Below, piece by piece: positions 1 to 64,000 of a DNA stretch of 64,000 bases (positions within the stretch are counted from its first letter, which is position 1; every line of letters begins with the position of its first letter). The translations under genes were made by a program, and so were the position numbers. Origin of the DNA: Kozakia baliensis (GTDB lineage Bacteria > Pseudomonadota > Alphaproteobacteria > Acetobacterales > Acetobacteraceae); contig NZ_CP014677.1 of assembly GCF_001787335.1 (NCBI RefSeq), positions 1 to 64,000 on the forward strand. Direction: 5' to 3'. The notes beneath the pieces are model-generated. The model was not told the origin of the DNA and made no database searches. It saw only the letters and a list, made by a program, of their open reading frames with translations.

Positions 1-2
1 CT

Positions 3-251
3 GTCGAGGCTGATGTCGCACACTCTCAAATTGCAACGATACAGGGGAAAAACTTCCGTCTACAAAAATTACCATCAGGCATGCATTTGTCGTTTTCCTT
101 GCCGAATGGCCGCCTTTCTCCCCGCGCGCTTTATGTTTTCACCGCCGATGGAAGCGTCTCGGGACCGCCTATGATTCTCACACTTGGTAAGCACCGCTGC
201 ATTCTGACTTTCAGCCCCGTCACCGGGCGAATTAGCGTCAATAATGTTTAA
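3..251 (+). CDS. gspH: Type II secretion pseudopilin GspH, C-terminal part (cut by window edge)
   Basis: Open frame entering from the left edge and ending at TAA 249-251; about 82 residues are visible. The residues fit the C-terminal beta domain of a minor pseudopilin: an 'LPNGRLSPRALYVF' stretch, then 'GPPMILTLG' and 'SPVTGRISVNNV', the GspH-like glycine-rich end. It overlaps the next gene, gspI, by 8 bases, which fits the usual H-I-J order of T2SS operons. GspH is a minor pseudopilin of the periplasmic secretion piston. Its N-terminal methylation helix lies outside the window, so the assignment leans on position. Confidence 0.72.
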   Translation, partial: VEADVAHSQIATIQGKNFRLQKLPSGMHLSFSLPNGRLSPRALYVFTADGSVSGPPMILTLGKHRCILTFSPVTGRISVNNV

Positions 252-654
252 AGAGCCTCGCCGCACTCTATCGAAAGAGTCAGGTTTTACCCTCCTGGAA
301 GTCATCGTTGCTTTAATGATCGCAGGCTTCGCGTTAGGAGCTATGCTGACGTCTCTTGAGACTGGGCTTGCAAGCGGCTCCCAAGTAGATCGTAGCCTGC
401 GCGCTATTTCCCTTGCGCACTCGCAACTCGACGCCATCCTTGCAACTCCAACGCTCCGTCCCGGCACGCAGAGTTACGAAATCGAGAACTCTTACCGTTC
501 GACGATCGAAATCAGACAAATCGCCACATCGGGTTCTTCAAATGATATGGAGAGATTGGCATTGTTTTCCGTCGGGATAACGGTCGATCGTGAAGGCTCG
601 CCTTTGAAGATCAATCTAACAGGTAGAGCGGTGCGTCCCGCGGTGCAGGAATGA
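244..654 (+). CDS. gspI: Type II secretion minor pseudopilin GspI
   Basis: 136 residues with a prepilin-like N terminus: a short basic leader, then 'SGFTLLEVIVALMIAGFALGAML', that is, the prepilin peptidase site G-F-T-L-L-E (cleavage after G, Glu at +5) followed by one hydrophobic helix. This type IV pilin-like signature, with the later 'SLAHSQLDAILAT' stretch, matches GspI minor pseudopilins that nucleate the pseudopilus tip. ATG 244 lies inside the end of gspH and the stop overlaps the ATG of gspJ (ATGA at 651), so the three genes are translationally coupled. Confidence 0.85.
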   Translation: MFKEPRRTLSKESGFTLLEVIVALMIAGFALGAMLTSLETGLASGSQVDRSLRAISLAHSQLDAILATPTLRPGTQSYEIENSYRSTIEIRQIATSGSSNDMERLALFSVGITVDREGSPLKINLTGRAVRPAVQE

Positions 655-1244
655 AAAGCAACGATTCCGGCTTTACCCTGCTCGAGATACTCGTCGTCAC
701 CATTGTGTTCGGGCTTCTCTCGGTGGCGTTATGGGAACGGATCGGTGTCGGGACTCATGGATGGTCCCTCGAAGAGAGACGATATACACACGAGGTTGAA
801 TTTCAAGGTCTTGAAGATAGTTTGCGCCGTTTGATCGAGCGTGCGGACATCGGCGATCCGGGAAGCGAAGACGCATTATTGGGTACTACAGACCGATTGC
901 GCTTGGTCTCCTGGCTTCCCGAGCATAACGGTTACGAGCATGAGATAGAAGCAGGATTAGGTATCAATGCTAGAAAAGACCTTGTTCTGAGGTGGCGGCG
1001 TTACATCCAGGCAGAGTGCACAGGCAATGACGAGTCCTTTCATGAGGAAGTACTCGCCCATCACGTCAGAACCATGACCTTTTCCTATTACGGCCTGCAA
1101 AATGGCCATCACTCATGGCAATCCGTCTGGGCGAGTCCGTATCTGCCGCTGCTAATTAAAATCAAATTAGAGTTCACTTCGGCTCAGGAAGAATGGCCGG
1201 AGATATTGATTAGGCCGGTTTTGAGTGGCGCGGAATCCTCATGA
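651..1244 (+). CDS. gspJ: Type II secretion minor pseudopilin GspJ
   Basis: 197 residues. The N terminus has the prepilin signature 'SGFTLLEILVVTIVFGLL' (G-F-T-L-L-E) and one hydrophobic helix. The soluble part contains the GspJ-like 'LEDSLRRLIERAD' and a late 'MTFSYYGLQNG..SW' segment typical of the family's beta domain. The start overlaps the gspI stop by four bases. In complete T2SS operons gspK follows, but here the downstream 250 bases hold only a 26-codon frame (1241-1321) and then a P-type ATPase tail, so gspK is missing from its usual place. Confidence 0.85.
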   Translation: MKSNDSGFTLLEILVVTIVFGLLSVALWERIGVGTHGWSLEERRYTHEVEFQGLEDSLRRLIERADIGDPGSEDALLGTTDRLRLVSWLPEHNGYEHEIEAGLGINARKDLVLRWRRYIQAECTGNDESFHEEVLAHHVRTMTFSYYGLQNGHHSWQSVWASPYLPLLIKIKLEFTSAQEEWPEILIRPVLSGAESS

Positions 1245-1499
1245 CATTGCTTTGGCTACTTGAAGAACGATTGACACGTAACTTTCATGGTTTCTTCATT
1301 TTTATTGTAAGAGAATTTTAACTAATTGTAACACGAACAGAAAGAGAAACAGATTCTCATTTTTTGAAATTAAATGAGTGAATTTGATTTGTTTATTTAG
1401 TTTCAATCTCTCCTTCAGTTCTTGAGTCGCTTATTTTGTAGACCGCCAAAACAAACAATACGGAAGGTATTACGATGTCTGCTCCGGTGTGGAAACGCC

Positions 1500-1724
1500 A
1501 TTCGTCTCAGTCGGCGTTGCCGCCGGACCATTCAAATTAATGTCGCCATGGGCGTGGGGTGGACCGGTATTCTCATCATTTGCGCCGCTTTCAACCTCCT
1601 TGGCTCACAAGGTGCGGTCATGGCTGCGGTGCTGCACAATGCCTCTACGCTTGCCGGACTTGCCAATGCAGGCCGTCTGTTGCGTTTCGATGAAACACGC
1701 CTGCTTCCTGCGAAAAGCGTTTAA
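1500..1724 (+). pseudogene. C-terminal remnant of a cation-transporting P-type ATPase
   Basis: The frame ending at TAA 1722-1724 encodes 'NVAMGVGWTGILI', then 'LGSQGAVMAAVLHNASTLA' and 'NAGRLLRF'. This is the last two transmembrane helices and tail of P1B-type heavy-metal ATPases, where the final motif usually reads N-x-x-R-L-L-R-F. The phosphorylation and ATP-binding domains are absent and no proper start lies upstream, so this is a decayed fragment of about 75 codons. It sits between gspJ and the GspC-like gene, where it interrupts the secretion cluster, and its true 5' limit is unclear. Confidence 0.6.
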
Positions 1725-1728
1725 AATC

Positions 1729-2196
1729 ATGATGTTAAAAAACTGGATTACGATCTGTGGCTTACTGATTTTTGGCACATTTCATGACCAGGCACATGCT
1801 CAAACTGAAACTTCGACGCGTTCAGGCGATGTCGTTGACACCATACTTGAGCGACCGCTTTTTGAACCGGATCGGCATCCCAAGGGAACGGCGGCAGGTG
1901 CGCACGAGGATTTCCATATCACGGGAATCGTTGGAAAAAACAGAAATTGGCGGGCTATTTTCAAGCCAGAACAAGAAGGAGGAAAAAGCCGGGTTGTGTC
2001 CGAAAAAGAGGAGATCGGCGGTTGGACGGTCGTCACCATTACCTCCAAGAGCGTTCTGCTGAAACGCGGTACAGAAACCAAGACAGTATTTCCTGTCTTT
2101 TCAAAACTTGCGCCGCCAGATCTGACGGACAAGGAGAGAATCGACAAAGTTCACATTATGAGCCACAAAAGAACGGACCCGCAGCTTGCTTGGTGA
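1729..2196 (+). CDS. Short GspC/GspN-like type II secretion protein
   Basis: 155 residues with an N-terminal signal or membrane segment ('MMLKNWITICGLLIFGTFHDQAHA'). Then comes 'DTILERPLFEPDRHP', the R-P-L-F..R-P element found at the start of the GspC periplasmic homology region and in short alphaproteobacterial GspN/C proteins. A small beta domain with 'ITGIVGKNRNWRAIF' and 'GGWTVVTITSKSVLL' follows. The frame stays open upstream to 1489, but ATG 1729 (or 1732) starts the signal-like helix. I infer an inner-membrane clamp protein of the T2SS. The PDZ or coiled-coil end of full-length GspC is missing. Confidence 0.6.
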   Translation: MMLKNWITICGLLIFGTFHDQAHAQTETSTRSGDVVDTILERPLFEPDRHPKGTAAGAHEDFHITGIVGKNRNWRAIFKPEQEGGKSRVVSEKEEIGGWTVVTITSKSVLLKRGTETKTVFPVFSKLAPPDLTDKERIDKVHIMSHKRTDPQLAW

Positions 2197-2417
2197 GTTT
2201 ACTGAAACCCGAGTTTCCTCTTGAAAAATCTCTTTTCGTCAAAAAAACGTTGAGTATAAAATTACGCCTTTATTTCATAAAATGATCATACTGTGAGGCA
2301 TTTTACTCCTCTAATTAACCTTTCGTTTCAATCGCTCTTTTAGAGCCGGCCCATCAACGAGCATGCGCTTCCTGCGTCCGTTATGGAACGGCTTCGCAAA
2401 ATGAAAGGTTTTGTGAC

Positions 2418-4250
2418 GTGTCTGTGAAACGGACGAAGCTTGCACTCTCTACTTTATTGTCGCTAACGGCGTTAACGCCTACCCTGACCTTTGCCGGCGA
2501 AGGAAACCCTTGGGGAGACTTTCAGCATGGGCACGGCTTTGAAAACCGTTACGAAACAAAAACGCCCATTCGCCACCTGGTTGTGATCTACCAGGAAAAC
2601 GTTTCCTTCGATCATTATTTCGGGACGTATCCGAAAGCCGCGAACCCGACTGGTGAGCCGAGCTTCCGCGCCGAACGCGGCACGCCGCGCGTCGATAATC
2701 TCTTGAACGCGGATCTGCTGAAACAAAATCCGAATACGAATTCGGCAAACGGAACCGGCGCTTCTCTTCCGTTCCGCTTGGACCGTACACAAGCCAGCAC
2801 GGCGGATCAAAACCACGCCTATACCGCCGAGCAGATGGCTTACAATGGCGGTAAAGCGGATCTTTTCCCACTTTATACGGGTAGAGGCTCTTCGGGCGGC
2901 GTTGGCGCGTTCGGTACGTCGGCTCAGGTTTTGGGCTATTATGACGGCAACACGGTCACCGCTTACTGGCGTTATGCGCAGCGCTATGCGATGAGCGACA
3001 ATGCCTTCACGGATACTTATGGCCCTTCGACGCCGGGTGCCCTGGAAGTGGTTTCAGGCCAAACGAACGGCCTGAAAATCCGTTTCACGACCCAGAAACC
3101 TTCCACCAAGGAAAAATCCTCCGCTTACATCTCTGACGGTCAGGGCGGATGGACGATGATCAATGATATTGATCCAGGCTATGATGTCTGTTCGTCCACA
3201 ACCAATCAAGCGATGATGTCGAGCCGCAATATCGGTGACCTGCTGAACGAGCGCGGGATCACTTGGGGCGGCTTCATGGGCGGGTTCGACCTCGGCGCAA
3301 AGAACGAAGACGGATCGACCGCCTGCCAGCGGCAGACCTACTCGACCGTCGTTTCCCAGAACGTGGCCGATTATATTCCGCATCATAACTGGTTCCAGTA
3401 TTATGAGAGCACGGCCAATCCGACCCATGCCCGCCCGGAATCGGTGAATTCGATCGGCTATTCCTACATCCCCGGCACCTCGAAAAAGGAACCGGCGAAC
3501 CACGAATACGATCTCAACGATTTCTATAAGACAGTAAAGGCGGGCAATGTGCCTGCGGTGTCGTTCATCAAACTCCCAGCTTATCAGGACGGTCACGCTG
3601 GCTATTCTGACCCGCTTGACGAGCAGGTTGGCGTGGTCAAGGTGATCAACGTTCTGCAAAAAAGCCCGGAATGGCGCGATACAGCTGTTCTGATTGCTTA
3701 CGATGACTCGGATGGTTGGTATGACCATGCCTTCGTGAAGCCTCTGCATGGCTCTTTCGACGCTTCAGCGGACCAGCTTGACGGCGTTGGAAAATGCGGC
3801 ACCGGCACCGCGCCGAAGGGTGTTGACGGCAAAGTGGTTAACGGCCGTTGCGGACCAGGTACTCGCGTGCCGTTCATCGTCGTCTCGCCCTGGGCAAAAA
3901 CGAATTATGTTGGCCATAACCTGATCACTCAGGCTTCGGTCGTTCGCTTTATTGAAGATAACTGGTTGAACGGTAAGCGCCTTGGCCAGGGCTCCTTCGA
4001 TAAGAACGCTGGAAAAATTGACGATCTGTTCGATTTCCGTCAAGAACCCAACTCAGATCCGCTTATCCTCGACGCCAATACCGGCGATATTCGCTTTGGA
4101 CAGATTTCACCGCACCATCATGATGATCGTTTCCCTCATCACGATGATTCTCCTTTCCATTATCATCATGATCATGACTCTGCTTCCAATGACAACGGGC
4201 GCCAGACGTTGCTTAGCTTTATCTGGTCGTTCCTCTTCAGCAATGGTTAA
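2418..4250 (+). CDS. Exported phosphoesterase (AcpA / phospholipase C superfamily, PF04185) with His-rich tail
   Basis: 610 residues from GTG 2418. A signal peptide ending near 'TLTFA' is followed by the phosphoesterase fold. The N-terminal metal site 'YQENVSFDHYFGTYP' corresponds to the Glu-Asn pair of Francisella AcpA. 'GPSTPGALEVVSGQTNG' carries the catalytic Ser region, and 'AYDDSDGWYDH' gives the Asp-Asp metal ligands. The likely role is periplasmic or secreted release of phosphate from esters. Unusually, residues about 566-588 form a His/Asp-rich tract (HHHDD..HHDD..HYHHDHD), followed by a hydrophobic last 15 residues. A paralogue at 54978-56642 lacks this tail. The cytochrome c peroxidase gene starts inside its last codons. 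Confidence 0.85.
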   Translation: MSVKRTKLALSTLLSLTALTPTLTFAGEGNPWGDFQHGHGFENRYETKTPIRHLVVIYQENVSFDHYFGTYPKAANPTGEPSFRAERGTPRVDNLLNADLLKQNPNTNSANGTGASLPFRLDRTQASTADQNHAYTAEQMAYNGGKADLFPLYTGRGSSGGVGAFGTSAQVLGYYDGNTVTAYWRYAQRYAMSDNAFTDTYGPSTPGALEVVSGQTNGLKIRFTTQKPSTKEKSSAYISDGQGGWTMINDIDPGYDVCSSTTNQAMMSSRNIGDLLNERGITWGGFMGGFDLGAKNEDGSTACQRQTYSTVVSQNVADYIPHHNWFQYYESTANPTHARPESVNSIGYSYIPGTSKKEPANHEYDLNDFYKTVKAGNVPAVSFIKLPAYQDGHAGYSDPLDEQVGVVKVINVLQKSPEWRDTAVLIAYDDSDGWYDHAFVKPLHGSFDASADQLDGVGKCGTGTAPKGVDGKVVNGRCGPGTRVPFIVVSPWAKTNYVGHNLITQASVVRFIEDNWLNGKRLGQGSFDKNAGKIDDLFDFRQEPNSDPLILDANTGDIRFGQISPHHHDDRFPHHDDSPFHYHHDHDSASNDNGRQTLLSFIWSFLFSNG

Positions 4251-5577
4251 TGTTTTTCGCACGATGCAGCCCCTTTTGGGCTGCATCGCTCTTCTGAGTT
4301 TCGGTCTTATTCCTCCCGCAGCGGCGCAAACCGCCAATGCGTGCCTTCCTCAAGAAGACGGCGGCAATCCTTGCCCGGCCAAGTTGCGTAGGCCAGAACA
4401 ACAGCCTCTTTCGGCAATGGCAGAAATCGGGAAGGCCATCTTTTACGACAAAGCGCTTTCCGGTTCCGGCAAATTATCCTGCGCTTCCTGTCATGAACCT
4501 GCCAATCATTATGCGCCGTCCGGGTTTTCTTCGGTATTTCTTGGTGGGCCTCATCTCGATGTGCAGGGGCATCGAGCCGTTCCTACACTCACTTACCTCG
4601 AACGTCGGCCAAATTTCAGCATTGGTCCGGATAATCCCGTCAGCGAGGCCGCTCCCGCTATTCCCGCCAATGCGTCGAATGTCTCTCATGGTGCGAAGAG
4701 CGCTTCCAATACGGGAGCCTCAGCGACAAACATTGTCCCGCAAGGGGGGCTGTTCTGGGATGGCCGTGCCGATACATTGCAACAACAGGCTACCGGCCCG
4801 CTTTACGATCCCGCTGAAATGGCATCAACGCCTTCAAAAGCCATCCAACGCATCAACAGCGCTCCATATACGGCAGCTTTGAAACAGATGGCTGGCCTGA
4901 CGGGACAGGCATCCTCTCAATTTCTGCTAGATGAGGCCATGTTCGCATTGGCTCGGTATCAGATTGAGGAACCGTCTTTCCATTCATATTCCAGCAAGTT
5001 TGACGCTTGGTTGGAAGGCAAGGAAAAATTTACGCCCCTGGAGCGGCAAGGATATCTTGCGTTCAATGATCCCATGAAAGGAAACTGCGCGGCCTGTCAT
5101 TTGGATACGATGCAATCCAACGGCTTGGCGCCTCTTTTCACCGATCATCAATACGAAGCGCTCGGTGGGCCGCGTAATATGGAACTACAGCAAGACAAGA
5201 CAGCTTCATATTACGATCTAGGAGTTTGCGACCGTCAGCCTGACGGAAGGAAAACGCTCAGTAGCTATTGCGGGATGTTCGCGACGCCGACATTGCGCAA
5301 CACGGCCACGCGACACGCTTTCTTTCATAACGGCGTTTTCCACTCCCTAAAGGAAGTATTGAATTTTTATGTTCTGCGCGATCTGAAATCTGCGCAATTC
5401 TATCCCAAAGATAAGAACGGACACATCAAGGCGTATAATGACTTGCCTCATCAATACAGGCAGAATCTTGATACAACGGACGCGCCATTCGATCGAAAAC
5501 CCAGCGATGCGCCGGCGCTTACTGAAAAGGAAAGAGAAGCGATCATCGCATTCCTCGGCACTTTGACGGATCGATGA
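4243..5577 (+). CDS. Di-heme cytochrome c peroxidase / MauG-family protein
   Basis: About 444 residues from ATG 4243, which overlaps the phosphoesterase end by 8 bases. The open frame reaches back to 3982 but that part is antisense-like shadow. A signal peptide ends near 'PPAAAQ'. Two c-type heme motifs are visible, 'CASCH' early and 'CAACH' near the middle, with 'GGLFWDGRADTL' and 'TPTLRNTATRHAFFHNG' typical of the bacterial cytochrome c peroxidase family. Its expected role is periplasmic peroxide reduction or oxidation of a partner protein. ATG 4264 is an alternative start. Overlap with the phosphoesterase implies joint expression, but why the two are paired is not clear from sequence. Confidence 0.85.
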   Translation: MVNVFRTMQPLLGCIALLSFGLIPPAAAQTANACLPQEDGGNPCPAKLRRPEQQPLSAMAEIGKAIFYDKALSGSGKLSCASCHEPANHYAPSGFSSVFLGGPHLDVQGHRAVPTLTYLERRPNFSIGPDNPVSEAAPAIPANASNVSHGAKSASNTGASATNIVPQGGLFWDGRADTLQQQATGPLYDPAEMASTPSKAIQRINSAPYTAALKQMAGLTGQASSQFLLDEAMFALARYQIEEPSFHSYSSKFDAWLEGKEKFTPLERQGYLAFNDPMKGNCAACHLDTMQSNGLAPLFTDHQYEALGGPRNMELQQDKTASYYDLGVCDRQPDGRKTLSSYCGMFATPTLRNTATRHAFFHNGVFHSLKEVLNFYVLRDLKSAQFYPKDKNGHIKAYNDLPHQYRQNLDTTDAPFDRKPSDAPALTEKEREAIIAFLGTLTDR

Positions 5578-5639
5578 ACGGTAGAGTTTTCGGTGTTTAC
5601 TATTATCGGCACACACCACATGCTTCCGGTTCCTTAATT

Positions 5640-5820
5640 CCCTTATCAAGGTTAAACGGTGGCGATAGCATCAGCTGCACCTTGACCTCGATCGGCGGTT
5701 CAAGCGTTGCCGCTGCAAGATTTTCTTTCAAATGAACAATGCTCGAAATTCCTGGGATAAGAAGCAAATTAGGACACCGGGTAAGTAAGCGACCAAACAA
5801 AAGCTGCCTGCATCGGGTTC
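5640..5820 (-). pseudogene. Aldo/keto reductase C-terminal remnant
   Basis: On the minus strand, 'MQAAFVWSLT' (one frame) and 'TRCPNLLLIPGISS..HLKENLAAATLE' (another frame) together reproduce the aldo/keto reductase ending: the A-x-A-W-L-L helix, then P-N-x-x-x-I-P-G-x-S-S and the H-L-x-E-N-L helix. The two halves are joined by a frameshift near 5785. No catalytic tetrad region remains. It is a decayed gene tail facing the M81 remnant. Confidence 0.5.
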
Positions 5821-5863
5821 GCCTCGATTTCGGACGAGATTTCAGAACCTGACAGCAGCCGCT

Positions 5864-6433
5864 TTGGCACAACGTTACTGGGACTCAAGGCATGAGTTTC
5901 ATTTTGGAAACGATACGGGAACAATAGACGAATGCCTTTCCCGTGCCATGGCGTCGAGAACTTATCCGCTTGTGATTTCAGATTCTCGCGACAATCCCGG
6001 AGAAGGTGGGAATTCGGATCAGACATTCTTTCTGCAGGCGTTGCTCAAAGCCGGAGCGAAAGATGTATTGCTTGGGGGAGGACGGACCGCCCTGCGACAG
6101 ACGCATGTTATAAGGCGGGCCTGGGAGCCATATTCCCACTTTCCATTGGTGCCACGCTTGACCCGCTCAGCGACGGCTCTATCACGCTGCAGAAGCATTA
6201 GGGATATCGGGGGGTAGCCGACAAACTTCAAAATCGTCGTTTTGAAATGTGGATATTTGAATCCGACCATGAAACCCTTAGCGAATCCAGCGCTCATGGC
6301 GCTTTCGGCAGGGACGATCAATCAGGATATCGTTAATATAACCAACACCCGTCGGAAACCAACCTGGCCTTGGGTTACGGACCTAGCTTACAAGCCAGAG
6401 CCTTATGAGTCTGCTAGGGTCCTTAGACGATGA
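5864..6433 (+). pseudogene. M81-family (MlrC-like) metallopeptidase remnant
   Basis: Three + strand segments in shifting frames give successive parts of an M81/MlrC protein. They are 'YPLVISDSRDNPGEGGNSD' with 'TFFLQALLKAGAKDVLLG' (from about 5955), then 'YKAGLGAIFPLSIGATLDPLS' (about 6100), then 'FKIVVLKCGYLNPTMKPLAN' with 'PALMALSAGTINQDI' (about 6230-6345), ending 'EPYESARV'. D-N-P-G-G-G and the K-S-G-Y-L..A-N-P-S-L-M-A-L end are family hallmarks as I know them. At least two frameshifts and the missing N-terminal half mean it is not functional. Confidence 0.65.
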
Positions 6434-6779
6434 CAAGCTTCAATAAGGCGGCGGCTTCGATGCACATGCCAGTGTGTGCACGTTCAATATAAATTGCTCG
6501 AACGCCGCCAATGTGTTGCACCATTTCTCATTTTACATAAAGAAAAACGAGAGCGAACGCTTCTTCATAAAAATAAAGCAGTTCAGAGCCATCGTAATAG
6601 GCCACGGCAAACCGAAAAACAGCGGATCAACTTGCTTCCGCGAACATTGAAATTAACTGACGACATGCCGATATTGTACGTGGGTGATTTCAGTTCAGGC
6701 TATTTTGATCTCATCAATTGCTCACAACTCTATGGATCATACCCAACCGAAATCACTCAATTCACTTGCAGTTAGTTTC
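6434..6779. other. Gene-free stretch between M81 remnant and TonB receptor
   Basis: About 350 bases. The only open frames here overlap on the same strand without ribosome sites or recognisable protein, and I see no RNA gene or clear terminator. It lies at the 3' end of the minus-strand TonB receptor, next to decayed genes, so it is probably residual sequence. Confidence 0.5.
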
Positions 6780-9242
6780 TTAAAAGCCGGTCGAAAGGGA
6801 AACGAACGCCGCGAAATTTCCGCCTGTCAGATAAACCGGCGCGCCGGCCTTTACGCTGTTACCATAAATCCCCGTCTGCGCGCGCGCTGTCGATGCGAAG
6901 CTCCCCGGTGCGGAACGATAAAGATTATTGCCTAGATTGATGATGTTGAGCTGAATTTTTGGTCCCTTTAGATGCGGCACATGCGGAAAGCGATAGCCCA
7001 GCGTAATGTCGGAGACAATGTAATAAGGGATACGCTGGTCGTTCATGAAGGTAGACCATTGCGAGCCGATATAACGCAGGTCGAAATTGCCGAAGAACTG
7101 CTTATTGTCGTCATAAGAAAGCCCAACCGATGCCGTCACCTTCGGCGCTGCTACCATAGCCCTCCCTGCCGTAGGCAAATAATCGATCACCGATTGTCCC
7201 GCCGCATTGGTGGCGGAAACCGGCACGTTATTATCCATTGTCGCGTGTAGATACTGCGCGGAAACATAGGGGCTAAAATGGTGCCACGGTCGCAGCCCCA
7301 ATTCCGCCTGTACACCGCGTGATGTCTCGCCGCCTACATTGATCGGCTCGGAAATCAGCATATTGGTGTTTGGAATATACGCACTGGACGTCACCTGATG
7401 ATTGGTCAAATTCATATTGAAGGCGGAGATCGAGAAATTGATCAGCTTACCTGAGTGGCGATAGCCGATTTCTTCACCGATCGAATATTCCGATTTCAAG
7501 CTCCCCGGCTGTTCAACGGCATGCGATGAGTTCGGATCGAAAATCTGGCTATATGCCTCCACGGATTCCGGCGCACGGAAGGACGTTGTACCGTTGATGT
7601 AAATCTGGTCGTGCGGCGTGATCTGATAGCTCGCGGCAAATTGCGGCAGCGGTTCGAAATAATTCCCCACCACCTTATACGGATCCGCACCCGGCACATC
7701 GTTGGTGCCCTGACGCGCCACCATGACCGCACGGAAACCGGCGCTCAAGGTCAGCTTATCGTCCAGCAACTTCAATGTGTCCGCCAGATACAGTGCGTTC
7801 ACCTGCTGAACGAAATTCAAGTTGTATCCGCTTAGGATACTCCCATTCGGAAGCGTAATCGGATAACGTCCATAGGAATTTGCCGCCTTACCGGAGAAAT
7901 CGACCGGCGAGAACGTCGAGAGTTCCTCGTGCATCGTATAGGAATACCAATATCCGAACGAAAGCGTGTTATTTCCAGCCGTCCAGTTCAGCGACGTGTT
8001 CACCGCTCCAGTTTTCTGGTTCCACGGATCGACGCCCACTGTCGTCAATTGCCCATTGGTCGCATAAGGCTGATTCAAATTGCCATATTGCTGCGTCCCA
8101 TAATAACCACCTTCCGCCGGAATATTCTCACCACCTACCGAGGGGCCGTTCTGATGCACGTAATAAGGCGTCACATTGAGTGTCAGATTATGCGCAAGCG
8201 TGAAATGCATTGGCACGACAACATCGAGCGAATTCAAATTGCCAAAATTCAACTTATAATAATTGGCATTACCTGGGTAGTAGTGACGGTCGTAATTAAA
8301 ACTCGTACCATATTGTTTCCATTGAGCCGCCGTCGGCTCGCGCCACGTCGTCTGTTCTTGTCGGTTAAAGCCGAACACAGCCGTAATCGAATTATCGTCG
8401 CCCCATTCTTTCACGAATTTCGAATCGACGTGGAAGCGTTTTAGCCCGCCCGGTCCGCGCCAGTTATTATTGGAAAGGTGAGAGAAAGACGCATAACCGC
8501 GAATACCAGTCTGACCGATATCACCCGTATCCAGACGCAAAAATTCTTTGTTGGCGCTATGTGTGCCGCCCATCGCACTCAAATACCCGCCATATTTATG
8601 AGATGGATTGAGCGCCGTCGCCGTAATCTGTCCACCCACTGCGTTAAACAAAGGAGCGTTTAAATCCGGCGATCCCTGCGAGACGGTCACGGAACCCAAA
8701 TTCTCCGTATCGATCAGCATGGAGGTATAAGGTTCGTAATTAATCGGGTCAGCCAATGGCGCGCCTTCGAACAGATAGCCAATCTGGCTCTGATTCATGC
8801 CACGCATAGTAATGGTGTCACCCGCCGTACCGAGCGGGCTTTGATTAGCGTAGACTACACCCGGCAAATTCGCGATCATGGAAGAAATATTGCCCGAAGG
8901 CGCCTGCTTAGCGATAAAATCACGCGTTACACCGCTCTGAGAGCGGGGTGCAGTCTGACGCGGCATTAAACCGCCACCCGGCGTGGTGTTCGTGGTGCCG
9001 TCGGAATGGCGTCCCGCTGCGGAAACCGAAATTTCCTCTGCCTGAGGATTGGCGGGTCCCAAGACCGAGCTTTCCGTCGCCCTTGCTCTCTTAGGCTTCC
9101 GCGCGACTGGAGAAGAAGATTTATCCTTCGGTGTGCCCGAGCTTGGATGAGTCGTCTGTGCGTCGGCCGTCTCAGACATGGCGTGATGCGAAAACACCAT
9201 CATAGAACAGCATAGAAGCAAGGTGCGGCTAGATATGCGCAT
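6780..9242 (-). CDS. TonB-dependent outer-membrane receptor (probable chitooligosaccharide/GlcNAc uptake)
   Basis: About 820 residues. I start at ATG 9242 rather than the upstream frame because AGGAA sits six bases ahead and a signal peptide follows ('MRISSRTLLLCCSMMVFSHH'). After a proline/lysine-rich linker come the plug domain ('FIAKQAPSGNISSMIANLPG', 'TITMRGMNQSQIGYLFEGAP', 'SVTVSQGSPDLNAPLFNAVG') and a beta-barrel ending in Phe ('FVSLSTGF'). It is divergent from nagB and shares its control region, so I infer outer-membrane uptake of GlcNAc-containing oligosaccharides for the adjacent nag genes. The substrate is inferred from context only. Confidence 0.82.
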   Translation of the reverse strand: MRISSRTLLLCCSMMVFSHHAMSETADAQTTHPSSGTPKDKSSSPVARKPKRARATESSVLGPANPQAEEISVSAAGRHSDGTTNTTPGGGLMPRQTAPRSQSGVTRDFIAKQAPSGNISSMIANLPGVVYANQSPLGTAGDTITMRGMNQSQIGYLFEGAPLADPINYEPYTSMLIDTENLGSVTVSQGSPDLNAPLFNAVGGQITATALNPSHKYGGYLSAMGGTHSANKEFLRLDTGDIGQTGIRGYASFSHLSNNNWRGPGGLKRFHVDSKFVKEWGDDNSITAVFGFNRQEQTTWREPTAAQWKQYGTSFNYDRHYYPGNANYYKLNFGNLNSLDVVVPMHFTLAHNLTLNVTPYYVHQNGPSVGGENIPAEGGYYGTQQYGNLNQPYATNGQLTTVGVDPWNQKTGAVNTSLNWTAGNNTLSFGYWYSYTMHEELSTFSPVDFSGKAANSYGRYPITLPNGSILSGYNLNFVQQVNALYLADTLKLLDDKLTLSAGFRAVMVARQGTNDVPGADPYKVVGNYFEPLPQFAASYQITPHDQIYINGTTSFRAPESVEAYSQIFDPNSSHAVEQPGSLKSEYSIGEEIGYRHSGKLINFSISAFNMNLTNHQVTSSAYIPNTNMLISEPINVGGETSRGVQAELGLRPWHHFSPYVSAQYLHATMDNNVPVSATNAAGQSVIDYLPTAGRAMVAAPKVTASVGLSYDDNKQFFGNFDLRYIGSQWSTFMNDQRIPYYIVSDITLGYRFPHVPHLKGPKIQLNIINLGNNLYRSAPGSFASTARAQTGIYGNSVKAGAPVYLTGGNFAAFVSLSTGF

Positions 9243-9604
9243 GGTCGGTTCCTGGATATGGCTACGATATGTCAAATATCGACGCGTTATCGCGTAGACA
9301 TTCCCACCCCATTCCATTGCAATGTCGCATCGTTCCGGGTCGGTTCTTAACGCTATATCTCTACATTTCGGCTTCGCAATAGTTTATTCGAAAAACTAAC
9401 CTTTTTTCGTAAAAATTTGGCCGTATCGGCTTTTTTGCTACACGATATCACTCATTTCATAATCTTCGAGCCGCATTTCCCTTATTTTCACTCGATGAAC
9501 TAAGGAAAGCGCCATAAACCACTCTTGATGCGTCGGGAACCGCTTTCCCTTGCTATGTGAAAGCAGCCCTGACAGTTCTTTTTCCATCGCAGCGAGTCCG
9601 TCAT
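9243..9604. promoter_or_regulatory. Divergent control region, TonB receptor / nagB
   Basis: Gene-free 360 bases between two divergently transcribed genes of the GlcNAc locus. It contains an AT-rich block at 9380-9440 and one copy of a motif (9494-9505) that recurs twice in the ROK/nagK control region. The nagB frame can be read back to 9557, but ATG 9605 matches the normal NagB N terminus. Confidence 0.6.
9494..9505 (+). promoter_or_regulatory. Candidate ROK-regulator motif, copy 1
   Basis: GATGAACTAAGG, preceded by TTCACTC. The same core, [GA]ATGAAC[CT]AAG[GT], appears at 14566-14577 and 14598-14609 between the ROK repressor and nagK. Its presence in both divergent control regions of one sugar locus suggests an operator. 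That is an inference, since the motif is not an obvious palindrome. Confidence 0.4.
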
Positions 9605-10369
9605 ATGAAACTGATCATCGAAAACGACGCGGGAACTGCCGCTACAGCCGCTGCCCAGTTGATTGCCGAGGAAATTGGCACCCACGACACCCCCGTGCTC
9701 GGTCTGGCCACAGGCCGCACCATGGAGGGCATCTATGCGCGCCTTGCTCAGGCGCATGAGCAGGGCACGCTGGATTTTTCGTGCGTTACATCCTTCAATC
9801 TGGATGAATATGTCGGCCTCTCCGCCGAAGATCCGCGCTCATACCATTATTATATGCAGGACCATCTATTTCGCTTCGTCAATATCGATCTCCATCGGAC
9901 TCACCTGCCCGACGGTGCAGCCACCGATCTGGACGCGGAATGCGCCGCCTACGAAGCACAGATCGCGCGCTCCGGCGGCATCGACCTGCAATTGCTGGGC
10001 ATCGGCGATACGGGCCATATCGGCTTCAACGAACCTCCTTCGTCGTTCGATACCCGCACTCGCTGCGTCGAATTGGATGAGGCCACGCGCGAACAAAATG
10101 CCGCAATGTTCGGTGGCGACCCCAACGCCGTCCCGCATGAGGCGCTCACCATGGGTGTCGGCACCATTCTCGACGCCCGCCGCCTACTACTCGTCGCCAC
10201 CGGTCCCGCCAAAGCTGGCATTGTCGCCAAGGCGCTGGAAGGGCCGATCACGCCGGAAGTCAGCGCTTCGGCTATCCGCCTGCATAAGAACTACGTCATC
10301 ATTCTTGACGAAGCCAGCGCTGCGGAACTCTCTCCCGCTACGCTAGCTCACGCCCAACGCAACGCTTGA
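9605..10369 (+). CDS. nagB: Glucosamine-6-phosphate deaminase
   Basis: 254 residues from ATG 9605 ('MKLIIENDAGTAA'). This cytoplasmic enzyme converts glucosamine-6-P to fructose-6-P and ammonia, the last step of GlcNAc catabolism. Family motifs are clear: 'VLGLATGRTMEGIYARL' (phosphate-binding loop), 'SFNLDEYVGL', 'LGIGDTGHIGFNEPPSSFDT' (catalytic His region) and 'ALTMGVGTILDAR'. The C terminus is close to the short NagB form without the long allosteric tail. It is divergent from the TonB receptor and convergent with the hexosaminidase gene, 15 bases away. Confidence 0.95.
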   Translation: MKLIIENDAGTAATAAAQLIAEEIGTHDTPVLGLATGRTMEGIYARLAQAHEQGTLDFSCVTSFNLDEYVGLSAEDPRSYHYYMQDHLFRFVNIDLHRTHLPDGAATDLDAECAAYEAQIARSGGIDLQLLGIGDTGHIGFNEPPSSFDTRTRCVELDEATREQNAAMFGGDPNAVPHEALTMGVGTILDARRLLLVATGPAKAGIVAKALEGPITPEVSASAIRLHKNYVIILDEASAAELSPATLAHAQRNA

Positions 10370-10384
10370 AGCGGAGCGCTTGGA

Positions 10385-12595
10385 TCAACGCGCGGCATTC
10401 ACCAAGGCGTGAATGCCCGGCACGATAGCGATCAACAATCCGCTCGGCGGCTGCGGATACGCATAGGACGCGACATGATCCGCGCTCGCCGCGAATGTCG
10501 CATCTTGCTCGTCTAATAATTTCTTGGCTCGCGTGCGCCATTTCTTACCATGGTGCACATCCTCCATCGCCTCTTGTCCCAACTGCGCCAATGCGTTGAG
10601 TTGCCGAGAAACTGGCAGCGCTGCCTGAAGTGCAGGCGTTGTCGCAATCTGGGCATACGCCGCATCATTGCCCGCATAGAGCGCCAGCCGCGCTTGCAGA
10701 GCCGCCGCAACGCTTCGATCTCCTGTTGCATAGCGCGCCGCCAGATTGTTGAACGCGATCGCCTCGAAGCTATCGGGCGCGGCCACCGCCACCGGCGCGG
10801 AAAGCATGTCGTCCCCGCTATGCGCCGCCAGTCGGTTCAACGCATAATTCCGCACCGGACTGGTCACGGAGGTCAGCACCGTCAGCGGCGCAATGTTCGC
10901 AGGCGTCACCCGCGCGATGATGCGCTGCTCATTCTCTCTCGCCTTCAGCCCCAATGCCTCCAACTCACGCTGCACCAACGGCAAGCGCCGCTCCAATTCC
11001 GCGATATCCCGCACTGATGCGTCGGACCAGAACCGCTCCCCAACCGCCGCCGAACGCGGCCAGAGTCGGGCATCCGCCATCTCGTCGGAAACCACCTCAC
11101 TCCAAAGCGGCGCTTCTCCGCCCAACACCAACGCTTGCTGCTGCGCGTCCAAAGGCGGTGCATTCGGATCGATGGCGAAGGCATCCGCCAATGGCCCCAT
11201 CTTCGCGCGCGCTTTGGCCGCGTCTTCCGGCGAAAGCCCATCCGCCTTCACATCGAACGGATCGACTGCATAATGCTTGGCGGAAGGATTAAGCAGATCG
11301 AGATAATAACCTGACGACACCACCACCGGGTGCCCCGCCTTCGTGGCGGACCCGACCCATTTGGACCCGCGCCACGCTTCGACGACAACGTTCTTCGGGA
11401 TCGGCGCTTCGCTCACCTCATCCCAGCCCATCATGATCTTGCCCTGCCCTGCCAGAACCTTCTGCACTTCCGCCGTGAAGGCTGCCTGTAACGCTGGCGG
11501 ATCGGCATAGCCATGTTGCTTCATGTAAGCCGCGATCTTCGGATTATCGGTCCATTGTTTGGGCTGCACCTCATCGCCGCCGGAATGGAAATACCGGTCA
11601 GGAAATAACCGCCCCATCTCTGCATAAAGTTCGCGGGCAAACCGTAAAACCTGTGGATTGGTCGGATCGAAAGCCGGATTATTGAGATTGAGATGACTAG
11701 AGCAATGCGTCGTCGTCGCCCCATTGCCGGACGCCACCGAACAATCCTGCTGCCAATCCTTCGTCAGCGGCACCGGTTGCTGCGCCGCCAGTTCGGGATA
11801 GGCTTCTAAAATCGAGAGCGTGTGTCCTGGAATATCGAATTCCGGCACCACGCGTATCCCTCGGTCCGCCGCGTAAGCCACAATCTCGCGCACCTGCGCC
11901 TGGGTGTAATATTGGTTATGCCCGCCCACTTGCTGCAATTTCGGAAAACGCTTGCTTTCGACGCGGAAACCCGTACCGTCGCTCAGATGCCAATGCAGCA
12001 CGTTGAGCTTGGTCAGTTCCATCGCATCCAATTGCCGCTTGATCGTGTCCACCGACATGAAATGCCGGGAAACGTCGATCATGATCCCGCGCCAGACGAA
12101 ACGCGGCGCATCGTCGATCCGCCCGCTTGCAAACCCTGCACTTTGCGGCAAAGGCTCGACCAATTGCAGCAGCGTCGCAAAACCGCGCAGCACACCGGCT
12201 GGCCCCTCGGCGTCCAAATGCACACCGCCTGGGGCGACGTTCAGCGTATAATGCTCGCGCTCCCGTATGCTTAGGTAATCCGGGTCCGGCCTGACCGAGA
12301 CGACCACACTTAGCGGTGCAGCACCTTGCTCCAGCTTGCCCGCCAGCACCGCCAAATGCCGCTCGAAACGTGCCGCCGCCCGCTTCAACAATGGCGAAGG
12401 TTTTCCTTGCCAGACCACCCGCACCCCGCCCGTAATCGGCACGATCCGGCCATCCAACACCGCCGAACGTGGCTGCGGCATCAGCGCCACAGCGGATTCT
12501 GCCGCTACCGCCTGAGCGTTGTGACTCATTCCCGTTAGAACGGCGAGAGAAACACAAGCGAGATGAAGAATTCTTCCGGTCCGACAGCGTGGCAT
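10385..12595 (-). CDS. Exported beta-N-acetylhexosaminidase, GH20
   Basis: 736 residues with a signal peptide ('MPRCRTGRILHLACVSLAVL', cleavage near 'AQAVA'). An N-terminal GH20b-type domain is followed by the GH20 barrel: 'WRGIMIDVSRHFMSVDTIKR', 'KLNVLHWHLSDGTGFRVE', and the catalytic pair in 'HSGGDEVQPKQW' (Asp-Glu, substrate-assisted mechanism), then 'MMGWDEV'. It cleaves terminal GlcNAc from chitin oligosaccharides or glycans in the periplasm. It is last in the minus-strand run ROK regulator-cutC-hexosaminidase, 61 bases after cutC, so it is probably co-transcribed with them. Confidence 0.93.
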   Translation of the reverse strand: MPRCRTGRILHLACVSLAVLTGMSHNAQAVAAESAVALMPQPRSAVLDGRIVPITGGVRVVWQGKPSPLLKRAAARFERHLAVLAGKLEQGAAPLSVVVSVRPDPDYLSIREREHYTLNVAPGGVHLDAEGPAGVLRGFATLLQLVEPLPQSAGFASGRIDDAPRFVWRGIMIDVSRHFMSVDTIKRQLDAMELTKLNVLHWHLSDGTGFRVESKRFPKLQQVGGHNQYYTQAQVREIVAYAADRGIRVVPEFDIPGHTLSILEAYPELAAQQPVPLTKDWQQDCSVASGNGATTTHCSSHLNLNNPAFDPTNPQVLRFARELYAEMGRLFPDRYFHSGGDEVQPKQWTDNPKIAAYMKQHGYADPPALQAAFTAEVQKVLAGQGKIMMGWDEVSEAPIPKNVVVEAWRGSKWVGSATKAGHPVVVSSGYYLDLLNPSAKHYAVDPFDVKADGLSPEDAAKARAKMGPLADAFAIDPNAPPLDAQQQALVLGGEAPLWSEVVSDEMADARLWPRSAAVGERFWSDASVRDIAELERRLPLVQRELEALGLKARENEQRIIARVTPANIAPLTVLTSVTSPVRNYALNRLAAHSGDDMLSAPVAVAAPDSFEAIAFNNLAARYATGDRSVAAALQARLALYAGNDAAYAQIATTPALQAALPVSRQLNALAQLGQEAMEDVHHGKKWRTRAKKLLDEQDATFAASADHVASYAYPQPPSGLLIAIVPGIHALVNAAR

Positions 12596-12656
12596 TGAAA
12601 CCCTTTCAGCAATTTAGAAATTTCGTAAAAAATTTATGGAAACGGGATGAACAACC

Positions 12657-13385
12657 TCATCCGGGCCGCATTGCATCCCGCAAGGCCTCGGCCATCGCGC
12701 CGATAACCTGCGCATCGGTCAGGGCATAAGCTTCGCCAAATCCCAACCGCGTCACGGCCTCTGGGTAAGGCCGCTTTACTCCGCGACAGGACGCATGCAC
12801 CGCACACACCCCACTCCCGCGCACAAGCGCGCCGACATTTTGCGGCGTCACGCCGCTTCCCGCCATGATCTCGACTCGTCCCGCCGCCCAACATTGAAGG
12901 TCCCGTAACAATGCCGCCCCCTCAGTCGCCTTGGTTTGCTGTCCCGAGGAGAGGATACGCTCGAAACCCAACGACACTGCCTCTTCCAACGCCTGCCGAG
13001 GGTTGGGCACAAGGTCGAACACGCGATGCAGCGTGCGTCCCATCGTTCCGCACGCTGCGCTCAACCGGCGCAACAACGGCACATCCAGCGTATGATCCTC
13101 ACGGCACGCGCCAAGCACGGCGCCTGCTAACCCCAATTCACGCGCCGTTTCGATATCGGCCAACATTTGCGCTTCTTCATCGAGGCTGAATACGAAATCT
13201 CCACTCCGAGGGCGGATCATCACGTAAATCGGCGTGAGAGATTTCGAAGCCAGACGCATCAAACCCACGCTCGGCGTCAAACCGCCAACCGAGAGCGCAC
13301 TGCAAAGTTCGATCCGCGCCACCCCCGACCGCTGCGCAACACGCAACCCAGCCGCATCGTCCACGCAGACTTCCAGCGTCACCAT
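12657..13385 (-). CDS. cutC: CutC family TIM-barrel protein
   Basis: 242 residues from ATG 13385, one base after the ROK regulator stop, with GAGAG upstream. The family pattern is clear: 'LEVCVDDAAGLRVAQRSGVA' then 'RIELCSALSVGGLTPS', 'YVMIRPRSGDFVFS', 'HRVFDLVPNPRQALE', 'RILSSGQQ', 'EIMAGSGVTPQNV' and 'VHAS'. CutC was named for copper homeostasis in E. coli, but that role is disputed. Here it is embedded between a ROK sugar repressor and a GH20 enzyme, which argues for a carbohydrate-linked function in this organism. An alternative ATG lies at 13400. Confidence 0.9.
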   Translation of the reverse strand: MVTLEVCVDDAAGLRVAQRSGVARIELCSALSVGGLTPSVGLMRLASKSLTPIYVMIRPRSGDFVFSLDEEAQMLADIETARELGLAGAVLGACREDHTLDVPLLRRLSAACGTMGRTLHRVFDLVPNPRQALEEAVSLGFERILSSGQQTKATEGAALLRDLQCWAAGRVEIMAGSGVTPQNVGALVRGSGVCAVHASCRGVKRPYPEAVTRLGFGEAYALTDAQVIGAMAEALRDAMRPG

Positions 13386-13386
13386 T

Positions 13387-14523
13387 TCACAAACTCTCAT
13401 TGCCGAACAGGAAGTGCTGCGCCGCCAAACTGGCAGCACCACTGGCGAAATCATCCGGATGAAGCGGCCTTACCAAAACCTCCGTCTCTTCTCCCGCACG
13501 CCGAAGGACGTGCGCCTCCATTTCCTGGCGCAAAGCACGCGCGAACACGCTCTCCACCAATGGCGGGTCAAGCATGACGACGATCCTCCCCGGATCGAGC
13601 ATCTGAACGGTTTGCGCCAAGGCGATGCCCAAAGCCGCCCCCGCTCGATGTAAAATGCTCAGCGCTTCGGGATGACCTTCCGCCGCCACGGCAACGAGGC
13701 TTTCGATATCCTCTCCCAATCCGGCACGGCGCGCCGCGCCTAAAATGGCCGGAAGGGACGCCAACGTCTCCAGGCACCCTCGATTGCCGCATCGGCACGG
13801 CAGCGCACTTCCTTCGAAAGCAATAGGTGAGTGCGACATCTCACCTGCTCCGCCATGCCGCCCGCGGTGCAGCTTGCCGTCGATCACATGCGCGCCACCA
13901 ATGCCTTCACTTACAAAAACCAAACTGAAATCCGCATAATCGCCGCTATCGCCGAAAAGCTGCTCCCCCACGATCAGCGCATTGGCATCGTTCTCCACGA
14001 AAACCGGCAAACCCGTCAGTGCCGATAGCCGCGCAGAGACATCTACATCCACCCATCCCAGCGTTGCGGATGCCAAGCAGGTCAGCCGATCACGCGATAC
14101 CATCCCCGCCAGAACGATACCGATTCCCGCCGGCGCACCCGCGCCCTCGGGAATCGCAGCACTGATTTCGTGCACTATCTGCGCCAATGCGGACATGCAT
14201 TCGTCTGGATCCGACAAAAGCGGCAATGTGCGCCGCACGCAAACACGACCATGCGGATCAGTCAGAACCACATGTGCCGGATCGGCCTGCAGCGAAATAC
14301 CGATGAAACTCGCCGCGTCTTCCCGTAATCCCAGCATGACTGAGGGACGCCCTGTTCCAAACACACGCTCACGCTCATCGAGAATGCGCTGCTCGATCAA
14401 TTCTCGCACCAAGGCGGAAACGCTCGCCTTGCTCAATCCCAAGGCGCGCGCCAGATCGGTCCGACTTTGCGGGCCAGTGCGACTCAACGTGCTTAAAATA
14501 CGATAATGTCCTGTCGAGAACAT
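13387..14523 (-). CDS. ROK-family (NagC-like) transcriptional repressor
   Basis: 378 residues. An N-terminal winged helix-turn-helix ('RTDLARALGLSKASVSALVR') is followed by a ROK sugar-binding domain with 'FVENDANALIVGEQLF', 'VSEGIGGAHVIDGKLHRG' and the zinc-binding 'CRCGNRGCLET'. It probably senses GlcNAc or GlcNAc-6-P and represses the locus. It is divergent from nagK across about 100 bases holding two copies of a repeated motif, and is first gene of the run with cutC and the hexosaminidase, so autoregulation is likely. Confidence 0.9.
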   Translation of the reverse strand: MFSTGHYRILSTLSRTGPQSRTDLARALGLSKASVSALVRELIEQRILDERERVFGTGRPSVMLGLREDAASFIGISLQADPAHVVLTDPHGRVCVRRTLPLLSDPDECMSALAQIVHEISAAIPEGAGAPAGIGIVLAGMVSRDRLTCLASATLGWVDVDVSARLSALTGLPVFVENDANALIVGEQLFGDSGDYADFSLVFVSEGIGGAHVIDGKLHRGRHGGAGEMSHSPIAFEGSALPCRCGNRGCLETLASLPAILGAARRAGLGEDIESLVAVAAEGHPEALSILHRAGAALGIALAQTVQMLDPGRIVVMLDPPLVESVFARALRQEMEAHVLRRAGEETEVLVRPLHPDDFASGAASLAAQHFLFGNESL

Positions 14524-14565
14524 GAAGTGGCGACCTTTGCGTCATTCAATGCATTTATTTCGATT

Positions 14566-14577
14566 GATGAACCAAGT
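14566..14577 (+). promoter_or_regulatory. Candidate ROK-regulator motif, copy 2
   Basis: GATGAACCAAGT, 43 bases upstream of the ROK regulator start. It matches the core at 9494-9505 with C for T at position 8 and T for G at the end. It lies in the control region shared with nagK. Confidence 0.4.
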
Positions 14578-14597
14578 TGCTGTCAATAGAATAATTC

Positions 14598-14609
14598 AAT
14601 GAACTAAGG
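14598..14609 (+). promoter_or_regulatory. Candidate ROK-regulator motif, copy 3
   Basis: AATGAACTAAGG, 32 bases (three helical turns) from copy 2 and 14 bases before the nagK GTG. The AAGGA at its end could double as the nagK ribosome site, in which case regulator binding and translation start would overlap. Confidence 0.4.
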
Positions 14610-14623
14610 AAAAGTCTGTTCTA

Positions 14624-15529
14624 GTGACCATGCCCCTCGCTCAAACCGCCATTTTTTGTGCCGATATCGGCGGCTCTTTCATCGATTTCGCGCTAATCGG
14701 GCCGGACGGTCACATCGGCATGCGGCAAAAGTGCCGAACCCCGACACGGGATTTGGACGCGTTCACGAAAATCCTGATGACACTGACCGATCATCAACCG
14801 CATATTCCTCTGCACATCGCCCTGCCTGGCTTGCGCGATCCGCAAAAAGGTATCTGCACAACCGCCAATATCCCTTGTGTCAACGGCATAGACCTCGCAA
14901 AAATTCTTGGCGAGCGCTTGAATCGCAATGTCAAAATCGGCAACGACGCCGATTGCTTCACTCTTGCCGAAACTCTCCACGGCGCAGCGCGCGGCCATCG
15001 CAATGTTCTTGGAATTATTTTGGGAACCGGTGTCGGTGGCGGCCTTGTGTTAGGCGGTGAACTGGTCATCGGCGCAGGAGGCCTCACTGGCGAATGGGGC
15101 CACGCCCCCTTTATTCCTTCTATTCCTGGAACAGAAGATAAAATTCCCTGTTTTCCCTGCGGCTGCGGACAGCGCGGTTGCATCGATACGATCGGGGGCG
15201 CACGCGGGTTGGAAAGGCTGCACGCTTGGTCCTGCAAAGAAACTGCCGATAGTCGCACCATTCTCACAGCCTGGCACGCAGGAGACGAAAAAGCATGCCA
15301 AACTCTTGCGATTTATCTCCACTACCTCTCCTCAGCCCTGGCGCTGGCCGTCAATATAACTGGGGCGACTATCCTTCCTGCCGGCGGCGGCCTCGCCAAT
15401 GACGAAAAAATGCTTGCTGCACTCGACGCCGCCGTTCGCGAGAAAATCCTTCGACCGACCGAAAACCCGCTTATCGTCGCTTCCCAACTCGGTAATGCTG
15501 CTGGCTTGATTGGAGCTGCCGCATTATAA
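14624..15529 (+). CDS. nagK: ROK-family N-acetylglucosamine kinase
   Basis: 301 residues from GTG 14624 (ATG 14630 is possible). It has no DNA-binding domain and starts directly with the ATPase phosphate loop 'CADIGGSFIDFALI'. ROK motifs follow: 'IGNDADCFTLAE' (catalytic Asp), 'LGIILGTGVGGGLVLGG', 'GGLTGEWGH' and the zinc site 'CGCGQRGCID'. It phosphorylates GlcNAc taken up by the adjacent MFS permease, giving GlcNAc-6-P for NagA. The specificity is inferred from the locus. It is first gene of nagK-nagP-nagA. Confidence 0.88.
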   Translation: MTMPLAQTAIFCADIGGSFIDFALIGPDGHIGMRQKCRTPTRDLDAFTKILMTLTDHQPHIPLHIALPGLRDPQKGICTTANIPCVNGIDLAKILGERLNRNVKIGNDADCFTLAETLHGAARGHRNVLGIILGTGVGGGLVLGGELVIGAGGLTGEWGHAPFIPSIPGTEDKIPCFPCGCGQRGCIDTIGGARGLERLHAWSCKETADSRTILTAWHAGDEKACQTLAIYLHYLSSALALAVNITGATILPAGGGLANDEKMLAALDAAVREKILRPTENPLIVASQLGNAAGLIGAAAL

Positions 15530-15590
15530 AAGGTTCGCATTAGTAATGGTTTGGTTCCGAAACATATTGCGCTGCATGGAAATTTCGAAA

Positions 15591-16883
15591 ATGAAGAATT
15601 CGGCTTTAGGAAAAAATAACAGCTTGGTTGGAGAACACGGCCTCGGCGCGCTGGCGATCGCCGCGCTGATCTTCTTCGCCATGGGCTTCGTCACATGGCT
15701 CAACGGCCCGCTCATCTCCTTCGTGCGGGTGGCGTTCTCGCTCAACGATTTCAACGCCTTTTTTGTGCCGATGGTGTTTTATTTCTCCTATTTCCTCTTC
15801 TCGCTTCCCGCTTCCATCGTGGCCAAACGTCTCGGGCTGAAACGCGGCCTCTCGCTCTCCATTCTCGTCTCCGCGCTCGGCGTTGCTATGTTCGGGCAGT
15901 TCGTCGCCTGGCGCATTTATGGCGGCGCGCTCACCGGGTTGCTCACCTTGGGCGCAGGGTTGTCGCTCATGCAAGTTGTCATCAACCCGCTCGTCAGTCT
16001 CCTCGGCCCCGCCGACCGCGCAGCCCAGCGTATCGCCGTCATGGGCATCAGCAACAAAATCGCCGGAATTCTCGCCCCCATCGTGCTCGCAACGCTGGTT
16101 ATGCACGATCTCGGTAGCGTTGCCCTACGCGCGCAAAACACAGCCGATCCTGTTGCGCGAGACGCCATCCTCGGCAGCTTCGTCCATGCGCTTTACGCGC
16201 CTTATCTCGGCATGGCGGGCATTCTTGTCCTCATCGCCATCGTCGTGGCCCTCTTTCCGCTCCCCAACCTCGAAGCGCCACCTCTGCCAACCAGCGCCCG
16301 ACAGCAATCCGCGCGCGTTTTCAAGCCGCATCTTATATTCGGCTTCATCACCATGTTCCTCTATGTCGGTTCGGAAGTTCTGGCGGGTGACGCTATCGGC
16401 ACGTACGGCTTGGGCTTCGGCCTTCCCTTGGACCAAACAAAATTCTTCACCTCGCTTACCCTCACCGGGATGTTGATCGGCTATATCGCGGGCTTCCTCG
16501 CCATTCCGCGCCTCCTGCCGCAAGAACGCTATATGGAATTGTCCTGCATCGCGGGTTGTCTCTTGAGTATTCTTGCCTTCATTACCCACGGCTACGCTTC
16601 CGTGCTTTGCGTCGCTCTGCTCGGTGTGGCGAACGCCATGATCATGCCGACCATTTTTCCCATCGCCATCCGTGGCGCAGGCGCACACACCGCCCTCGCC
16701 TCCGCCTTGCTCGTCATGTCCTATAGCGGCGGCGCCGTCATTCCGCAGATTTACGTACTGTTGAAACCCTATTTCGGCTTCCAGGCCATGTTCGCGCTCA
16801 TCACTCTACCCACCTATCTTGCCATCATGCTCTATGCACGCCGTTATGGGCGCGTCGGCATTCTACCCATGGAGAACAAGTGA
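15591..16883 (+). CDS. nagP: MFS sugar permease, FucP/NagP type (GlcNAc uptake)
   Basis: 430 residues from ATG 15591, chosen because GGAAA lies eight bases upstream; ATG 15576 and 15546 are in frame. Twelve hydrophobic segments are apparent. 'FFAMGFVTWLNGPLISFVRV' at the first helix and 'GAGLSLMQVVINPLVSLLGP' at helix four or five are hallmarks of the FHS (fucose-glucose-galactose-NagP) H+ symporters. It is the inner-membrane step between the TonB receptor/hexosaminidase and the kinase. Its stop overlaps the nagA GTG. Confidence 0.88.
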   Translation: MKNSALGKNNSLVGEHGLGALAIAALIFFAMGFVTWLNGPLISFVRVAFSLNDFNAFFVPMVFYFSYFLFSLPASIVAKRLGLKRGLSLSILVSALGVAMFGQFVAWRIYGGALTGLLTLGAGLSLMQVVINPLVSLLGPADRAAQRIAVMGISNKIAGILAPIVLATLVMHDLGSVALRAQNTADPVARDAILGSFVHALYAPYLGMAGILVLIAIVVALFPLPNLEAPPLPTSARQQSARVFKPHLIFGFITMFLYVGSEVLAGDAIGTYGLGFGLPLDQTKFFTSLTLTGMLIGYIAGFLAIPRLLPQERYMELSCIAGCLLSILAFITHGYASVLCVALLGVANAMIMPTIFPIAIRGAGAHTALASALLVMSYSGGAVIPQIYVLLKPYFGFQAMFALITLPTYLAIMLYARRYGRVGILPMENK

Positions 16884-17995
16884 GCATGTATCTCGACGGC
16901 CAAATCGTCCTTCCCGATCGCCTTTTGAGTGGGCGCGTCACTTTCGACGCCCAAATCCGTACGGTCGAACCACTCCAAAATGCTCCGCGCCGATATATCC
17001 TCCCCGGCTTCATCGACGGCCACGTCCATGGCGGAGACGGTGCGGACACGATGGACGGCGTGCAAGCCATTGAGAAACTCGCCCGCTTCCACCTCGCTCA
17101 CGGCACAACAACGCTGTTGCCGACCACCATCACCCGCCCATGGGCCGATGTCATGGCCGCTCTTGATGCCATCGCCACCATCATGAAAACCGGCGTTGAC
17201 GGCGGCCCACGCATCCCAGGCGCGCATCTGGAAGGCCCATTCGTCAGCCCCCACAAACTCGGCGCGCAGCCTCCCTTCGCCATCTCTCCAAGCCCAGACC
17301 GCGTGGCCGAAATTCTCGCCACCGACTGTGTGCGCGTCGTCACCCTGGCGCCGGAATTGGAGCATGCGGAAAGCGCCATCGCCGCCTTTTCCGAAGCCGG
17401 GGTGCGTGTCAGCCTCGGCCACACCACGGCGGATTACGAAACGGCGGAACGCGCCATTTGCGCCATCTGCGCTGCGGGCGGCACGCCAGGCGGCACACAT
17501 TTGTTCAATGCCATGTCATCCATCGAAGGCCGCAAACCCGGCCCCGCCGCCGCCTTGATGTGCCATGACGAGGCTTTTGCGGAGATGATCTTCGACACCC
17601 ATCACGTCCATCCGGCCAGCTTTCGCCTCGCTTCTCGCGTGATGGGCAACCGGCTCCTGTTCGTCACCGACGCCATGCGTGGCGCGGGCCAAGCGGACGG
17701 CCCCAGTCAACTCGGCGGACAGGATGTGTTGATCGAAAAAGGCGTTGTCCGTCTTCCCAACGGTACGCTCGCTGGAAGCGTCCTGACGCTGGATCAGGCC
17801 CTGCGAAACGCCGTGCAAAACGGTGCGTCCCTGCCCCAGGCCGCCCGTCTGGTCAGCACCAACGCCGCCACCTATCTCGGCCTGCACGACCGGGGCGAAA
17901 TCACGCCCAACCGCCTCGCCGATTTCACCATCCTCGACGAAAACCTACAGGTGCGAGAAGTCTGGGTCGGCGGAGAACGGCGCTTCGGTGTTTAA
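16880..17995 (+). CDS. nagA: N-acetylglucosamine-6-phosphate deacetylase
   Basis: 371 residues. GTG 16880 overlaps the permease stop (GTGA), and ATG 16886 with GGAG 11 bases ahead is equally plausible. Amidohydrolase motifs are complete: 'GFIDGHVHGGDGAD' (metal His), 'GAHLEGPFVSP' (metal Glu), 'SLGHTTADYE', 'GGTHLFNAMSS' (substrate His) and 'FVTDAMRGAG' (catalytic Asp). It removes acetate from GlcNAc-6-P to give glucosamine-6-P, the NagB substrate. With nagK and nagB this makes the intracellular pathway complete. Confidence 0.95.
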   Translation: MSMYLDGQIVLPDRLLSGRVTFDAQIRTVEPLQNAPRRYILPGFIDGHVHGGDGADTMDGVQAIEKLARFHLAHGTTTLLPTTITRPWADVMAALDAIATIMKTGVDGGPRIPGAHLEGPFVSPHKLGAQPPFAISPSPDRVAEILATDCVRVVTLAPELEHAESAIAAFSEAGVRVSLGHTTADYETAERAICAICAAGGTPGGTHLFNAMSSIEGRKPGPAAALMCHDEAFAEMIFDTHHVHPASFRLASRVMGNRLLFVTDAMRGAGQADGPSQLGGQDVLIEKGVVRLPNGTLAGSVLTLDQALRNAVQNGASLPQAARLVSTNAATYLGLHDRGEITPNRLADFTILDENLQVREVWVGGERRFGV

Positions 17996-18303
17996 CAGCT
18001 GGGCGTTCGGTTACATTTTTTAGCCTCGCTGATCCGTTCGGGTCCGGGAAAAGAAGGCAGTCATACTCATTCGCGGCCCATCATGACCTGTCCTGACCGG
18101 CTCAGTAGCCAGGAGGCGACCACCACTTGGCTGCTGCCTTTGTCGCATACAGAAATCCGGATTTTATAAGACAAATCCTGAGCCTAAAAATTTCCCAATC
18201 GGGCATATGACATTTCCCATATCGATATTGAAACAGTATGGAAATTACCCAAAGCAACGCCGTTTCGATAAGCGTTTGATCATTATGTAATGGAGGTAGC
18301 GTT
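17996..18303. promoter_or_regulatory. Intergenic region ahead of the LysR gene, with candidate operator
   Basis: About 310 bases without a gene. An imperfect inverted repeat lies at 18213-18244 (TTTCCCATA ... TATGGAAA), and TTTCCCA also occurs at 18191-18197. A dyad of this size just upstream of a LysR gene is where autoregulatory sites usually lie. GGAGG at 18292-18296 is the ribosome site of the LysR gene. Confidence 0.4.
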
Positions 18304-19200
18304 GTGAGATTACGTCAGATCGAAGTTTTTTATGCGATCATGACGACAGGATCGTTGCGGAGGGCGGCTGAAGTTTTGCATGTCTCGCAGCCCGCAGCGA
18401 GCAAAGTGTTGCGTTATGCTGAACAATCCTTAGGCTTCGCGCTGTTCGAACGCAAAGGCGGCCGATTGGTGCCGACGCGCGAGGCGCAAATCATGTTGCC
18501 GCATGTCAACGCCATATTCGGAAAACTCTCGGACCTTCGCCGCCTTACTCACAATCTTCGTTATGCGCGGGATGGTCATTCCATCAGCATCGGATGCGTG
18601 CCCAGTCTTGGGCTTAGCCTCATTCCACGTGTGATCCAGAACTACCGCGCCGAGCATCCCAATACCGAGATCACGATCGATGCGCTGCACGGTTCGGAAA
18701 TCGTGTCGCGGATTTTCAACCATGATCTCGATCTGGGTGTCGTTTTTGGCGATTACGCACGCGAAGGGCTGACGGCCCACCATATCGCTGATATCCCTCT
18801 GGTTCTGATCGACAAAGAACGCGAAGGTGGCTCTATCGCGCTGACGGATATCGACCCAGCCCGTTATCTGGGCCTTTCCGAAAAAGACCCGACCGCCGGC
18901 CTGCTTGAAATGGCGCTTGACGAAGCAGGCATCGAGGCGACGCCGGCCATCCGCGTACGGACGCATTTCATGGCGGCGGAATTGGTGCGCCTTGGCGTCG
19001 GATGTACGATCGTGGACGCGTTAACCGTACTGCATCATCCAGGTCTGCCGCGCCCCTGCACGCTTTCACCGCCGCTCAGCGTGACGTGCACCGTGTTGTT
19101 CCGCGCGGATTATGCGCTCTCTCATATCTCGCGCGATATTCTCAAGCTGATGCGCCGCGAATTGGGGGTCGATCTGCAAACATTGGCGACGATGGTTTAG
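18304..19200 (+). CDS. LysR-type transcriptional regulator
   Basis: 298 residues from GTG 18304, seven bases after a strong GGAGG. The N-terminal helix-turn-helix is typical ('IEVFYAIMTTGSLRRAAEVL', 'VSQPAASKVLRYAEQSLGF'), followed by the periplasmic-binding-like effector domain ('ISIGCVPSLGLSLIPRVI'). The overall pattern resembles the NocR/OccR branch that responds to opines and amino acid derivatives. It precedes the run of hydrolase and amino acid oxidation genes on the same strand, so it is the best candidate for their regulator. The effector is unknown. Confidence 0.87.
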   Translation: MRLRQIEVFYAIMTTGSLRRAAEVLHVSQPAASKVLRYAEQSLGFALFERKGGRLVPTREAQIMLPHVNAIFGKLSDLRRLTHNLRYARDGHSISIGCVPSLGLSLIPRVIQNYRAEHPNTEITIDALHGSEIVSRIFNHDLDLGVVFGDYAREGLTAHHIADIPLVLIDKEREGGSIALTDIDPARYLGLSEKDPTAGLLEMALDEAGIEATPAIRVRTHFMAAELVRLGVGCTIVDALTVLHHPGLPRPCTLSPPLSVTCTVLFRADYALSHISRDILKLMRRELGVDLQTLATMV

Positions 19201-19327
19201 CCTTAGGTTATCGGCTGTGCACATCTCGCAACGGGACATGCCTGCAAACTTCATGCTTTAATTTCATCTAAGCGCCAAAACCGGTCCTTTTTCGGAATGG
19301 CATGAGGGTTTGAATTTCGGAGCGGTT

Positions 19328-20935
19328 ATGTACAAGCGTCGCGGCCTATACGGAGCCGCCATTTTCACAGGAGCGCTCGCGCTCTCTCCGATGCATGAAA
19401 CCCGCGCGGCGGCGTTGCCACCAGGACTAACGGCGCAAGAGATCGACAAGACGGTAGAACGCGCGCGCGATGCCTTTCATGTGCCGGGCATTGCCGTCGC
19501 TGTCGTTCATGACGGCAAGATCGTCTTCAGTCATGGTTACGGGCGGCGCGCTGAAGAGCACCACAGCGCACTCGTGGACAGTCGCACCCTGTTCGCCATC
19601 GGATCGAACACCAAGGAATTCACCGCTACCGCTCTGGCGCAACTCGTGGATGCGGGCAAGCTGAAATGGGATGATCGTATCGTTGACCATATGCCGGAAT
19701 TTCGCGTGTCCGACCCGTGGATGACGCGTGAATTTCGCGTGTCCGACCTACTGACGCATCACAGCGGCATAGGGCTTGGCGCGGGCGACCTCATGTTGTT
19801 CTCACATAGCACGTTCACGCGCGCAGAGGTGTTGGCGGGATTGCCCCACATGCCATTTACCGCGCCGTTCCGCAGCGATTACGCTTATAATAATTTGCTC
19901 TATGTCGTCGCCGGAACACTTGTAGAGCGGCTAACGGGACAAAGCTGGGAAGATGTCGTCCAGCATCGTCTGATCGACGCGTCAGGACTGCCCGCATGTC
20001 AGTCCACACCGCCTTATAAAAGCGAGAGCGACGTTGCAACCGGCGAAGGTGGCAACGTTGCGTTGCCTGATAAAAGCGCGCGCCATATCCCGGCAGTCGC
20101 TCCGGCAGGCGGCATCTGGTGCAGCGTGGACGGGATGGCACGTTGGGCGCAAATCTATCTCAATGGAGGGCGAACGCCGGAAGGGAAGAGCATTTTCAGC
20201 ACCGAGAGCCGCGATACGCTCTGGTCGCCTCATGCTCTGCTGCCGTTGCCGGACATGGCGGCCGCCACCGGGACTCATTTCCGCGCCTATGGTTATGGCT
20301 GGTTCATGGAGGATTTCTTCGGGCACAAACGCGTCTGGCATACCGGCACTATCGACGGGATGGTAAGTTACGTCACGTTCCTGCCCGAGTTGAAAAGCGG
20401 CATCGTCGTGCTGACCAATCACGACGACCATAACGCGACCTACGCCATCGCAACGACGCTAAGCGCCTATATCGCGACCGGACACAGCAACAACTGGATT
20501 GATTTCTGGAAACGGAAGGAAGACGACGCGAAAGCGCAAGCGGCCAAGGAAACATTACAAAACGGCCCAGGCTCGCCTGCGCGACCGTTCATGAACCTTT
20601 CTGAAATGCAACAGCGGGATTATCTTGGCGATTATCGGGATGATTGGTGCGGGCTGATCACCGTCACCCGACGCAACCGCGATCTGCGGCTGACATTTTC
20701 CAAGGCCGATGGTTTGGCGGGCAGCATGTTGGCATTGCCGCATGATTTGTTCGTCGTCCGCTGGGACAATCGCGCGCAGGATGGCGAAGACGATGCCTAC
20801 GTTCAGTTCGAGCGCGATTTTTCCGGCAAAGTGACGGGCATGAGGATGCGGCTGGTAGGTTCGGATTTCAGCTTCGACGCCCAAGATTTGCATCCCCGGA
20901 AAATGGATGCCTCGGCAAATGAGTTCAGCCGATGA
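19328..20935 (+). CDS. Exported serine hydrolase, beta-lactamase/PBP-like (PF00144) with C-terminal DUF3471-like domain
   Basis: 535 residues from ATG 19328 (GGAG five bases upstream), with a signal peptide. The SxxK nucleophile motif is S-N-T-K at residues 93-96, the second motif Y-x-N lies in 'YAYNN' (about 185-189), and a K/H-T-G-like 'WHTGTIDGMVS' follows. The last 110 residues ('YLGDYRDDWCGLITV', 'VQFERDFSGKVTGMRMR') look like the DUF3471 beta domain. Relatives include D-aminopeptidases, D-amino acid amidases and esterases, and the neighbours favour D-amino acid-containing substrates. The last codon overlaps dadA (ATGA). Confidence 0.82.
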   Translation: MYKRRGLYGAAIFTGALALSPMHETRAAALPPGLTAQEIDKTVERARDAFHVPGIAVAVVHDGKIVFSHGYGRRAEEHHSALVDSRTLFAIGSNTKEFTATALAQLVDAGKLKWDDRIVDHMPEFRVSDPWMTREFRVSDLLTHHSGIGLGAGDLMLFSHSTFTRAEVLAGLPHMPFTAPFRSDYAYNNLLYVVAGTLVERLTGQSWEDVVQHRLIDASGLPACQSTPPYKSESDVATGEGGNVALPDKSARHIPAVAPAGGIWCSVDGMARWAQIYLNGGRTPEGKSIFSTESRDTLWSPHALLPLPDMAAATGTHFRAYGYGWFMEDFFGHKRVWHTGTIDGMVSYVTFLPELKSGIVVLTNHDDHNATYAIATTLSAYIATGHSNNWIDFWKRKEDDAKAQAAKETLQNGPGSPARPFMNLSEMQQRDYLGDYRDDWCGLITVTRRNRDLRLTFSKADGLAGSMLALPHDLFVVRWDNRAQDGEDDAYVQFERDFSGKVTGMRMRLVGSDFSFDAQDLHPRKMDASANEFSR

Positions 20936-22149
20936 AACAACGTATCGCGGTGATCGGTGGCGGCGTGATCGGGCTTTCCACCGCCTATGCCTTGATCCGA
21001 GCAGGTCACGATGTCACGTTGGTCGAACGGAACGAGGATGTCGGGCTCGGCGCAAGTTACGCCAATGGCGGTCAACTCAGCTATCGCTATGTCAGCCCGC
21101 TGGCCGATGCGGGCGTGCCGCGTCAGGCATTGCGCTGGATGCTGAAATCCGGCTCGCCGGTATCGCTTCGGCTCCGCGCCGATCCGAACCAATGGCGCTG
21201 GATGTTCTCATTCCTTTCGGCGTGCACCCATAAAACCAACCGCCAAAGCACGGCGGCGCTGTTGAGCCTGGCGCTTCGGGGACAGGACGAACTGGCGGCA
21301 TGGCGCGCGGAAGGGCTGGACGGCTTCATGTGGCGGCAGCCGGGAAAGCTCGTGCTGTATCGGCAGGATGCTGCTTTTCGCAAAGCTATGTTCTCCATTC
21401 ACGACGCCAAGCTGGAACGCGCCTTATCTCCAGCGGACTGCGCCAAGATCGAACCGGCGTTCGCTCATCTCGCCCCTGATTTGGCAGGGGGAATTTTCTC
21501 GCCCGAGGATGAAGTCGCGGACAGCCACCTTTTTTGCAAGGCGCTGAAAGCATCGCTGCTGTGCGAGCCACGGTTTCGCTACGTTCAGGGAAATTCCTCC
21601 CTGGCGCCGGATACAGAAAACCGCTGTGAATTGAAGGTGGACGGGCGTCGTTTCACGACGGACCTGATCGTACTCGCGGCGGGGTTGGGCGCGCGGGATA
21701 TGACTATACCTCTCGGTATCCATCTGCCGCTCTATGGACTGAAGGGTTACAGTCTTACGCTTCGTCCGTCTCCCGAGACGATGCCTTCCGTAAGCGTCAC
21801 GGATTACGACAACCGCGTCGTCTATGCACGCCTCGGCGATGCGCTTCGTGTCGCCGCAATGGTCGATATCGGTGCGGAAGACGCCACTTTCAATCCGACA
21901 CGCCTCGCCTCGTTACGTACGCTCGTCAAGCGAACGCTGCCTCACATTGCGGACGAAAGCGGCAACGATAATCCTTGGACGGGCCTGCGGCCCGCAACGC
22001 CCACAGGCGTGCCGATCATCGGACGGAGTCGCTATACCAATCTTCTGTTCAATGTCGGTCATGGCGCGCTTGGCTTCACGCTCTGCACCGGTTCGGCGGC
22101 TCGGATCGCGGATATAATCGGCCCCGCCGAGACCTATGGAGTTCAGTAA
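20932..22149 (+). CDS. dadA: D-amino acid dehydrogenase-like flavoprotein (DadA family)
   Basis: 405 residues. The FAD-binding loop 'IAVIGGGVIGLSTAYALIRA' is at the extreme N terminus, followed by 'ASYANGGQLSYRYVSPLAD', which matches the DadA signature A-N-G-G-Q-x-S. The C terminus has 'GLRPATPTGVPIIG' and 'NVGHGALGFTLCTGSA'. DadA enzymes oxidise D-amino acids to keto acids and pass electrons to the membrane quinone pool. It overlaps the upstream serine hydrolase by four bases and shares TAATG with the next one, so the genes are tightly coupled. DadA itself is cytoplasmic, with no signal peptide seen here. Confidence 0.85.
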   Translation: MKQRIAVIGGGVIGLSTAYALIRAGHDVTLVERNEDVGLGASYANGGQLSYRYVSPLADAGVPRQALRWMLKSGSPVSLRLRADPNQWRWMFSFLSACTHKTNRQSTAALLSLALRGQDELAAWRAEGLDGFMWRQPGKLVLYRQDAAFRKAMFSIHDAKLERALSPADCAKIEPAFAHLAPDLAGGIFSPEDEVADSHLFCKALKASLLCEPRFRYVQGNSSLAPDTENRCELKVDGRRFTTDLIVLAAGLGARDMTIPLGIHLPLYGLKGYSLTLRPSPETMPSVSVTDYDNRVVYARLGDALRVAAMVDIGAEDATFNPTRLASLRTLVKRTLPHIADESGNDNPWTGLRPATPTGVPIIGRSRYTNLLFNVGHGALGFTLCTGSAARIADIIGPAETYGVQ

Positions 22150-23420
22150 TGATCGTGCGTCTTCTTCAGCGCTGTGCCCCCGTTTTCTTGCTCGTCACAG
22201 GCGTGAGCCCGACGCTCGCCGCTGCACTTCCTTCTGCGGATGTCGGGTTGGAGCGAATCCTTACCCAAGGCGAGGCGCGCCCGCTGGCAGGCCTTGCGGC
22301 GATGCGTATTCGCAACGGAGAAATAGTCTATCGCTATTCCGCTGGGTTCGCACGAAAAAACGGTGCGGAGGTTATGCCTCTGCGGTCGGATACGCTGTTT
22401 CGCATCGCCTCCGTTTCGAAATTCGTCACGACCGTCGGCTTAATGAAACTGGTGGAGCAAGGGCGGATCAATCTGGATGCGGATGTGTCCCGCTACCTGG
22501 GTTTTCAACTTCGAAATCCCGACTTCCCTGACGTGGCGATCACGACGCGTATGTTGTTGAGCCATACGGCAAGTATCGCGGATGCGGACGATTACGTGAT
22601 TCCGGCGGATCATTCGGTTTCGGAATTCTTCGATCCATCACATCGATTAGGAATGGCGAATTATCATTTCATTTCCGGACACCGACCGGGATCGTGGTTC
22701 AGCTACTGCAATTTATGTTACGGGCTGGTCGGCACCATGATCGAGCGTGTGAGTGGAGAGCGTTTCGACCTCTATCAACAAAGGCACGTGCTGGGACCCC
22801 TCGGAATCGATGCGGGTTATGATCCGGCGCAGCTTCGTCACCCGGAACGGCTGGCGACCCTCTATCGCCACACCGATAAAGGTTATGAAGCCGTTAAGGA
22901 TGTGGCGGCCCAGTTTGTACCGGAAGCACCCACGAATTATCGGATTGGTACGAATGCGACGATCTTCTCGCCACAGGGCGGTCTGCGTATCTCGCTCGAT
23001 GGACTTTATCGGCTGGCGCAATTTGTGTTCGGGCGTGGGACGTTCAACGGCGTGACAGTGCTGTCGCCACGGACGGTTCAGACGATGCTGCAAACGGACT
23101 GGCGCTATAACGGGCATAATGGCGAGGGGACCTATCCTATCGCAAGCTACGGACTGGCGACGATTCAACTTATCGGCGCAAAAGATCCAACGGGACATCC
23201 CACGATCCCCTATCGTGGCTATCACGGCGGGCTTGTCGGTCATCTTGGCGATGCGTACGGCCTACGATCGGGCTTCTGGCTCGACCCTGCGACGCATGAT
23301 GGCTTCCTTTTTATCGCGGATGGTTTTCCCGAGGACGGAAAGGAGAAATCAGGTGATTTTTCATCCTTCACGAAAGTGGAAGAAGGAATCTTCGGCGTGC
23401 TTGCAGGAGCAGGCAAATGA
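22149..23420 (+). CDS. Second exported serine hydrolase, beta-lactamase/PBP-like (PF00144)
   Basis: 423 residues from ATG 22149, overlapping the dadA stop by one base; the longer frame back to 21975 lies inside dadA and is rejected. A signal peptide is present ('MIVRLLQRCAPVFLLVTGVS', then cleavage near 'LAAA'). SxxK is S-V-S-K in 'FRIASVSKFVTTVG', Y-x-N is in 'WFSYCNLCYGLVG', and the third motif is 'YHGGLVGHLG'. It lacks the DUF3471 tail of the first copy, so the two are not simple duplicates. A role as D-stereospecific peptidase, amidase or esterase is inferred from the neighbours. Confidence 0.82.
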   Translation: MIVRLLQRCAPVFLLVTGVSPTLAAALPSADVGLERILTQGEARPLAGLAAMRIRNGEIVYRYSAGFARKNGAEVMPLRSDTLFRIASVSKFVTTVGLMKLVEQGRINLDADVSRYLGFQLRNPDFPDVAITTRMLLSHTASIADADDYVIPADHSVSEFFDPSHRLGMANYHFISGHRPGSWFSYCNLCYGLVGTMIERVSGERFDLYQQRHVLGPLGIDAGYDPAQLRHPERLATLYRHTDKGYEAVKDVAAQFVPEAPTNYRIGTNATIFSPQGGLRISLDGLYRLAQFVFGRGTFNGVTVLSPRTVQTMLQTDWRYNGHNGEGTYPIASYGLATIQLIGAKDPTGHPTIPYRGYHGGLVGHLGDAYGLRSGFWLDPATHDGFLFIADGFPEDGKEKSGDFSSFTKVEEGIFGVLAGAGK

Positions 23421-25486
23421 AGGAGCGTGCGTTTTGGTATCGTGCCTGTGCCGGAGGTTTGTCGGTTCTTTGCGTCATGTTCGGAACGGCTCGCGCCAAT
23501 GAGGACGCGGCGCTGCGGTTGCGCCTTTCCGCGCTGCTGGCCATGCCCTTTGCCTCCGACATGGTGGGGGCGGCGCAAGCGAAGCGTTTGGCATGGGTGG
23601 AACGGCGCAATGGCGTGCGCAATGTGATGGTATCCGATGCCGGAGGCGTGCCGTACCAAGCATCGGCATATACGAAGGATGACGGGACGCCGCTTTGGGG
23701 GCTTGCCCTCGCTCCGGACGGTGGGACGCTAGCCTATGTGGAAGGCGGCGACCCGGAAGCGCTGGCCGACCCCGCCCCCAATCCTGATAACGCCGCGCGG
23801 CGACCGAAAGCGACCGTGCACGTCGTGCGGAACGGTAGCCAGAATATAGTCGCGGGGAAAGGATACCTCCCGGCATTTTCACCGGATGGGCGGCAACTGG
23901 CTTTCGCACGAAATGGGTCGCTTCTGATCGGGAATGCAGGTTCCTCCGCGCATACCGTAGTGACCACGGTCGGAACGATTACCGCGCTGCGTTGGTCTCC
24001 CGATGGGTCATGGATCGCCTTAGAAATCAATCGAGGTTCTCACAGTGTGATCGGGCTATGGGATATGCAGCGTGGGTTTTTACGCTTCGTATCGCCAGGA
24101 TTGGGGATCGACCGCTTGCCGAATTTTTCGCGGGATGGGCAGCAATTGGCTTTCGTCCGCGCGCAGGAGCCACCGTTGCTGACGCGCCCGGAAGACGGGC
24201 AATTCTGGTCGCTCCATCTTTACGATCTGGCCTCGGGTACCGACCAAACTCTCTGGACGCCGCCACGCGGTCAGGGAAGCCGGTTCTGGGGGGCAGACGA
24301 TCTTGGTCTCGAATGGACCGCGGATGGACGAATTCTGTTTCCCTGGGAGGGAAGCGGTTGGCTGCGGATTTGTGCCATCGATGTTCATAATGCCGCCGCG
24401 CCGCACTGCCTGACACCAGATGGCGCAGAAGTTTCGTCCTATCGGCTTTCGACTGACGGAAAATCACTATTTTATACGTCCAATGTCGGCGATAACGATC
24501 ACTGGCGCGCATGGTCACAAAGGCTGGACGGCGCGGTAACGGCTCTGACCGATAAGGAAGAAGAAGCCACGGCGCTCACCATGGCGGGAGGCGATATCGC
24601 GGTCATGACCACAAGCGCCACACAAACGGCACATCCGGTCATTTTTCATGATGCTCGACGGCGGACGCCTTCCCCCCCGGCTCTACCCGCAGGCATAAGC
24701 TTCACTTCACCGCAGAGCGTGCATTTTCGCAGCGAAGACGGTTTCAATATCCATGGGCAGCTCTTTCTGCCGCCTGCCGGTACGCACGGGCCGCATCCGG
24801 CATTGGTGTTCGTGCATGGCGGCCCACATCGCCAAATGCTACCGTCGTTCAATGCGATGGGATATTATTCCAATGCCTATCTGATGAATCAGACATTGGC
24901 GTCGCGCGGCTATGTCGTGTTGTCGGTGAATTACCGCAGCGGCACGGGATACGGTTTGGCGTTTCGAAATGCGGAAAGAATCGGAAGCACCGGAAGCAGT
25001 GAGTATCGGGATGTTCACGCGGCGGCGCTGTATCTTCGTGCCCGATCGGACGTTTCGCCCGGACACATTGGGATCTGGGGGGGAAGTTGGGGCGGTTATC
25101 TCGCAGGGCTGGCGCTAGCTCGCGATAGCGCATTGTTTGCCGCCGGGGCAGATTTCCATGGTGTTCATGACATGACGGAGCCGGATCATCCCGGCCTATC
25201 TCCAGAGGAAAACCGCAAAGCACACGAAACGGAATGGCGCTCTTCCCCGATCGCCGATATCGCGCACTGGCATTCACCGGTTCTGCTCATTCATGGCGAT
25301 GACGATCATGATGTGGAATTCGAGCAATCCGTACTGCTCGCGCAAATGCTCTCTGCACGCGGCGTCACGCATGAGGATCATGCTTTTCCTGGAGAGCGTC
25401 ATGAATTTCTACGCCAACAGGATTGGTTAACAGCCTATCTATGGATGAGTCGGTTTTTCGACCGATATCTTGGGAACGCCCCATGA
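23417..25486 (+). CDS. Exported S9 family (prolyl oligopeptidase-like) peptidase
   Basis: 689 residues, with ATG 23417 overlapping the previous stop (ATGA). A signal peptide is followed by a beta-propeller with repeated 'SPDG' turns ('PAFSPDGRQLAFARNG', 'WSPDGSWIALEI', 'FSRDGQQLAFVRA') and a C-terminal alpha/beta hydrolase. The Ser motif is 'GIWGGSWGGYLAGLA', Asp is in 'HGDDDHDVEF' and His in 'FPGERHEF'. This is the dipeptidyl/acylaminoacyl peptidase architecture. It would trim peptides in the periplasm, supplying short products to the other enzymes of the locus. Confidence 0.9.
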   Translation: MKERAFWYRACAGGLSVLCVMFGTARANEDAALRLRLSALLAMPFASDMVGAAQAKRLAWVERRNGVRNVMVSDAGGVPYQASAYTKDDGTPLWGLALAPDGGTLAYVEGGDPEALADPAPNPDNAARRPKATVHVVRNGSQNIVAGKGYLPAFSPDGRQLAFARNGSLLIGNAGSSAHTVVTTVGTITALRWSPDGSWIALEINRGSHSVIGLWDMQRGFLRFVSPGLGIDRLPNFSRDGQQLAFVRAQEPPLLTRPEDGQFWSLHLYDLASGTDQTLWTPPRGQGSRFWGADDLGLEWTADGRILFPWEGSGWLRICAIDVHNAAAPHCLTPDGAEVSSYRLSTDGKSLFYTSNVGDNDHWRAWSQRLDGAVTALTDKEEEATALTMAGGDIAVMTTSATQTAHPVIFHDARRRTPSPPALPAGISFTSPQSVHFRSEDGFNIHGQLFLPPAGTHGPHPALVFVHGGPHRQMLPSFNAMGYYSNAYLMNQTLASRGYVVLSVNYRSGTGYGLAFRNAERIGSTGSSEYRDVHAAALYLRARSDVSPGHIGIWGGSWGGYLAGLALARDSALFAAGADFHGVHDMTEPDHPGLSPEENRKAHETEWRSSPIADIAHWHSPVLLIHGDDDHDVEFEQSVLLAQMLSARGVTHEDHAFPGERHEFLRQQDWLTAYLWMSRFFDRYLGNAP

Positions 25487-25568
25487 ACAATGGTAATCAA
25501 TTCGGAACATCATCGCCAGACAGGTGTGCGGCGCTTCCTACAGGCTGGCGTTTCAAGGCGGAAAGAAC

Positions 25569-26795
25569 ATGAAGCGGCGCCAGCTTCTTATGGGTGGCGC
25601 GGTTCTTGGCGCGCAGACTTTTCTCCAACAGGTGCATGCTCAAGGCAGCATGCCGCCAATGCCCCTTATCGATCCTGCGCTACCCTTGAAGCGTTTCGTT
25701 GCCGCACCAGACCAAATCACGGCACTTAAGGTTTGCTTACGACCGTTCCGCGCAGCGGGACCGCGACTGGATGTGGAGCCTGTCGCAGGAAAGACCGTCA
25801 TCCATAATTACGGGCATGGCGGATCGGGATGGTCGCTGTCATGGGGAGCGGCGAACATTGCCGTCGGCAAGGCTGCTGCGACGCTCGAGAAAAAAATCGC
25901 GATTATCGGCTGTGGGATTATCGGCCTGACATCGGCGCTGATGGCGCAACGTGCGGGTTTCGATGTCACGATTTATACACGAGATATGCTATTCCAGAGC
26001 CGTTCCGTGCGTGCGAACGGAAGCTGGACACCGGATTCGCGTATCGCACTGACGGAACAGGCCGGGCCACAATTCGGTGATTTATGGGAGCAGATGGCGC
26101 GTTTCTCATGGTCGGCCTACCGTGATTATCTAGGGCTGCCCGGTAACCCGATTGATTTCATCGATACTTATGTCCTGTCGGACAAAAGAGAGGAAGATAA
26201 GTTTCACGAGGAAATCGATCGGTCGAAGCCAACCTATGCGACCACCGGGAAACCCCAGCAGGGCGCGGAATTTGCGCGTTATTACAGCCGAGTCACCGAC
26301 ATTATCCCGGCTTCGCTCCCCCTGGACTCAGGTCATACACCCTTCGGTGTAGCCTCTGCTAAACGCGTGCGACGAATGATGTATAATTTCGGGGCATACG
26401 GACACCTCCTTCTTTCGGAGTTTCATCAAGCAGGCGGGCGTATCGTGATGCGGGAATTTCACGCGCCGAGCGATTTGGCGGCTTTACGGGAAAAAGTCAT
26501 CATCAACTGCCCCGGCTATGCGGCACGCGATTGGTGGCGGGATAAAAGCATCATTCCGGTGCGTGGGCAGACAGCATGGTTGCCGCCCGATCCTACGCTA
26601 CATTACGGCCTGGCCTATCGAGGCGCGGAGATGCTGTCCAAATCTGACGGCATCATGATCCAGGGTTACGATCTTGATCATCTTGGCGAAATGAGCGGGG
26701 TGGGCAATAGTTTCGAGCATCCAGACCGGATAGAGGCTGAACATGCGATCAATATATTCGCCGGTCTCTTCGCACGCGCTCCGACTCAAGGTTGA
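25569..26795 (+). CDS. Tat-exported D-amino-acid-oxidase-like flavoprotein with permuted motif order
   Basis: 408 residues from ATG 25569 (upstream GGCGGAAAG). The N terminus 'MKRRQLLMGGAVLGAQTFL' looks like a twin-arginine signal. The element that is normally C-terminal in DAO-family enzymes (L-R-P-x-R, then 'VIHNYGHGGSGWSLSWG') sits at residues about 57-93, before the Rossmann FAD loop 'IAIIGCGIIGLTSALMAQ' (about 111-127), which is normally the N terminus. The protein ends where the usual C-terminal element would begin. I infer periplasmic D-amino acid or amine oxidation, with electrons to the cytochrome c encoded next, whose reading frame it touches. Confidence 0.75.
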   Translation: MKRRQLLMGGAVLGAQTFLQQVHAQGSMPPMPLIDPALPLKRFVAAPDQITALKVCLRPFRAAGPRLDVEPVAGKTVIHNYGHGGSGWSLSWGAANIAVGKAAATLEKKIAIIGCGIIGLTSALMAQRAGFDVTIYTRDMLFQSRSVRANGSWTPDSRIALTEQAGPQFGDLWEQMARFSWSAYRDYLGLPGNPIDFIDTYVLSDKREEDKFHEEIDRSKPTYATTGKPQQGAEFARYYSRVTDIIPASLPLDSGHTPFGVASAKRVRRMMYNFGAYGHLLLSEFHQAGGRIVMREFHAPSDLAALREKVIINCPGYAARDWWRDKSIIPVRGQTAWLPPDPTLHYGLAYRGAEMLSKSDGIMIQGYDLDHLGEMSGVGNSFEHPDRIEAEHAINIFAGLFARAPTQG

Positions 26796-26800
26796 TCCTG

Positions 26801-27229
26801 ATGAAACGTCATCTGATTGCGCTGGCCTTGTCCGCTACCGTTGTGGCCTTGCCCTCCGCAGGCCATACGGGTTCTCGGCGCGCTTCTTTCACTACCGCCC
26901 AGGCTGACGAAGGTGCCGAACTTTATCGGAACGCCTGCGCGACCTGTCACGGTGCCGCGTTGCTTGGCAACTGGGAGACGCCCCCACTGACGGGGCAGTT
27001 CGTCGCGAACTGGGCTGGAACGCCTCTTTCAGTGCTCCACGATTACATTACCCGTGCGATGCCGCAGATGGCTCCGGGAACGCTAGAGCCAGAAGAGACG
27101 ACGGCAATTATAGCATTCCTTTTGCAGCAAAACTGCATCAAATCGAGCCGCAGACCTTTGCCTGAAAAATCCGCCGAAATGCGGAAGATCGTATTTCCGA
27201 AACCCGCTTTAGCGACCTGCGGGCGCTAA
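26801..27229 (+). CDS. Small mono-heme cytochrome c
   Basis: 142 residues from ATG 26801, five bases after the DAO-like gene stop, with AAGG nine bases ahead. It has a signal peptide ('MKRHLIALALSATVVALPSA'), heme motif 'CATCH', and Met ligand in 'AMPQMAPGTL', then a class I cytochrome end ('IIAFLLQQN'). Two extra cysteines lie in the C-terminal tail (after 'QQN' and near the end), which could form a disulfide. It is probably the electron acceptor for the adjacent exported flavoprotein, in line with periplasmic oxidations in acetic acid bacteria. That partnership is an inference from gene order. Confidence 0.85.
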   Translation: MKRHLIALALSATVVALPSAGHTGSRRASFTTAQADEGAELYRNACATCHGAALLGNWETPPLTGQFVANWAGTPLSVLHDYITRAMPQMAPGTLEPEETTAIIAFLLQQNCIKSSRRPLPEKSAEMRKIVFPKPALATCGR

Positions 27230-27231
27230 AG
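27207..27231. terminator. Hairpin at the end of the cytochrome c gene
   Basis: Perfect 8-bp inverted repeat CTTTAGCG / CGCTAAAG with a 9-base loop, overlapping the stop codon. It lies between convergent genes (cytochrome c and the minus-strand ester hydrolase). No T-run follows, so it may be a weak bidirectional terminator or only an mRNA end structure. Confidence 0.35.
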
Positions 27232-27260
27232 CGTAACGGGCCGGACATCCTGCCATTGTA

Positions 27261-29177
27261 TCAAAGGGCAGGCTTGGTTCCGCCATGTATTTCTAGCCAG
27301 CTTCCCGCGATATCGACCGAAATTGTCGCAGGTTTATAAGCTTCCTTCGGTGCGATCATAATATTATCGACGTAGCTTTGCGGATTACGGTCGTAGAGCG
27401 GAAACCAACTCGACTGAATTTGAATCATGATCCGGTGTCCAGGCAGGAAAGTATGGTTCACCATTGGCAGCCGCACTGGATAGATTTGTTTTGTATTCTC
27501 TGGAACTGGCTCGGGATGTTCGAAACTTTTCCGGTAACGTCCGCGCAGAATGTTGCCCGAAATCATCAATTGATAGCCGCCCATCGCCGGTTGCTCCGCA
27601 ACCTCGTCTGGATAAACGTCGATCAGCTTCACCACGAAATCACCATCCGTACCCGTGGTCGCCGCAGTCAGATGCATGAGCGGTTCGCCCGTGACGGTGA
27701 ACGGTTTTTTCAGAACATCGGAGGTAAGAGCCAAAACATCTGGCCGTGCCGCCGCATTGCGTTGGTCGGTTGCAAGCCACCAGCGCCATTCCGAATCCGG
27801 TTGCCCTTTCGAGACGACCGGACGCGGAACATAGGGAACGGGATGATCCGGATCGGAGACATAGCTCAGTTGTCCGGAATTGGCAGCAGGTTTGCCGAAG
27901 CCCAGCCCATGATTTGATTGCAGATGTAGCGTGACGCAATGCTGGTCGCATTCCGGCGGAGGAAGGGATTCCATACTCTCCCATTCATTCTCGCCGGAAC
28001 GATAAGCCGTGACGCGCGCGGGCAGAGGTGTTGCATCGTCCTTGAGATAATGCGCCAGAAACGGTGTCAATACATGCTTGCGGAAGTACAGTCCTGTATC
28101 GGAGTGCAACTCCACAGGGCCGAGTGTGCTGGCCGTGTGAATTTCGCCGCCATGATTCCACGGCCCCATTGCCATCCACAGATTGGACCGCGCGGCGGGT
28201 TGCTTGCGCAGTGCATCATAGAGCGCAACCGCGCCGTAATTATCTTCCTGGTCCCACAGGCTATGAACCAGCATGGTTGGGACTTTCAGCCCTTCTTTTG
28301 GAAGAAGCCGATCAAGCGCCTGCACCTGCCACCAGGAATCATAGGCGGGATGTGCGAGAATTTGCCGGAAGAAGCCGATTTGTTCCATCCCACGCGACTT
28401 GCCGACCGCTCCGGCCGAGACGCCATTCAGGAAAAGCGTGTAGGAATCATAGGCGTTACTCCACCACTGGGCAGTGTTTTTCCGTGTCGCCCCCTGATTG
28501 TAGATATAGGGCAGCATTTCTTCGCGAAACGCGCCGTTATGAAACCAGTCGTCACCCATCCAACCATCGACCATCGGGTTCATCGGCACCGAAACCTTCA
28601 GCGCCGGATGCGGATGGAACAATGCGGTGATGGCGGTATATCCATCATAGGAAACGCCAAGGATGCCGACTTTGCCGTTACTCTCCGGAACGTTGTGAAC
28701 CAGCCACTCGATAGTGTCCCATGTATCCGTGCTTTCATCAACAGCCGTGCCATTTAGCGGACCGCGCATGGGACGGTTCATCACGAACTGACCTTCGGAA
28801 CCATATTTCCCACGAATATCCTGGAGAACACGGATGTATCCACCAGCGGTGATGACATCGGGCATGTTGTCATATCCAGGCAGGACCGACGGCATGTGGT
28901 TGCTCGACCCTAGCGATGCCATATGCGCGGCATTATAAGGCGTGCGCGTCATTAACATTCCGGCGTTGTGCGCATCTTTGGGAACGAGGATGACGGTATG
29001 GAGCTTTACCCCATCCCGCATTGGAATCATGACGTCTCGGCGTGTATAATCGAAAGAAGCGTCGGCGACGTGAAAGTCAGTGGGCATATCCGCAGCAATC
29101 GTGCCCATGGCTTGTCGCGCCCAGGCATGCTGCGAAAGTGCCAGTGCGCACGCCGATACCATAAGAATTTTTTTCAT
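27261..29177 (-). CDS. Alpha-amino acid ester hydrolase-like enzyme (CocE/NonD, S15 superfamily)
   Basis: 638 residues with a signal peptide ('MKKILMVSACALALSQHAWA'). The Ser motif is 'GILGVSYDGYTAI' (G-x-S-Y-x-G). 'SLWDQEDNYGA' supplies the catalytic Asp plus the Glu-Asp of the carboxylate cluster that binds the substrate alpha-amino group in Xanthomonas and Acetobacter alpha-amino acid ester hydrolases, and 'MGPWNHGGEIH' gives the catalytic His. 'MGDDWFHNGAFREE' matches the family's other acidic site. Known members hydrolyse or transfer D-phenylglycine-type acyl groups, including beta-lactam side chains. It follows the TonB receptor gene by 78 bases on the same strand. Confidence 0.88.
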   Translation of the reverse strand: MKKILMVSACALALSQHAWARQAMGTIAADMPTDFHVADASFDYTRRDVMIPMRDGVKLHTVILVPKDAHNAGMLMTRTPYNAAHMASLGSSNHMPSVLPGYDNMPDVITAGGYIRVLQDIRGKYGSEGQFVMNRPMRGPLNGTAVDESTDTWDTIEWLVHNVPESNGKVGILGVSYDGYTAITALFHPHPALKVSVPMNPMVDGWMGDDWFHNGAFREEMLPYIYNQGATRKNTAQWWSNAYDSYTLFLNGVSAGAVGKSRGMEQIGFFRQILAHPAYDSWWQVQALDRLLPKEGLKVPTMLVHSLWDQEDNYGAVALYDALRKQPAARSNLWMAMGPWNHGGEIHTASTLGPVELHSDTGLYFRKHVLTPFLAHYLKDDATPLPARVTAYRSGENEWESMESLPPPECDQHCVTLHLQSNHGLGFGKPAANSGQLSYVSDPDHPVPYVPRPVVSKGQPDSEWRWWLATDQRNAAARPDVLALTSDVLKKPFTVTGEPLMHLTAATTGTDGDFVVKLIDVYPDEVAEQPAMGGYQLMISGNILRGRYRKSFEHPEPVPENTKQIYPVRLPMVNHTFLPGHRIMIQIQSSWFPLYDRNPQSYVDNIMIAPKEAYKPATISVDIAGSWLEIHGGTKPAL

Positions 29178-29255
29178 AACCGTTCCAAAAGGTAGATAGC
29201 GCGCGATCGGAATGCCTTTCTGTCGCTCCCGACCGCCTTACATCGTCATATCGTG

Positions 29256-31748
29256 TCAGAATTCGGCGGAGACGGTTCCATAATATTGGCGTGGCGCCGC
29301 GACGAATAGATTGGCGTTATTGTCACCTGAAACCGAGGCCGCCCCGTAAATGCCACCGATGTAGTTGGTGTCGAACAGGTTGGTGATGCCGAACGTCGCT
29401 TTCAGATTTTGCGCAAAACCGATCTTGCCGAAATTATATGCCAAATTAAGGTTCGCGAGCCAATAGGGCGGCACCGTCTCGTCATTGAGGTAGGTCATCG
29501 GACGGGAACTGATATAGTTTACGTTGAAGTTGAACATGGCGCGCCGCCAAGTATAGTTCAAATTGGCTTTATACATGAACTTCGGGTAGTAGACTTGTCG
29601 TTTTCCCTTGAGGCTATAGGTGCTTCCACCATAATTGATGGACTCCGTTTGGTATTTTGCGTCGTTCCAGCTAAAGCTGTTGGTGATTTCAAGCCCTTTC
29701 ACCGGACGGATCGTCGCCATCGCGTCCGCGCCGTTCATGGTCTCCCGTCCGACATTCAGATAGGCGCTGCGTGCGTTGGCGGAGCTTCCTTCTGTAATCG
29801 CCGCTAGGCGGTTGTAATAATCAGTATGGTAGAAATCGGCGCTGCCTGAGAAGAAGCGTGAATCATAGCGGTAGCCGATGATATAGTTCCACGTTCTTTC
29901 GGGTTTGAGGACGTTCTTGTTCGCGTCGAAAACCGTCTGTGCCGATTGAGATGAGTTGCCGAGACCGCCCCAAGGCGTTGCAGAGGAAATTTGCGAGTAA
30001 TAATCGTAGGCGCGCAAATTTTCGGCGATATCCCAGTAGATCTCGTGATGCCCTAGGAAGTGATAATCGAAATTGAAGTGTGGCAGGAATGCGCTGGACG
30101 CTGAAAGCGTGCCGTTCGCTGGATGACGATAATAGGTGTTCCAACCTTCATCTGTGAGTTGATTGGTAAAATCGTTCTTCGTGCCGCCATGCGTCGTCTG
30201 CGTGAGTGATTTAAATCCGGCCAGCAGCGTCATACCTGGCATGATCGTCCACCGATCCTGAAGGAAAAACTGAAACGTGTTCGTGTTATATGTATCCTCG
30301 AACCAGGTATGTCCCGTGCCGCGTTTGAAATCCGACATCCAATTATGAGCGCTCGTCAGACCATCTTCATAGAGGCGGGTGTCATAGACCCAGCGATTGT
30401 TTTCATACCAAATGCCGGTCTCAATATGGTTGTTATGCGGTGCTTCGATTGAGAATTTCTGTGTAAAGCCGAGACGTCGCATATCGGCATGCGCCATCTG
30501 CAACGCCATCGGAACCCCGGAAACCGAACCGTCGGCCAACAGTGTGGGTGTCCCATAGCTGGGAGATGTCACGAAATTATTCGTGCCGCCATAAAGGCCG
30601 CTGCTGACATTCCCATAAGCCACCGTATCCGAATGCACGTTATCGAACAGATCGAAATGCCCAGTTACCGCCGAAAGATAGGTGCGCTGAACCTGCGAGG
30701 CATCCCAAGCATAATCGCCGATTTCGTCATTCGACAAGATGCCCTGATAGCCCGGCGGAACATCCGAAGTATATTGTCCGTAATACGCCCATTGCTTGGC
30801 TTTCTCGTAATCTGGTTTCAGATAAGTCGCATCGCGGCCTAACCTCCGCCAGATGTTCTTGGTCAGGGTCATATAATTCGCCTGAGAGAAATTTCCGTAG
30901 CCAAAAAAGCCTGTAATCTTGCCGCGTTCTCCTACGGGCTGCACAATTTTCGCATCGGCCTGCAACTCGTTCTGATAACCGGCTCCTTTCCAGACGTTCG
31001 TGTTCGTCCGGGCAAAGGACGCGTAGAATTTCGTGCCGGTAGGGTTTAGAATACCGCTATCGGCCCGGGCATAGGTTCGATACGCGTTGTAGCTGCCGAA
31101 AGTCTGGCTGAGTTTGCCACCCGCCTTATCCTTCGGATCGGATGATGTATAGGTCATCGCGCCGCCAAGATTTTGAGCGGAGAAGGAGTCCAGCGCACCC
31201 GCGCCTTGCGACATCGTCATCCCGGCGACATCGTCCTGAATCATGGCCTGAGTGATCGACACGCCGTTATAATTGGCGAAGCCTTGTGTCCCAAGCGGAA
31301 TGCCGTCCAGCGTTGCGCCGATCTGCATCTGGGTGAAGCCGCGCACGTAGAACGTATTACCGTAGGTGTCGAGGCCGAAAGCATCCGTCGATGTGAAATT
31401 CGCGCCTGGAGTGGTCATGGCCAAAATCTGCATCGGATTGGTTCCTTCAACGAACCGATCCATTATCTTGCGCGTCACGGCGACTTCCGGTCCATGACTG
31501 CGAACGCGCTGCGCGCTGACCGAAATGGACTCGCGATCCGTGCTTTCGATCGCATCGTGACGATGGGAAATTGCCGCACCAGTTGCCATGCGGGAAGCGG
31601 CATGACGGGCCTTCGCGGAGTGACGCGGCTTCGTCGCAGCGTCCGCACTAACCGAAACCGCGACAATGCTCGCCAATCCAGCAATGCTCGTCGTGAATAA
31701 AAAACGAGATCGTCGCCCCGGCTTACCGGTCGATTTCAGGACAAACAT
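29256..31748 (-). CDS. TonB-dependent outer-membrane receptor (peptide/amino acid derivative locus)
   Basis: About 830 residues from ATG 31748, chosen over the longer frame because a GAGG precedes it and a signal peptide follows ('SRFLFTTSIAGLASIVAVSV'). The plug domain is clear ('TFYVRGFTQMQIGATLDGIP', 'GMTMSQGAGALDSFSAQNLG'), and the barrel ends 'YYGTVSAEF' with terminal Phe. It is upstream of the ester hydrolase on the same strand and end-on to the D-amino acid locus, so it is a candidate importer for its substrate. Its promoter region is squeezed between 31749 and an IS3 remnant. Confidence 0.82.
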   Translation of the reverse strand: MFVLKSTGKPGRRSRFLFTTSIAGLASIVAVSVSADAATKPRHSAKARHAASRMATGAAISHRHDAIESTDRESISVSAQRVRSHGPEVAVTRKIMDRFVEGTNPMQILAMTTPGANFTSTDAFGLDTYGNTFYVRGFTQMQIGATLDGIPLGTQGFANYNGVSITQAMIQDDVAGMTMSQGAGALDSFSAQNLGGAMTYTSSDPKDKAGGKLSQTFGSYNAYRTYARADSGILNPTGTKFYASFARTNTNVWKGAGYQNELQADAKIVQPVGERGKITGFFGYGNFSQANYMTLTKNIWRRLGRDATYLKPDYEKAKQWAYYGQYTSDVPPGYQGILSNDEIGDYAWDASQVQRTYLSAVTGHFDLFDNVHSDTVAYGNVSSGLYGGTNNFVTSPSYGTPTLLADGSVSGVPMALQMAHADMRRLGFTQKFSIEAPHNNHIETGIWYENNRWVYDTRLYEDGLTSAHNWMSDFKRGTGHTWFEDTYNTNTFQFFLQDRWTIMPGMTLLAGFKSLTQTTHGGTKNDFTNQLTDEGWNTYYRHPANGTLSASSAFLPHFNFDYHFLGHHEIYWDIAENLRAYDYYSQISSATPWGGLGNSSQSAQTVFDANKNVLKPERTWNYIIGYRYDSRFFSGSADFYHTDYYNRLAAITEGSSANARSAYLNVGRETMNGADAMATIRPVKGLEITNSFSWNDAKYQTESINYGGSTYSLKGKRQVYYPKFMYKANLNYTWRRAMFNFNVNYISSRPMTYLNDETVPPYWLANLNLAYNFGKIGFAQNLKATFGITNLFDTNYIGGIYGAASVSGDNNANLFVAAPRQYYGTVSAEF

Positions 31749-31981
31749 CGCCGCCTCTCTTAAAAAAAACTTAAGCTGGATAGACGTTACGTATCCGATA
31801 TATTGCACGTCAACAGCCAAGTTTTTTTGCAAGTGATAGCTTAAGGTTAATCGGCCATCTAAAGATTACGCAGCACAAGTTCCCTGAACGGAAATCTGCC
31901 TTATTGGAGTTAACTTGGCATCGTCGTTTCGGTTTTCACCGATCAATGCATCTGGGTGCATATAAGAGCCTTCGCCGGAAG

Positions 31982-32985
31982 TTATCGACAAGGGTGGTAA
32001 GGCCGATCTTCATTTCCGTCCATCTGAGATGTGGTGGCGCAGATTACCGAACGGGAATATTCTGTAGCGAAAGTTTCGCAGCGGTTTCGGACCCTGTCCG
32101 AATGATGAATAAGGCCTGCCCTTGGCTGACGCATCGTCAATGCCTGACGTAAAGCCGCCAATGGCAGGCGACGAGGCAGACGATCGTCCACAGCCCAACC
32201 AACGATCCGGCGGGAAAAGAGGTCGAGCATGACAGCCAGATACAGTCCCCCTTCGCATGTCCAGCAATAGGAAATATCGACACCCCATTTTTGGTGGGGC
32301 GCTGTCGCAGCGAAATCCTGATCCAGCAGATTGGCCGCGACCGGGCTGGCATGTTCGCTGTCGGTCGTGCGCTTGAAACGGCGTTTCTGCCGCGCTTTGA
32401 GGCCGTTCTCACGCATCAGGCGGGCCACGCGCCGCCTGCCGATGGCAAGGCCGGCTTCCCGCACTTCATGCGTCATGCGCGGGCTAGCATAGGTCTCGTT
32501 CGAGGCCGCGAAGGCCGCGCGCGCATGCGCCAAGAGCACCATGTCCTGTCGTTGCCGTCGGCTGGCCGGGCGGGATCGCCACGCAAAATAGCCACAGCTG
32601 ACACCGAGAACGCGACACAGACGCTCGGCGGGGAACGCTTCTTTCGCCTGATCGATGAACTTGAACCTCACCGACTTCCCTCCTTGGCAAAAAAAAACCG
32701 TAGCCCGTTTGAGGATGTCACGTTCCTGTTTCAGGATATCGTTCTCACGCCGCAAGCGCTTGAGTTCCGCCGTCATGTCCTCAGGCGCCTGACCATCCGC
32801 CCCATGATCGCCGGTCGCCAGATCCTTCGTCCGGCCCAGCCAGCGGGTCAACGTCGATAGGCCGATCCCAAGATCGTCCGCCACCGCCCGCCGCGTCCGA
32901 CCGCTTGTGTGCGCTAGGCGAACCGCCTCATCCTCAAATTCTCGCGTAAAACGTTGCGGCCCCCGTCACGGACAGAGCCTTTCAT
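31982..32985 (-). pseudogene. Truncated IS3-family transposase (OrfA and OrfB in one frame)
   Basis: The OrfA helix-turn-helix ('GLSTLTRWLGRT') and leucine zipper ('ELKRLRRENDILKQERDILK') run directly into OrfB ('FIDQAKEAFPAERLCRVLGV', 'QKWGVDISYCWTCEGGLYLA', 'LIHHSDR') through a run of about nine T on the coding strand near 32690-32697. With one T fewer OrfA would stop after 'FFAKEGSR'. After the second catalytic Asp (HHSDR) the sequence leaves the family, so the last third with the catalytic Glu is missing. The N terminus is also split: 'MKGSVRDGGR' (from 32985) is out of frame with 'REFEDEAVRLAHTSG'. Non-functional. Confidence 0.85.
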
Positions 32986-33070
32986 GCTCAGAAAGAGCGT
33001 TCCACTTTCTCGAAGCAAGTCCAGCGCAGCGAACGCACGCTTTCATGAGCGGCATAAAACGTTGCGCGCC

Positions 33071-33139
33071 TTATTGGCCAAGTAGAATGGCCGTGCCGAG
33101 AAAAACTCCGTCTATTCCTACGATGGAAGAACTGAGCAT
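33071..33139 (-). CDS. Possible 22-residue hydrophobic peptide
   Basis: ATG 33139 follows AAGGA at a good distance (seven bases) and encodes 'MLSSSIVGIDGVFLGTAILL' plus two residues, ending in TAA. It could be a small membrane peptide, or the surviving start of a gene cut by the adjacent IS3 remnant. No family is recognised. Confidence 0.25.
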   Translation of the reverse strand: MLSSSIVGIDGVFLGTAILLGQ

Positions 33140-33463
33140 GAGACAATCCTTATAAATCCGGGACTGAGTGCGCTGGATTGCCCGGTTGTCACACGGCCGG
33201 GCTAATGATTTAATGAAATGTCTGGACGGCACAGGCGGCGGTAAGGCCATCTCGTACACATTCGATGAGCCATCAAATCTTACGAGATCCTGTTGAATAA
33301 GGTGCGTCTCATGCTAGTAAAAAATATCATATGCAATATATAATGATAAATTTCGTTTCATGAAGACAATATTATAAAAATAACTACTATTATTTATTTT
33401 TTTTGTGAGAGACGATTTCAAAAAGAGAGATTACCTGGCCATTTCTAGGATTTTGAGTAAAAA
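33140..33463. other. AT-rich gene-free stretch
   Basis: About 320 bases, very A/T-rich at 33300-33430. No credible gene was seen. It lies downstream of the two small membrane protein genes and next to the truncated IS3. Confidence 0.5.
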
Positions 33464-33700
33464 TCAAGCTTGTCGTTTAAACAATCTTATTGCGGTGTGC
33501 TCTATCGGTAGGCTGATGAAGTAAGCCACGACCGCACTCGCAAAAACAATGGGCCAGGACCAAAGATGATAGGGCTGGAACCATATTTGTTGCTCGGATA
33601 TCGCCACAGCCGTAACAGTAGAAAGGTGGATGACCCAGAAGGTGAAGGTCCTGATGGGCATGAACCATTTGAGCGATTTTATCTTGACGTTCGATGACAT
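33464..33700 (-). CDS. Small membrane protein, unknown function (second of pair)
   Basis: 78 residues. The ribosome site is excellent (AAGGAGGG eight bases before ATG 33700) and overlaps the end of the preceding gene. Two hydrophobic segments are visible ('TFWVIHLSTVTAVAIS' and 'WPIVFASAVVAYFISLPI') with a basic C terminus ('RLFKRQA'). I do not recognise the family. The tight spacing to the 33714-33971 gene suggests a two-component membrane unit made from one transcript. Confidence 0.7.
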   Translation of the reverse strand: MSSNVKIKSLKWFMPIRTFTFWVIHLSTVTAVAISEQQIWFQPYHLWSWPIVFASAVVAYFISLPIEHTAIRLFKRQA

Positions 33701-33713
33701 CGTATCGCCCTCC

Positions 33714-33971
33714 TTATGCGAAGCCCTGGTGCCAACAGAAGATCATCGCGGACATAAACGTTCCATACAAAGCAACATAACTTGTATGGAAGTAATCATG
33801 GCTGTCCATATAGGTGTAGTGCAACGCTAGTGCTATAAAAGCATGAGCGAAGAAAAGACCGAGAACCATTCCGGCAATACGGACTTTTAAGGTCGCCATA
33901 TCCTTTTTTTCTTTCTCTTCACGAGAAAGCGCCTCTGAATTATTTATGTTAGCATTAACATTGGAATTCAT
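33714..33971 (-). CDS. Small membrane protein, unknown function (first of pair)
   Basis: 85 residues from ATG 33971 with GGAG upstream. A polar N-terminal 25 residues ('SREEKEKKD') is followed by two hydrophobic helices ('IAGMVLGLFFAHAFIALALH' and 'YVALYGTFMSAMIFCWH'), with His/Tyr/Asp between them ('HYTYMDSHDYFHTSY'). The His-rich loop could bind a metal or heme, but that is only a guess. An internal ATG at residue 25 is a shorter alternative. It sits 13 bases ahead of the second small gene and downstream of a MocR-type regulator on the same strand. Confidence 0.7.
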   Translation of the reverse strand: MNSNVNANINNSEALSREEKEKKDMATLKVRIAGMVLGLFFAHAFIALALHYTYMDSHDYFHTSYVALYGTFMSAMIFCWHQGFA

Positions 33972-34210
33972 GTTAACGTCTCCAATTCGTCATTCTGATT
34001 ACTGACAGTGGACGGTATTTTGGCAAGCCGTTTTCTGGAGCGGTTGATCATAAGAGCAGCGATAGGCGTTCATATAGATTTGACATGCCAGCGAGACTTT
34101 ATCTCACCTGCGTCATGAAGATCTCCGGTTAGAAATCTAACGGTCGTCATCTCAAGACCTCTTTTAAGCCGACTGCGTTCGCAGTAAGGTAGAAGTTATA
34201 TGCTTATTAG

Positions 34211-34292
34211 CCATACAATACAACCTTAGTTTTGAGATTGAAGCACAAGTTTCGATGCTAATTTCAAGCCAGTGTATGAAAAAATTGTATGG
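34211..34292. promoter_or_regulatory. Inverted repeat related to the MocR palindrome
   Basis: CCATACAAT (34211-34219) and ATTGTATGG (34284-34292) are perfect reverse complements, 64 bases apart, in the 324-base region between the MocR stop and the small membrane gene pair. The half-site TTGTATG is the same as in the palindrome at 35690-35714, which suggests a second target of the same regulator. The rest of 33972-34295 holds no gene. Confidence 0.45.
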
Positions 34293-34295
34293 TTT

Positions 34296-35675
34296 TCAAA
34301 CAATGGCACGCGTCTGAAGCGAAGGCTGCATCATAAGGTTGGATATCTGAATAAGCCCGTCTTTCAAAGCTGTTCGATCAGGCGAGACACCAAGTGAAAT
34401 ACGTACGGCTTCGATGTAACGTGCAGCCGTTGCGAACGCCGAACTGGGCACGATCGAGACACCGATGCGATCTGCACATTCCGCAAAATCACGTGCGTTC
34501 CAATATTTAGGTAAGGAAAGCCAGAGATGCGGCGCTTCAGAAACCGCAGCATAGTTGCAGCCTTGGAAAATCGTTGCTGCAAGCGCCTGTCGAGATATGT
34601 TTTCGGAAATAATGTCCTTTGTTATTTCCTTGATCGTTCCTGTATTGATCCAATGCGTTGCAAGCGCCGACATAAGAGGTGGCGCCATAATATTCGTTGC
34701 ACGCAGGACAGTTGCAAGACGGAGCGCCATCGAAGCATTGGGCGCAACGCTATAGGCAACGCGCAAGGCTGCGGTAACGCACTTCGAAAGTGTGGCGATG
34801 TGCCAAGTTATATCGCTTGCCAGTTCCGCAAATGAGATGAGCCGTCGCTCGGACAAAGGGGAATAAGGATCGTCCTCAATGATGGTGAAATGGTGCTTCC
34901 GTGCGAGCGCCACAATCTCCCGACGACGCTGTATGGGAATTGAAGCCGTTGTTGGATTGTCAATCGTGGGAATGACATAAAGAGCTTTAGGAGATTTTCC
35001 GCGGCATATTCTTGCGATCTCGTCAGGTATTATACCGTCTTCATCCATGGCGATCGGTTCGACAATCAACCCTTGCTGCGTCGCGACCGCCTTGAGGCCT
35101 GGATATGTCATTTCGCCCGCGATGATTAAGTCTCCCCTCTGAAAAAGCATGGAGCTTATGGCGTATAATGCGCACTGAGCGCCTCCGGTAACGACGATGC
35201 GATCGGAAGTGACGCCTTCAATGCGGGATTTAAGCCAACGAGCGCCAGCAATACGGTCGATCTCCGCCCCGTTGCTTTCCTGATAATGGAGGGCAAGCAA
35301 TCCATTCGGGCTATCTAGAATGGAAGATATCCCTTGAGAAAAAACTTTCTGGAAATCCAACCCGGGCGGTTGCGGGGGAATATTCATACTGAGGTCGATT
35401 GAAGAACGACGAGATGAAGCCGATTGTCGATCGCCCTGCCCTTCTGTAATGAAAGTGCCACGTCCGACTTGTGCCGCGATCAGACCTCGCCGCCGCGCTT
35501 CATTGAATGCGCGAGTGACAGTCGTTAGATCGACATCCAAGGCTTCCGCTATGGCGCGTTGAGGGGGCAATTTTTGGCCTGAAACGACACGACCTGCGCG
35601 GATATCCGCTTCCAACGCCTCTACGATTCCGAGATATTTCATGCGTGCAGACTCGTTCAATCGCGGTCGCCACAT
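34296..35675 (-). CDS. MocR/PdxR-type regulator (GntR DNA-binding domain fused to aminotransferase fold)
   Basis: 459 residues. An N-terminal GntR winged helix ('LPPQRAIAEALDVDLTTVTR', 'AFNEARRRGLIAAQVGRGTF') is followed by a fold-type I aminotransferase domain ('VVTGGAQCALYAI', 'VIPTIDNPTTASIP', 'EDDPYSP') and 'TLSKCVTAALRVAYSVAP', where the Lys would bind PLP. Such proteins use PLP or amino acid adducts as effectors. A perfect 9-bp palindrome lies 15 bases before the start codon, and related half-sites precede the small membrane genes downstream. The target pathway is unknown. AAGG lies about eight bases before ATG 35675. Confidence 0.92.
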   Translation of the reverse strand: MWRPRLNESARMKYLGIVEALEADIRAGRVVSGQKLPPQRAIAEALDVDLTTVTRAFNEARRRGLIAAQVGRGTFITEGQGDRQSASSRRSSIDLSMNIPPQPPGLDFQKVFSQGISSILDSPNGLLALHYQESNGAEIDRIAGARWLKSRIEGVTSDRIVVTGGAQCALYAISSMLFQRGDLIIAGEMTYPGLKAVATQQGLIVEPIAMDEDGIIPDEIARICRGKSPKALYVIPTIDNPTTASIPIQRRREIVALARKHHFTIIEDDPYSPLSERRLISFAELASDITWHIATLSKCVTAALRVAYSVAPNASMALRLATVLRATNIMAPPLMSALATHWINTGTIKEITKDIISENISRQALAATIFQGCNYAAVSEAPHLWLSLPKYWNARDFAECADRIGVSIVPSSAFATAARYIEAVRISLGVSPDRTALKDGLIQISNLMMQPSLQTRAIV

Positions 35676-35689
35676 ATTACAGCCTTCCC

Positions 35690-35714
35690 TTTGTATGCTT
35701 TGAACGCATACAAA
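35690..35714. promoter_or_regulatory. Perfect palindrome, candidate MocR autoregulatory operator
   Basis: TTTGTATGC, spacer TTTGAAC, GCATACAAA: a perfect 9-7-9 inverted repeat 15 bases upstream of the MocR-type start codon. GntR-family and MocR regulators commonly bind such dyads at their own promoters. Its half-site recurs at 34211-34219 and 34284-34292. Confidence 0.6.
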
Positions 35715-36175
35715 ATATTAACATGATTTGGCGGAGGAAAGAAAGCCAAGCTAGTCTCCGTCTTATACAGCAAGACGGACAAAGCACTTTAAGGAATACA
35801 TGGATACCGCATAGAATTAAGTTACAGTCACCGATGAGTATGTCTCAGGACATCAACCGGATAGACCTTTCCAGAACTCTTTGTCTCAATAGCGTGATCA
35901 GAAGATTATCTAACTGGTTTTTCATTAACCTAAATATAAAAAATCTTAAATATTGAGTAAATACTATTTGATACTGATATATCAGCATTGAAGTATGGTG
36001 ATTATTTTGATAATCACCTCGCAGCACGAGACGAATTTATTGCACGCGCGCTTTCATCCAATTGAATAATACCGTTTGTGAAGCATAATCGTGTAGCAAA
36101 CACATTCCGCAGTGATGCGGGTTATTCAGGTTTGACTCCCTGATACGAGAGCGTGACTTGCCGGAAGGAAATATC
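35715..36175. other. Gene-free divergent region, MocR / hpnR
   Basis: About 460 AT-rich bases between divergent genes. No gene or RNA is recognised. GGAAGGAA at 36162-36169 is the hpnR ribosome site, and the hpnR promoter should lie in this stretch. Confidence 0.55.
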
Positions 36176-37717
36176 ATGCGCGTTCTTGCCGTTCACCCTA
36201 GCGCCCTCATGTATACGAAAGTGTTCCTTAAGCTTGAACCGCTGGGCCTGGAACTCGTGGCAGGTGCTGCGCGTGAGGCGGGACATGATGTGCGCATCAT
36301 TGACCTGCAGGTAGAGAAACACCGCGATCTTTGGCGCATGATCGAAGATTTTCAACCGCACGCGATCTGCTTCGGCGGCAATTATCTGGCGAACATTCCC
36401 GAAATCATCGATATGTGCCGTGTCCTACGCCGGATGCGGCCGGACGCATTAATCTTCGTAGGTGGGCACTCCGTCTCTTTCACCGCGCGGGACGTGTTGA
36501 AACATGCCCAAGGTGCCATCGATTGTATTATCAAAGGGGAAGGCGAGACATCGGTGCCGGTACTGCTCGATGCCTGGGCGAAAGGGCAAACGCTCGAAAC
36601 CGTGCCGGGAGTCGTCACACTCAAAGGGGAAGGCCCCTCTTCCACCTTCGTGGAAAGCCTTGATACCATCCGCCCCGCGCGCGATCTCCTACGCCACCGT
36701 GAACGGTATTTCATCGGAACGTTAGATCCCTGTGCCTCTATCGAATTTGCCCGTGGCTGCCCATGGGACTGCACGTTCTGTTCGGCTTGGACGTTCTATG
36801 GCCGTTCTTATCGCACGGCCAGCCCCAAGGCGATTGCCGATGAGTTGGAAAGCATTGAAGAGCCGGGCATCTTCATCGTGGACGACGTGGCTTTCGTTCA
36901 TGCAGAGCATGGAATGGCGGTTGCAAACGAGATCAAGAAACGCGGCATCAAGAAAGAATTTTATCTCGAAACGCGCGGCGATGTGCTTTTGCGTAACAAG
37001 GAAGTTTTCAAAACCTGGGCGGAGATTGGGCTCAGCTATATGTTCATCGGTCTCGAAGCCGTCGATGAGGAAGGATTGAAGCATTTCCGCAAGCGCATCT
37101 CGCTCGATCGGAATTTCGAGGCGCTGGAATATGCACGTTCGCTTGGCATTATTGTCGCCATCAATTTGATCGCCGACCCGAACTGGGACCGGGAACGGTT
37201 CGAAGTGATTCGTCAATGGTGCATGGAGATTCCTGAAATCGTCAATATTTCAGTCATGACACCCTACCCCGGTACGGAAATCTGGCATCGTGAAGCGCGC
37301 CGCTTGAATACGCGCGACTATCGCCTGTTCGATATTCAACATGCGGTAATGCCGACCAAGCTTCCGCTTAATGAATTCTACGAAGAGTTGGTCAAAACTC
37401 AGCAGGTTTTGAACATGAAGCATATGGGGTTTGAAGCGTTGAAGGATACAGCCGGCATCGCTGCGCGTCTGGCGCTAAAGGGGCAGACGAATTTCATCAA
37501 TATGCTTTGGAAGTTCAACTCCGTATTCAATCCTAAACTTCAGATGGCCGATCATGCGCGTAAACCGCGTTATGAGATGGAGTTGCAGCCTGACGTGGTG
37601 GATAAAATAGACCGCAAGGACCTCTACATCCATAGCGCTAAAGGGCGTAAAAGCCGCACGTTGGACGATGCAACGGAAAAATTCGTCGATGAAACGCGCA
37701 TGGCGACCACGCCATAG
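36176..37717 (+). CDS. hpnR: Hopanoid C-3 methylase (B12-binding radical SAM protein)
   Basis: 513 residues from ATG 36176 (GGAAGG upstream). An N-terminal cobalamin-binding Rossmann domain ('MRVLAVHPSALMYTKVFLKL', 'GLELVAGAAREAGHDVRIID', 'ICFGGNY', 'FVGGHSVSF') is followed by a radical SAM core whose cluster motif is C-P-W-D-C-T-F-C ('ARGCPWDCTFCSAWTFYGR', CX3CX2C). It then has 'IFIVDDVAF' and 'YMFIGLEAVDEEGLKHFRKR'. It methylates the A-ring C-3 of hopanoids at the inner membrane using SAM, a modification known from acetic acid bacteria and methanotrophs. It stands alone here, away from other hopanoid genes, followed by an IS630 remnant. Confidence 0.9.
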   Translation: MRVLAVHPSALMYTKVFLKLEPLGLELVAGAAREAGHDVRIIDLQVEKHRDLWRMIEDFQPHAICFGGNYLANIPEIIDMCRVLRRMRPDALIFVGGHSVSFTARDVLKHAQGAIDCIIKGEGETSVPVLLDAWAKGQTLETVPGVVTLKGEGPSSTFVESLDTIRPARDLLRHRERYFIGTLDPCASIEFARGCPWDCTFCSAWTFYGRSYRTASPKAIADELESIEEPGIFIVDDVAFVHAEHGMAVANEIKKRGIKKEFYLETRGDVLLRNKEVFKTWAEIGLSYMFIGLEAVDEEGLKHFRKRISLDRNFEALEYARSLGIIVAINLIADPNWDRERFEVIRQWCMEIPEIVNISVMTPYPGTEIWHREARRLNTRDYRLFDIQHAVMPTKLPLNEFYEELVKTQQVLNMKHMGFEALKDTAGIAARLALKGQTNFINMLWKFNSVFNPKLQMADHARKPRYEMELQPDVVDKIDRKDLYIHSAKGRKSRTLDDATEKFVDETRMATTP

Positions 37718-37825
37718 AAAAGTTGCGCGCCTACCTCACGCAGCGGGTGGAAATGGCGACGGGCGCAATTTCGTCATTCTTTAGACGGTATAAGAAACAG
37801 CGCGCAAAGGAGCACGACCTGTCTA

Positions 37826-38792
37826 GAGCATAATCCGATCAATCTGGTTCGTATCCTGCGGCGGCGAAGCAGGCGGCGGCTTGGCTGTGAGAGACATCGT
37901 CGATTGCACCGCACACCGCGTCCTGGAGTGCATCGATGGTTCGGGGCGCCACTCGTCTGATCCATGCCTTCATCTTGGCGAAGATGTTCTCGATAGGTTG
38001 AAGTCGGGACTGTAGGGCGACAGGAACAGCAGGCGGGCACCGACTGCCTCTACAGCCTCCCGCGCTTCAGCACTCTTGTGTGCCGGAAGATTGTCCAGAA
38101 TGACGACGTCACCCGGCGACAGGGTTGAAACGAGCACCTTGCGGGTATAGGCGGCAAACCATTCGCCGGTCATTGGGCCGTCTAGCATCATCGGCGCGGT
38201 CATGCCGGACAGGCGTAGTCCGCCGATGAACGTCGTGGTTTTCCAATGCCCATGGGGCATGGACATCCGACAGCGCGTGCCCCGACGTGACCGCCCCCGC
38301 AAACGGGCCATCTTCGTCGAGACGGCAGTTTCGTCGATGAAGACCAGGCGGCCCGGATCGAGATCAGGTTGGCTCTCGAACCAGGCCTCGCGTCGCTCTG
38401 CGACGTCGGGCCGTGTCTGCTCGCTGGCGTGCGCTTTTTTTTGACGGTCATGTCGTGACGTCGAGGCAGCACCAGATCGTGCTCGGCACGAAGCGGACTC
38501 CATGTTCCGTAGCGAGTTTCTCCGTCAGTTCGATCAGGGAAATGTCAGCCCTGGCTTCAATCCGATTGGAGCGGCGCTCACTACCTTGCCGCAACGCGTG
38601 CTCTCGGCCGTTCGCACGCCATTCCGCCTGGAGACGGAGACACAAAAGCGCACCGCCGCAATGGCTCGCTGCCGCAGATCAGACGATAGTGCTCGGGTCA
38701 TGATCGCCGGCCCCCTGCCCGGCAATCAGGATGAATCAGATTTCGTACCAGAGAGAAATCATAAAACGAATCAGTTAGGTCAGATTATGCTC
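37826..38792 (-). mobile_element. IS630-family insertion sequence, about 967 bp, inactive
   Basis: Imperfect terminal inverted repeats are visible: GAGCATAATCCGATCAATCT at the left end and, as reverse complement of the right end (to 38792), GAGCATAATCTGACCTAACT. A TA precedes the left end (37824-37825), as expected for IS630 insertion into TA. The base pair after the right end is TG, so the duplication is not intact. The single transposase gene inside is broken by several frameshifts. Confidence 0.8.
37840..38701 (-). pseudogene. IS630 transposase, multiply frameshifted
   Basis: Reading from 38701, the product appears in pieces: 'MTRALSSDLRQRAIAAV', then in other frames 'RIEARADISLIELTEKLATE', 'RPDVAERREAWFESQPDLDP' with 'GRLVFIDETAVSTKMARLRG' (first Asp), 'VVILDNLPAHKS' (second Asp), 'LLFLSPYSPDFN' and 'IENIFAKMKAWIRRVAP' (catalytic Glu). 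The last break, near 38008, is one missing C that would restore D-F-N-P-I-E-N. At least three frameshifts are needed to read the family through, so it is inactive unless supplied in trans. Confidence 0.85.
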
Positions 38793-39122
38793 TGATACTT
38801 TTGAAAATTCGTCCCTCACAACGAAACATACATGTAGTTTTTAAATACACTGATATTATTCATTTATTAAATGCGATCAATACGCACATACTCTATGTTT
38901 TGCATGCATTTAAAATTACATTTCATCTTCTGCGATGATCCAATATTAAAATAGCCAAATGCAGAAAGTTATTATTTATAAATTTTCTGTTACCACCCCA
39001 ATAACTCTACTTTCTATAATGCCATTGAGCGGGCACAAAAGTACCGACTATATATTCGATTACGAAATTATAAACCCCGCATCGCTAATTTTAATAACAT
39101 ATGGTCGAGATCGACTTACAAT
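38793..39122. other. AT-rich gene-free stretch downstream of bcsD
   Basis: 330 A/T-rich bases after the last cellulose gene. No gene is recognised, and in particular the bglX-like beta-glucosidase gene that follows bcsD in Komagataeibacter is not here. I found no strong hairpin terminator. Confidence 0.5.
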
Positions 39123-39572
39123 CTACGCCTTCCCGGTTCCTTTTTTCGCAAAAAACATCAATTTTTCAGCTTGGCGTTCGTTATCATCAAGGCGGACGAC
39201 TATTTCCCAATCTTCGCTAGCAGACAAATCACATTGCTCTAGCCATTTTTCGTAAAGCCCTCCAAGGCAAGCAGCGAGCCAATAACCCACTGGACGCCCT
39301 AAAGCACCGACTTTCGGTGCACCTATGATTCCGATCGATAGCCCACGAGGCTCAGTCGTGACGGAAATACGTCCTTGCCCCCAACCTATGAAACCAAGCA
39401 ATGAATTGCTCTCAATTTCAAATTCTTCGAGTGTGTTACATGTAGGCATGGGCAAACGGCTTGCTAGGCGTTTGCCCACAGAGCGCAACAGATGGTCGCG
39501 TGCCCGTTCGCCCGCTTGTAAATCGAACTCTGTAGCAAATGCGTGAAGAAACATTGACAAATCAGCAGGCAT
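39123..39572 (-). CDS. bcsD: Cellulose synthase subunit D
   Basis: 149 residues, close to the usual 156 of BcsD. Recognisable stretches are 'FLHAFATEFDLQAGERARDH', 'LLRSVGKRLASRLPMPTCNT', 'GFIGWGQGRISV' and 'GAPKVGALGRPVGYWLAACL', with 'GLYEKWLEQC'. BcsD forms periplasmic octameric rings that guide glucan chains into ordered ribbons, and is found in acetic acid bacteria and some other cellulose producers. Its ATG overlaps the bcsC stop by one base (TAATG). Last gene of the operon. Confidence 0.93.
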   Translation of the reverse strand: MPADLSMFLHAFATEFDLQAGERARDHLLRSVGKRLASRLPMPTCNTLEEFEIESNSLLGFIGWGQGRISVTTEPRGLSIGIIGAPKVGALGRPVGYWLAACLGGLYEKWLEQCDLSASEDWEIVVRLDDNERQAEKLMFFAKKGTGKA

Positions 39573-42500
39573 TACGGCGCTTCCGATAAATTGTAGTGAG
39601 CTGAAAGAAAAGCAGAAACCTCATTCCAGGGCCCTGCCTTTTGGTAGCTTAAATCTATCCCCAAGTTGAGCGCAGGGGACAACTGGTAGTGAAGAAAACC
39701 ATCGGCACCACCCGTGAGACCAGAGGTTGATTGGCCAGGTAGCATCGCATTTTTCGGAGATAGCGCCGTTGCCTCATTTTGGAGAACGCTATTGGTTGGA
39801 TAATATGACGATGCATTAGAATGATACGTCTGATATCCAATTCTGCCGCCCAGTTTCCAAGACCATTGATCTTGATGCCCTGTATAAGTCACAGGAAATG
39901 TCAGAGCGAAAAAGGACTGAGGCGAGAAGTATCCGCCATTCCCAAAACTGAACTGATATTCGTTATGATCGTAGCGGAACCAAGTAAGATCGGCGCCCAT
40001 CCGAACCAATTGATCATCCTTTGAATATACTGGGACGCTCCCTCCGGCTCCTGCTTCATATTCCGTATTACTCAGAGTATTTCGACCTGTAATAGCAGAG
40101 ACGGCAGCGCGACCGTATAGCTCTATTGAATCCGTACCATATTCCAACTGTCCGTTGAACCTATTGCGTGTTACGCCCCCCCATGTGGCTCCTGTACTCT
40201 TGTCTCGCATCCCGGAATAGGAAAGCAAACTGTCAGCAATATTACGCCGGTCAAGTTGAAAACGTAGGATCGTATTAGCGTTTATCTTTGGAGCAACTTC
40301 AACACCACCAAGAAAATTGCTGACTTGGAAACCAAGTGGCGAACTACCGATATCAACAGTAAGCCAACGCCAAGCATAGATTGCGCCTAATGCAACACCA
40401 GTTGCATTCATACGTTCTCCAGCTTCCCCTCCATAAAGCAGGGTAGTGCCAATCGATTGGCGCCCCACGCTGTCTCCTTCACTCAACTTGCGGCTATTCA
40501 AAGCAACCGGCGTTGCGAATAGCGACATACGTCCACTACCGAGAGCAAACTTGCCCTCCCCCTTTATGGAAAGATTGGAGAGGCCATTCAGGCCTGAGCC
40601 CGAACGACTGTCGATCCCTGGCGTGATGTTGATACTAGGGGCGAAAGTCCGCGTAATATCCTCAACCCGAGTATCGATTTGTTGAAGCATCGGATCACTC
40701 GATGATGCTTGGGCATCCGGCGCTATGGCTTCGCGTCTGAACGGATTACGCACGAATGTCACGTCAGCATCAGCTTGGCCTATTTGTTGCTTTCTTAGCA
40801 TCCGGGCTTGCGCAAGGAACTGAATCGCTAAAGTCCAGTTACCGCGAGCTTGCGCTAGTACGGCCGCCGCCACCCAGCTGCGCGGGTCTGCCGAGCTGAT
40901 GCCGTTCATATCATCAACAACGCTTTGCGCTTCGTCAAAACGTCTCATAGCAACCGCCGTTTGCACCAGCGCAAGACGGGCATCGAGATCGGACGGGTTG
41001 CGCTCTACGGCGGCAGAATTGATCTGATATGCTTCTGCAACTTGTCCGTCAGATTGATAGAGACGCGCTAAGGCCAAGCGCGCGGCGCTGGTGGATGCCG
41101 TATCATTGTTAAGGAAAGGAGCTAACGCATCATAAGCTTTCGCGCGTTCTCCTCGTGCGTTGTAACTATCGGCGGTCGTTACGGCAACTGCCGTACGTAA
41201 TTGCTGCAACGATGTCGCTTGAGTGGGCGACATATCCTTATCTTGCAAATATCTTATAAGCTGGCTCGCTCGCGTTATGTCTTTCATACGTAAATAAAGC
41301 CCCGCATAAGCGAGACGCTGATCTGTTGACGGGTCGACCTCGCGCCGAAGCAGGCTCGTTATGACCTCCGATGCGCCGGCCCGGTCGCCACGATCAAGCA
41401 GCGCTTCGCCAATTATAGCACCCAAGCTCCCGTCTGGATCTCCATCGCGAAGGAGATTCATATAGTATATGCGGGCTTCCACCAGATCTGACGGCGCATT
41501 GTTAATTTTCTCTCGTATCGTTGCACGACGTAGAAGAGCCCGAAGTTCCGGCGTGTAGGCTCTTTTAGAAAGCAACGGCTTCAGACGTTCGATCAAGTCA
41601 GTATCCTCTGCTTGACCGGCATAGAACAAGGCTGCCTGCACTTGCTCGTTCGATAAGCGCTGCCCTCCTTGTATGAGAGGCATCATTACATCGTGTGCCT
41701 GATCGCGAGCACCTTTATCTAATAACGCTTGAGCAAGGTGCAGCCGCGCCCAGGGATCGCTTGCGTCTTCGGAAATGGCTTGTTGTAGATATTCGATCTT
41801 CTGGTCAATTCCTCCAGCATGTTCGGCTTCAACAAGGTCGATCGATGCACGCAAACGCGGATCGACATTTGTTGCATTGCCCAGTGCATTCCGCGCTTCG
41901 GATATTTGCCCGCTGGCAACAAGTGTACGGATCAGACCTTCCTGAGCAGTAGCTAGGCCTTTGTGATTGCTCAAAATGTTGCGATACAAACTAATCGCTC
42001 GTGAATAATCTCGCGCGCGCCGGGCAAGGTCGGCCTCTAGCAATAACGGCCCCGTTTGTTCAGGCGCATTCTTAATCAATGGTGCCAATGCACGTTCGGC
42101 GCTGTCATATTTGCCCTCTGCCGATAATTGTTGGACTGTTTCATACGCGCCCCCAACCTGCGCGCCATCACGCGCTTGGCGCCAATGTTCAGCATGAGTT
42201 GGATCGGCCGCGATAGCGTCATCGAGAAGTTTAACCGCTTCAGCAGACCGATGCTGGCGCAAGCGTACTATCCCTAACCCACCCAAAGCGTCGGCATCGT
42301 GAGGCATGGAGGCGAGGCGTGTCTCAAAGTCACGCGAAGCTTCCTCAAGTTGATTAGCATCGAGTTCGTGGAAACCTTGCAGGCGCAGCATGGCACCTGG
42401 GTCAACATTATCGACAAGCGCTTTCTTCCGTAACTGTACTATTTCTGAGTCGTTTGGATGGTTCTGAAGCCAATCGTTCATCGGCCCGGCATTTTGCGGG

Positions 42501-43273
42501 ATAGCCGGCAACCAAAGAATAGCTTGTCTCAGAATTTGCGTTATCCGCTCACCTTGAGGCGAAGTGACGGTTGCACTAGTTTCTAGTTTTTGAAGACGAT
42601 GGATACCAGAAAGCCGCGACGCCTCATCCCACGTTAGGCTTTGCGCATAAGCGATTTGAGCCTCAATGTCATTAGGAGATGAGGTCACCAGATGGGCCAA
42701 TCCTCTTTGCGCTGCCGCGCGTTCGCCCGGGACGCCTGCCAAGGTGGTATAATATTCGAGCGCGTAAGATGGTGGCGGGCCGTTAGGAAACAATTTCTGA
42801 TAATGCTGAACTGCACCTGCAGTATCTCCGTTTCGAGCCGCCGCGCGCGCTTGTTCGACGGCCTCTGGCGAAATTTGGTGCAAGTGCATGAGACTAACGA
42901 GACGATTCAACCCATCGCTATTAGGAGCAACGGTGCGTAGCTTTTCGAGCGCTTGGGCCGCTTCTGTTCTCCGACCATCACTTAGCGCCCACTCACCTGT
43001 GAGGGATAGAACGTCTGGATCGTCCGGTGACAAACGTTGAGCTTGCGCAAGAGCAGCACGCGCTTCGTTAAATTGCTGACGTTCATACCAATAACGTGCC
43101 CTTGCCAACATCAACCGTGCTGCCCCATTCGGCGCGACGGTTTTTTGTTGATCGGGCGACGCACTCTGCGCTGACACCGGCGTACTCGTTAGTAAGAGAG
43201 TGACCGCACTGAGCGGGCAGGCAAGTATCCGTAAATGTCCTGCACGGAGAATGAACAATGAGCTACGATGCAT
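39572..43273 (-). CDS. bcsC: Cellulose synthase outer-membrane export subunit C
   Basis: 1233 residues. A signal peptide ends near 'TPVSAQ', then about 18 tetratricopeptide-type repeats fill residues 50-850 ('ARYWYERQQFNEARAALAQA', 'RLSPDDPDVLSLTGEWALSD', and many A-x-x-x-Y/L-x-x-x-G units). The C-terminal 350 residues form the BCSC_C beta-barrel ('GEGKFALGSGRMSLFATPV', 'FSFGNGGYFSPQSFFALTFP'). It carries the glucan across the periplasm and outer membrane. The start codon overlaps the bcsAB end by 11 bases. The usual length is about 1150-1300, so it is complete. Confidence 0.95.
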   Translation of the reverse strand: MHRSSLFILRAGHLRILACPLSAVTLLLTSTPVSAQSASPDQQKTVAPNGAARLMLARARYWYERQQFNEARAALAQAQRLSPDDPDVLSLTGEWALSDGRRTEAAQALEKLRTVAPNSDGLNRLVSLMHLHQISPEAVEQARAAARNGDTAGAVQHYQKLFPNGPPPSYALEYYTTLAGVPGERAAAQRGLAHLVTSSPNDIEAQIAYAQSLTWDEASRLSGIHRLQKLETSATVTSPQGERITQILRQAILWLPAIPQNAGPMNDWLQNHPNDSEIVQLRKKALVDNVDPGAMLRLQGFHELDANQLEEASRDFETRLASMPHDADALGGLGIVRLRQHRSAEAVKLLDDAIAADPTHAEHWRQARDGAQVGGAYETVQQLSAEGKYDSAERALAPLIKNAPEQTGPLLLEADLARRARDYSRAISLYRNILSNHKGLATAQEGLIRTLVASGQISEARNALGNATNVDPRLRASIDLVEAEHAGGIDQKIEYLQQAISEDASDPWARLHLAQALLDKGARDQAHDVMMPLIQGGQRLSNEQVQAALFYAGQAEDTDLIERLKPLLSKRAYTPELRALLRRATIREKINNAPSDLVEARIYYMNLLRDGDPDGSLGAIIGEALLDRGDRAGASEVITSLLRREVDPSTDQRLAYAGLYLRMKDITRASQLIRYLQDKDMSPTQATSLQQLRTAVAVTTADSYNARGERAKAYDALAPFLNNDTASTSAARLALARLYQSDGQVAEAYQINSAAVERNPSDLDARLALVQTAVAMRRFDEAQSVVDDMNGISSADPRSWVAAAVLAQARGNWTLAIQFLAQARMLRKQQIGQADADVTFVRNPFRREAIAPDAQASSSDPMLQQIDTRVEDITRTFAPSINITPGIDSRSGSGLNGLSNLSIKGEGKFALGSGRMSLFATPVALNSRKLSEGDSVGRQSIGTTLLYGGEAGERMNATGVALGAIYAWRWLTVDIGSSPLGFQVSNFLGGVEVAPKINANTILRFQLDRRNIADSLLSYSGMRDKSTGATWGGVTRNRFNGQLEYGTDSIELYGRAAVSAITGRNTLSNTEYEAGAGGSVPVYSKDDQLVRMGADLTWFRYDHNEYQFSFGNGGYFSPQSFFALTFPVTYTGHQDQWSWKLGGRIGYQTYHSNASSYYPTNSVLQNEATALSPKNAMLPGQSTSGLTGGADGFLHYQLSPALNLGIDLSYQKAGPWNEVSAFLSAHYNLSEAP

Positions 43274-46200
43274 CGGTCATATCCCGATGACGGACTGCTG
43301 CATGCAAGGTCAATATCTTATATAAAACAAAAGCACAGAATAGAGCGCCGAAAAATGCCGCGATGATCACCCGCATTGAGTGATTGCGCATGAAAAAATC
43401 CGGCCATAACCATAAAGGGAGTTTGCCCACCGTGTAGGTTGGCAAGTTTCGCGTCGCGATCACCTTATCTCCATTGATGATGGTAAGGTCACCTTGAATG
43501 CCTGGTTGCAATTGACGGTCATGCATAGCTTGCACCAAGCGATCGACGCCCTGAGGCGTGCCTCCTAATAGCAAGACAACGCTGCGATGCGCTGCATAGG
43601 GGGACTGACGCTCAAAAAGCGCGCCTCCATCTGACATGAGTGTCCCGCTCTGAAACGATTGTGTCTGTGCATGCGTATCCCGCTCCGCCGGCCATGCAAA
43701 ATGGATGCCGTCGAGCAGAGATCCGGCCGTATAGACCAAGCTATGACCTTCAATATGATAAGGCGTGTCGGCAAAAACTCGACTCAGCCAACTCATGCCG
43801 GGCAGACTATCGATAACGATAAGATTTCGCTGTTCCTCCTCCGATATTTCGTTCGGCCCGAGGATGCTGACGTTCTCTACAGGATAATGCGTCATTGCAC
43901 CGAAACTGCCGATAAGATCAAGAAAACCCGTCAGTAAGCTTGAGGAAGGGTTGGGTGGCAAGACAACGGCCGTATCAGACAAATCGGCCATGCGTGTATA
44001 AGGAAAACCGCTGTTTGCGAAGAACGCGAGATTGGGCAAAGAAGTAAAATGATGGGCTCGGCTTAGGTCGAGAGTGGAATCCGCGTCGATACTGCTTCGC
44101 AGATCTTGCGTCATCCCGCTGCAATCTCGACGCGCGATAGGCCGATTTTCGAAATAAAATCGAAAATCATTCTGGCCGTATAACGTCCACAAAGGAATCC
44201 GCACATGAGCGTTTTGTACTTGCGACGCATCTGGCCAAAAGCGGTTCAACCAACCGGGCAACGTATGCGGATGTGCCATCGCATAGCTCCGCAGATAGAT
44301 ATCGTTCATACTTACATCGACGTGCGAACGCGCTTGATCGATTTCCGTACCTAAAGGTCCGCGAAATCTAACACTGGCCTCAAAAGGTCGATTACGCCAC
44401 GTATAGAGGTCAGGAAGCGCTTTGAACGGCACGGACAACGTCCCTGGGACGTATCCTCGTCCTTCCAACCGGCCTAAATCGACGAGTTCTCCAAAATGCA
44501 CGGGGCGCGTAAGATTGATGAAAGCAGGGGCGTCGTAAGGCTGCCGAGCATCGGTTACAACCGGCGCGATCATTTGGCGCGCACTACGAGGAAGATCGTT
44601 GGAGTTGAACACCATACCGCGCGCAGCGGTTTCAACTTCCGCATCGGAACGACCGGTGACGACGAGTAACGTTCCAAAAGAATCATGCGGATTAAGAAGT
44701 TCAATCAAGGTGGGCCCTGTCACAGGCTCCACATTTTTCAAAAGAGCTTGAAGCTGTGAAGCCGTTCCAACCACAATCCCATTTCCGCTATTCGGAACAT
44801 CTTGCGATACTGGGAAGGTAACACCGCGATAGTCCGAGAGCTGACCAAACCACGATGCCAGCAAGGCGGCAGACTTTAAAAGCGCGCGGTCAGTCGTCAC
44901 GGGCAACACTATTGCGACACGCGCCTTTTCCTTCAACGCGGCGTCAAAGAACGGCAATGGCAGCGCTGATAAGTCCTGGCTAGGAGAAAGCGGAGCAGTG
45001 CTGATTGATATGGTAGATCTACCTAAGATTTGCGCCCATAATGTATCACTCACTTGGTTTCCGCAGGTTTCCGTATACTGACCTGCGAAACGAAACGTCA
45101 GATTGTTTTTATTTTTAAAATATAGTGGATTTATTGAAAAAGTGAGCGGCCCAAAGGCAGCCTGCTCACGAGTTACGTGAATCGTGCCGACGAATTGGTC
45201 ATTAAGAAAGATCGACACGGCGCTAGCTGCCGGAAGCATCATGGGGGAAAGGGAACCAAAGAGCGTCAGGGTTGCGCCAGTCACCAATGAAGTGGCCGGA
45301 ACGCCAAATTCAACGCCTTGTATCGGAATCCAAGGCGACATCGCTAGGATTTCCGCGCTACCCAATTGAGCGAATGTGCGTTGCGTCGTCGTGTCCGCGA
45401 TAACATCGGTTCCCGCATAAGTGGCAGCCTGCGGAAGTGGCATCGTTATTGGGGCGTGTACATTCTCTTTCGTCGTTGCATCAGGCAACGGCGGCTCCGC
45501 TGACAGGGTCGTCGGCCCTACTAGCTCATGAGTAGGCGCTGGGGTCTGCGCATACCCGCAGGCGATCGCGCCATATAGTGTGAACATAAAGATAACCGCT
45601 TTAAGCATTGCAGCTTTGTGAGGCTGCAATGTAACACCCATTTTTTTTGCAGATTCCGGCGGTTTAGCGGAGATGCCTGGAACAGACTGAGCTTTTCCGC
45701 CTGTTTTAAACAATGTTTTGATACTGACGACGACCAATCTAAGAGAATGCAGCAGTCGGTCAGGCGCATAATCGGCCCAATTCGCCCAAGCGTCTGGACG
45801 TCCAAATACAAGACGAATGATCTCGGCTTCCTGTAAGAGCGTGGTATCGCGCCATTGTAGCGATAACGTATGAGGGTTCGGCATGCGCATGGTTTGTGCA
45901 GGGATCACCAGCATCTGATCACCGTCCGAGGCTAAGAACTGCACGGACTGATTTGGCTCCACAGTCGTAAGGGGTTCTGCGAAACTACAAGAAAGACCAC
46001 CTCGCGACATTTCTAGCGTCTGGCCTGAGATAATCCGACCATCCTCGAACCGGATCATGGCCGGTATCGAAGCACGCACTCGGTGACTTCGCCTTAGTTG
46101 ACGGCTTTCCCGGCCAACCGATATCGATGCCAAAACAACACCAAGACTAATAGTAATCCAGAGCAAATTCATCCAAAGAGCGTTCGTCACAATGGCCGTA

Positions 46201-47822
46201 TTTTTCTGCATCACCAGACGCCAGATACCGAATAGAACGCCCCCTCCCAATATAGATGCAAATATGGCGTTCGGATAAATCGCAGACCAATCCAGATAAG
46301 ACCGATTTAGCAATCCACCTTTTTCCGTTACGTTGAATTTACCTCGTCGAGGAAACAACAACGTAATAATAGTCACACGAACAAGAAATAACGCTAATGT
46401 CGTTTCGTATATTTCACTCCAGAAAGAATATCTCCAATTTTTATTAACGCGCGCAGAAGTTGCAATAGAATGCGCAAGGTGCGGCAAAGCGTATACAGCA
46501 ATTGCAAGTGGAGAGGCTGCGATAAGCGTCTGGCTGAAGAAAAGATATACCAACGGCGCCGCAAGAAAAATAACTCTTGGGATAGCGAACAAAAAACCTG
46601 CAATTGCCGAAAAATAGCATAAACGCTGAGCGAACGTTAAACCCGGGCCAAATAAAGGATTATCCAGTCGAAGAATTTGGAGCATTCCCCGGGCCCAACG
46701 CATCCGCTGACCGATATGAAGGATTAGACGTTCTGTTGAAAGGCCTGCAGCCATGGGTAGACGCAAATATGCGGTCGACCAACCACGCCTCTGTAGTTTC
46801 AGCGCGGTGTGCATATCTTCTGTAACGGTCTCAGTAGCAATTCCGCCAATTTCTTCTAGTGCTTCACGGCGAATGACCGCACATGAACCGCAAAAGAATG
46901 TCGCGTTCCAAAAGTCGTTTCCGTCTTGTATCAAGCCATAAAAAAGATTTCCTTCCGGCGGCACCACTTCACCGCGCGCAAGATTACGTTGGAATGGATC
47001 TGGGGAGTAGAAGTGATGTGGGGTCTGTAAAAGGGATAAATGAGAATCCTTCAGAAACCAGCCAACGATATTTTGCAAAAAACTACGCGTCGGAATGTGA
47101 TCGCAGTCAAATATAGCAATGAAATCACTATTTGTTTGCCTCATAGCGTAGTTTAAATTACCTGCTTTCGCGTGACTATTATCGGGTCGGGAGATGTAAC
47201 CCGCACCACATGACTGAGAAAATTCCATAAATTCCTGACGATGACCATCGTCGAGAATATAAACGTTTAAACGATCTGCCGGCCAATCTATCGTCAACGC
47301 AGCAAGAACGGACAAGCGTACGATGTCGAGATCCTCGTTATAAGTGGGAATAAAAACATCGATACTCGGCCATGCTGCGACGTCTTCTGGCATTGGAACT
47401 ATTTTACGCTGCAGTGGGTGCAATGTCTGGAAATAGCTGAGCAGCAGCATGATTAATGCATATACCTCGGCTAACCCTAACATGCCCCCCAGAACGACCT
47501 GTATCCATGTTTGAAAATCGAGGGTCTCAGTTAGACGCCAAGAGACATAACGCATTGATACGAGAAGTGATAAAAACTTCAGAAAAAGCGTAGCACGAGG
47601 ACTAGGCGATCGGTTTACAATAGCAAATAGGATGATACCGAAGACTGCCACAAAAGTCTGTTCAGCAATGTCGAGATATGCGGAGGCGCCAAGAAGCAAA
47701 AAGCTTCCACCCAGAAGCGCCATGCCGCTTCTCGCCACATACCGATATCGGCCGACCAACGCGGCAGAAAGCCATCTGTCAACGAAGCGATAGATAGAAT
47801 CAAACGTATTTCGGGCTCTCAT
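43263..47822 (-). CDS. bcsAB: Fused cellulose synthase catalytic and c-di-GMP-linked subunits (BcsA-BcsB)
   Basis: 1519 residues. BcsA half: membrane helices, GT2 motifs D191-D192 ('YILDDGHRQEF'), D239-x-D241 ('IFDCDH'), T-E-D 334-336, Q-R-M-R-W 372-376, gating loop F-x-V-T-x-K-G 496-502, then PilZ with R578-x-x-R581. The second PilZ motif reads E-M-S-R-G-G (604-609), with Glu where D/N-x-S-x-x-G normally has Asp. A hydrophobic segment near 735 leads into the BcsB half ('SPWIPIQGVEFGVPATSLVT' onward) ending in a transmembrane anchor ('MRVIIAAFFGALFCAFVLYK'). The fusion is as in Komagataeibacter. UDP-glucose is polymerised into beta-1,4-glucan at the inner membrane. It overlaps bcsQ by four bases. 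Confidence 0.95.
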   Translation of the reverse strand: MRARNTFDSIYRFVDRWLSAALVGRYRYVARSGMALLGGSFLLLGASAYLDIAEQTFVAVFGIILFAIVNRSPSPRATLFLKFLSLLVSMRYVSWRLTETLDFQTWIQVVLGGMLGLAEVYALIMLLLSYFQTLHPLQRKIVPMPEDVAAWPSIDVFIPTYNEDLDIVRLSVLAALTIDWPADRLNVYILDDGHRQEFMEFSQSCGAGYISRPDNSHAKAGNLNYAMRQTNSDFIAIFDCDHIPTRSFLQNIVGWFLKDSHLSLLQTPHHFYSPDPFQRNLARGEVVPPEGNLFYGLIQDGNDFWNATFFCGSCAVIRREALEEIGGIATETVTEDMHTALKLQRRGWSTAYLRLPMAAGLSTERLILHIGQRMRWARGMLQILRLDNPLFGPGLTFAQRLCYFSAIAGFLFAIPRVIFLAAPLVYLFFSQTLIAASPLAIAVYALPHLAHSIATSARVNKNWRYSFWSEIYETTLALFLVRVTIITLLFPRRGKFNVTEKGGLLNRSYLDWSAIYPNAIFASILGGGVLFGIWRLVMQKNTAIVTNALWMNLLWITISLGVVLASISVGRESRQLRRSHRVRASIPAMIRFEDGRIISGQTLEMSRGGLSCSFAEPLTTVEPNQSVQFLASDGDQMLVIPAQTMRMPNPHTLSLQWRDTTLLQEAEIIRLVFGRPDAWANWADYAPDRLLHSLRLVVVSIKTLFKTGGKAQSVPGISAKPPESAKKMGVTLQPHKAAMLKAVIFMFTLYGAIACGYAQTPAPTHELVGPTTLSAEPPLPDATTKENVHAPITMPLPQAATYAGTDVIADTTTQRTFAQLGSAEILAMSPWIPIQGVEFGVPATSLVTGATLTLFGSLSPMMLPAASAVSIFLNDQFVGTIHVTREQAAFGPLTFSINPLYFKNKNNLTFRFAGQYTETCGNQVSDTLWAQILGRSTISISTAPLSPSQDLSALPLPFFDAALKEKARVAIVLPVTTDRALLKSAALLASWFGQLSDYRGVTFPVSQDVPNSGNGIVVGTASQLQALLKNVEPVTGPTLIELLNPHDSFGTLLVVTGRSDAEVETAARGMVFNSNDLPRSARQMIAPVVTDARQPYDAPAFINLTRPVHFGELVDLGRLEGRGYVPGTLSVPFKALPDLYTWRNRPFEASVRFRGPLGTEIDQARSHVDVSMNDIYLRSYAMAHPHTLPGWLNRFWPDASQVQNAHVRIPLWTLYGQNDFRFYFENRPIARRDCSGMTQDLRSSIDADSTLDLSRAHHFTSLPNLAFFANSGFPYTRMADLSDTAVVLPPNPSSSLLTGFLDLIGSFGAMTHYPVENVSILGPNEISEEEQRNLIVIDSLPGMSWLSRVFADTPYHIEGHSLVYTAGSLLDGIHFAWPAERDTHAQTQSFQSGTLMSDGGALFERQSPYAAHRSVVLLLGGTPQGVDRLVQAMHDRQLQPGIQGDLTIINGDKVIATRNLPTYTVGKLPLWLWPDFFMRNHSMRVIIAAFFGALFCAFVLYKILTLHAAVRHRDMTDAS

Positions 47823-48598
47823 TGAGTGCCCCCCAAAACCGACCAGACCCGCTGCGCTCCTAATCGAAGGTCGGCCGCGGCGCGTGAGAGCGGCGCATAA
47901 TCATGGACCAAATGCTGAGCCGCCAGTGCTTCGGTTACATGTTCATCGCGATAAACAACGCCGAGCAAGTCAGAAGAAAACGCACTTGAGATATTTTGCA
48001 CCAGGGTCATTGCTAAGCGATTGAGCGGGTCCACCTGATTAACAATCACACCATGCTTCAAAGTTTTCTGCTGACGCGTCGTATTGGCAGGATATCCGTA
48101 GCATTCTCCGGATTTAATCTCGCTCATGAGAACAAGAGAGGCTGCATCAGGCGCTAAAACACTTATGAGAAGGTCAGTTACCGGCAGCACGGCGGCAAGC
48201 GAAGTGGATGGCCCTGGCGCCGTGTCGACAATGACGGCAGTAAGCGGATCAGATGCGAGAAACTGAAGCGGATGCGCTAGCAATTCGGGGCGGGTTGCCA
48301 GTGAAGATGCTAAATGTAGATTGTCTTCGAACGACATCGTGCCATAGGGCATAACGAAGACACCGCTTGCGCTCCGAACTGCCATTTTGCTCCATCGTTC
48401 GGGGCTTTCGATTTGTGCCATAATCCCGTTTCGTTGCGCTAGCGGGATACCAAAATGAAGACGCAAAGTATTTTGCGGGTCCAAATCAATGACGATAATT
48501 TGCTGAATACCTAATTGGATAAGCTGCCCGGCAATATTTGCCGCAAGCATGCTTTTACCAACACCCCCTTTTGGGGAGGCTAAGCAAATAAGTGGCAT
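47819..48598 (-). CDS. bcsQ: ParA/MinD-type ATPase of cellulose operons (BcsQ)
   Basis: 259 residues. A deviant Walker A is at the N terminus ('LASPKGGVGKSMLAANIAGQ'), with Walker A' 'IVIDLDPQNTLRLHFG' and 'AVIVDTAPGPSTSLAA'. The position directly before bcsAB and the length match BcsQ/YhjQ, which is required for cellulose export and polar localisation in enterobacteria. The stop overlaps the bcsAB ATG. Classic Komagataeibacter bcs1 operons lack bcsQ, so this layout mixes bcsQ with the AAB-type cmcAx, ccpA and bcsD set. Confidence 0.93.
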   Translation of the reverse strand: MPLICLASPKGGVGKSMLAANIAGQLIQLGIQQIIVIDLDPQNTLRLHFGIPLAQRNGIMAQIESPERWSKMAVRSASGVFVMPYGTMSFEDNLHLASSLATRPELLAHPLQFLASDPLTAVIVDTAPGPSTSLAAVLPVTDLLISVLAPDAASLVLMSEIKSGECYGYPANTTRQQKTLKHGVIVNQVDPLNRLAMTLVQNISSAFSSDLLGVVYRDEHVTEALAAQHLVHDYAPLSRAAADLRLGAQRVWSVLGGTQ

Positions 48599-48662
48599 GT
48601 CGGAAACCTAATGAACTAGTTAATGGAAAATTGAGTTAGGAGCAGAGTTTTCTAACGCGGCC

Positions 48663-49052
48663 TTATTTAAAAATGTCGCGTAGAGTAGGTTCTGATAACG
48701 AGGGCCCTACGTTGGCACCGCCTAAAAACTCGAACAATTCTTGCAATGACTTCTGCTTCCATACGGTATTTTCAGCGCCGCCCTTGTTTTGCTTTGTCTT
48801 ATCGTCGGGCGGTCTTTGCTCGACACGCTCTGGCGATAATGACGGTTGCGACTGGACAAACGAATTTTCCTGGCGGCCCTCTTCAGCATTACCGTTAAAA
48901 TCTGTCGATGATCCATTTTTGGCCAGGCGACTAAGCATATTGAAACTTTGATACGCCGGTGCCGACTTGCTCTCAGTCTGCGGTTCGCTCTCGGACGGAT
49001 GTGACTTCATCAATGCGTCTTGAATCAGTGGGAAACGAGAAAAATCAGTCAT
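48663..49052 (-). CDS. CcpA-like cellulose-complementing protein (short form)
   Basis: 129 residues, polar and Ser/Pro/Gln-rich, probably disordered in the middle. The C-terminal 32 residues ('LQELFEFLGGANVGPSLSEP' then 'TLRDIF') resemble the end of Komagataeibacter CcpAx as I remember it ([MV]-x-E-[VL]-F-x-x-L-G-G...S-x-P-x-L-R). The operon position is the same: after cmcAx and before the synthase. CcpAx interacts with BcsD, which is also present. The length is about a third of CcpAx. BcsP/BcsR is the other candidate by position. The ATG overlaps the cmcAx end by 8 bases. Confidence 0.6.
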   Translation of the reverse strand: MTDFSRFPLIQDALMKSHPSESEPQTESKSAPAYQSFNMLSRLAKNGSSTDFNGNAEEGRQENSFVQSQPSLSPERVEQRPPDDKTKQNKGGAENTVWKQKSLQELFEFLGGANVGPSLSEPTLRDIFK

Positions 49053-50084
49053 GAGCGTTTTCCATGCTTACTATGTGAGCCAACATTGTGAGGCATGCCG
49101 AGTAATAATCGCCACTCCCCCGCACGGAAGGAAGCTTGTATTTTTCTGCAAGCTTAGGATCGGTAGCAATGGCAACAGCTTGAAAACCGGCTGGGGCGTT
49201 ATAAGGCGAGCGTGTTCCGTTCGGTAAATCTACCCAGCCTGGAATTGCATGGATGCCCCAATGCTGCCAGAAAGCATCAAGGTTCTGCTTGAGCGGATCT
49301 GAAAATACTCCTCCCCAAACCATGTAAAGAGGAATCCTGATAGCATCGTAGGAGAAGCGAGGAGGCCATCTTTTTGCAATATGCGTGTGATCGTCTGAGA
49401 ATTGGACTGCCACCCAATCTGGCGGAAGTTTCCACATACCGTAAAGACTGTTTTCTATAAGTCGTACGCCATCTTTAATTAAGTTTTCCCACGGTCCCGT
49501 CGAATGTATACGAGCGGCAGCCTGTAAAGCTGGAAAAATATAATAAGAAAGATTGATGACGACACAGTTACGTTGCGTAAAACCTTGCATACCTGGAAGC
49601 AGCAAAACACGTCCGTTGACAAACTTCACGACGCTTTTAGCAAGATCGTCAAAAATTTTCAGCGCGTAACGAAGAAACTGCGGTTCGTGCCACTGATCTG
49701 CCGCCCGTACCAATGCCCATGCAATCAGCAAATCTCCGTCTGTCGCTGTATTCATGTCCGTCACATGTGGTGTATTGGGGCGCCAACGCCAGACATGTAA
49801 ACTCGTATCGGGACGATAAAGCGCTGCTTGAGTCCAATTCCAAATTCGGTCAAACGCGGGACGATCTCCATAGGCCTGTGCAAACAAAAGCCCATATCCC
49901 TGCCCTTCGCTATGAGAAATATCTTTGTTCCCGTTATCTCGATGATCCTCCCGCTATCATCGAGATAACGGTGCCGAAATAAATCCCATTCGTTATCTTT
50001 CAATCCTGTAGCACGAGACTGGACGATGGACGCGACACCGCCAGACGCAAGCGTGACAGCCATCTGACGGCGTGTAAAAAACAT
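49045..50084 (-). pseudogene. bcsZ: Endo-beta-1,4-glucanase GH8 (cmcAx/bcsZ) broken by a frameshift
   Basis: ATG 50084 encodes a signal region ('MFFTRRQMAVTLASGGVASI') and 'WDLFRHRYLDDSGRII', then goes out of frame near 49960. The next frame reads 'GNKDISHSEGQGYGLLFAQA', where S-H-S-E-G-Q-G-Y holds the GH8 catalytic Glu, then 'TATDGDLLIAWALVRA' and 'RFSYDAIRIPLYMVWGG'. Removing two bases (one GA of GAGA) would join G-R-I-I to D-N-G-N-K. The frame downstream of the break has no usable start ahead of the catalytic Glu. The periplasmic glucanase normally aids crystalline cellulose formation. The break lies inside a perfect hairpin (49931-49971). Confidence 0.85.
49931..49971. repeat. Perfect 16-bp hairpin inside the broken cellulase gene
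   Basis: CCGTTATCTCGATGAT, loop CCTCCCGCT, ATCATCGAGATAACGG: perfect 16-bp stem with a 9-base loop. It coincides with the point where the GH8 frame shifts. Both arms are coding sequence. Confidence 0.9.
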
Positions 50085-50599
50085 ATATCGTTGTTGCTTG
50101 ACTATCTTTTATCCGAAGATCTTTGATAGAATTTCTTATTGTAATTAATATTTTTCCTAATTTTCTAAATATCTAATCAAACGCATGATTTATATTCATG
50201 GTTTAGTTCAACATACCAATATATAGAAACTGTATATTGAACCTTAACTTACGTTTTTTGAATTATATTTTTCCATACGCATATCATATCTACCAATTTT
50301 CCAACCCATCCTCACCAATAAGCAGCGCATTGCAACGCTGACCGTTTCGTTATATAATCGTTAACATAGTGTAAAAACTACTACAAGAACGATGTTGAGA
50401 TAAGTTTGTGCTCATGAGCTTTTATCAAGAACTTCAATATTACCAATGGTGGCCAGCATATTATGTATGCTAGGTTAATAATAAAAAATAATATGATTAA
50501 AATAATTACCATATAAAATATATGTATTGAGAATTTTTTAATCATAAATCAGCATGATTTCTCTTAACAAAGACTTAGGTAAAAGAAATAAGTTATATA
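50085..50599. promoter_or_regulatory. AT-rich divergent region, cellulose operon / diguanylate cyclase
   Basis: 515 A/T-rich bases between the divergent bcs operon and the globin-coupled cyclase gene. No gene was found. It must hold both promoters. Long AT blocks (50130-50300 and 50470-50590) are noticeable compared with the flanking coding DNA, but I could not assign a specific operator. Confidence 0.55.
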
Positions 50600-51958
50600 A
50601 TGAAAAATCAAGAAGACCTGTTTGGGGATGAATGGGAGCGACTTATCCATTCAACGAAGGAAAACATTCGTTCGGAATTGGCCGAGTTGGTTCAATACAA
50701 TGTAGAGGACTGCATTGCTGAATTTTATGATTCGTTACTCAACCATCCCGAAGCCAAGAATTTTCTATCCCTTGAGCTTGTTGATGTTCGCCTACGAACT
50801 GCGCTCAAGCGTTGGCTAATTGAGTTATTTTCCGCCGACAAGCCCAGCGCCAAGAAACTTGTCGCAACGCAGTATAAGATCGGCGTTGCCCATGCTCGTA
50901 TTCATCTTCCGATCCATCTTGTAATGCAAGGCGCACGAAGCATTAAAAATGTGCTTCGCAACCACCTTCAAACACGATCACTTTCTAAAGCCGAATTATA
51001 CGCATGTGTGGTCTATACTGATGATATGATTGACCTCGCTATCGAGTGCATGAGCCAAACGTTTGTTCAGGAAACTTGTAAAGAAGTTGAGAAGGATGAG
51101 GCTTTTCGGCAGGCGTCAATCGGGCAAGACGTCAGCCTTGAGCGCGAAGTCCAACGCGCGGCCCTATGGGAATGGGGGCAGACATTCCTTTTTGGCCTGT
51201 ATTCCGGTGCCACACGACCGCAGACCACGTTAGAAGGTTCTGATTTCGGACTATGGTTTAACCATAAAGGTTCAGCATTATTTCACAACGCGATCGAAAC
51301 CGAAAAGGTTCGTCGTTGTATTCATCGGATCGATCGCGAACTAAGTCCCGCCATATTGGCTGCACAGCCTCCCAATCCGAGCTTACTCAACGAAATACAA
51401 AGTACATTAGACGAAATTCGTTTTCTCATGAGCGAGCTTTTCAAAGTTATTGAAACTGTGGAAAGTGGCCGTGATCCTCTGACAAAAGCGTTAAACCGAC
51501 GCTTTTTATCCACAATCCTTAGCCGAGAAGTATCGCTTTCTCTTCGGCGCGCGACACCGTTTAGTGTCCTCATGATTGACGTTGATCATTTCAAAGACAT
51601 TAATGAAAAGCTTGGGCACGTGGGAGGAGACACGGTTTTACGCAACGTTGCTGAAATCTTGATAAATTCTTGTCGCTCCAGCGATTTTGTTTTTCGTTAC
51701 GGGGGAGAAGAATTCCTCATTGTATTGATTGAAACAGCAGCACCGCATGCGGAACAAGTTGCAGAGCGTATTCGTAGAGCAATTGAAAGCAGTCCTAAGT
51801 TAACTGTCAATGGACAAGGCATCGATGTTACGGCGTCAATCGGTATAGCAACTTTTGGCGGCCATCCTGATTACTCGTTTCTGGTTGAGGCCGCCGACAG
51901 AGCGCTTTACCTCGCGAAAGCAGAGGGACGAAATCGATGTAAGATAGCCTATGGTTAA
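50600..51958 (+). CDS. Globin-coupled diguanylate cyclase (DosC-like)
   Basis: 452 residues. The N-terminal 160 residues fit a sensor globin, with a likely proximal His in 'IGVAHARIHLP'. A helical middle domain follows, then GGDEF with 'DPLTKALNRRFLSTIL', 'VLMIDVDHFKDINEKLGHVG' and active site G-G-E-E-F. R-S-S-D five residues before it is an intact inhibitory I-site. This is the architecture of E. coli DosC (YddV), an oxygen-responsive c-di-GMP synthase. It is divergent from the bcs operon, so its product probably activates BcsAB. The ribosome site is weak. Confidence 0.88.
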   Translation: MKNQEDLFGDEWERLIHSTKENIRSELAELVQYNVEDCIAEFYDSLLNHPEAKNFLSLELVDVRLRTALKRWLIELFSADKPSAKKLVATQYKIGVAHARIHLPIHLVMQGARSIKNVLRNHLQTRSLSKAELYACVVYTDDMIDLAIECMSQTFVQETCKEVEKDEAFRQASIGQDVSLEREVQRAALWEWGQTFLFGLYSGATRPQTTLEGSDFGLWFNHKGSALFHNAIETEKVRRCIHRIDRELSPAILAAQPPNPSLLNEIQSTLDEIRFLMSELFKVIETVESGRDPLTKALNRRFLSTILSREVSLSLRRATPFSVLMIDVDHFKDINEKLGHVGGDTVLRNVAEILINSCRSSDFVFRYGGEEFLIVLIETAAPHAEQVAERIRRAIESSPKLTVNGQGIDVTASIGIATFGGHPDYSFLVEAADRALYLAKAEGRNRCKIAYG

Positions 51959-51983
51959 CTAAATAAAATCCATAGTGAAATCC

Positions 51984-53792
51984 TTAAATATTATAGCAGT
52001 TTTTCTGATCTCTTTGTTTTTTTGGAAGGCTAATATTTTCTAATGTTTCTTCCGACTTTTTGATTTCTTCAAAAAGTCGATCCTCTGAAGTAGGACGCGC
52101 AAAAAGATATCCTTGAACAGAGTCGCACCCAATTTGACGAAGGATTTTAAATTGTTCCTTCGTCTCTATTCCTTCCGCGACGATCCCAAGGTCAAGCCTA
52201 TGGGCGAGTTCAACAATACCCGTGGCTAACCGGCGATCATATATGTTCTCTTCGATATTCGTGACGAAACTACGGTCAATTTTAAGGAAACTCAGCGGCA
52301 ACTCACGGAGATGGGTAAGTGAAGCATAGCCGGTACCAAAATCGTCGAAGGCTACAGGAAAGCCGCTTTTTGCTAATGCTGTAAGATCCTGTCGCACTCG
52401 GCTTGCAAGGTTTGTACCTAGAAAAAGAGACTCCGTTACTTCCAGAATTAGGCGATCTCTCGTTAAATCATATTGCTGAACGAGAGAAGAAAGCTCGTCG
52501 ACAATTTGCCCACCTTCAAAATCAGCACCGATGAGGTTAAGAGAGACACCACCGAAATATCGTCCATCAGTCCGCCAGTTCGACAGATCACGCACAACAG
52601 TTTCCCGCACCAGTTTTCCAATGCGTTTCGTAATAGAGAAATCCGAGAAAATTTCTTGAAATTTTGAAGCGGACAAAAGGCCGAGCGTAGGGTGATGCCA
52701 GCGCAGCAATGCTTCACAGAACTTAACGGTTCCAGTTTTTAAATCTAAAACAGGTTGATAATGAACAACAAATTGATTGAATTGAAGTCCCTGCCTCGCT
52801 TCAATAAGCAATTGCTGATGATGTTGCGCCTCTACTCCTAAGCGTTCCGTAAATTTAACAATCTCACGCTCCGCCTTATTTTGTTTTTTTGCTGCCATGA
52901 GTGCGAGATCGGACTCTCTCATGATCGTCTCAATATTACATTGAGATAATTGAGTTTGAACATATCCAATACTTGCCGAGACAGACACTTCTACTGCTTC
53001 AATCATAATTGGTTGTTCGATGGCTCTCCGCAAATCAGAAAGCTTTTTCTGAAATTGACTTGAAAGAGCCTCTTCTTGCCAAAACAACGCAAATTCATCC
53101 CCTCCAAGCCGCCCTATGATTGCATATGATCCGCATGTTTCGATCATTCGGCGTGCTATGACACGAAGAACGGTATCACCTGCTTCATGGCCATACAGAT
53201 CGTTTACCTCTTTGAAATTATCGAGGTCGATTGTAGCAAGAGCCACTTTTTGGTCTTTTGCATAAGGTGGCTGCAATATCGCCGCGAGTTCGCGACTAAA
53301 ACCGATCCGATTGAGTGCTTCTACAAGAACGTCTTGCCGCGCTAGACGATTAACCTCATGGCGCGCGGTAATTTCTGCGGTAATATCAAATCTAAGCGCA
53401 ATAAAACTCAGAATTTTTCCAGCGCTATCGCATCTCGGAATAATTGTTGTTGCGACCCAATACAGACTTCCATCCTTGGCCTGATTGCAAATGTTTCCTC
53501 TCCAAATTTTACCATTTTCAATAGTTCGATACATTCTTCGGAAAAAAGATTTGGAATGATAACCAGAATTAACAATATTATGTGTTTTCCCGATTAACTC
53601 CGCACGTATATATCCACTGATTTTACAAAATTTCTCGTTAACATGCGTGATAATTCCGTAAGGATTAGTTACCGCTACAATAAGAACTTCGTTGATCGCT
53701 GAAGTTAAGAAGTTTGATCCTTCGTTACTTAGAGACTGATCATCAGATATATTTTTGATCAACGTTTCGCTCTTTGTTTCCAGCACAATCAT
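51984..53792 (-). CDS. PAS-GGDEF-EAL protein, probable c-di-GMP phosphodiesterase
   Basis: 602 residues. A PAS domain ('YGIITHVNEKFCKISGYIRA', 'WVATTIIPRCDSAGKILSFI') is followed by GGDEF with intact G-G-D-E-F ('IIGRLGGDEFALF') and an EAL domain with E-A-L-L-R-W, 'LILEVTESLF', 'AFDDFGTGYASLTHL', 'FLKIDRSFV' and 'VAEGIETKEQF', the residues needed for hydrolysis. It is convergent with the globin cyclase (25 bases apart), giving a synthase/hydrolase pair beside the cellulose genes. Whether the PAS binds heme, as in the K. xylinus PDE-A1 and DosP enzymes, cannot be read with certainty. Confidence 0.9.
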   Translation of the reverse strand: MIVLETKSETLIKNISDDQSLSNEGSNFLTSAINEVLIVAVTNPYGIITHVNEKFCKISGYIRAELIGKTHNIVNSGYHSKSFFRRMYRTIENGKIWRGNICNQAKDGSLYWVATTIIPRCDSAGKILSFIALRFDITAEITARHEVNRLARQDVLVEALNRIGFSRELAAILQPPYAKDQKVALATIDLDNFKEVNDLYGHEAGDTVLRVIARRMIETCGSYAIIGRLGGDEFALFWQEEALSSQFQKKLSDLRRAIEQPIMIEAVEVSVSASIGYVQTQLSQCNIETIMRESDLALMAAKKQNKAEREIVKFTERLGVEAQHHQQLLIEARQGLQFNQFVVHYQPVLDLKTGTVKFCEALLRWHHPTLGLLSASKFQEIFSDFSITKRIGKLVRETVVRDLSNWRTDGRYFGGVSLNLIGADFEGGQIVDELSSLVQQYDLTRDRLILEVTESLFLGTNLASRVRQDLTALAKSGFPVAFDDFGTGYASLTHLRELPLSFLKIDRSFVTNIEENIYDRRLATGIVELAHRLDLGIVAEGIETKEQFKILRQIGCDSVQGYLFARPTSEDRLFEEIKKSEETLENISLPKKQRDQKNCYNI

Positions 53793-53949
53793 TTTTTATT
53801 TTTATATGATCCTATATTTAAAAGATAGTCCTCCTTTAACAAGTCATATGTATGCAAATGGATCGTTCGAAAAATCCTATTTTTCTTAGGTAAGTTGTCG
53901 CTAACGCATTGAGATTACTGGTATGACTCAGACAGGAAAAAGGTTTTTT

Positions 53950-54702
53950 GAATCATCCGCCTTCTTTTTTACCTTTTGCAATATAGTGCTTAATCATTTT
54001 GTTTTGCACTTCCGTCGTAATCGCCCTAACTTGAGTATTTTCATCGAATGGCTTGCCGACACGGATTTTTCATTTTCGCGGCAAGAGTAATTTCAAACTC
54101 TTCGGTTACAGAATGCTCGACAATCAATCGGCTTGATGAAACGCAGCATTGCCGTGAGTTGAAGCTGACCTCGAAAGCCGTCGCATCCGCAGCATCATCT
54201 AAATTACTGTCGGCGAAAACGATGATAGGGTTTTCCCCCCAAGCCTTTTAAGATTGCTATCTGCAGATGCATGGATGCAAGAGCGACCAACCTCTATCGA
54301 GCCAGTAAAAGAGAGCATGTCAAAGTCAGGACGCGCTGTCATTGCGTTTCCAAGAACACGCCCCTCCCCCATGATAACGTTAAAAACGCCGGGAGGAACT
54401 CCTGCCTCTTCAAGTATCTCCGCAAGGAGCAGCGTCGTCGCACTTGTGACTTCGGCGGGCTTAACCACCAGTGTGCATCTGGAAGCAAAGATGAATGGTG
54501 CACGCTCGCACAAAATCAGAAACGGGAAGTTCCAAGGCGTGATCAGTCCCACTACACCGATCGGTTTCTTCAACACTATACCGAAAAGCTTATCGCTTAG
54601 ATTGTTAAAGCTCTCACCATGCAAAAGGTGCGCGGCACCAACCGCCACTTCGAAGCAAGCTACACAGCCTTCCGCCTCTGCTTTAGCCTGTGGAAAAGGC
54701 AT
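53950..54702 (-). pseudogene. Aldehyde dehydrogenase fragment with frameshifts
   Basis: From about 54700 the minus strand reads 'EVAVGAAHLLHGESFNNL', 'KKPIGVVGLITPWNFPFLIL', 'VVKPAEVTSATTLLLAEIL', 'PPGVFNVIMGEG' and 'FDMLSFTGSIEVGR', then shifts frame at the G/A run near 54235. It goes on as 'NPIIVFADSNLDDA' and 'SSSRLIVEHSVTEEFE', shifts again near 54065 ('KIRVGKPFDENTQVRAITTE') and stops. The catalytic-loop Cys lies in the middle frame. Both the first about 90 residues and the last third are missing. It is a decayed NAD-linked aldehyde dehydrogenase. Confidence 0.85.
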
Positions 54703-54911
54703 TACTCACAAAGAAATTGATGAGTTCAATCTAAACATAACAATTTCCGCTATAAATTATTACTATTCCTGCATAGATTCACGGGATCAATCATTTACGA
54801 TTGAAGTTTCCTTGATGAAAAGATTCTAGAGGGTTCAATATTGAAAAAATTATGCGGCTGGCTTGCGTTGACTGAAAATAGGACGTTCTTGTTTCGCAAG
54901 CTAAAAATACG

Positions 54912-54932
54912 CTTGAGGTGCCACGCCTCAAG
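54912..54932. other. Short hairpin upstream of the second phosphoesterase
   Basis: CTTGAGG / CCTCAAG with loop TGCCACG, 45 bases before the phosphoesterase start. No T-run follows. It lies in the 275-base gene-free stretch 54703-54977 and could be a leader structure. Confidence 0.3.
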
Positions 54933-54977
54933 AGCTTATTCCTGTCAGGATAGTTCTATCGCCACCGACAGGATCAC

Positions 54978-56642
54978 ATGCCGCCTCTTTCCCAACGTTT
55001 CCTCCTCGCCTGCACACTTCCCCTACTCGGCATTCTCCCCCTATTTCACGTAACAACGGCCCGTGCGGCAGAGGCCCAACCTACGACACCGATTCATCAT
55101 CTCATTATCATCTATGATGAAAATGTTTCGTTCGATCATTATTTCGCCACCTATCCGCACGCAGCAAACCCGAATGGCGAACCGACTTTTATCCCAGCCA
55201 GAAATACTCCAACTGTCAACACGCTAGAAGCAGCCCATCTCCTGGCCGAAAACCCGAATGCATATCCTGCCAACGGCGCAGACGCAGCACTTCCTTTTCG
55301 TTTGGATATCAGTCAGGCCAGCACTGCCGACCAAAACCACGCATACACACCTGAACAGCTTGCCTACCATCACGGCAAGGCAGATCTATTCCCCCGCTAC
55401 ACCGGTCGCGGCACGCCTGGGGGCGTTGGCGCCTTTTCAACCCGTGGACAGGTCATGGGTTATTTCGATGGCAACACCGTTGCCGCACTCTGGCGTTACG
55501 CTCAGCGCTTCGCCATGAGCGATGCGGCCTACACCGACACATATGGCCCTTCCACTCCGGGTGCGCTCGAAGTCTCCTCTGGGCAGACCAACGGTATGCG
55601 TATCAAAACCACCACGCAGCCTCCTGCTTCCGCCAAGATCCATTCTCCTTATGCTGATGACGGCGCAGGTGGTTGGACCATGATCAACGACATCGATCCT
55701 GCTGACGATGTCTGTTCCACACCCAAAAATCAGGTGTGGATGAGCAATCGCAACGTTGGTGATCTGCTCAACGCACAAAATGTCTCATGGGGCGGCTTTA
55801 TGGGCGGTTTCGATCTTACTCGACAAAACTCCAATGGCACTACCGGCTGCGGCCGCTCCACCTATTCGACGATCGTTACGCAAACAGTTCCAGACTATAT
55901 TCCGCACCATAATTGGTTCCAATATCACACCACGACCGCCAACCCGTCCCACGCGCGACCCTCCTCAATCGCCGCCATTGGCCATAGCACGATGACTGAT
56001 GGAAAAACGCGCGATCCTGCCAACCATCAGTACGATCTTGAGGATTTCTTTGCTGTATCGCGCGCCGGAACAATGCCTGCCGTTTCTTTCATCAAGCTTC
56101 CGGCTTATCAGGATGGCCACGCTGGCTACTCCAATCCTCTCGACGAACAACAGGGCATCGTTCGCGTCGTGAACTTTGTCCAGAGCCGTCCCGAGTGGAA
56201 AGATACTGCCATCATTATCGCTTATGATGATTCCGATGGTTGGTATGATCACGCTTTTACACCGGTAGCCCACGCATCTTATGATCCCGAGATCGATCAG
56301 CTTGACGGCCCTGGACGCTGTGGAAAAGGCTCACGGCCTTTTGGTGTAGCTGGCAGACCCGTCAATGGTCGCTGCGGCCCCGGAACGCGCATACCGTTTC
56401 TCGTTCTTTCACCTTGGGTGCGCCCCAATTCCATTAACCATACGCTAATTACCCAAAGTTCCATCACACGCTTCATTGAGGATAACTGGCTTCATGGCAC
56501 ACGGCTCGGCGACGGTGCGTTCGATGCCGACGCCCCCCCTATGAATGGCTTGTTCGATTTCAGCCACACGCCACTCCTCGACCCACTCTATCTGGAGCCG
56601 AAAAATGGTATCGTCATTTCTGAACCGACTGACCAGAACTAA
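54978..56642 (+). CDS. Exported phosphoesterase (AcpA / phospholipase C superfamily), second copy
   Basis: 554 residues with a signal peptide ('MPPLSQRFLLACTLPLLGIL', cleavage near 'ARAAEA'). It is clearly paralogous to the 2418-4250 product: 'YDENVSFDHYFATYPHAANP', 'YGPSTPGALEVSSGQTNGMR', 'WGGFMGGFDLTRQN', 'PAYQDGHAGYSNPLDEQQ' and 'AYDDSDGWYDHAF' line up one to one, including all apparent metal and nucleophile positions. It lacks the His-rich tail and has no cytochrome peroxidase next to it. Decayed aldehyde dehydrogenase and IS debris flank it, suggesting relocation or duplication by recombination. Confidence 0.87.
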   Translation: MPPLSQRFLLACTLPLLGILPLFHVTTARAAEAQPTTPIHHLIIIYDENVSFDHYFATYPHAANPNGEPTFIPARNTPTVNTLEAAHLLAENPNAYPANGADAALPFRLDISQASTADQNHAYTPEQLAYHHGKADLFPRYTGRGTPGGVGAFSTRGQVMGYFDGNTVAALWRYAQRFAMSDAAYTDTYGPSTPGALEVSSGQTNGMRIKTTTQPPASAKIHSPYADDGAGGWTMINDIDPADDVCSTPKNQVWMSNRNVGDLLNAQNVSWGGFMGGFDLTRQNSNGTTGCGRSTYSTIVTQTVPDYIPHHNWFQYHTTTANPSHARPSSIAAIGHSTMTDGKTRDPANHQYDLEDFFAVSRAGTMPAVSFIKLPAYQDGHAGYSNPLDEQQGIVRVVNFVQSRPEWKDTAIIIAYDDSDGWYDHAFTPVAHASYDPEIDQLDGPGRCGKGSRPFGVAGRPVNGRCGPGTRIPFLVLSPWVRPNSINHTLITQSSITRFIEDNWLHGTRLGDGAFDADAPPMNGLFDFSHTPLLDPLYLEPKNGIVISEPTDQN

Positions 56643-56649
56643 GTGCATG

Positions 56650-57690
56650 CCGTTCCCTTATGGACGGCGACCTTCCGTTTTCGCAAAAGCCTTCGGAGTG
56701 TAGGCGATGCCAGGCGCGAGAAGGTCCGTCGACCGCAGTTTCTACAGTCCATGGCAAACCAGCCACCGGCACTTGTAGTGATGGAGGCGTGTAGAGCGCC
56801 CATTATTGGACGCGGGAACTGGTGAACGTGGGGCACGAAGTGAAACTGATCGCACCTCAATATGTCCGCCCGTTCGTCAAGCGCCAGAAAAACGATACCG
56901 CCGACGCGGAGGCGATCGTCATCGCAGCCCGCCAGCCGGAGATGCGTTTCGTCCTGCCAAAGAGCGGCGATTAGCAGATACGCGCTGTTCTGTTCCGTTG
57001 CTGGGAGCGGCTGGTGCGTCAACGCACCGAGTTGGTTAATGCCCTTCGTGCCACACTTTATGAGTTTGGACTGGTCGTGCCGCAAGGTATCGCGCACCTC
57101 AAACACATTGATGAACTCGTTCGAAACGACAGCATCGAGTTGCTGACGTTCGTGCGGAAAGAATGTCAGGATCTTCTGGAGCAGATCGACGAGCAATCGG
57201 TTCGCATCACCGACAAAACCCGAGCCATGGTCGAGCTTTCGGAAGAAAGTGGCCTGGTACAATGCCTTGAGACGATGCCAAGCGTCGGCCGGTTGACGGC
57301 GCTGGCGGTGGAAACCTTCGCGCCTGCGATGAGCAGCTTCTGAAGTGGCCGTGATTTTGCGGCATGGCTTGGTCTTGTTCCCCTGCAGTTTTCTTCTGGC
57401 GGCAAGGAACGACTCGGGCGGGTATCGAAAGCGGGACAGGCTGACATACGCCGACTATTGATCGTAGGCGCAATGGCCCGTCTTAGCTGGGTGAACCGCA
57501 AGCCGCCGCTGCCCGGCACATTGCTGGCGAGAATGCTGGCCCGCAAGCCCCGTATGCTTGTGGCGATCGCCCTAGCGAACAAGATGGCGCGGGCTATCTA
57601 TGCCATGCTCACGAAGCAGAGAATTATCGAGATCCGGTTCTGTCCACTACGGCATGAGATGATCTCAGCCACAAATGAACTGAATCGGTA
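56650..57690 (+). pseudogene. IS110-family transposase, decayed
   Basis: + strand pieces in changing frames: 'KVRRPQFLQSMANQPPALVV' then 'MEACRAPIIGR' (catalytic Glu region), 'GHEVKLIAPQYVRPFVKRQK' with 'NDTADAEAI' (Asp-Asp), an in-frame stop near 56973, 'RQRTELVNALRATLYEFGLV', another stop at 57340, and 'WLGLVPLQFSSGGKERLGRV' with 'SKAGQADIRRLLIVGAMA' (C-terminal Ser domain). The order matches IS110 DEDD transposases. Multiple stops and shifts make it inactive. Confidence 0.8.
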
Positions 57691-57773
57691 AGGGTGTGTG
57701 AGAAGGCGACGACCCATATGGGCGCAAGATCGAGTCGATCCGGCTTGGAAAAACCAGAAGTCTTCTTATTACT

Positions 57774-58822
57774 GGCTTTGTTGCGTAAATGCTCGTAGTG
57801 GATTCACGGAGTGAATCCAGACTGGTGGCTGGGAGTGATGAGCAAGCCGAAGCCCACGCGATACCGCACGACGAACTGGTCCTCCTACAACGCAGCGCTG
57901 AAGAAGCGTGGATCTCTGACGGTGTGGTTTGACCCATCCATGAATTGGGAAGGTCGTCCGACAAGACGTCGGGGACGGCGGCAGAGTGACAGCGATGCTG
58001 CGATCCAGACCTGCCTGACGTTGAAAGTCCTGTTCGGTTTTGCGTTGCGGCAGACAACGGAGTTTGTTGAAAGTCTCCTGCCTCTGGCCGGACTTGCGTG
58101 GTCGGTGCCAGATTTCAGCACGCTGAGCCGCCGACAGGAAGTCCTGACGGTCGATATCGCGTATCGCGGTTCGAACGGTCCGCTCCCTCTTCTGATCGAT
58201 AGCACCGGGATCAAGGTCGAAGGAGAAGGTGAATGGCACAGGCGCAAACATGGCGGTTCGAAACGTCGTCTCTGGCGTAAACTCCCTATCGGGATCGACG
58301 CAGGATCTCTGAAAATCAGGGCCGTAGAAATGACGGGAAACGAGATCGGTGATGCCCCGGTCCTGCCCGCCCTTTTGGAACAGATCCCTGAAGATGAGGA
58401 CATCGCCAGCGTCACGGCCGATGGAGCGTATGATACGAGGCGATCCCATGAAACCATTGCCAGTCGCAGTGCTCAGGCTGTCATCCCTCCTCGAAAGAAC
58501 GCAACACCATGGCGCCTCACATCACCGGGTGCCATCGCCCGAAATGACGCTCTACAGACTTGCAAGCATCTCGGACGGGCCAACTGGAGACGATGGAGCG
58601 GTTATCATCGACGAAGCCGCGTCGAGACGAAAATGCACTGCATCCAGCGACTGGGCCAGCGTCTGACAGCACGGGATTTCGACCGCCAACTCACGGTTCA
58701 CATCCATGTCGCCATCCTCAATCGCTTCACAGCGCTCGGAACCCCCGTCACTCCTGCAGTCGCCTAGCAAAAAAACATAAAAGGCATCACAACATTCATT
58801 TAACAAATTGTGCAACAGAGCC
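57774..58822 (+). mobile_element. IS5-family insertion sequence, 1049 bp, apparently intact
   Basis: Terminal repeats are GGCTTTGTTGCGTAAAT at the left end and GGCTCTGTTGCACAATT as reverse complement of the right end, flanking one complete transposase gene. I found no clear target duplication (ACT on the left, ACG on the right), so a later rearrangement at one side is possible. Confidence 0.8.
57838..58767 (+). CDS. IS5-family transposase
   Basis: 309 residues from ATG 57838 (GGGAG just upstream). N-terminal 'MSKPKPTRYRTTNWSSYNAA', then the DDE core: 'PLLIDSTGIKVEGEGEW' (first Asp), 'ASVTADGAYDTRRSH' (second Asp) and 'RSRVETKMHCIQRLGQRL' (Glu). The frame is uninterrupted, so the element may be active. 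The start at 57811 is a frame extension outside the usual protein. Confidence 0.88.
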   Translation: MSKPKPTRYRTTNWSSYNAALKKRGSLTVWFDPSMNWEGRPTRRRGRRQSDSDAAIQTCLTLKVLFGFALRQTTEFVESLLPLAGLAWSVPDFSTLSRRQEVLTVDIAYRGSNGPLPLLIDSTGIKVEGEGEWHRRKHGGSKRRLWRKLPIGIDAGSLKIRAVEMTGNEIGDAPVLPALLEQIPEDEDIASVTADGAYDTRRSHETIASRSAQAVIPPRKNATPWRLTSPGAIARNDALQTCKHLGRANWRRWSGYHRRSRVETKMHCIQRLGQRLTARDFDRQLTVHIHVAILNRFTALGTPVTPAVA

Positions 58823-58857
58823 ACGTGAGCGCTTGATGGAGTGCAGCCTCGATAGCA

Positions 58858-58863
58858 GCTAGC
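58858..58863. repeat. Target-site duplication of IS481 element, left copy
   Basis: GCTAGC immediately before the left end; identical to 61520-61525 after the right end. Confidence 0.8.
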
Positions 58864-59510
58864 TGTTTAGTCCCGGGATTTGAGGGTGTGATATTTTCAC
58901 GTGAGTGGAAGGAAGCATTATGGGACAGATACGTCATGGGAGCGCCACGACCACGCACGCTGTGCGAGCAGCAATACAGCGATCGCAGGCTTCGCTCTCG
59001 GCCCTGAGCGAGGCGTTCGGGATCAACCCGAAAACAGTGGCAAAATGGCGGAAGCGTCAGACTGTCGAAGATCAGAAAACCGGTCCCAAGGAGCCGCGAT
59101 CAACGGTTCTTTTTGAGACGGATGAAGCGATGATCGTAGCCTTTCGTCGGCATACCCTGCTGCCGCTGGATGACTGCCTTTATGCGTTGCAGGCCAGCAT
59201 TCCGCATCTGACACGCTCGGCCCTGCATCGCTGCTTTCAGCGTCACGGGATATCCCGGCTTCCGGACATGGAGGGAGCCAAGCCAAAACGACAGCGCTTC
59301 AAACGCTACCTGATCGGGTTCTTTCATCTCGATATCGCAGAGGTCCAGACCGCCGAGGGCAAGCTGTACCTCTTCGTTGCCATCGACCGGACAAGCAAAT
59401 TCGCTGTCACACAACTGGTCGGGAAAGCCGACCGGAAAACGGCCTGGGAATTCCTCGAATTTCTTCTGAGCGTCATTCCTTACCGGATCCATACCATTTT
59501 GACCGACAAC

Positions 59511-59733
59511 GTCCTATATCGGGAAGCATCCGGTCGATTTGGCAACACGTCTCCATCGGCAGTTTGCACTGTCGTTGAAAAATACTGCAAGCAAAAACCA
59601 GGCGGTCTCCACCGCAAAATAAGGGCGCTCCCGGCCATAGCAAACACAGGGTCCAGTGCGGCATGTTGGTGCCGTGGCCCTAACCGTCCTGAAGATGGGA
59701 TGCGAAAACCCAGGTGGAAGACCCTAACATTAT
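59511..59733 (-). ncRNA. Candidate bridge (seek) RNA region of the IS110-family element
   Basis: The larger noncoding end of the element lies 3' of the transposase, where IS1111-group members encode their guide RNA. It is noncoding in the element, and reading frames here belong to no family. Target and donor loops could not be folded by eye, so the RNA is inferred from family knowledge and position. Confidence 0.35.
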
Positions 59734-61029
59734 CTACAGGGTCGCAGATGCGCCCTCATGGCACCAATAGAGAGGGGTTCCTCCACCTGGCACCGGCCCT
59801 TCGACGAAAGGCCGGTAATCGTCACCGCGTTTGATGATCGCGTGCACAACGCGCCCCATCTTTGCGGTGATGGCTGTGAACGCCTTGCGGCGCAGGTCCG
59901 GATCATGCCGGTCCCTGGCCACATAGCGGTCGAACTTGTCACGGAAGCTGTTCTCACGCTGGCGAATGGCGACCTGTGCCGCCATCCACAGTGTCCGTCG
60001 CAGACGCGCGTTGCCGCGTTTGGACAGCTTGGTTTTGCCGCGATATTGGCCTGACTGATAGGTTGACAGGTCAAGACCACAGAATTTCAGAAATTGCCGG
60101 TGATGACGAAATCGCCGCAGGTCGCCTGCCTCGGCAAGAATCGTCAGGGCATGGATTGGCCCGATCCCCGGCACCTGCTGCAAGCGTTGAAAGTCGCTGT
60201 GATCGCCGAGTAGGTCAATCGCAGCTTCCTCGATCGCATCACGTTGCGCGATCAGCCTTCGCGCCTCGCCTAGGACGACCCGGAACATCTCGATCGCTGG
60301 GGCATCCGGAGAAACAGGCAGCGCAATCGATCTATGAGCTGTTTCCCAGATATCACCCAGAAGACGAGATTTACTGACCTTGCGCCCAACAACACTCCAG
60401 GCGGCAGCAACAAACGCCTCCTTGCTGAGCGCGGTAATAGCAGCTGGAACAGGAAATTGCTCAAGGAGGGCAAAGAACCAGTCGCTGCGCGTGTTGCCCT
60501 TGAAGCGCTCAATTTCCGGAAAATAGAGAGGCAGATAGTGGGTAAGGATCCGGTGCTGGACCTCGGTTTTGGCACGGGAAATCACTTCATGGGTAACGGA
60601 CAATTCCTGAATGTTGTTGATCTCGTTGGCAAGAGGATCATGATATGGTTTGGCTGCGCCAATCTGGAGCATGTGCAGGATGACCTGTGCATCCTTGGGG
60701 TCATTCTTGTCCCAGCCGTTGTGCAGCGCCTCTCGCGTGCGGGCCAGAGCGACCGAAGAAATCAGGCGTGCATCAAACCCGGCCTGCACGAGGCGCCAGG
60801 CCAGCGGACGATGATAATGTCCGGTCGGTTCGAAGCCAACAATGACCGGCCGCGGTGCCAGGGCCTGCAGTTCTGCAATGAAACGGTCATGTTCTGTGCG
60901 CGTGTTGGCCACAGTCAGGCGTCGACGCCGTCGATTACCGGGCACCTCAATCAAGACTTCATTGCGTGATTTGGCAACATCGATAGCGACGAGAACAGCT
61001 GTTGTCGGTGTAGGGTTGGGTCTGGTCAC
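59734..61029 (-). CDS. IS110-family DEDD transposase
   Basis: 431 residues, uninterrupted. The RuvC-like N-terminal domain has 'VLVAIDVAKSRNEVLIE' (Asp), 'VIVGFEPTGHYHRPLAWRLV' (Glu) and 'KNDPKDAQVILHML' (Asp-Asp). A coiled middle region and the C-terminal transposase_20 domain follow ('LQQVPGIGPIHALTILAEAG', 'FLKFCGLDLSTYQSGQYRGK' with 'TKLSKRGNARLRRTLW'), including the conserved Ser region. It is a site-specific, RNA-guided recombinase by family. Divergent from the decayed copy at 56650-57690. Confidence 0.9.
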   Translation of the reverse strand: MTRPNPTPTTAVLVAIDVAKSRNEVLIEVPGNRRRRRLTVANTRTEHDRFIAELQALAPRPVIVGFEPTGHYHRPLAWRLVQAGFDARLISSVALARTREALHNGWDKNDPKDAQVILHMLQIGAAKPYHDPLANEINNIQELSVTHEVISRAKTEVQHRILTHYLPLYFPEIERFKGNTRSDWFFALLEQFPVPAAITALSKEAFVAAAWSVVGRKVSKSRLLGDIWETAHRSIALPVSPDAPAIEMFRVVLGEARRLIAQRDAIEEAAIDLLGDHSDFQRLQQVPGIGPIHALTILAEAGDLRRFRHHRQFLKFCGLDLSTYQSGQYRGKTKLSKRGNARLRRTLWMAAQVAIRQRENSFRDKFDRYVARDRHDPDLRRKAFTAITAKMGRVVHAIIKRGDDYRPFVEGPVPGGGTPLYWCHEGASATL

Positions 61030-61525
61030 GGCCGGTTATCTCCCCTGTGTGGCTGGACACCATCATTGTGGAGACATATCGCCCGGTCCGTGGCCACCTA
61101 TCTGGCCTTAAGGCCAGATAGGTGAACTCTGCAAAAGAGCTTCCCGATGTGCTATGGGATTCAGTTCGCTGACCAACCCCGTAATCGCAATACGGCCTGG
61201 TCGCGTCCCATGCGCTTCGACATGATCTGCGAAGCCCACGGGATCGAACACCGTCTCACGAAACCAAACCATCCCTGGACGAACGGTCAGGTTGAGCGGA
61301 TGAACCGGACCATCAAGGAAGCAACCGTCAAACGCTTCCATGACGACAGCCATGAGCAGTTGAAGATCCATCTCAACGACTTCATGGCAGCGTATAATTT
61401 CGGGCGAAGGCTCAAGACCCTCAATGGGCTCACACCTTACGAATATGTCTGCAAAATCTGGACTTCAGAGCCAGAAAGATTCATCATTAATCCAATCCAT
61501 CAAATCCCGGGACTAAACAGCTAGC

Positions 61526-61713
61526 GTCCCCCTCGCCACGATGAGCCTTGCGCCCGTCGCGAGATGGCGTTGTGCCGCCTGATGCAGTCTATCCGGCAGC
61601 ACACGACGGCTCATGGCCATCGCATGGCCAGGAATGCGGATGGACCAGCAATCGGCAAGACCCCCCAATTCCAGGCGCGTTATGCATTTATCGGCTGAAT
61701 TAACGTCGGACAT
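61526..61713 (-). pseudogene. Unrecognised gene fragment cut by the IS481 insertion
   Basis: From ATG 61713 a frame reads 'LELGGLADCWSIRIPGHAMA', 'MSRRVLPDRLHQAAQRHLAT' and 'GARLIVARGTLA' into the target duplication. Beyond the IS481 element the same frame resumes for about 12 codons ('AIEAALHQALT', 58857 down to 58823) until the IS5 end. It is therefore an older gene split by both elements. I do not recognise the family. Confidence 0.5.
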
Positions 61714-61724
61714 AACAAGAACAT

Positions 61725-62150
61725 CTATTTAGCTTGATGATATGTTATACCACCGACTATATTCTTTGACCGATATGAGCCCATTGTCTGAGGCCGATGG
61801 ATCGCATGGTATCTGGCAAGGCGACGAGATTGTTCCACGCGGCGCAGGCGGTGTCGATGATGTGGGCGAGGTCGTCGAATACGGTGTGGATAGCCAGTTG
61901 GCGCGGAGGAACTCTGCCAGACATTCTCGACCGGGTTCAGCTCGGGGGCGCGTGACGGCAGGAAGATCAGGCTGACATTGCGCGGCAGCCTGAGTTTGGG
62001 TGTCGTATGCCAACCGGCGCGATCGAGCAGGATTGCTGCATGGGCTCCCCGGGCCACACGGCGCGAGATTTCGTCGAGATGCAGTTGCATGCTAGCCGTG
62101 CCAGTAAACGGCAACACTAGGCCTGCCGCCTTACCGAGTGAGTGGACTTG
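61725..62150 (-). pseudogene. IS630-family transposase, C-terminal fragment
   Basis: 'GLVLPFTGTASMQLHLDEIS', 'AAILLDRAGWHTTPKL' (second Asp) and 'LIFLPSRAPELNPVENVWQ' (Glu, P-E-L-N-P-x-E-x-x-W) are typical IS630. The frame then shifts near 61920 ('FLRANWLSTPY' in another frame). The first half, with the first Asp, is missing where the IS3 copy abuts. A different IS630 subtype from the element at 37826. Confidence 0.85.
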
Positions 62151-62189
62151 CGACAGTTTTGTGCCGGTATGTAATCCTGTTAGGCGGCT

Positions 62190-63065
62190 TTAGCCTCGAA
62201 AGCGAAAGGGCTGATGTTGCCGAGATATGAATGGCACCGTCGCGGGTTGTAGAAGCCGTTGACGTACTGGAAAATGGCGGCAGTTGCCTGCCGCCGTGTG
62301 GGCCATGTCTGTCGCCAGAGATTTCGGCCTTCAGACTTTTGAAGAAGGTCTCCACGGCGGCATTGTCGAAGCAGTTTCCCTTGCCGGACATGGATGGCAC
62401 CATCCTGCATTCCGTCAGTTTCTTCTGGAAATCGTGTGAGCAATATTGGCTGCAATACCAAAGGAATGACGGCTGTCGGTCGTGACTTTATGCCGGCGTG
62501 TGCGCACAGGACGGATGCCGTTGACTTTCATCAGCCGTCCGACGCGACGCTCACCGACATTGAGCCCCGCCTCTTTGAGTTCCGCGGTCATCCGGGGACG
62601 GCCATAGGTTTGATTGCTCAGGGCATAATGCTCCCGGATATGCGCCAGGACCTTCAGGTCGGTTGCGCTGACGTTGGCAAACGGGTCTGGAAATCCAGGC
62701 GCGATAGCCGCGTGTGGAGACTCGCAAAACCCGACACAGTCTGTCGATGGACCAGCGGTCACGATGCTCACAGATGAAGGCGAACCTCATGGCTTTTGTC
62801 TCGCGAAGAACTGCGTGGCCTTTTTTAAGATTTCCCTCTCCTCCCGCAGGACGCGGTTCTCAAGGCGCAAACGCTCGTTCTCACGGGCCAGGTCTGCCTG
62901 TGGTTCAGGTGTTGACAGATCGGCGGTTCGATACTGCGAAACCCAATGTCCCAGCGTCGATTTGCCAATCCCCAGATCAGTTGCCACCCGCTTGCGGGAC
63001 AGACCGCTGTTCAGGGCAATCCTCACCGCCTCACGGCGAAATTCTTTCGTTTGTTTCACAGCCAT
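62190..63065 (-). pseudogene. IS3-family transposase (OrfA intact, OrfB with internal deletion)
   Basis: OrfA is 62787-63065 (ATG 63065, 92 residues): 'MAVKQTKEFRREAVRIALNS', HTH 'GIGKSTLGHWVSQY' and zipper 'ENERLRLENRVLREEREILK'. OrfB starts 'MRFAFICEHRDRWSIDRLCR' (62790), shifts frame near 62700, continues 'TYGRPRMTAELKEAGLNVGE' and '[14 protein letters not shown]', then jumps to '[20 protein letters not shown]' with '[14 protein letters not shown]'. About 110 residues with the first two catalytic Asp are deleted, and the end is frameshifted. Inactive. Confidence 0.85.
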
Positions 63066-63185
63066 GATCTCGTGCCTCTCCTGATCAAGCTTAAAACGCT
63101 CAATGCACCGGAACAAAATCGTCACAAGTCCATGTTCCATGGGTTAGAGATGGCGCCGCAGCATTCCCAAAGGTGTGACCTTGAA

Positions 63186-64000
63186 TTATGAGGCTTCGAT
63201 GCTTTCATCCAGCAAGCGAAGAAGCACGTCCCTCAAATTTTCCAAAGATTTCCGTCTTTGCTCGTTAATTTCCGATGGATGCATCTCCATCAACGCCAGA
63301 GCAACACGCGAGATAGTGCGAGCCGTTGGTGGCCTCACTTTTGCCTCACGCCGTATTCGTGAATAGGTCGCCGTAGTAGGGTTTTTTTCTTCTCGTTGTC
63401 GTGCGGCAACTTCTCTCAAACGCGAAAAAGGTAGTTCTCCATTTAATGCAGATTCCAATAAAGCATTACGTTCCACGTTATCTGGAAGACGGGCCAACTC
63501 GATCAGCAGATTTCGAGCGGGCTGCTGTTCTGAATTCAGAACAGCAGCTTTTATATCGGCCGGGAGTTTAGCAATCGCAAGCATGCCATTAATATCGGAT
63601 GCGCTGCGGCTCAACTTCTTTGCAAGCTGCCGCTGCGTCCATTTATACCTTGAAGCGAGCAGACTAATTCCATTGGCTTCTTCGATTGGATTGAGGTCTT
63701 CTCGATGAAGATTCTCGACTAGAGACGCTACATCATGTTCGACTGTGTGTTCTATAGCGAGCAATCTCGTAAGACCTGCACGTTGCGCCGCCCGCAAACG
63801 TCGCTCGCCAGCAACGATTATATAGCAGCCTCTTTTTTTAGCGTCGGGTCTTACGAGTACTGGCTGCAATTGCCCATGTTCTTTAAGGCTTTGTGCTAAT
63901 TCTTCGATATGTTCTTCAGTAAAGACTTTCCTAGCCTGATCAGGATCTGGTTCGACTCGATTGATATCAAGCTCGAAACTATGATTAAGATCGGTGTCAT
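63186..64000 (-). CDS. parB: ParB-family partition protein, partial (5' end outside window)
   Basis: About 270 residues are visible and the frame runs off the right edge. 'INRVEPDPDQARKVFTEEHI', 'ELAQSLKEHGQLQPVLVRPD', the ParB box 'IIVAGERRLRAAQRAGL' and 'LVENLHREDLNPIEEANGIS' are the N-terminal CTP-binding domain. 'YKWTQRQLAKKLSRSASDIN' is the helix-turn-helix. It binds parS sites for chromosome or plasmid segregation. The C-terminal part is not the usual dimer domain sequence of chromosomal ParB as far as I can tell, so a plasmid-type ParB is possible. ParA is not in view. Confidence 0.88.
   Translation of the reverse strand, partial: DTDLNHSFELDINRVEPDPDQARKVFTEEHIEELAQSLKEHGQLQPVLVRPDAKKRGCYIIVAGERRLRAAQRAGLTRLLAIEHTVEHDVASLVENLHREDLNPIEEANGISLLASRYKWTQRQLAKKLSRSASDINGMLAIAKLPADIKAAVLNSEQQPARNLLIELARLPDNVERNALLESALNGELPFSRLREVAARQREEKNPTTATYSRIRREAKVRPPTARTISRVALALMEMHPSEINEQRRKSLENLRDVLLRLLDESIEAS

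Follow-up and report, generated by a model that had tools for sequence, protein, structure and literature searches.

In eukaryotic, including fungal, D-amino acid oxidases (DAO) and D-aspartate oxidases, represented by the structures 1kif, 7ct4, and 6rkf and covered by the PF01266 profile, the FAD loop is located N-terminally, and the RP strand and the YGHGG loop form the C-terminal part of the chain. DadA, which belongs to the same superfamily, is a dehydrogenase that feeds respiration, and acetic acid bacteria possess pairs of a periplasmic FAD dehydrogenase and a cytochrome c, e.g., gluconate 2-dehydrogenase. The flavoproteins of the latter pairs have an unrelated GMC fold, and their partners are multi-heme proteins. 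In a survey published in 2022, GxRPxR and YGHGGxG are named as conserved elements of bacterial DAO, and the number of known bacterial DAO genes is given as just over ten, all from one phylum (printed as 'Acinetobacteria') (PMC9844085). Both elements are shared by the flavoprotein described here. The string 'permut' does not occur in the main text of that survey, as accessible, or in the accessible text of PMC5169069 and PMC6131576, and a search of the open-access literature at the level of titles and beginnings of abstracts, with subscription papers mostly outside its range, found no description of a permuted DAO among the papers listed.

The flavoprotein gene lies in a stretch of 64,000 nucleotides of Kozakia baliensis (NZ_CP014677.1, positions 1 to 64,000), referred to below as the window, which is the source of all coordinates in Table 1. 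Its open reading frame begins with ATG at 25569 and ends with the stop codon at 26793-26795. While the fold, the FAD loop, the arginine of the RP strand, and the YGHGGxG loop are common to this protein and to DAO and D-aspartate oxidases, the window protein differs from them in the rotated order of its motifs, in the position of its termini in the substrate domain, and in its predicted Tat leader. It also differs in the lack of a Tyr228 equivalent, in the presence of a cysteine two residues before the arginine, and in the adjoining cytochrome c.

Table 1. Features of the flavoprotein locus in the window and the basis of their assignment
Feature	Position	Strand	Basis
LysR-type regulator, head of the gene series	18304..19200	+	PF00126/PF03466
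Beta-lactamase-fold serine hydrolase with DUF3471	19310..20935	+	class C beta-lactamase/AmpH/D-aminopeptidase models weak, far below cut-off
DadA-like D-amino acid dehydrogenase, canonical order, no leader seen	20932..22149	+	PF01266 9.8e-60; NF001933
Second beta-lactamase-fold hydrolase	22155..23420	+	PF00144 1.4e-42
S9-type peptidase, Dpp5-like	23417..25486	+	PF00326 1.1e-34; NF053518 7e-24, far below cut-off
Circularly permuted DAO-family FAD protein, 408 aa	25569..26795	+	translation; PF01266; AlphaFold2 pLDDT 91.8
Predicted twin-arginine (Tat-type) signal peptide, residues ~1-25	25569..25643	+	by eye; R4 conservation
Displaced element, residues 45-106	25701..25886	+	phmmer query 54-106 to 7ct4 324-376; model strands/helix
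Cys56, two residues before Arg58; candidate covalent FAD site	25734..25736	+	Cys in 83/85
Arg58, invariant 85/85	25740..25742	+	column counts
Residues 107-402, equivalent to N-terminal ~268 residues of canonical DAO	25887..26774	+	VIA-align to 1kif
FAD dinucleotide loop GCGIIG, residues 114-119	25908..25925	+	sequence; G114, G116, G119 invariant 85/85
Mono-heme c-type cytochrome, 142 aa	26801..27229	+	PF13442 1.2e-12, PF00034 5.1e-9

A preliminary description of this DNA placed the C-terminal motifs of DAO (LRPFR and NYGHGGSGWSLSWG, residues about 57-93) ahead of the FAD loop (114-119), and its coordinates and motifs are right. L57-R58-P59-F60-R61, the counterpart of the DAO C-terminal RP strand motif, and the loop H79-N80-Y81-G82-H83-G84-G85-S86-G87-W88-S89-L90-S91-W92-G93 both precede G114-C115-G116-I117-I118-G119; the C-terminal DAO element comprises RPFR and HNYGHGGSGWSLSWG within residues 58-93. 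Both motif groups of the canonical layout are present, in reversed order. No second GHGG element occurs C-terminally to the FAD loop anywhere in the protein, the chain of which ends at residue 408; the absence of a normal second copy had been assumed correctly. The displaced element is the counterpart of the C-terminal end of canonical DAO, i.e., of the strand with the carboxylate-binding arginine, the HNYGHGG loop, and the final FAD-domain helix; residues 107-402 span the equivalents of the start of the FAD domain and of the substrate domain.

The search of the PDB with phmmer and the native sequence as a query aligned residues 54-106 with residues 324-376 of Rasamsonia DAO (7ct4), which form the C-terminal end of that chain (i-E 4.3e-8), and residues 108-345 with its start (24-249), the latter match being weak by itself (i-E 0.068). 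When residues 107-406 were placed before residues 46-106, residues 5-355 of the resulting 361-residue query matched 7ct4 27-370 in a single stretch, and mammalian DAO chains were matched in single stretches across the new junction as well (e.g., 178-351 to 2du8 151-324). The whole-sequence E-value improved upon rotation for mammalian DAO (2du8, from 3.1e-7 to 1.6e-9), with no gain for 7ct4 (7.6e-14 and 3.3e-13) and 9vpf (1.5e-9 and 1.9e-9). The native sequence scored 75.3 bits with PF01266 in two stretches (gathering cut-off 27.9), and the sequence rotated at residue 107 scored 87.8 bits in one stretch covering positions 1-350 of 353, so that two partial matches became one of full length. Six control rotations of residues 45-404, cut at residues 70, 150, 200, 250, 300, and 350, gave 69.2-80.2 bits, and five of them were split into two stretches; the cut at 70, which came nearest to full cover, gave one stretch of 1-317.

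The AlphaFold2 model of the window flavoprotein, obtained with 85 family sequences, has a mean pLDDT of 91.8 and a pTM of 0.88. Its N-terminal element (residues 41-106) was modelled at pLDDT 95-99, the displaced part forming strands 52-61, 69-72, and 75-79 and helix 91-103. The best 33 rows of a Foldseek search with this model were all DAO or D-aspartate oxidase chains. With VIA-align, model residues 108-402 were superposed on pig DAO (1kif 1-268; Z 19.6, rmsd 2.7, 248 residues) and residues 105-403 on human D-aspartate oxidase (6rkf 1-264; Z 20.7, rmsd 2.8, 254 residues); Z values for DAO and D-aspartate oxidases were 18.3-20.7 and all others did not exceed 15.7, opine dehydrogenase and sarcosine oxidase chains reaching 14.7-15.6. 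DAO beyond residue 268 and the model ahead of residue 105 remained unpaired in these alignments and are mutual counterparts by sequence. We infer strongly, from sequence correspondence and the confidence of the model, that the displaced element (residues 45-106) occupies its DAO place in three dimensions. In the model, a short linker running from helix 91-103 to strand 109-113 connects the old termini, and helix 387-402 and strand 52-61 flank the new ones. A distant second member of the family (L116), which is 27% identical to the window protein and in which no leader was seen, gave a model (AlphaFold2, 24 sequences; pLDDT 86.6, pTM 0.88) whose residues 81-337 were superposed on 1kif 1-271 with Z 20.9. 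A viral fold library yielded nothing beyond weak matches to FAD oxidoreductases. The claim of a circularly permuted DAO, which is backed by the rotation, Pfam, the PDB matches, and the two AlphaFold2 models, is practically certain.

The preliminary description covered one gene; that gene belongs to a large family. The profile search of genome contigs matched at least 592 stretches, and at least 563 encode a relative according to tblastn; the best 80 were examined, and the remainder may include canonical enzymes. Viral contigs added three relatives (L115-L117). In all 83 loci of this set (the best 80 of at least 563 and the three viral ones), a single GHGG-type motif is followed by the FAD loop. 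Since the profile search favours permuted proteins, an HNYGHGG DNA pattern was used as a less biased test. It was found in 19 of 398 Pseudomonadota genomes, including the window's own, and all 19 matches are permuted; no DAO of canonical order was found among the matches in these 398 genomes. The rotated query retrieved five plasmid records, namely, the two known permuted genes and three short matches annotated as FAD-dependent oxidoreductase. A match at E <= 1e-40 occurs in 35 of 200 genomes of the order to which the window belongs, and a match to the profile at E <= 1e-30 in 13 of 289 genomes of its class (its own genome included in each case). The records of the profile search include Acetobacter, Komagataeibacter, Gluconacetobacter, Gluconobacter, Sphingomonas, Sphingobium, Novosphingobium, Caulobacter, Bradyrhizobium, Dyella, Xanthomonas, Acidobacteria, and an Opitutaceae MAG; other searches added Nonomuraea and Niveispirillum.

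The leader (MKRRQLLMGGAVLG...QVHAQG), read from the sequence by eye, begins with MKRRQLL, and its RRQLL is followed by a hydrophobic stretch and VHA. Among the 85 aligned homologues, 79 share the arginine at position 4 (R4) and the remaining 6 have a gap there; RR is present near the start in 78 of 83 loci. Judging from these sequence features, export of the flavoprotein by the Tat pathway is highly probable. The preliminary description took the leader together with the cytochrome as a sign of a dehydrogenase. The leader motif is there; however, the presence of such a leader is not in itself a sign of a cytochrome acceptor, as 67 of 82 loci lack an adjoining cytochrome of this kind although RR is present in 78 of 83.

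The adjacent mono-heme cytochrome was described correctly. Its heme motif CATCH occupies residues 46-50 (26936-26950), AMPQMAPG, noted by eye, is the likely loop of the methionine ligand, and its ATG at 26801 is 5 bases past the flavoprotein stop codon. Searches with tblastn and the window cytochrome as a query, which divergent cytochromes could escape, located a cytochrome beside the flavoprotein gene in 26 of the first 32 homologous loci (L001, L004-L034; none of L029-L034) and in 15 of the 83 loci L035-L117; 67 of the 82 loci L035-L116 are without an adjoining cytochrome of the window kind. L117 was regarded as a duplicate of L116 and left out of the tree and the neighbour counts. A search of these 67 unpaired loci for CXXCH proteins of less than 350 aa, with genes no more than 1.5 kb away and on the same strand, found such proteins only in L055 and L075. 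A quick IQ-TREE tree (SH-aLRT support only, midpoint root) was built from 115 rows, to which 142 had been reduced by dropping near-identical ones. It shows a single change of the pairing: all 24 members of one clade (support 99) and none of the 91 rows outside it are paired; 17 of these 91 rows have less than 1000 bases downstream, and L116 (252 bases) and L053 (318 bases) have too few to judge. This one-clade pattern makes the cytochrome a trait of that clade and not of the whole family. The clade has members among the acetic acid bacteria and the sphingomonads as well as among MAGs, and in the 7 of its loci where the neighbour scan listed a cytochrome, the gap between the two genes is always -4 or -1 bases. 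The view that the protein is a dehydrogenase and not an oxidase is strengthened in the window's clade by this linkage (24/24 rows), although the activity itself is still something that we infer. That FAD electrons pass to the partner cytochrome c in the window's clade appears probable. Such an arrangement would resemble the gluconate 2-dehydrogenase type in combining an exported flavoprotein with a c-type cytochrome partner.

Arg58, the equivalent of DAO Arg283, which binds the substrate carboxylate, and G85, the equivalent of DAO Gly313, are each invariant in 85 of 85 homologues. The position aligned by hand with DAO Tyr228 is occupied by Glu354 in the window protein; in the 85 rows, this column holds serine 45 times, asparagine 11, alanine 7, leucine 6, tyrosine 6, and glycine 5 times, and tyrosine is kept at this position in all 12 non-Cys rows of a separate alignment. 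The loss of the Tyr228 equivalent in the Cys-type family implies that its specificity may differ from that for ordinary D-amino acids. A single change on the tree separates the Cys state of position 56 (103 rows) from the Gly state (10 rows), a row with Ala and an unread one being omitted, and the tree program warned that long branches, including that of the group of L116, meet at this change. A connection of Cys56 with export was considered and rejected, since Gly-type members also bear RR leaders.

Members of the monomeric sarcosine oxidase family have a conserved cysteine that falls on Cys56 in some of the profile alignments; they are of canonical order, are oxidases, and, in the sarcosine-oxidase-like proteins compared, have no HNYGHGG loop. 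Comparison of the rotated profile HMM with L150-L164 and DadA gave matches mostly at the FAD loop. In hhalign, Cys56 fell on the cysteine of five sarcosine-oxidase-like proteins (from L153-L156 and L162; Prob 95.4) and of eight pooled ones after L150-L152 were added (Prob 95.5), while the alignment with L150-L152 by themselves was confined to the end with the FAD loop; the correspondence of Cys56 lies in the tail of the profile alignments, and the compared proteins all score below the sarcosine oxidase cut-off. The cysteine aligned with Cys56 is presumably Cys315, to which the flavin of sarcosine oxidase is linked. Covalent FAD is described for monomeric sarcosine oxidase and its relative FsqB (Cys-414) (PMC6222107). 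Covalent binding of FAD by Cys56 is a lead from sequence comparison, with about even odds.

The genes between 18304 and 27229 all point the same way and either overlap or stand no more than 109 bases apart, and the flavoprotein and cytochrome genes are the last of this series. Upstream of it are a NagA gene scoring above the NCBIfam cut-off and a GH20 hexosaminidase gene. The DadA-like protein of the series scores 361 bits on NF001933, slightly below the cut-off of 383, while the flavoprotein reaches only 26.3 bits over residues 109-145. The DadA-like protein is of canonical order, no leader was seen in it, and the flavoprotein matches it over residues 96-151 only. Gluconacetobacter dulcium (L091, of the cytochrome clade) and two Gluconobacter loci without the cytochrome (L089, L102) also have a LysR-PF00144-DadA module in the vicinity of the permuted gene, and PF00144-like genes lie downstream of the permuted gene in three Dyella loci (L101, L104, L107). 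Among the 15 cytochrome-bearing loci of L035-L117, the module was present in one and was not found in the surrounding DNA of the other 14. Such a neighbourhood would fit the scavenging of cell-wall peptides or of peptides containing D-amino acids. The DadA of the window series could already cover D-amino acid catabolism, an observation that counts against a D-amino acid:cytochrome role of the permuted protein. An exported RidA-like protein was rejected as a linked component, being present in 3 of 83 loci (L043, L048, L049), a few genes away and on the opposite strand. Rfam gave no match over 17900-32000, and promoter and terminator scans stayed at the level of shuffled sequence.

Taken jointly, permutation, export, and electron transfer describe a Tat-exported permuted DAO fold that passes electrons to the cytochrome, and we assign to this reading a probability of about 0.68. 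According to the sequence and the models, the ancestral chain was cut in the substrate domain, past the helix at DAO residue ~268 and before the strand of the carboxylate arginine, and its old ends were joined by a linker of ~5 residues (104-108) between the last FAD-domain helix and strand 1. The Tat leader on the new N-terminus would imply export in a folded state with FAD bound. In the window's clade, electrons would then flow from FAD through the neighbouring mono-heme cytochrome c to the respiratory chain, with FAD possibly attached covalently at Cys56, a cysteine at a sarcosine-oxidase-like position. The substrate would most likely be a D-amino acid, perhaps freed by the neighbouring hydrolases from peptides that contain such residues.

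The alternative in which there is no permutation, the N-terminal part being an unrelated extension with chance likeness to the motifs or the product of an assembly or frame artefact, has nothing found in its favour. It is refuted by the PDB matches (residues 54-106 to DAO 324-376), by the full-length match of the rotated sequence, and by the conserved order, which, being the same in 83/83 loci and 19/19 pattern matches, excludes a chance origin; its probability is negligible. An exported permuted DAO fold could also be an oxygen-using oxidase whose cytochrome is co-transcribed for another purpose. The closest solved relatives are indeed oxidases and most of the loci examined (67/82) have no adjoining cytochrome of the window kind, but the linkage confined to one clade (24/24) and the gaps of -4 or -1 bases in 7/7 listed loci of that clade argue against this possibility, which we regard as quite improbable.

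A permuted DAO fold acting on another amine or imino acid (N-substituted amino acids, opines, and the termini of peptides being examples) would account for the missing Tyr228 equivalent in the Cys-type family, for the resemblance of Cys56 and its surrounding motif to sarcosine oxidase relatives, and for the Z values of 14.7-15.6 obtained with opine dehydrogenase and sarcosine oxidase chains. DAO and D-aspartate oxidases score higher, however (18.3-20.7 against at most 15.7), and the invariance of the Arg283 equivalent supports an alpha-amino acid substrate. We consider the other substrates rather unlikely and a D-amino acid somewhat favoured.

The DAO fold itself is known; new here are its rearrangement and an electron acceptor that is probably new for it. 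In the broadest, still tentative formulation, the permutants may form a widespread undescribed family of which one clade would have become a periplasmic dehydrogenase that is independent of O2, transfers electrons from D-amino acids to cytochrome c, and possibly carries its FAD on a cysteine. A D-amino acid dehydrogenase coupled in this way to a cytochrome would be useful in electrodes and sensors. DAO is a textbook flavoenzyme fold, and the occurrence of a natural permutant in many bacteria indicates that this fold tolerates a cut in the substrate domain and the joining of the old ends. As an ordinary profile sees just two fragments of such proteins, DAO-like enzymes may be under-annotated in Pseudomonadota. 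Since the sampled family contains one clade with a cytochrome gene and many branches without it, it offers a test of how an oxidase fold may become a cytochrome-linked dehydrogenase.

The relatives of the circularly permuted D-amino acid oxidase (DAO)-like protein encoded at loci L116, L034 and L128 (Table) are probably cytoplasmic and nearer to ordinary DAO; the tyrosine at the place corresponding to Tyr228 of canonical DAO is retained in those of L116 and L128. In one sampled genome (G066), the permuted gene is represented solely by C-terminal pieces, corresponding to residues 268-405 of the window protein and located on contigs C72 and C74, and this is a broken or split copy.

RidA removes imines arising from amino acid oxidation. 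A gene for an exported RidA-like protein, assigned by eye, lies on the opposite strand a few genes from the permuted gene at three loci (L043, L048 and L049). Near the permuted genes of L089, L091 and L102, which belong to two different branches, a LysR-PF00144-DadA module is present in differing orientations.

Features in the window and at homologous loci
Feature	Location	Strand	Basis or remark
GH20 hexosaminidase	within window 10385-17995		PF00728
NagA	within window 10385-17995		TIGR00221, above cut-off
ROK-type genes	within window 10385-17995		by eye
Sugar transporter	within window 10385-17995		by eye
CocE/NonD hydrolase	within window 27261-31832	-	TIGR00976, above cut-off
TonB-dependent receptor	within window 27261-31832	-	PF00593
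Transposase-like ORF, IS3 type	window 31982-32884	-	by eye; adjoins receptor gene
Large TPR/porin protein	window 39572-43273	-	by eye; resembles BcsC of cellulose export
Permuted DAO relative	L116 3895-4980		no leader seen; Gly at Cys56 place
Permuted DAO relative	L034 4977-6071		no leader seen; Gly at Cys56 place
Permuted DAO relative	L128 1360-2448		no leader seen; Gly at Cys56 place

Downstream of the gene series that contains the permuted gene, the hydrolase and receptor genes are convergent to it and may serve the uptake of peptides or esters. The hexosaminidase, NagA, ROK-type and transporter genes, directly upstream of the LysR gene, look like a set for N-acetylglucosamine or cell-wall scavenging that adjoins the D-amino acid genes.
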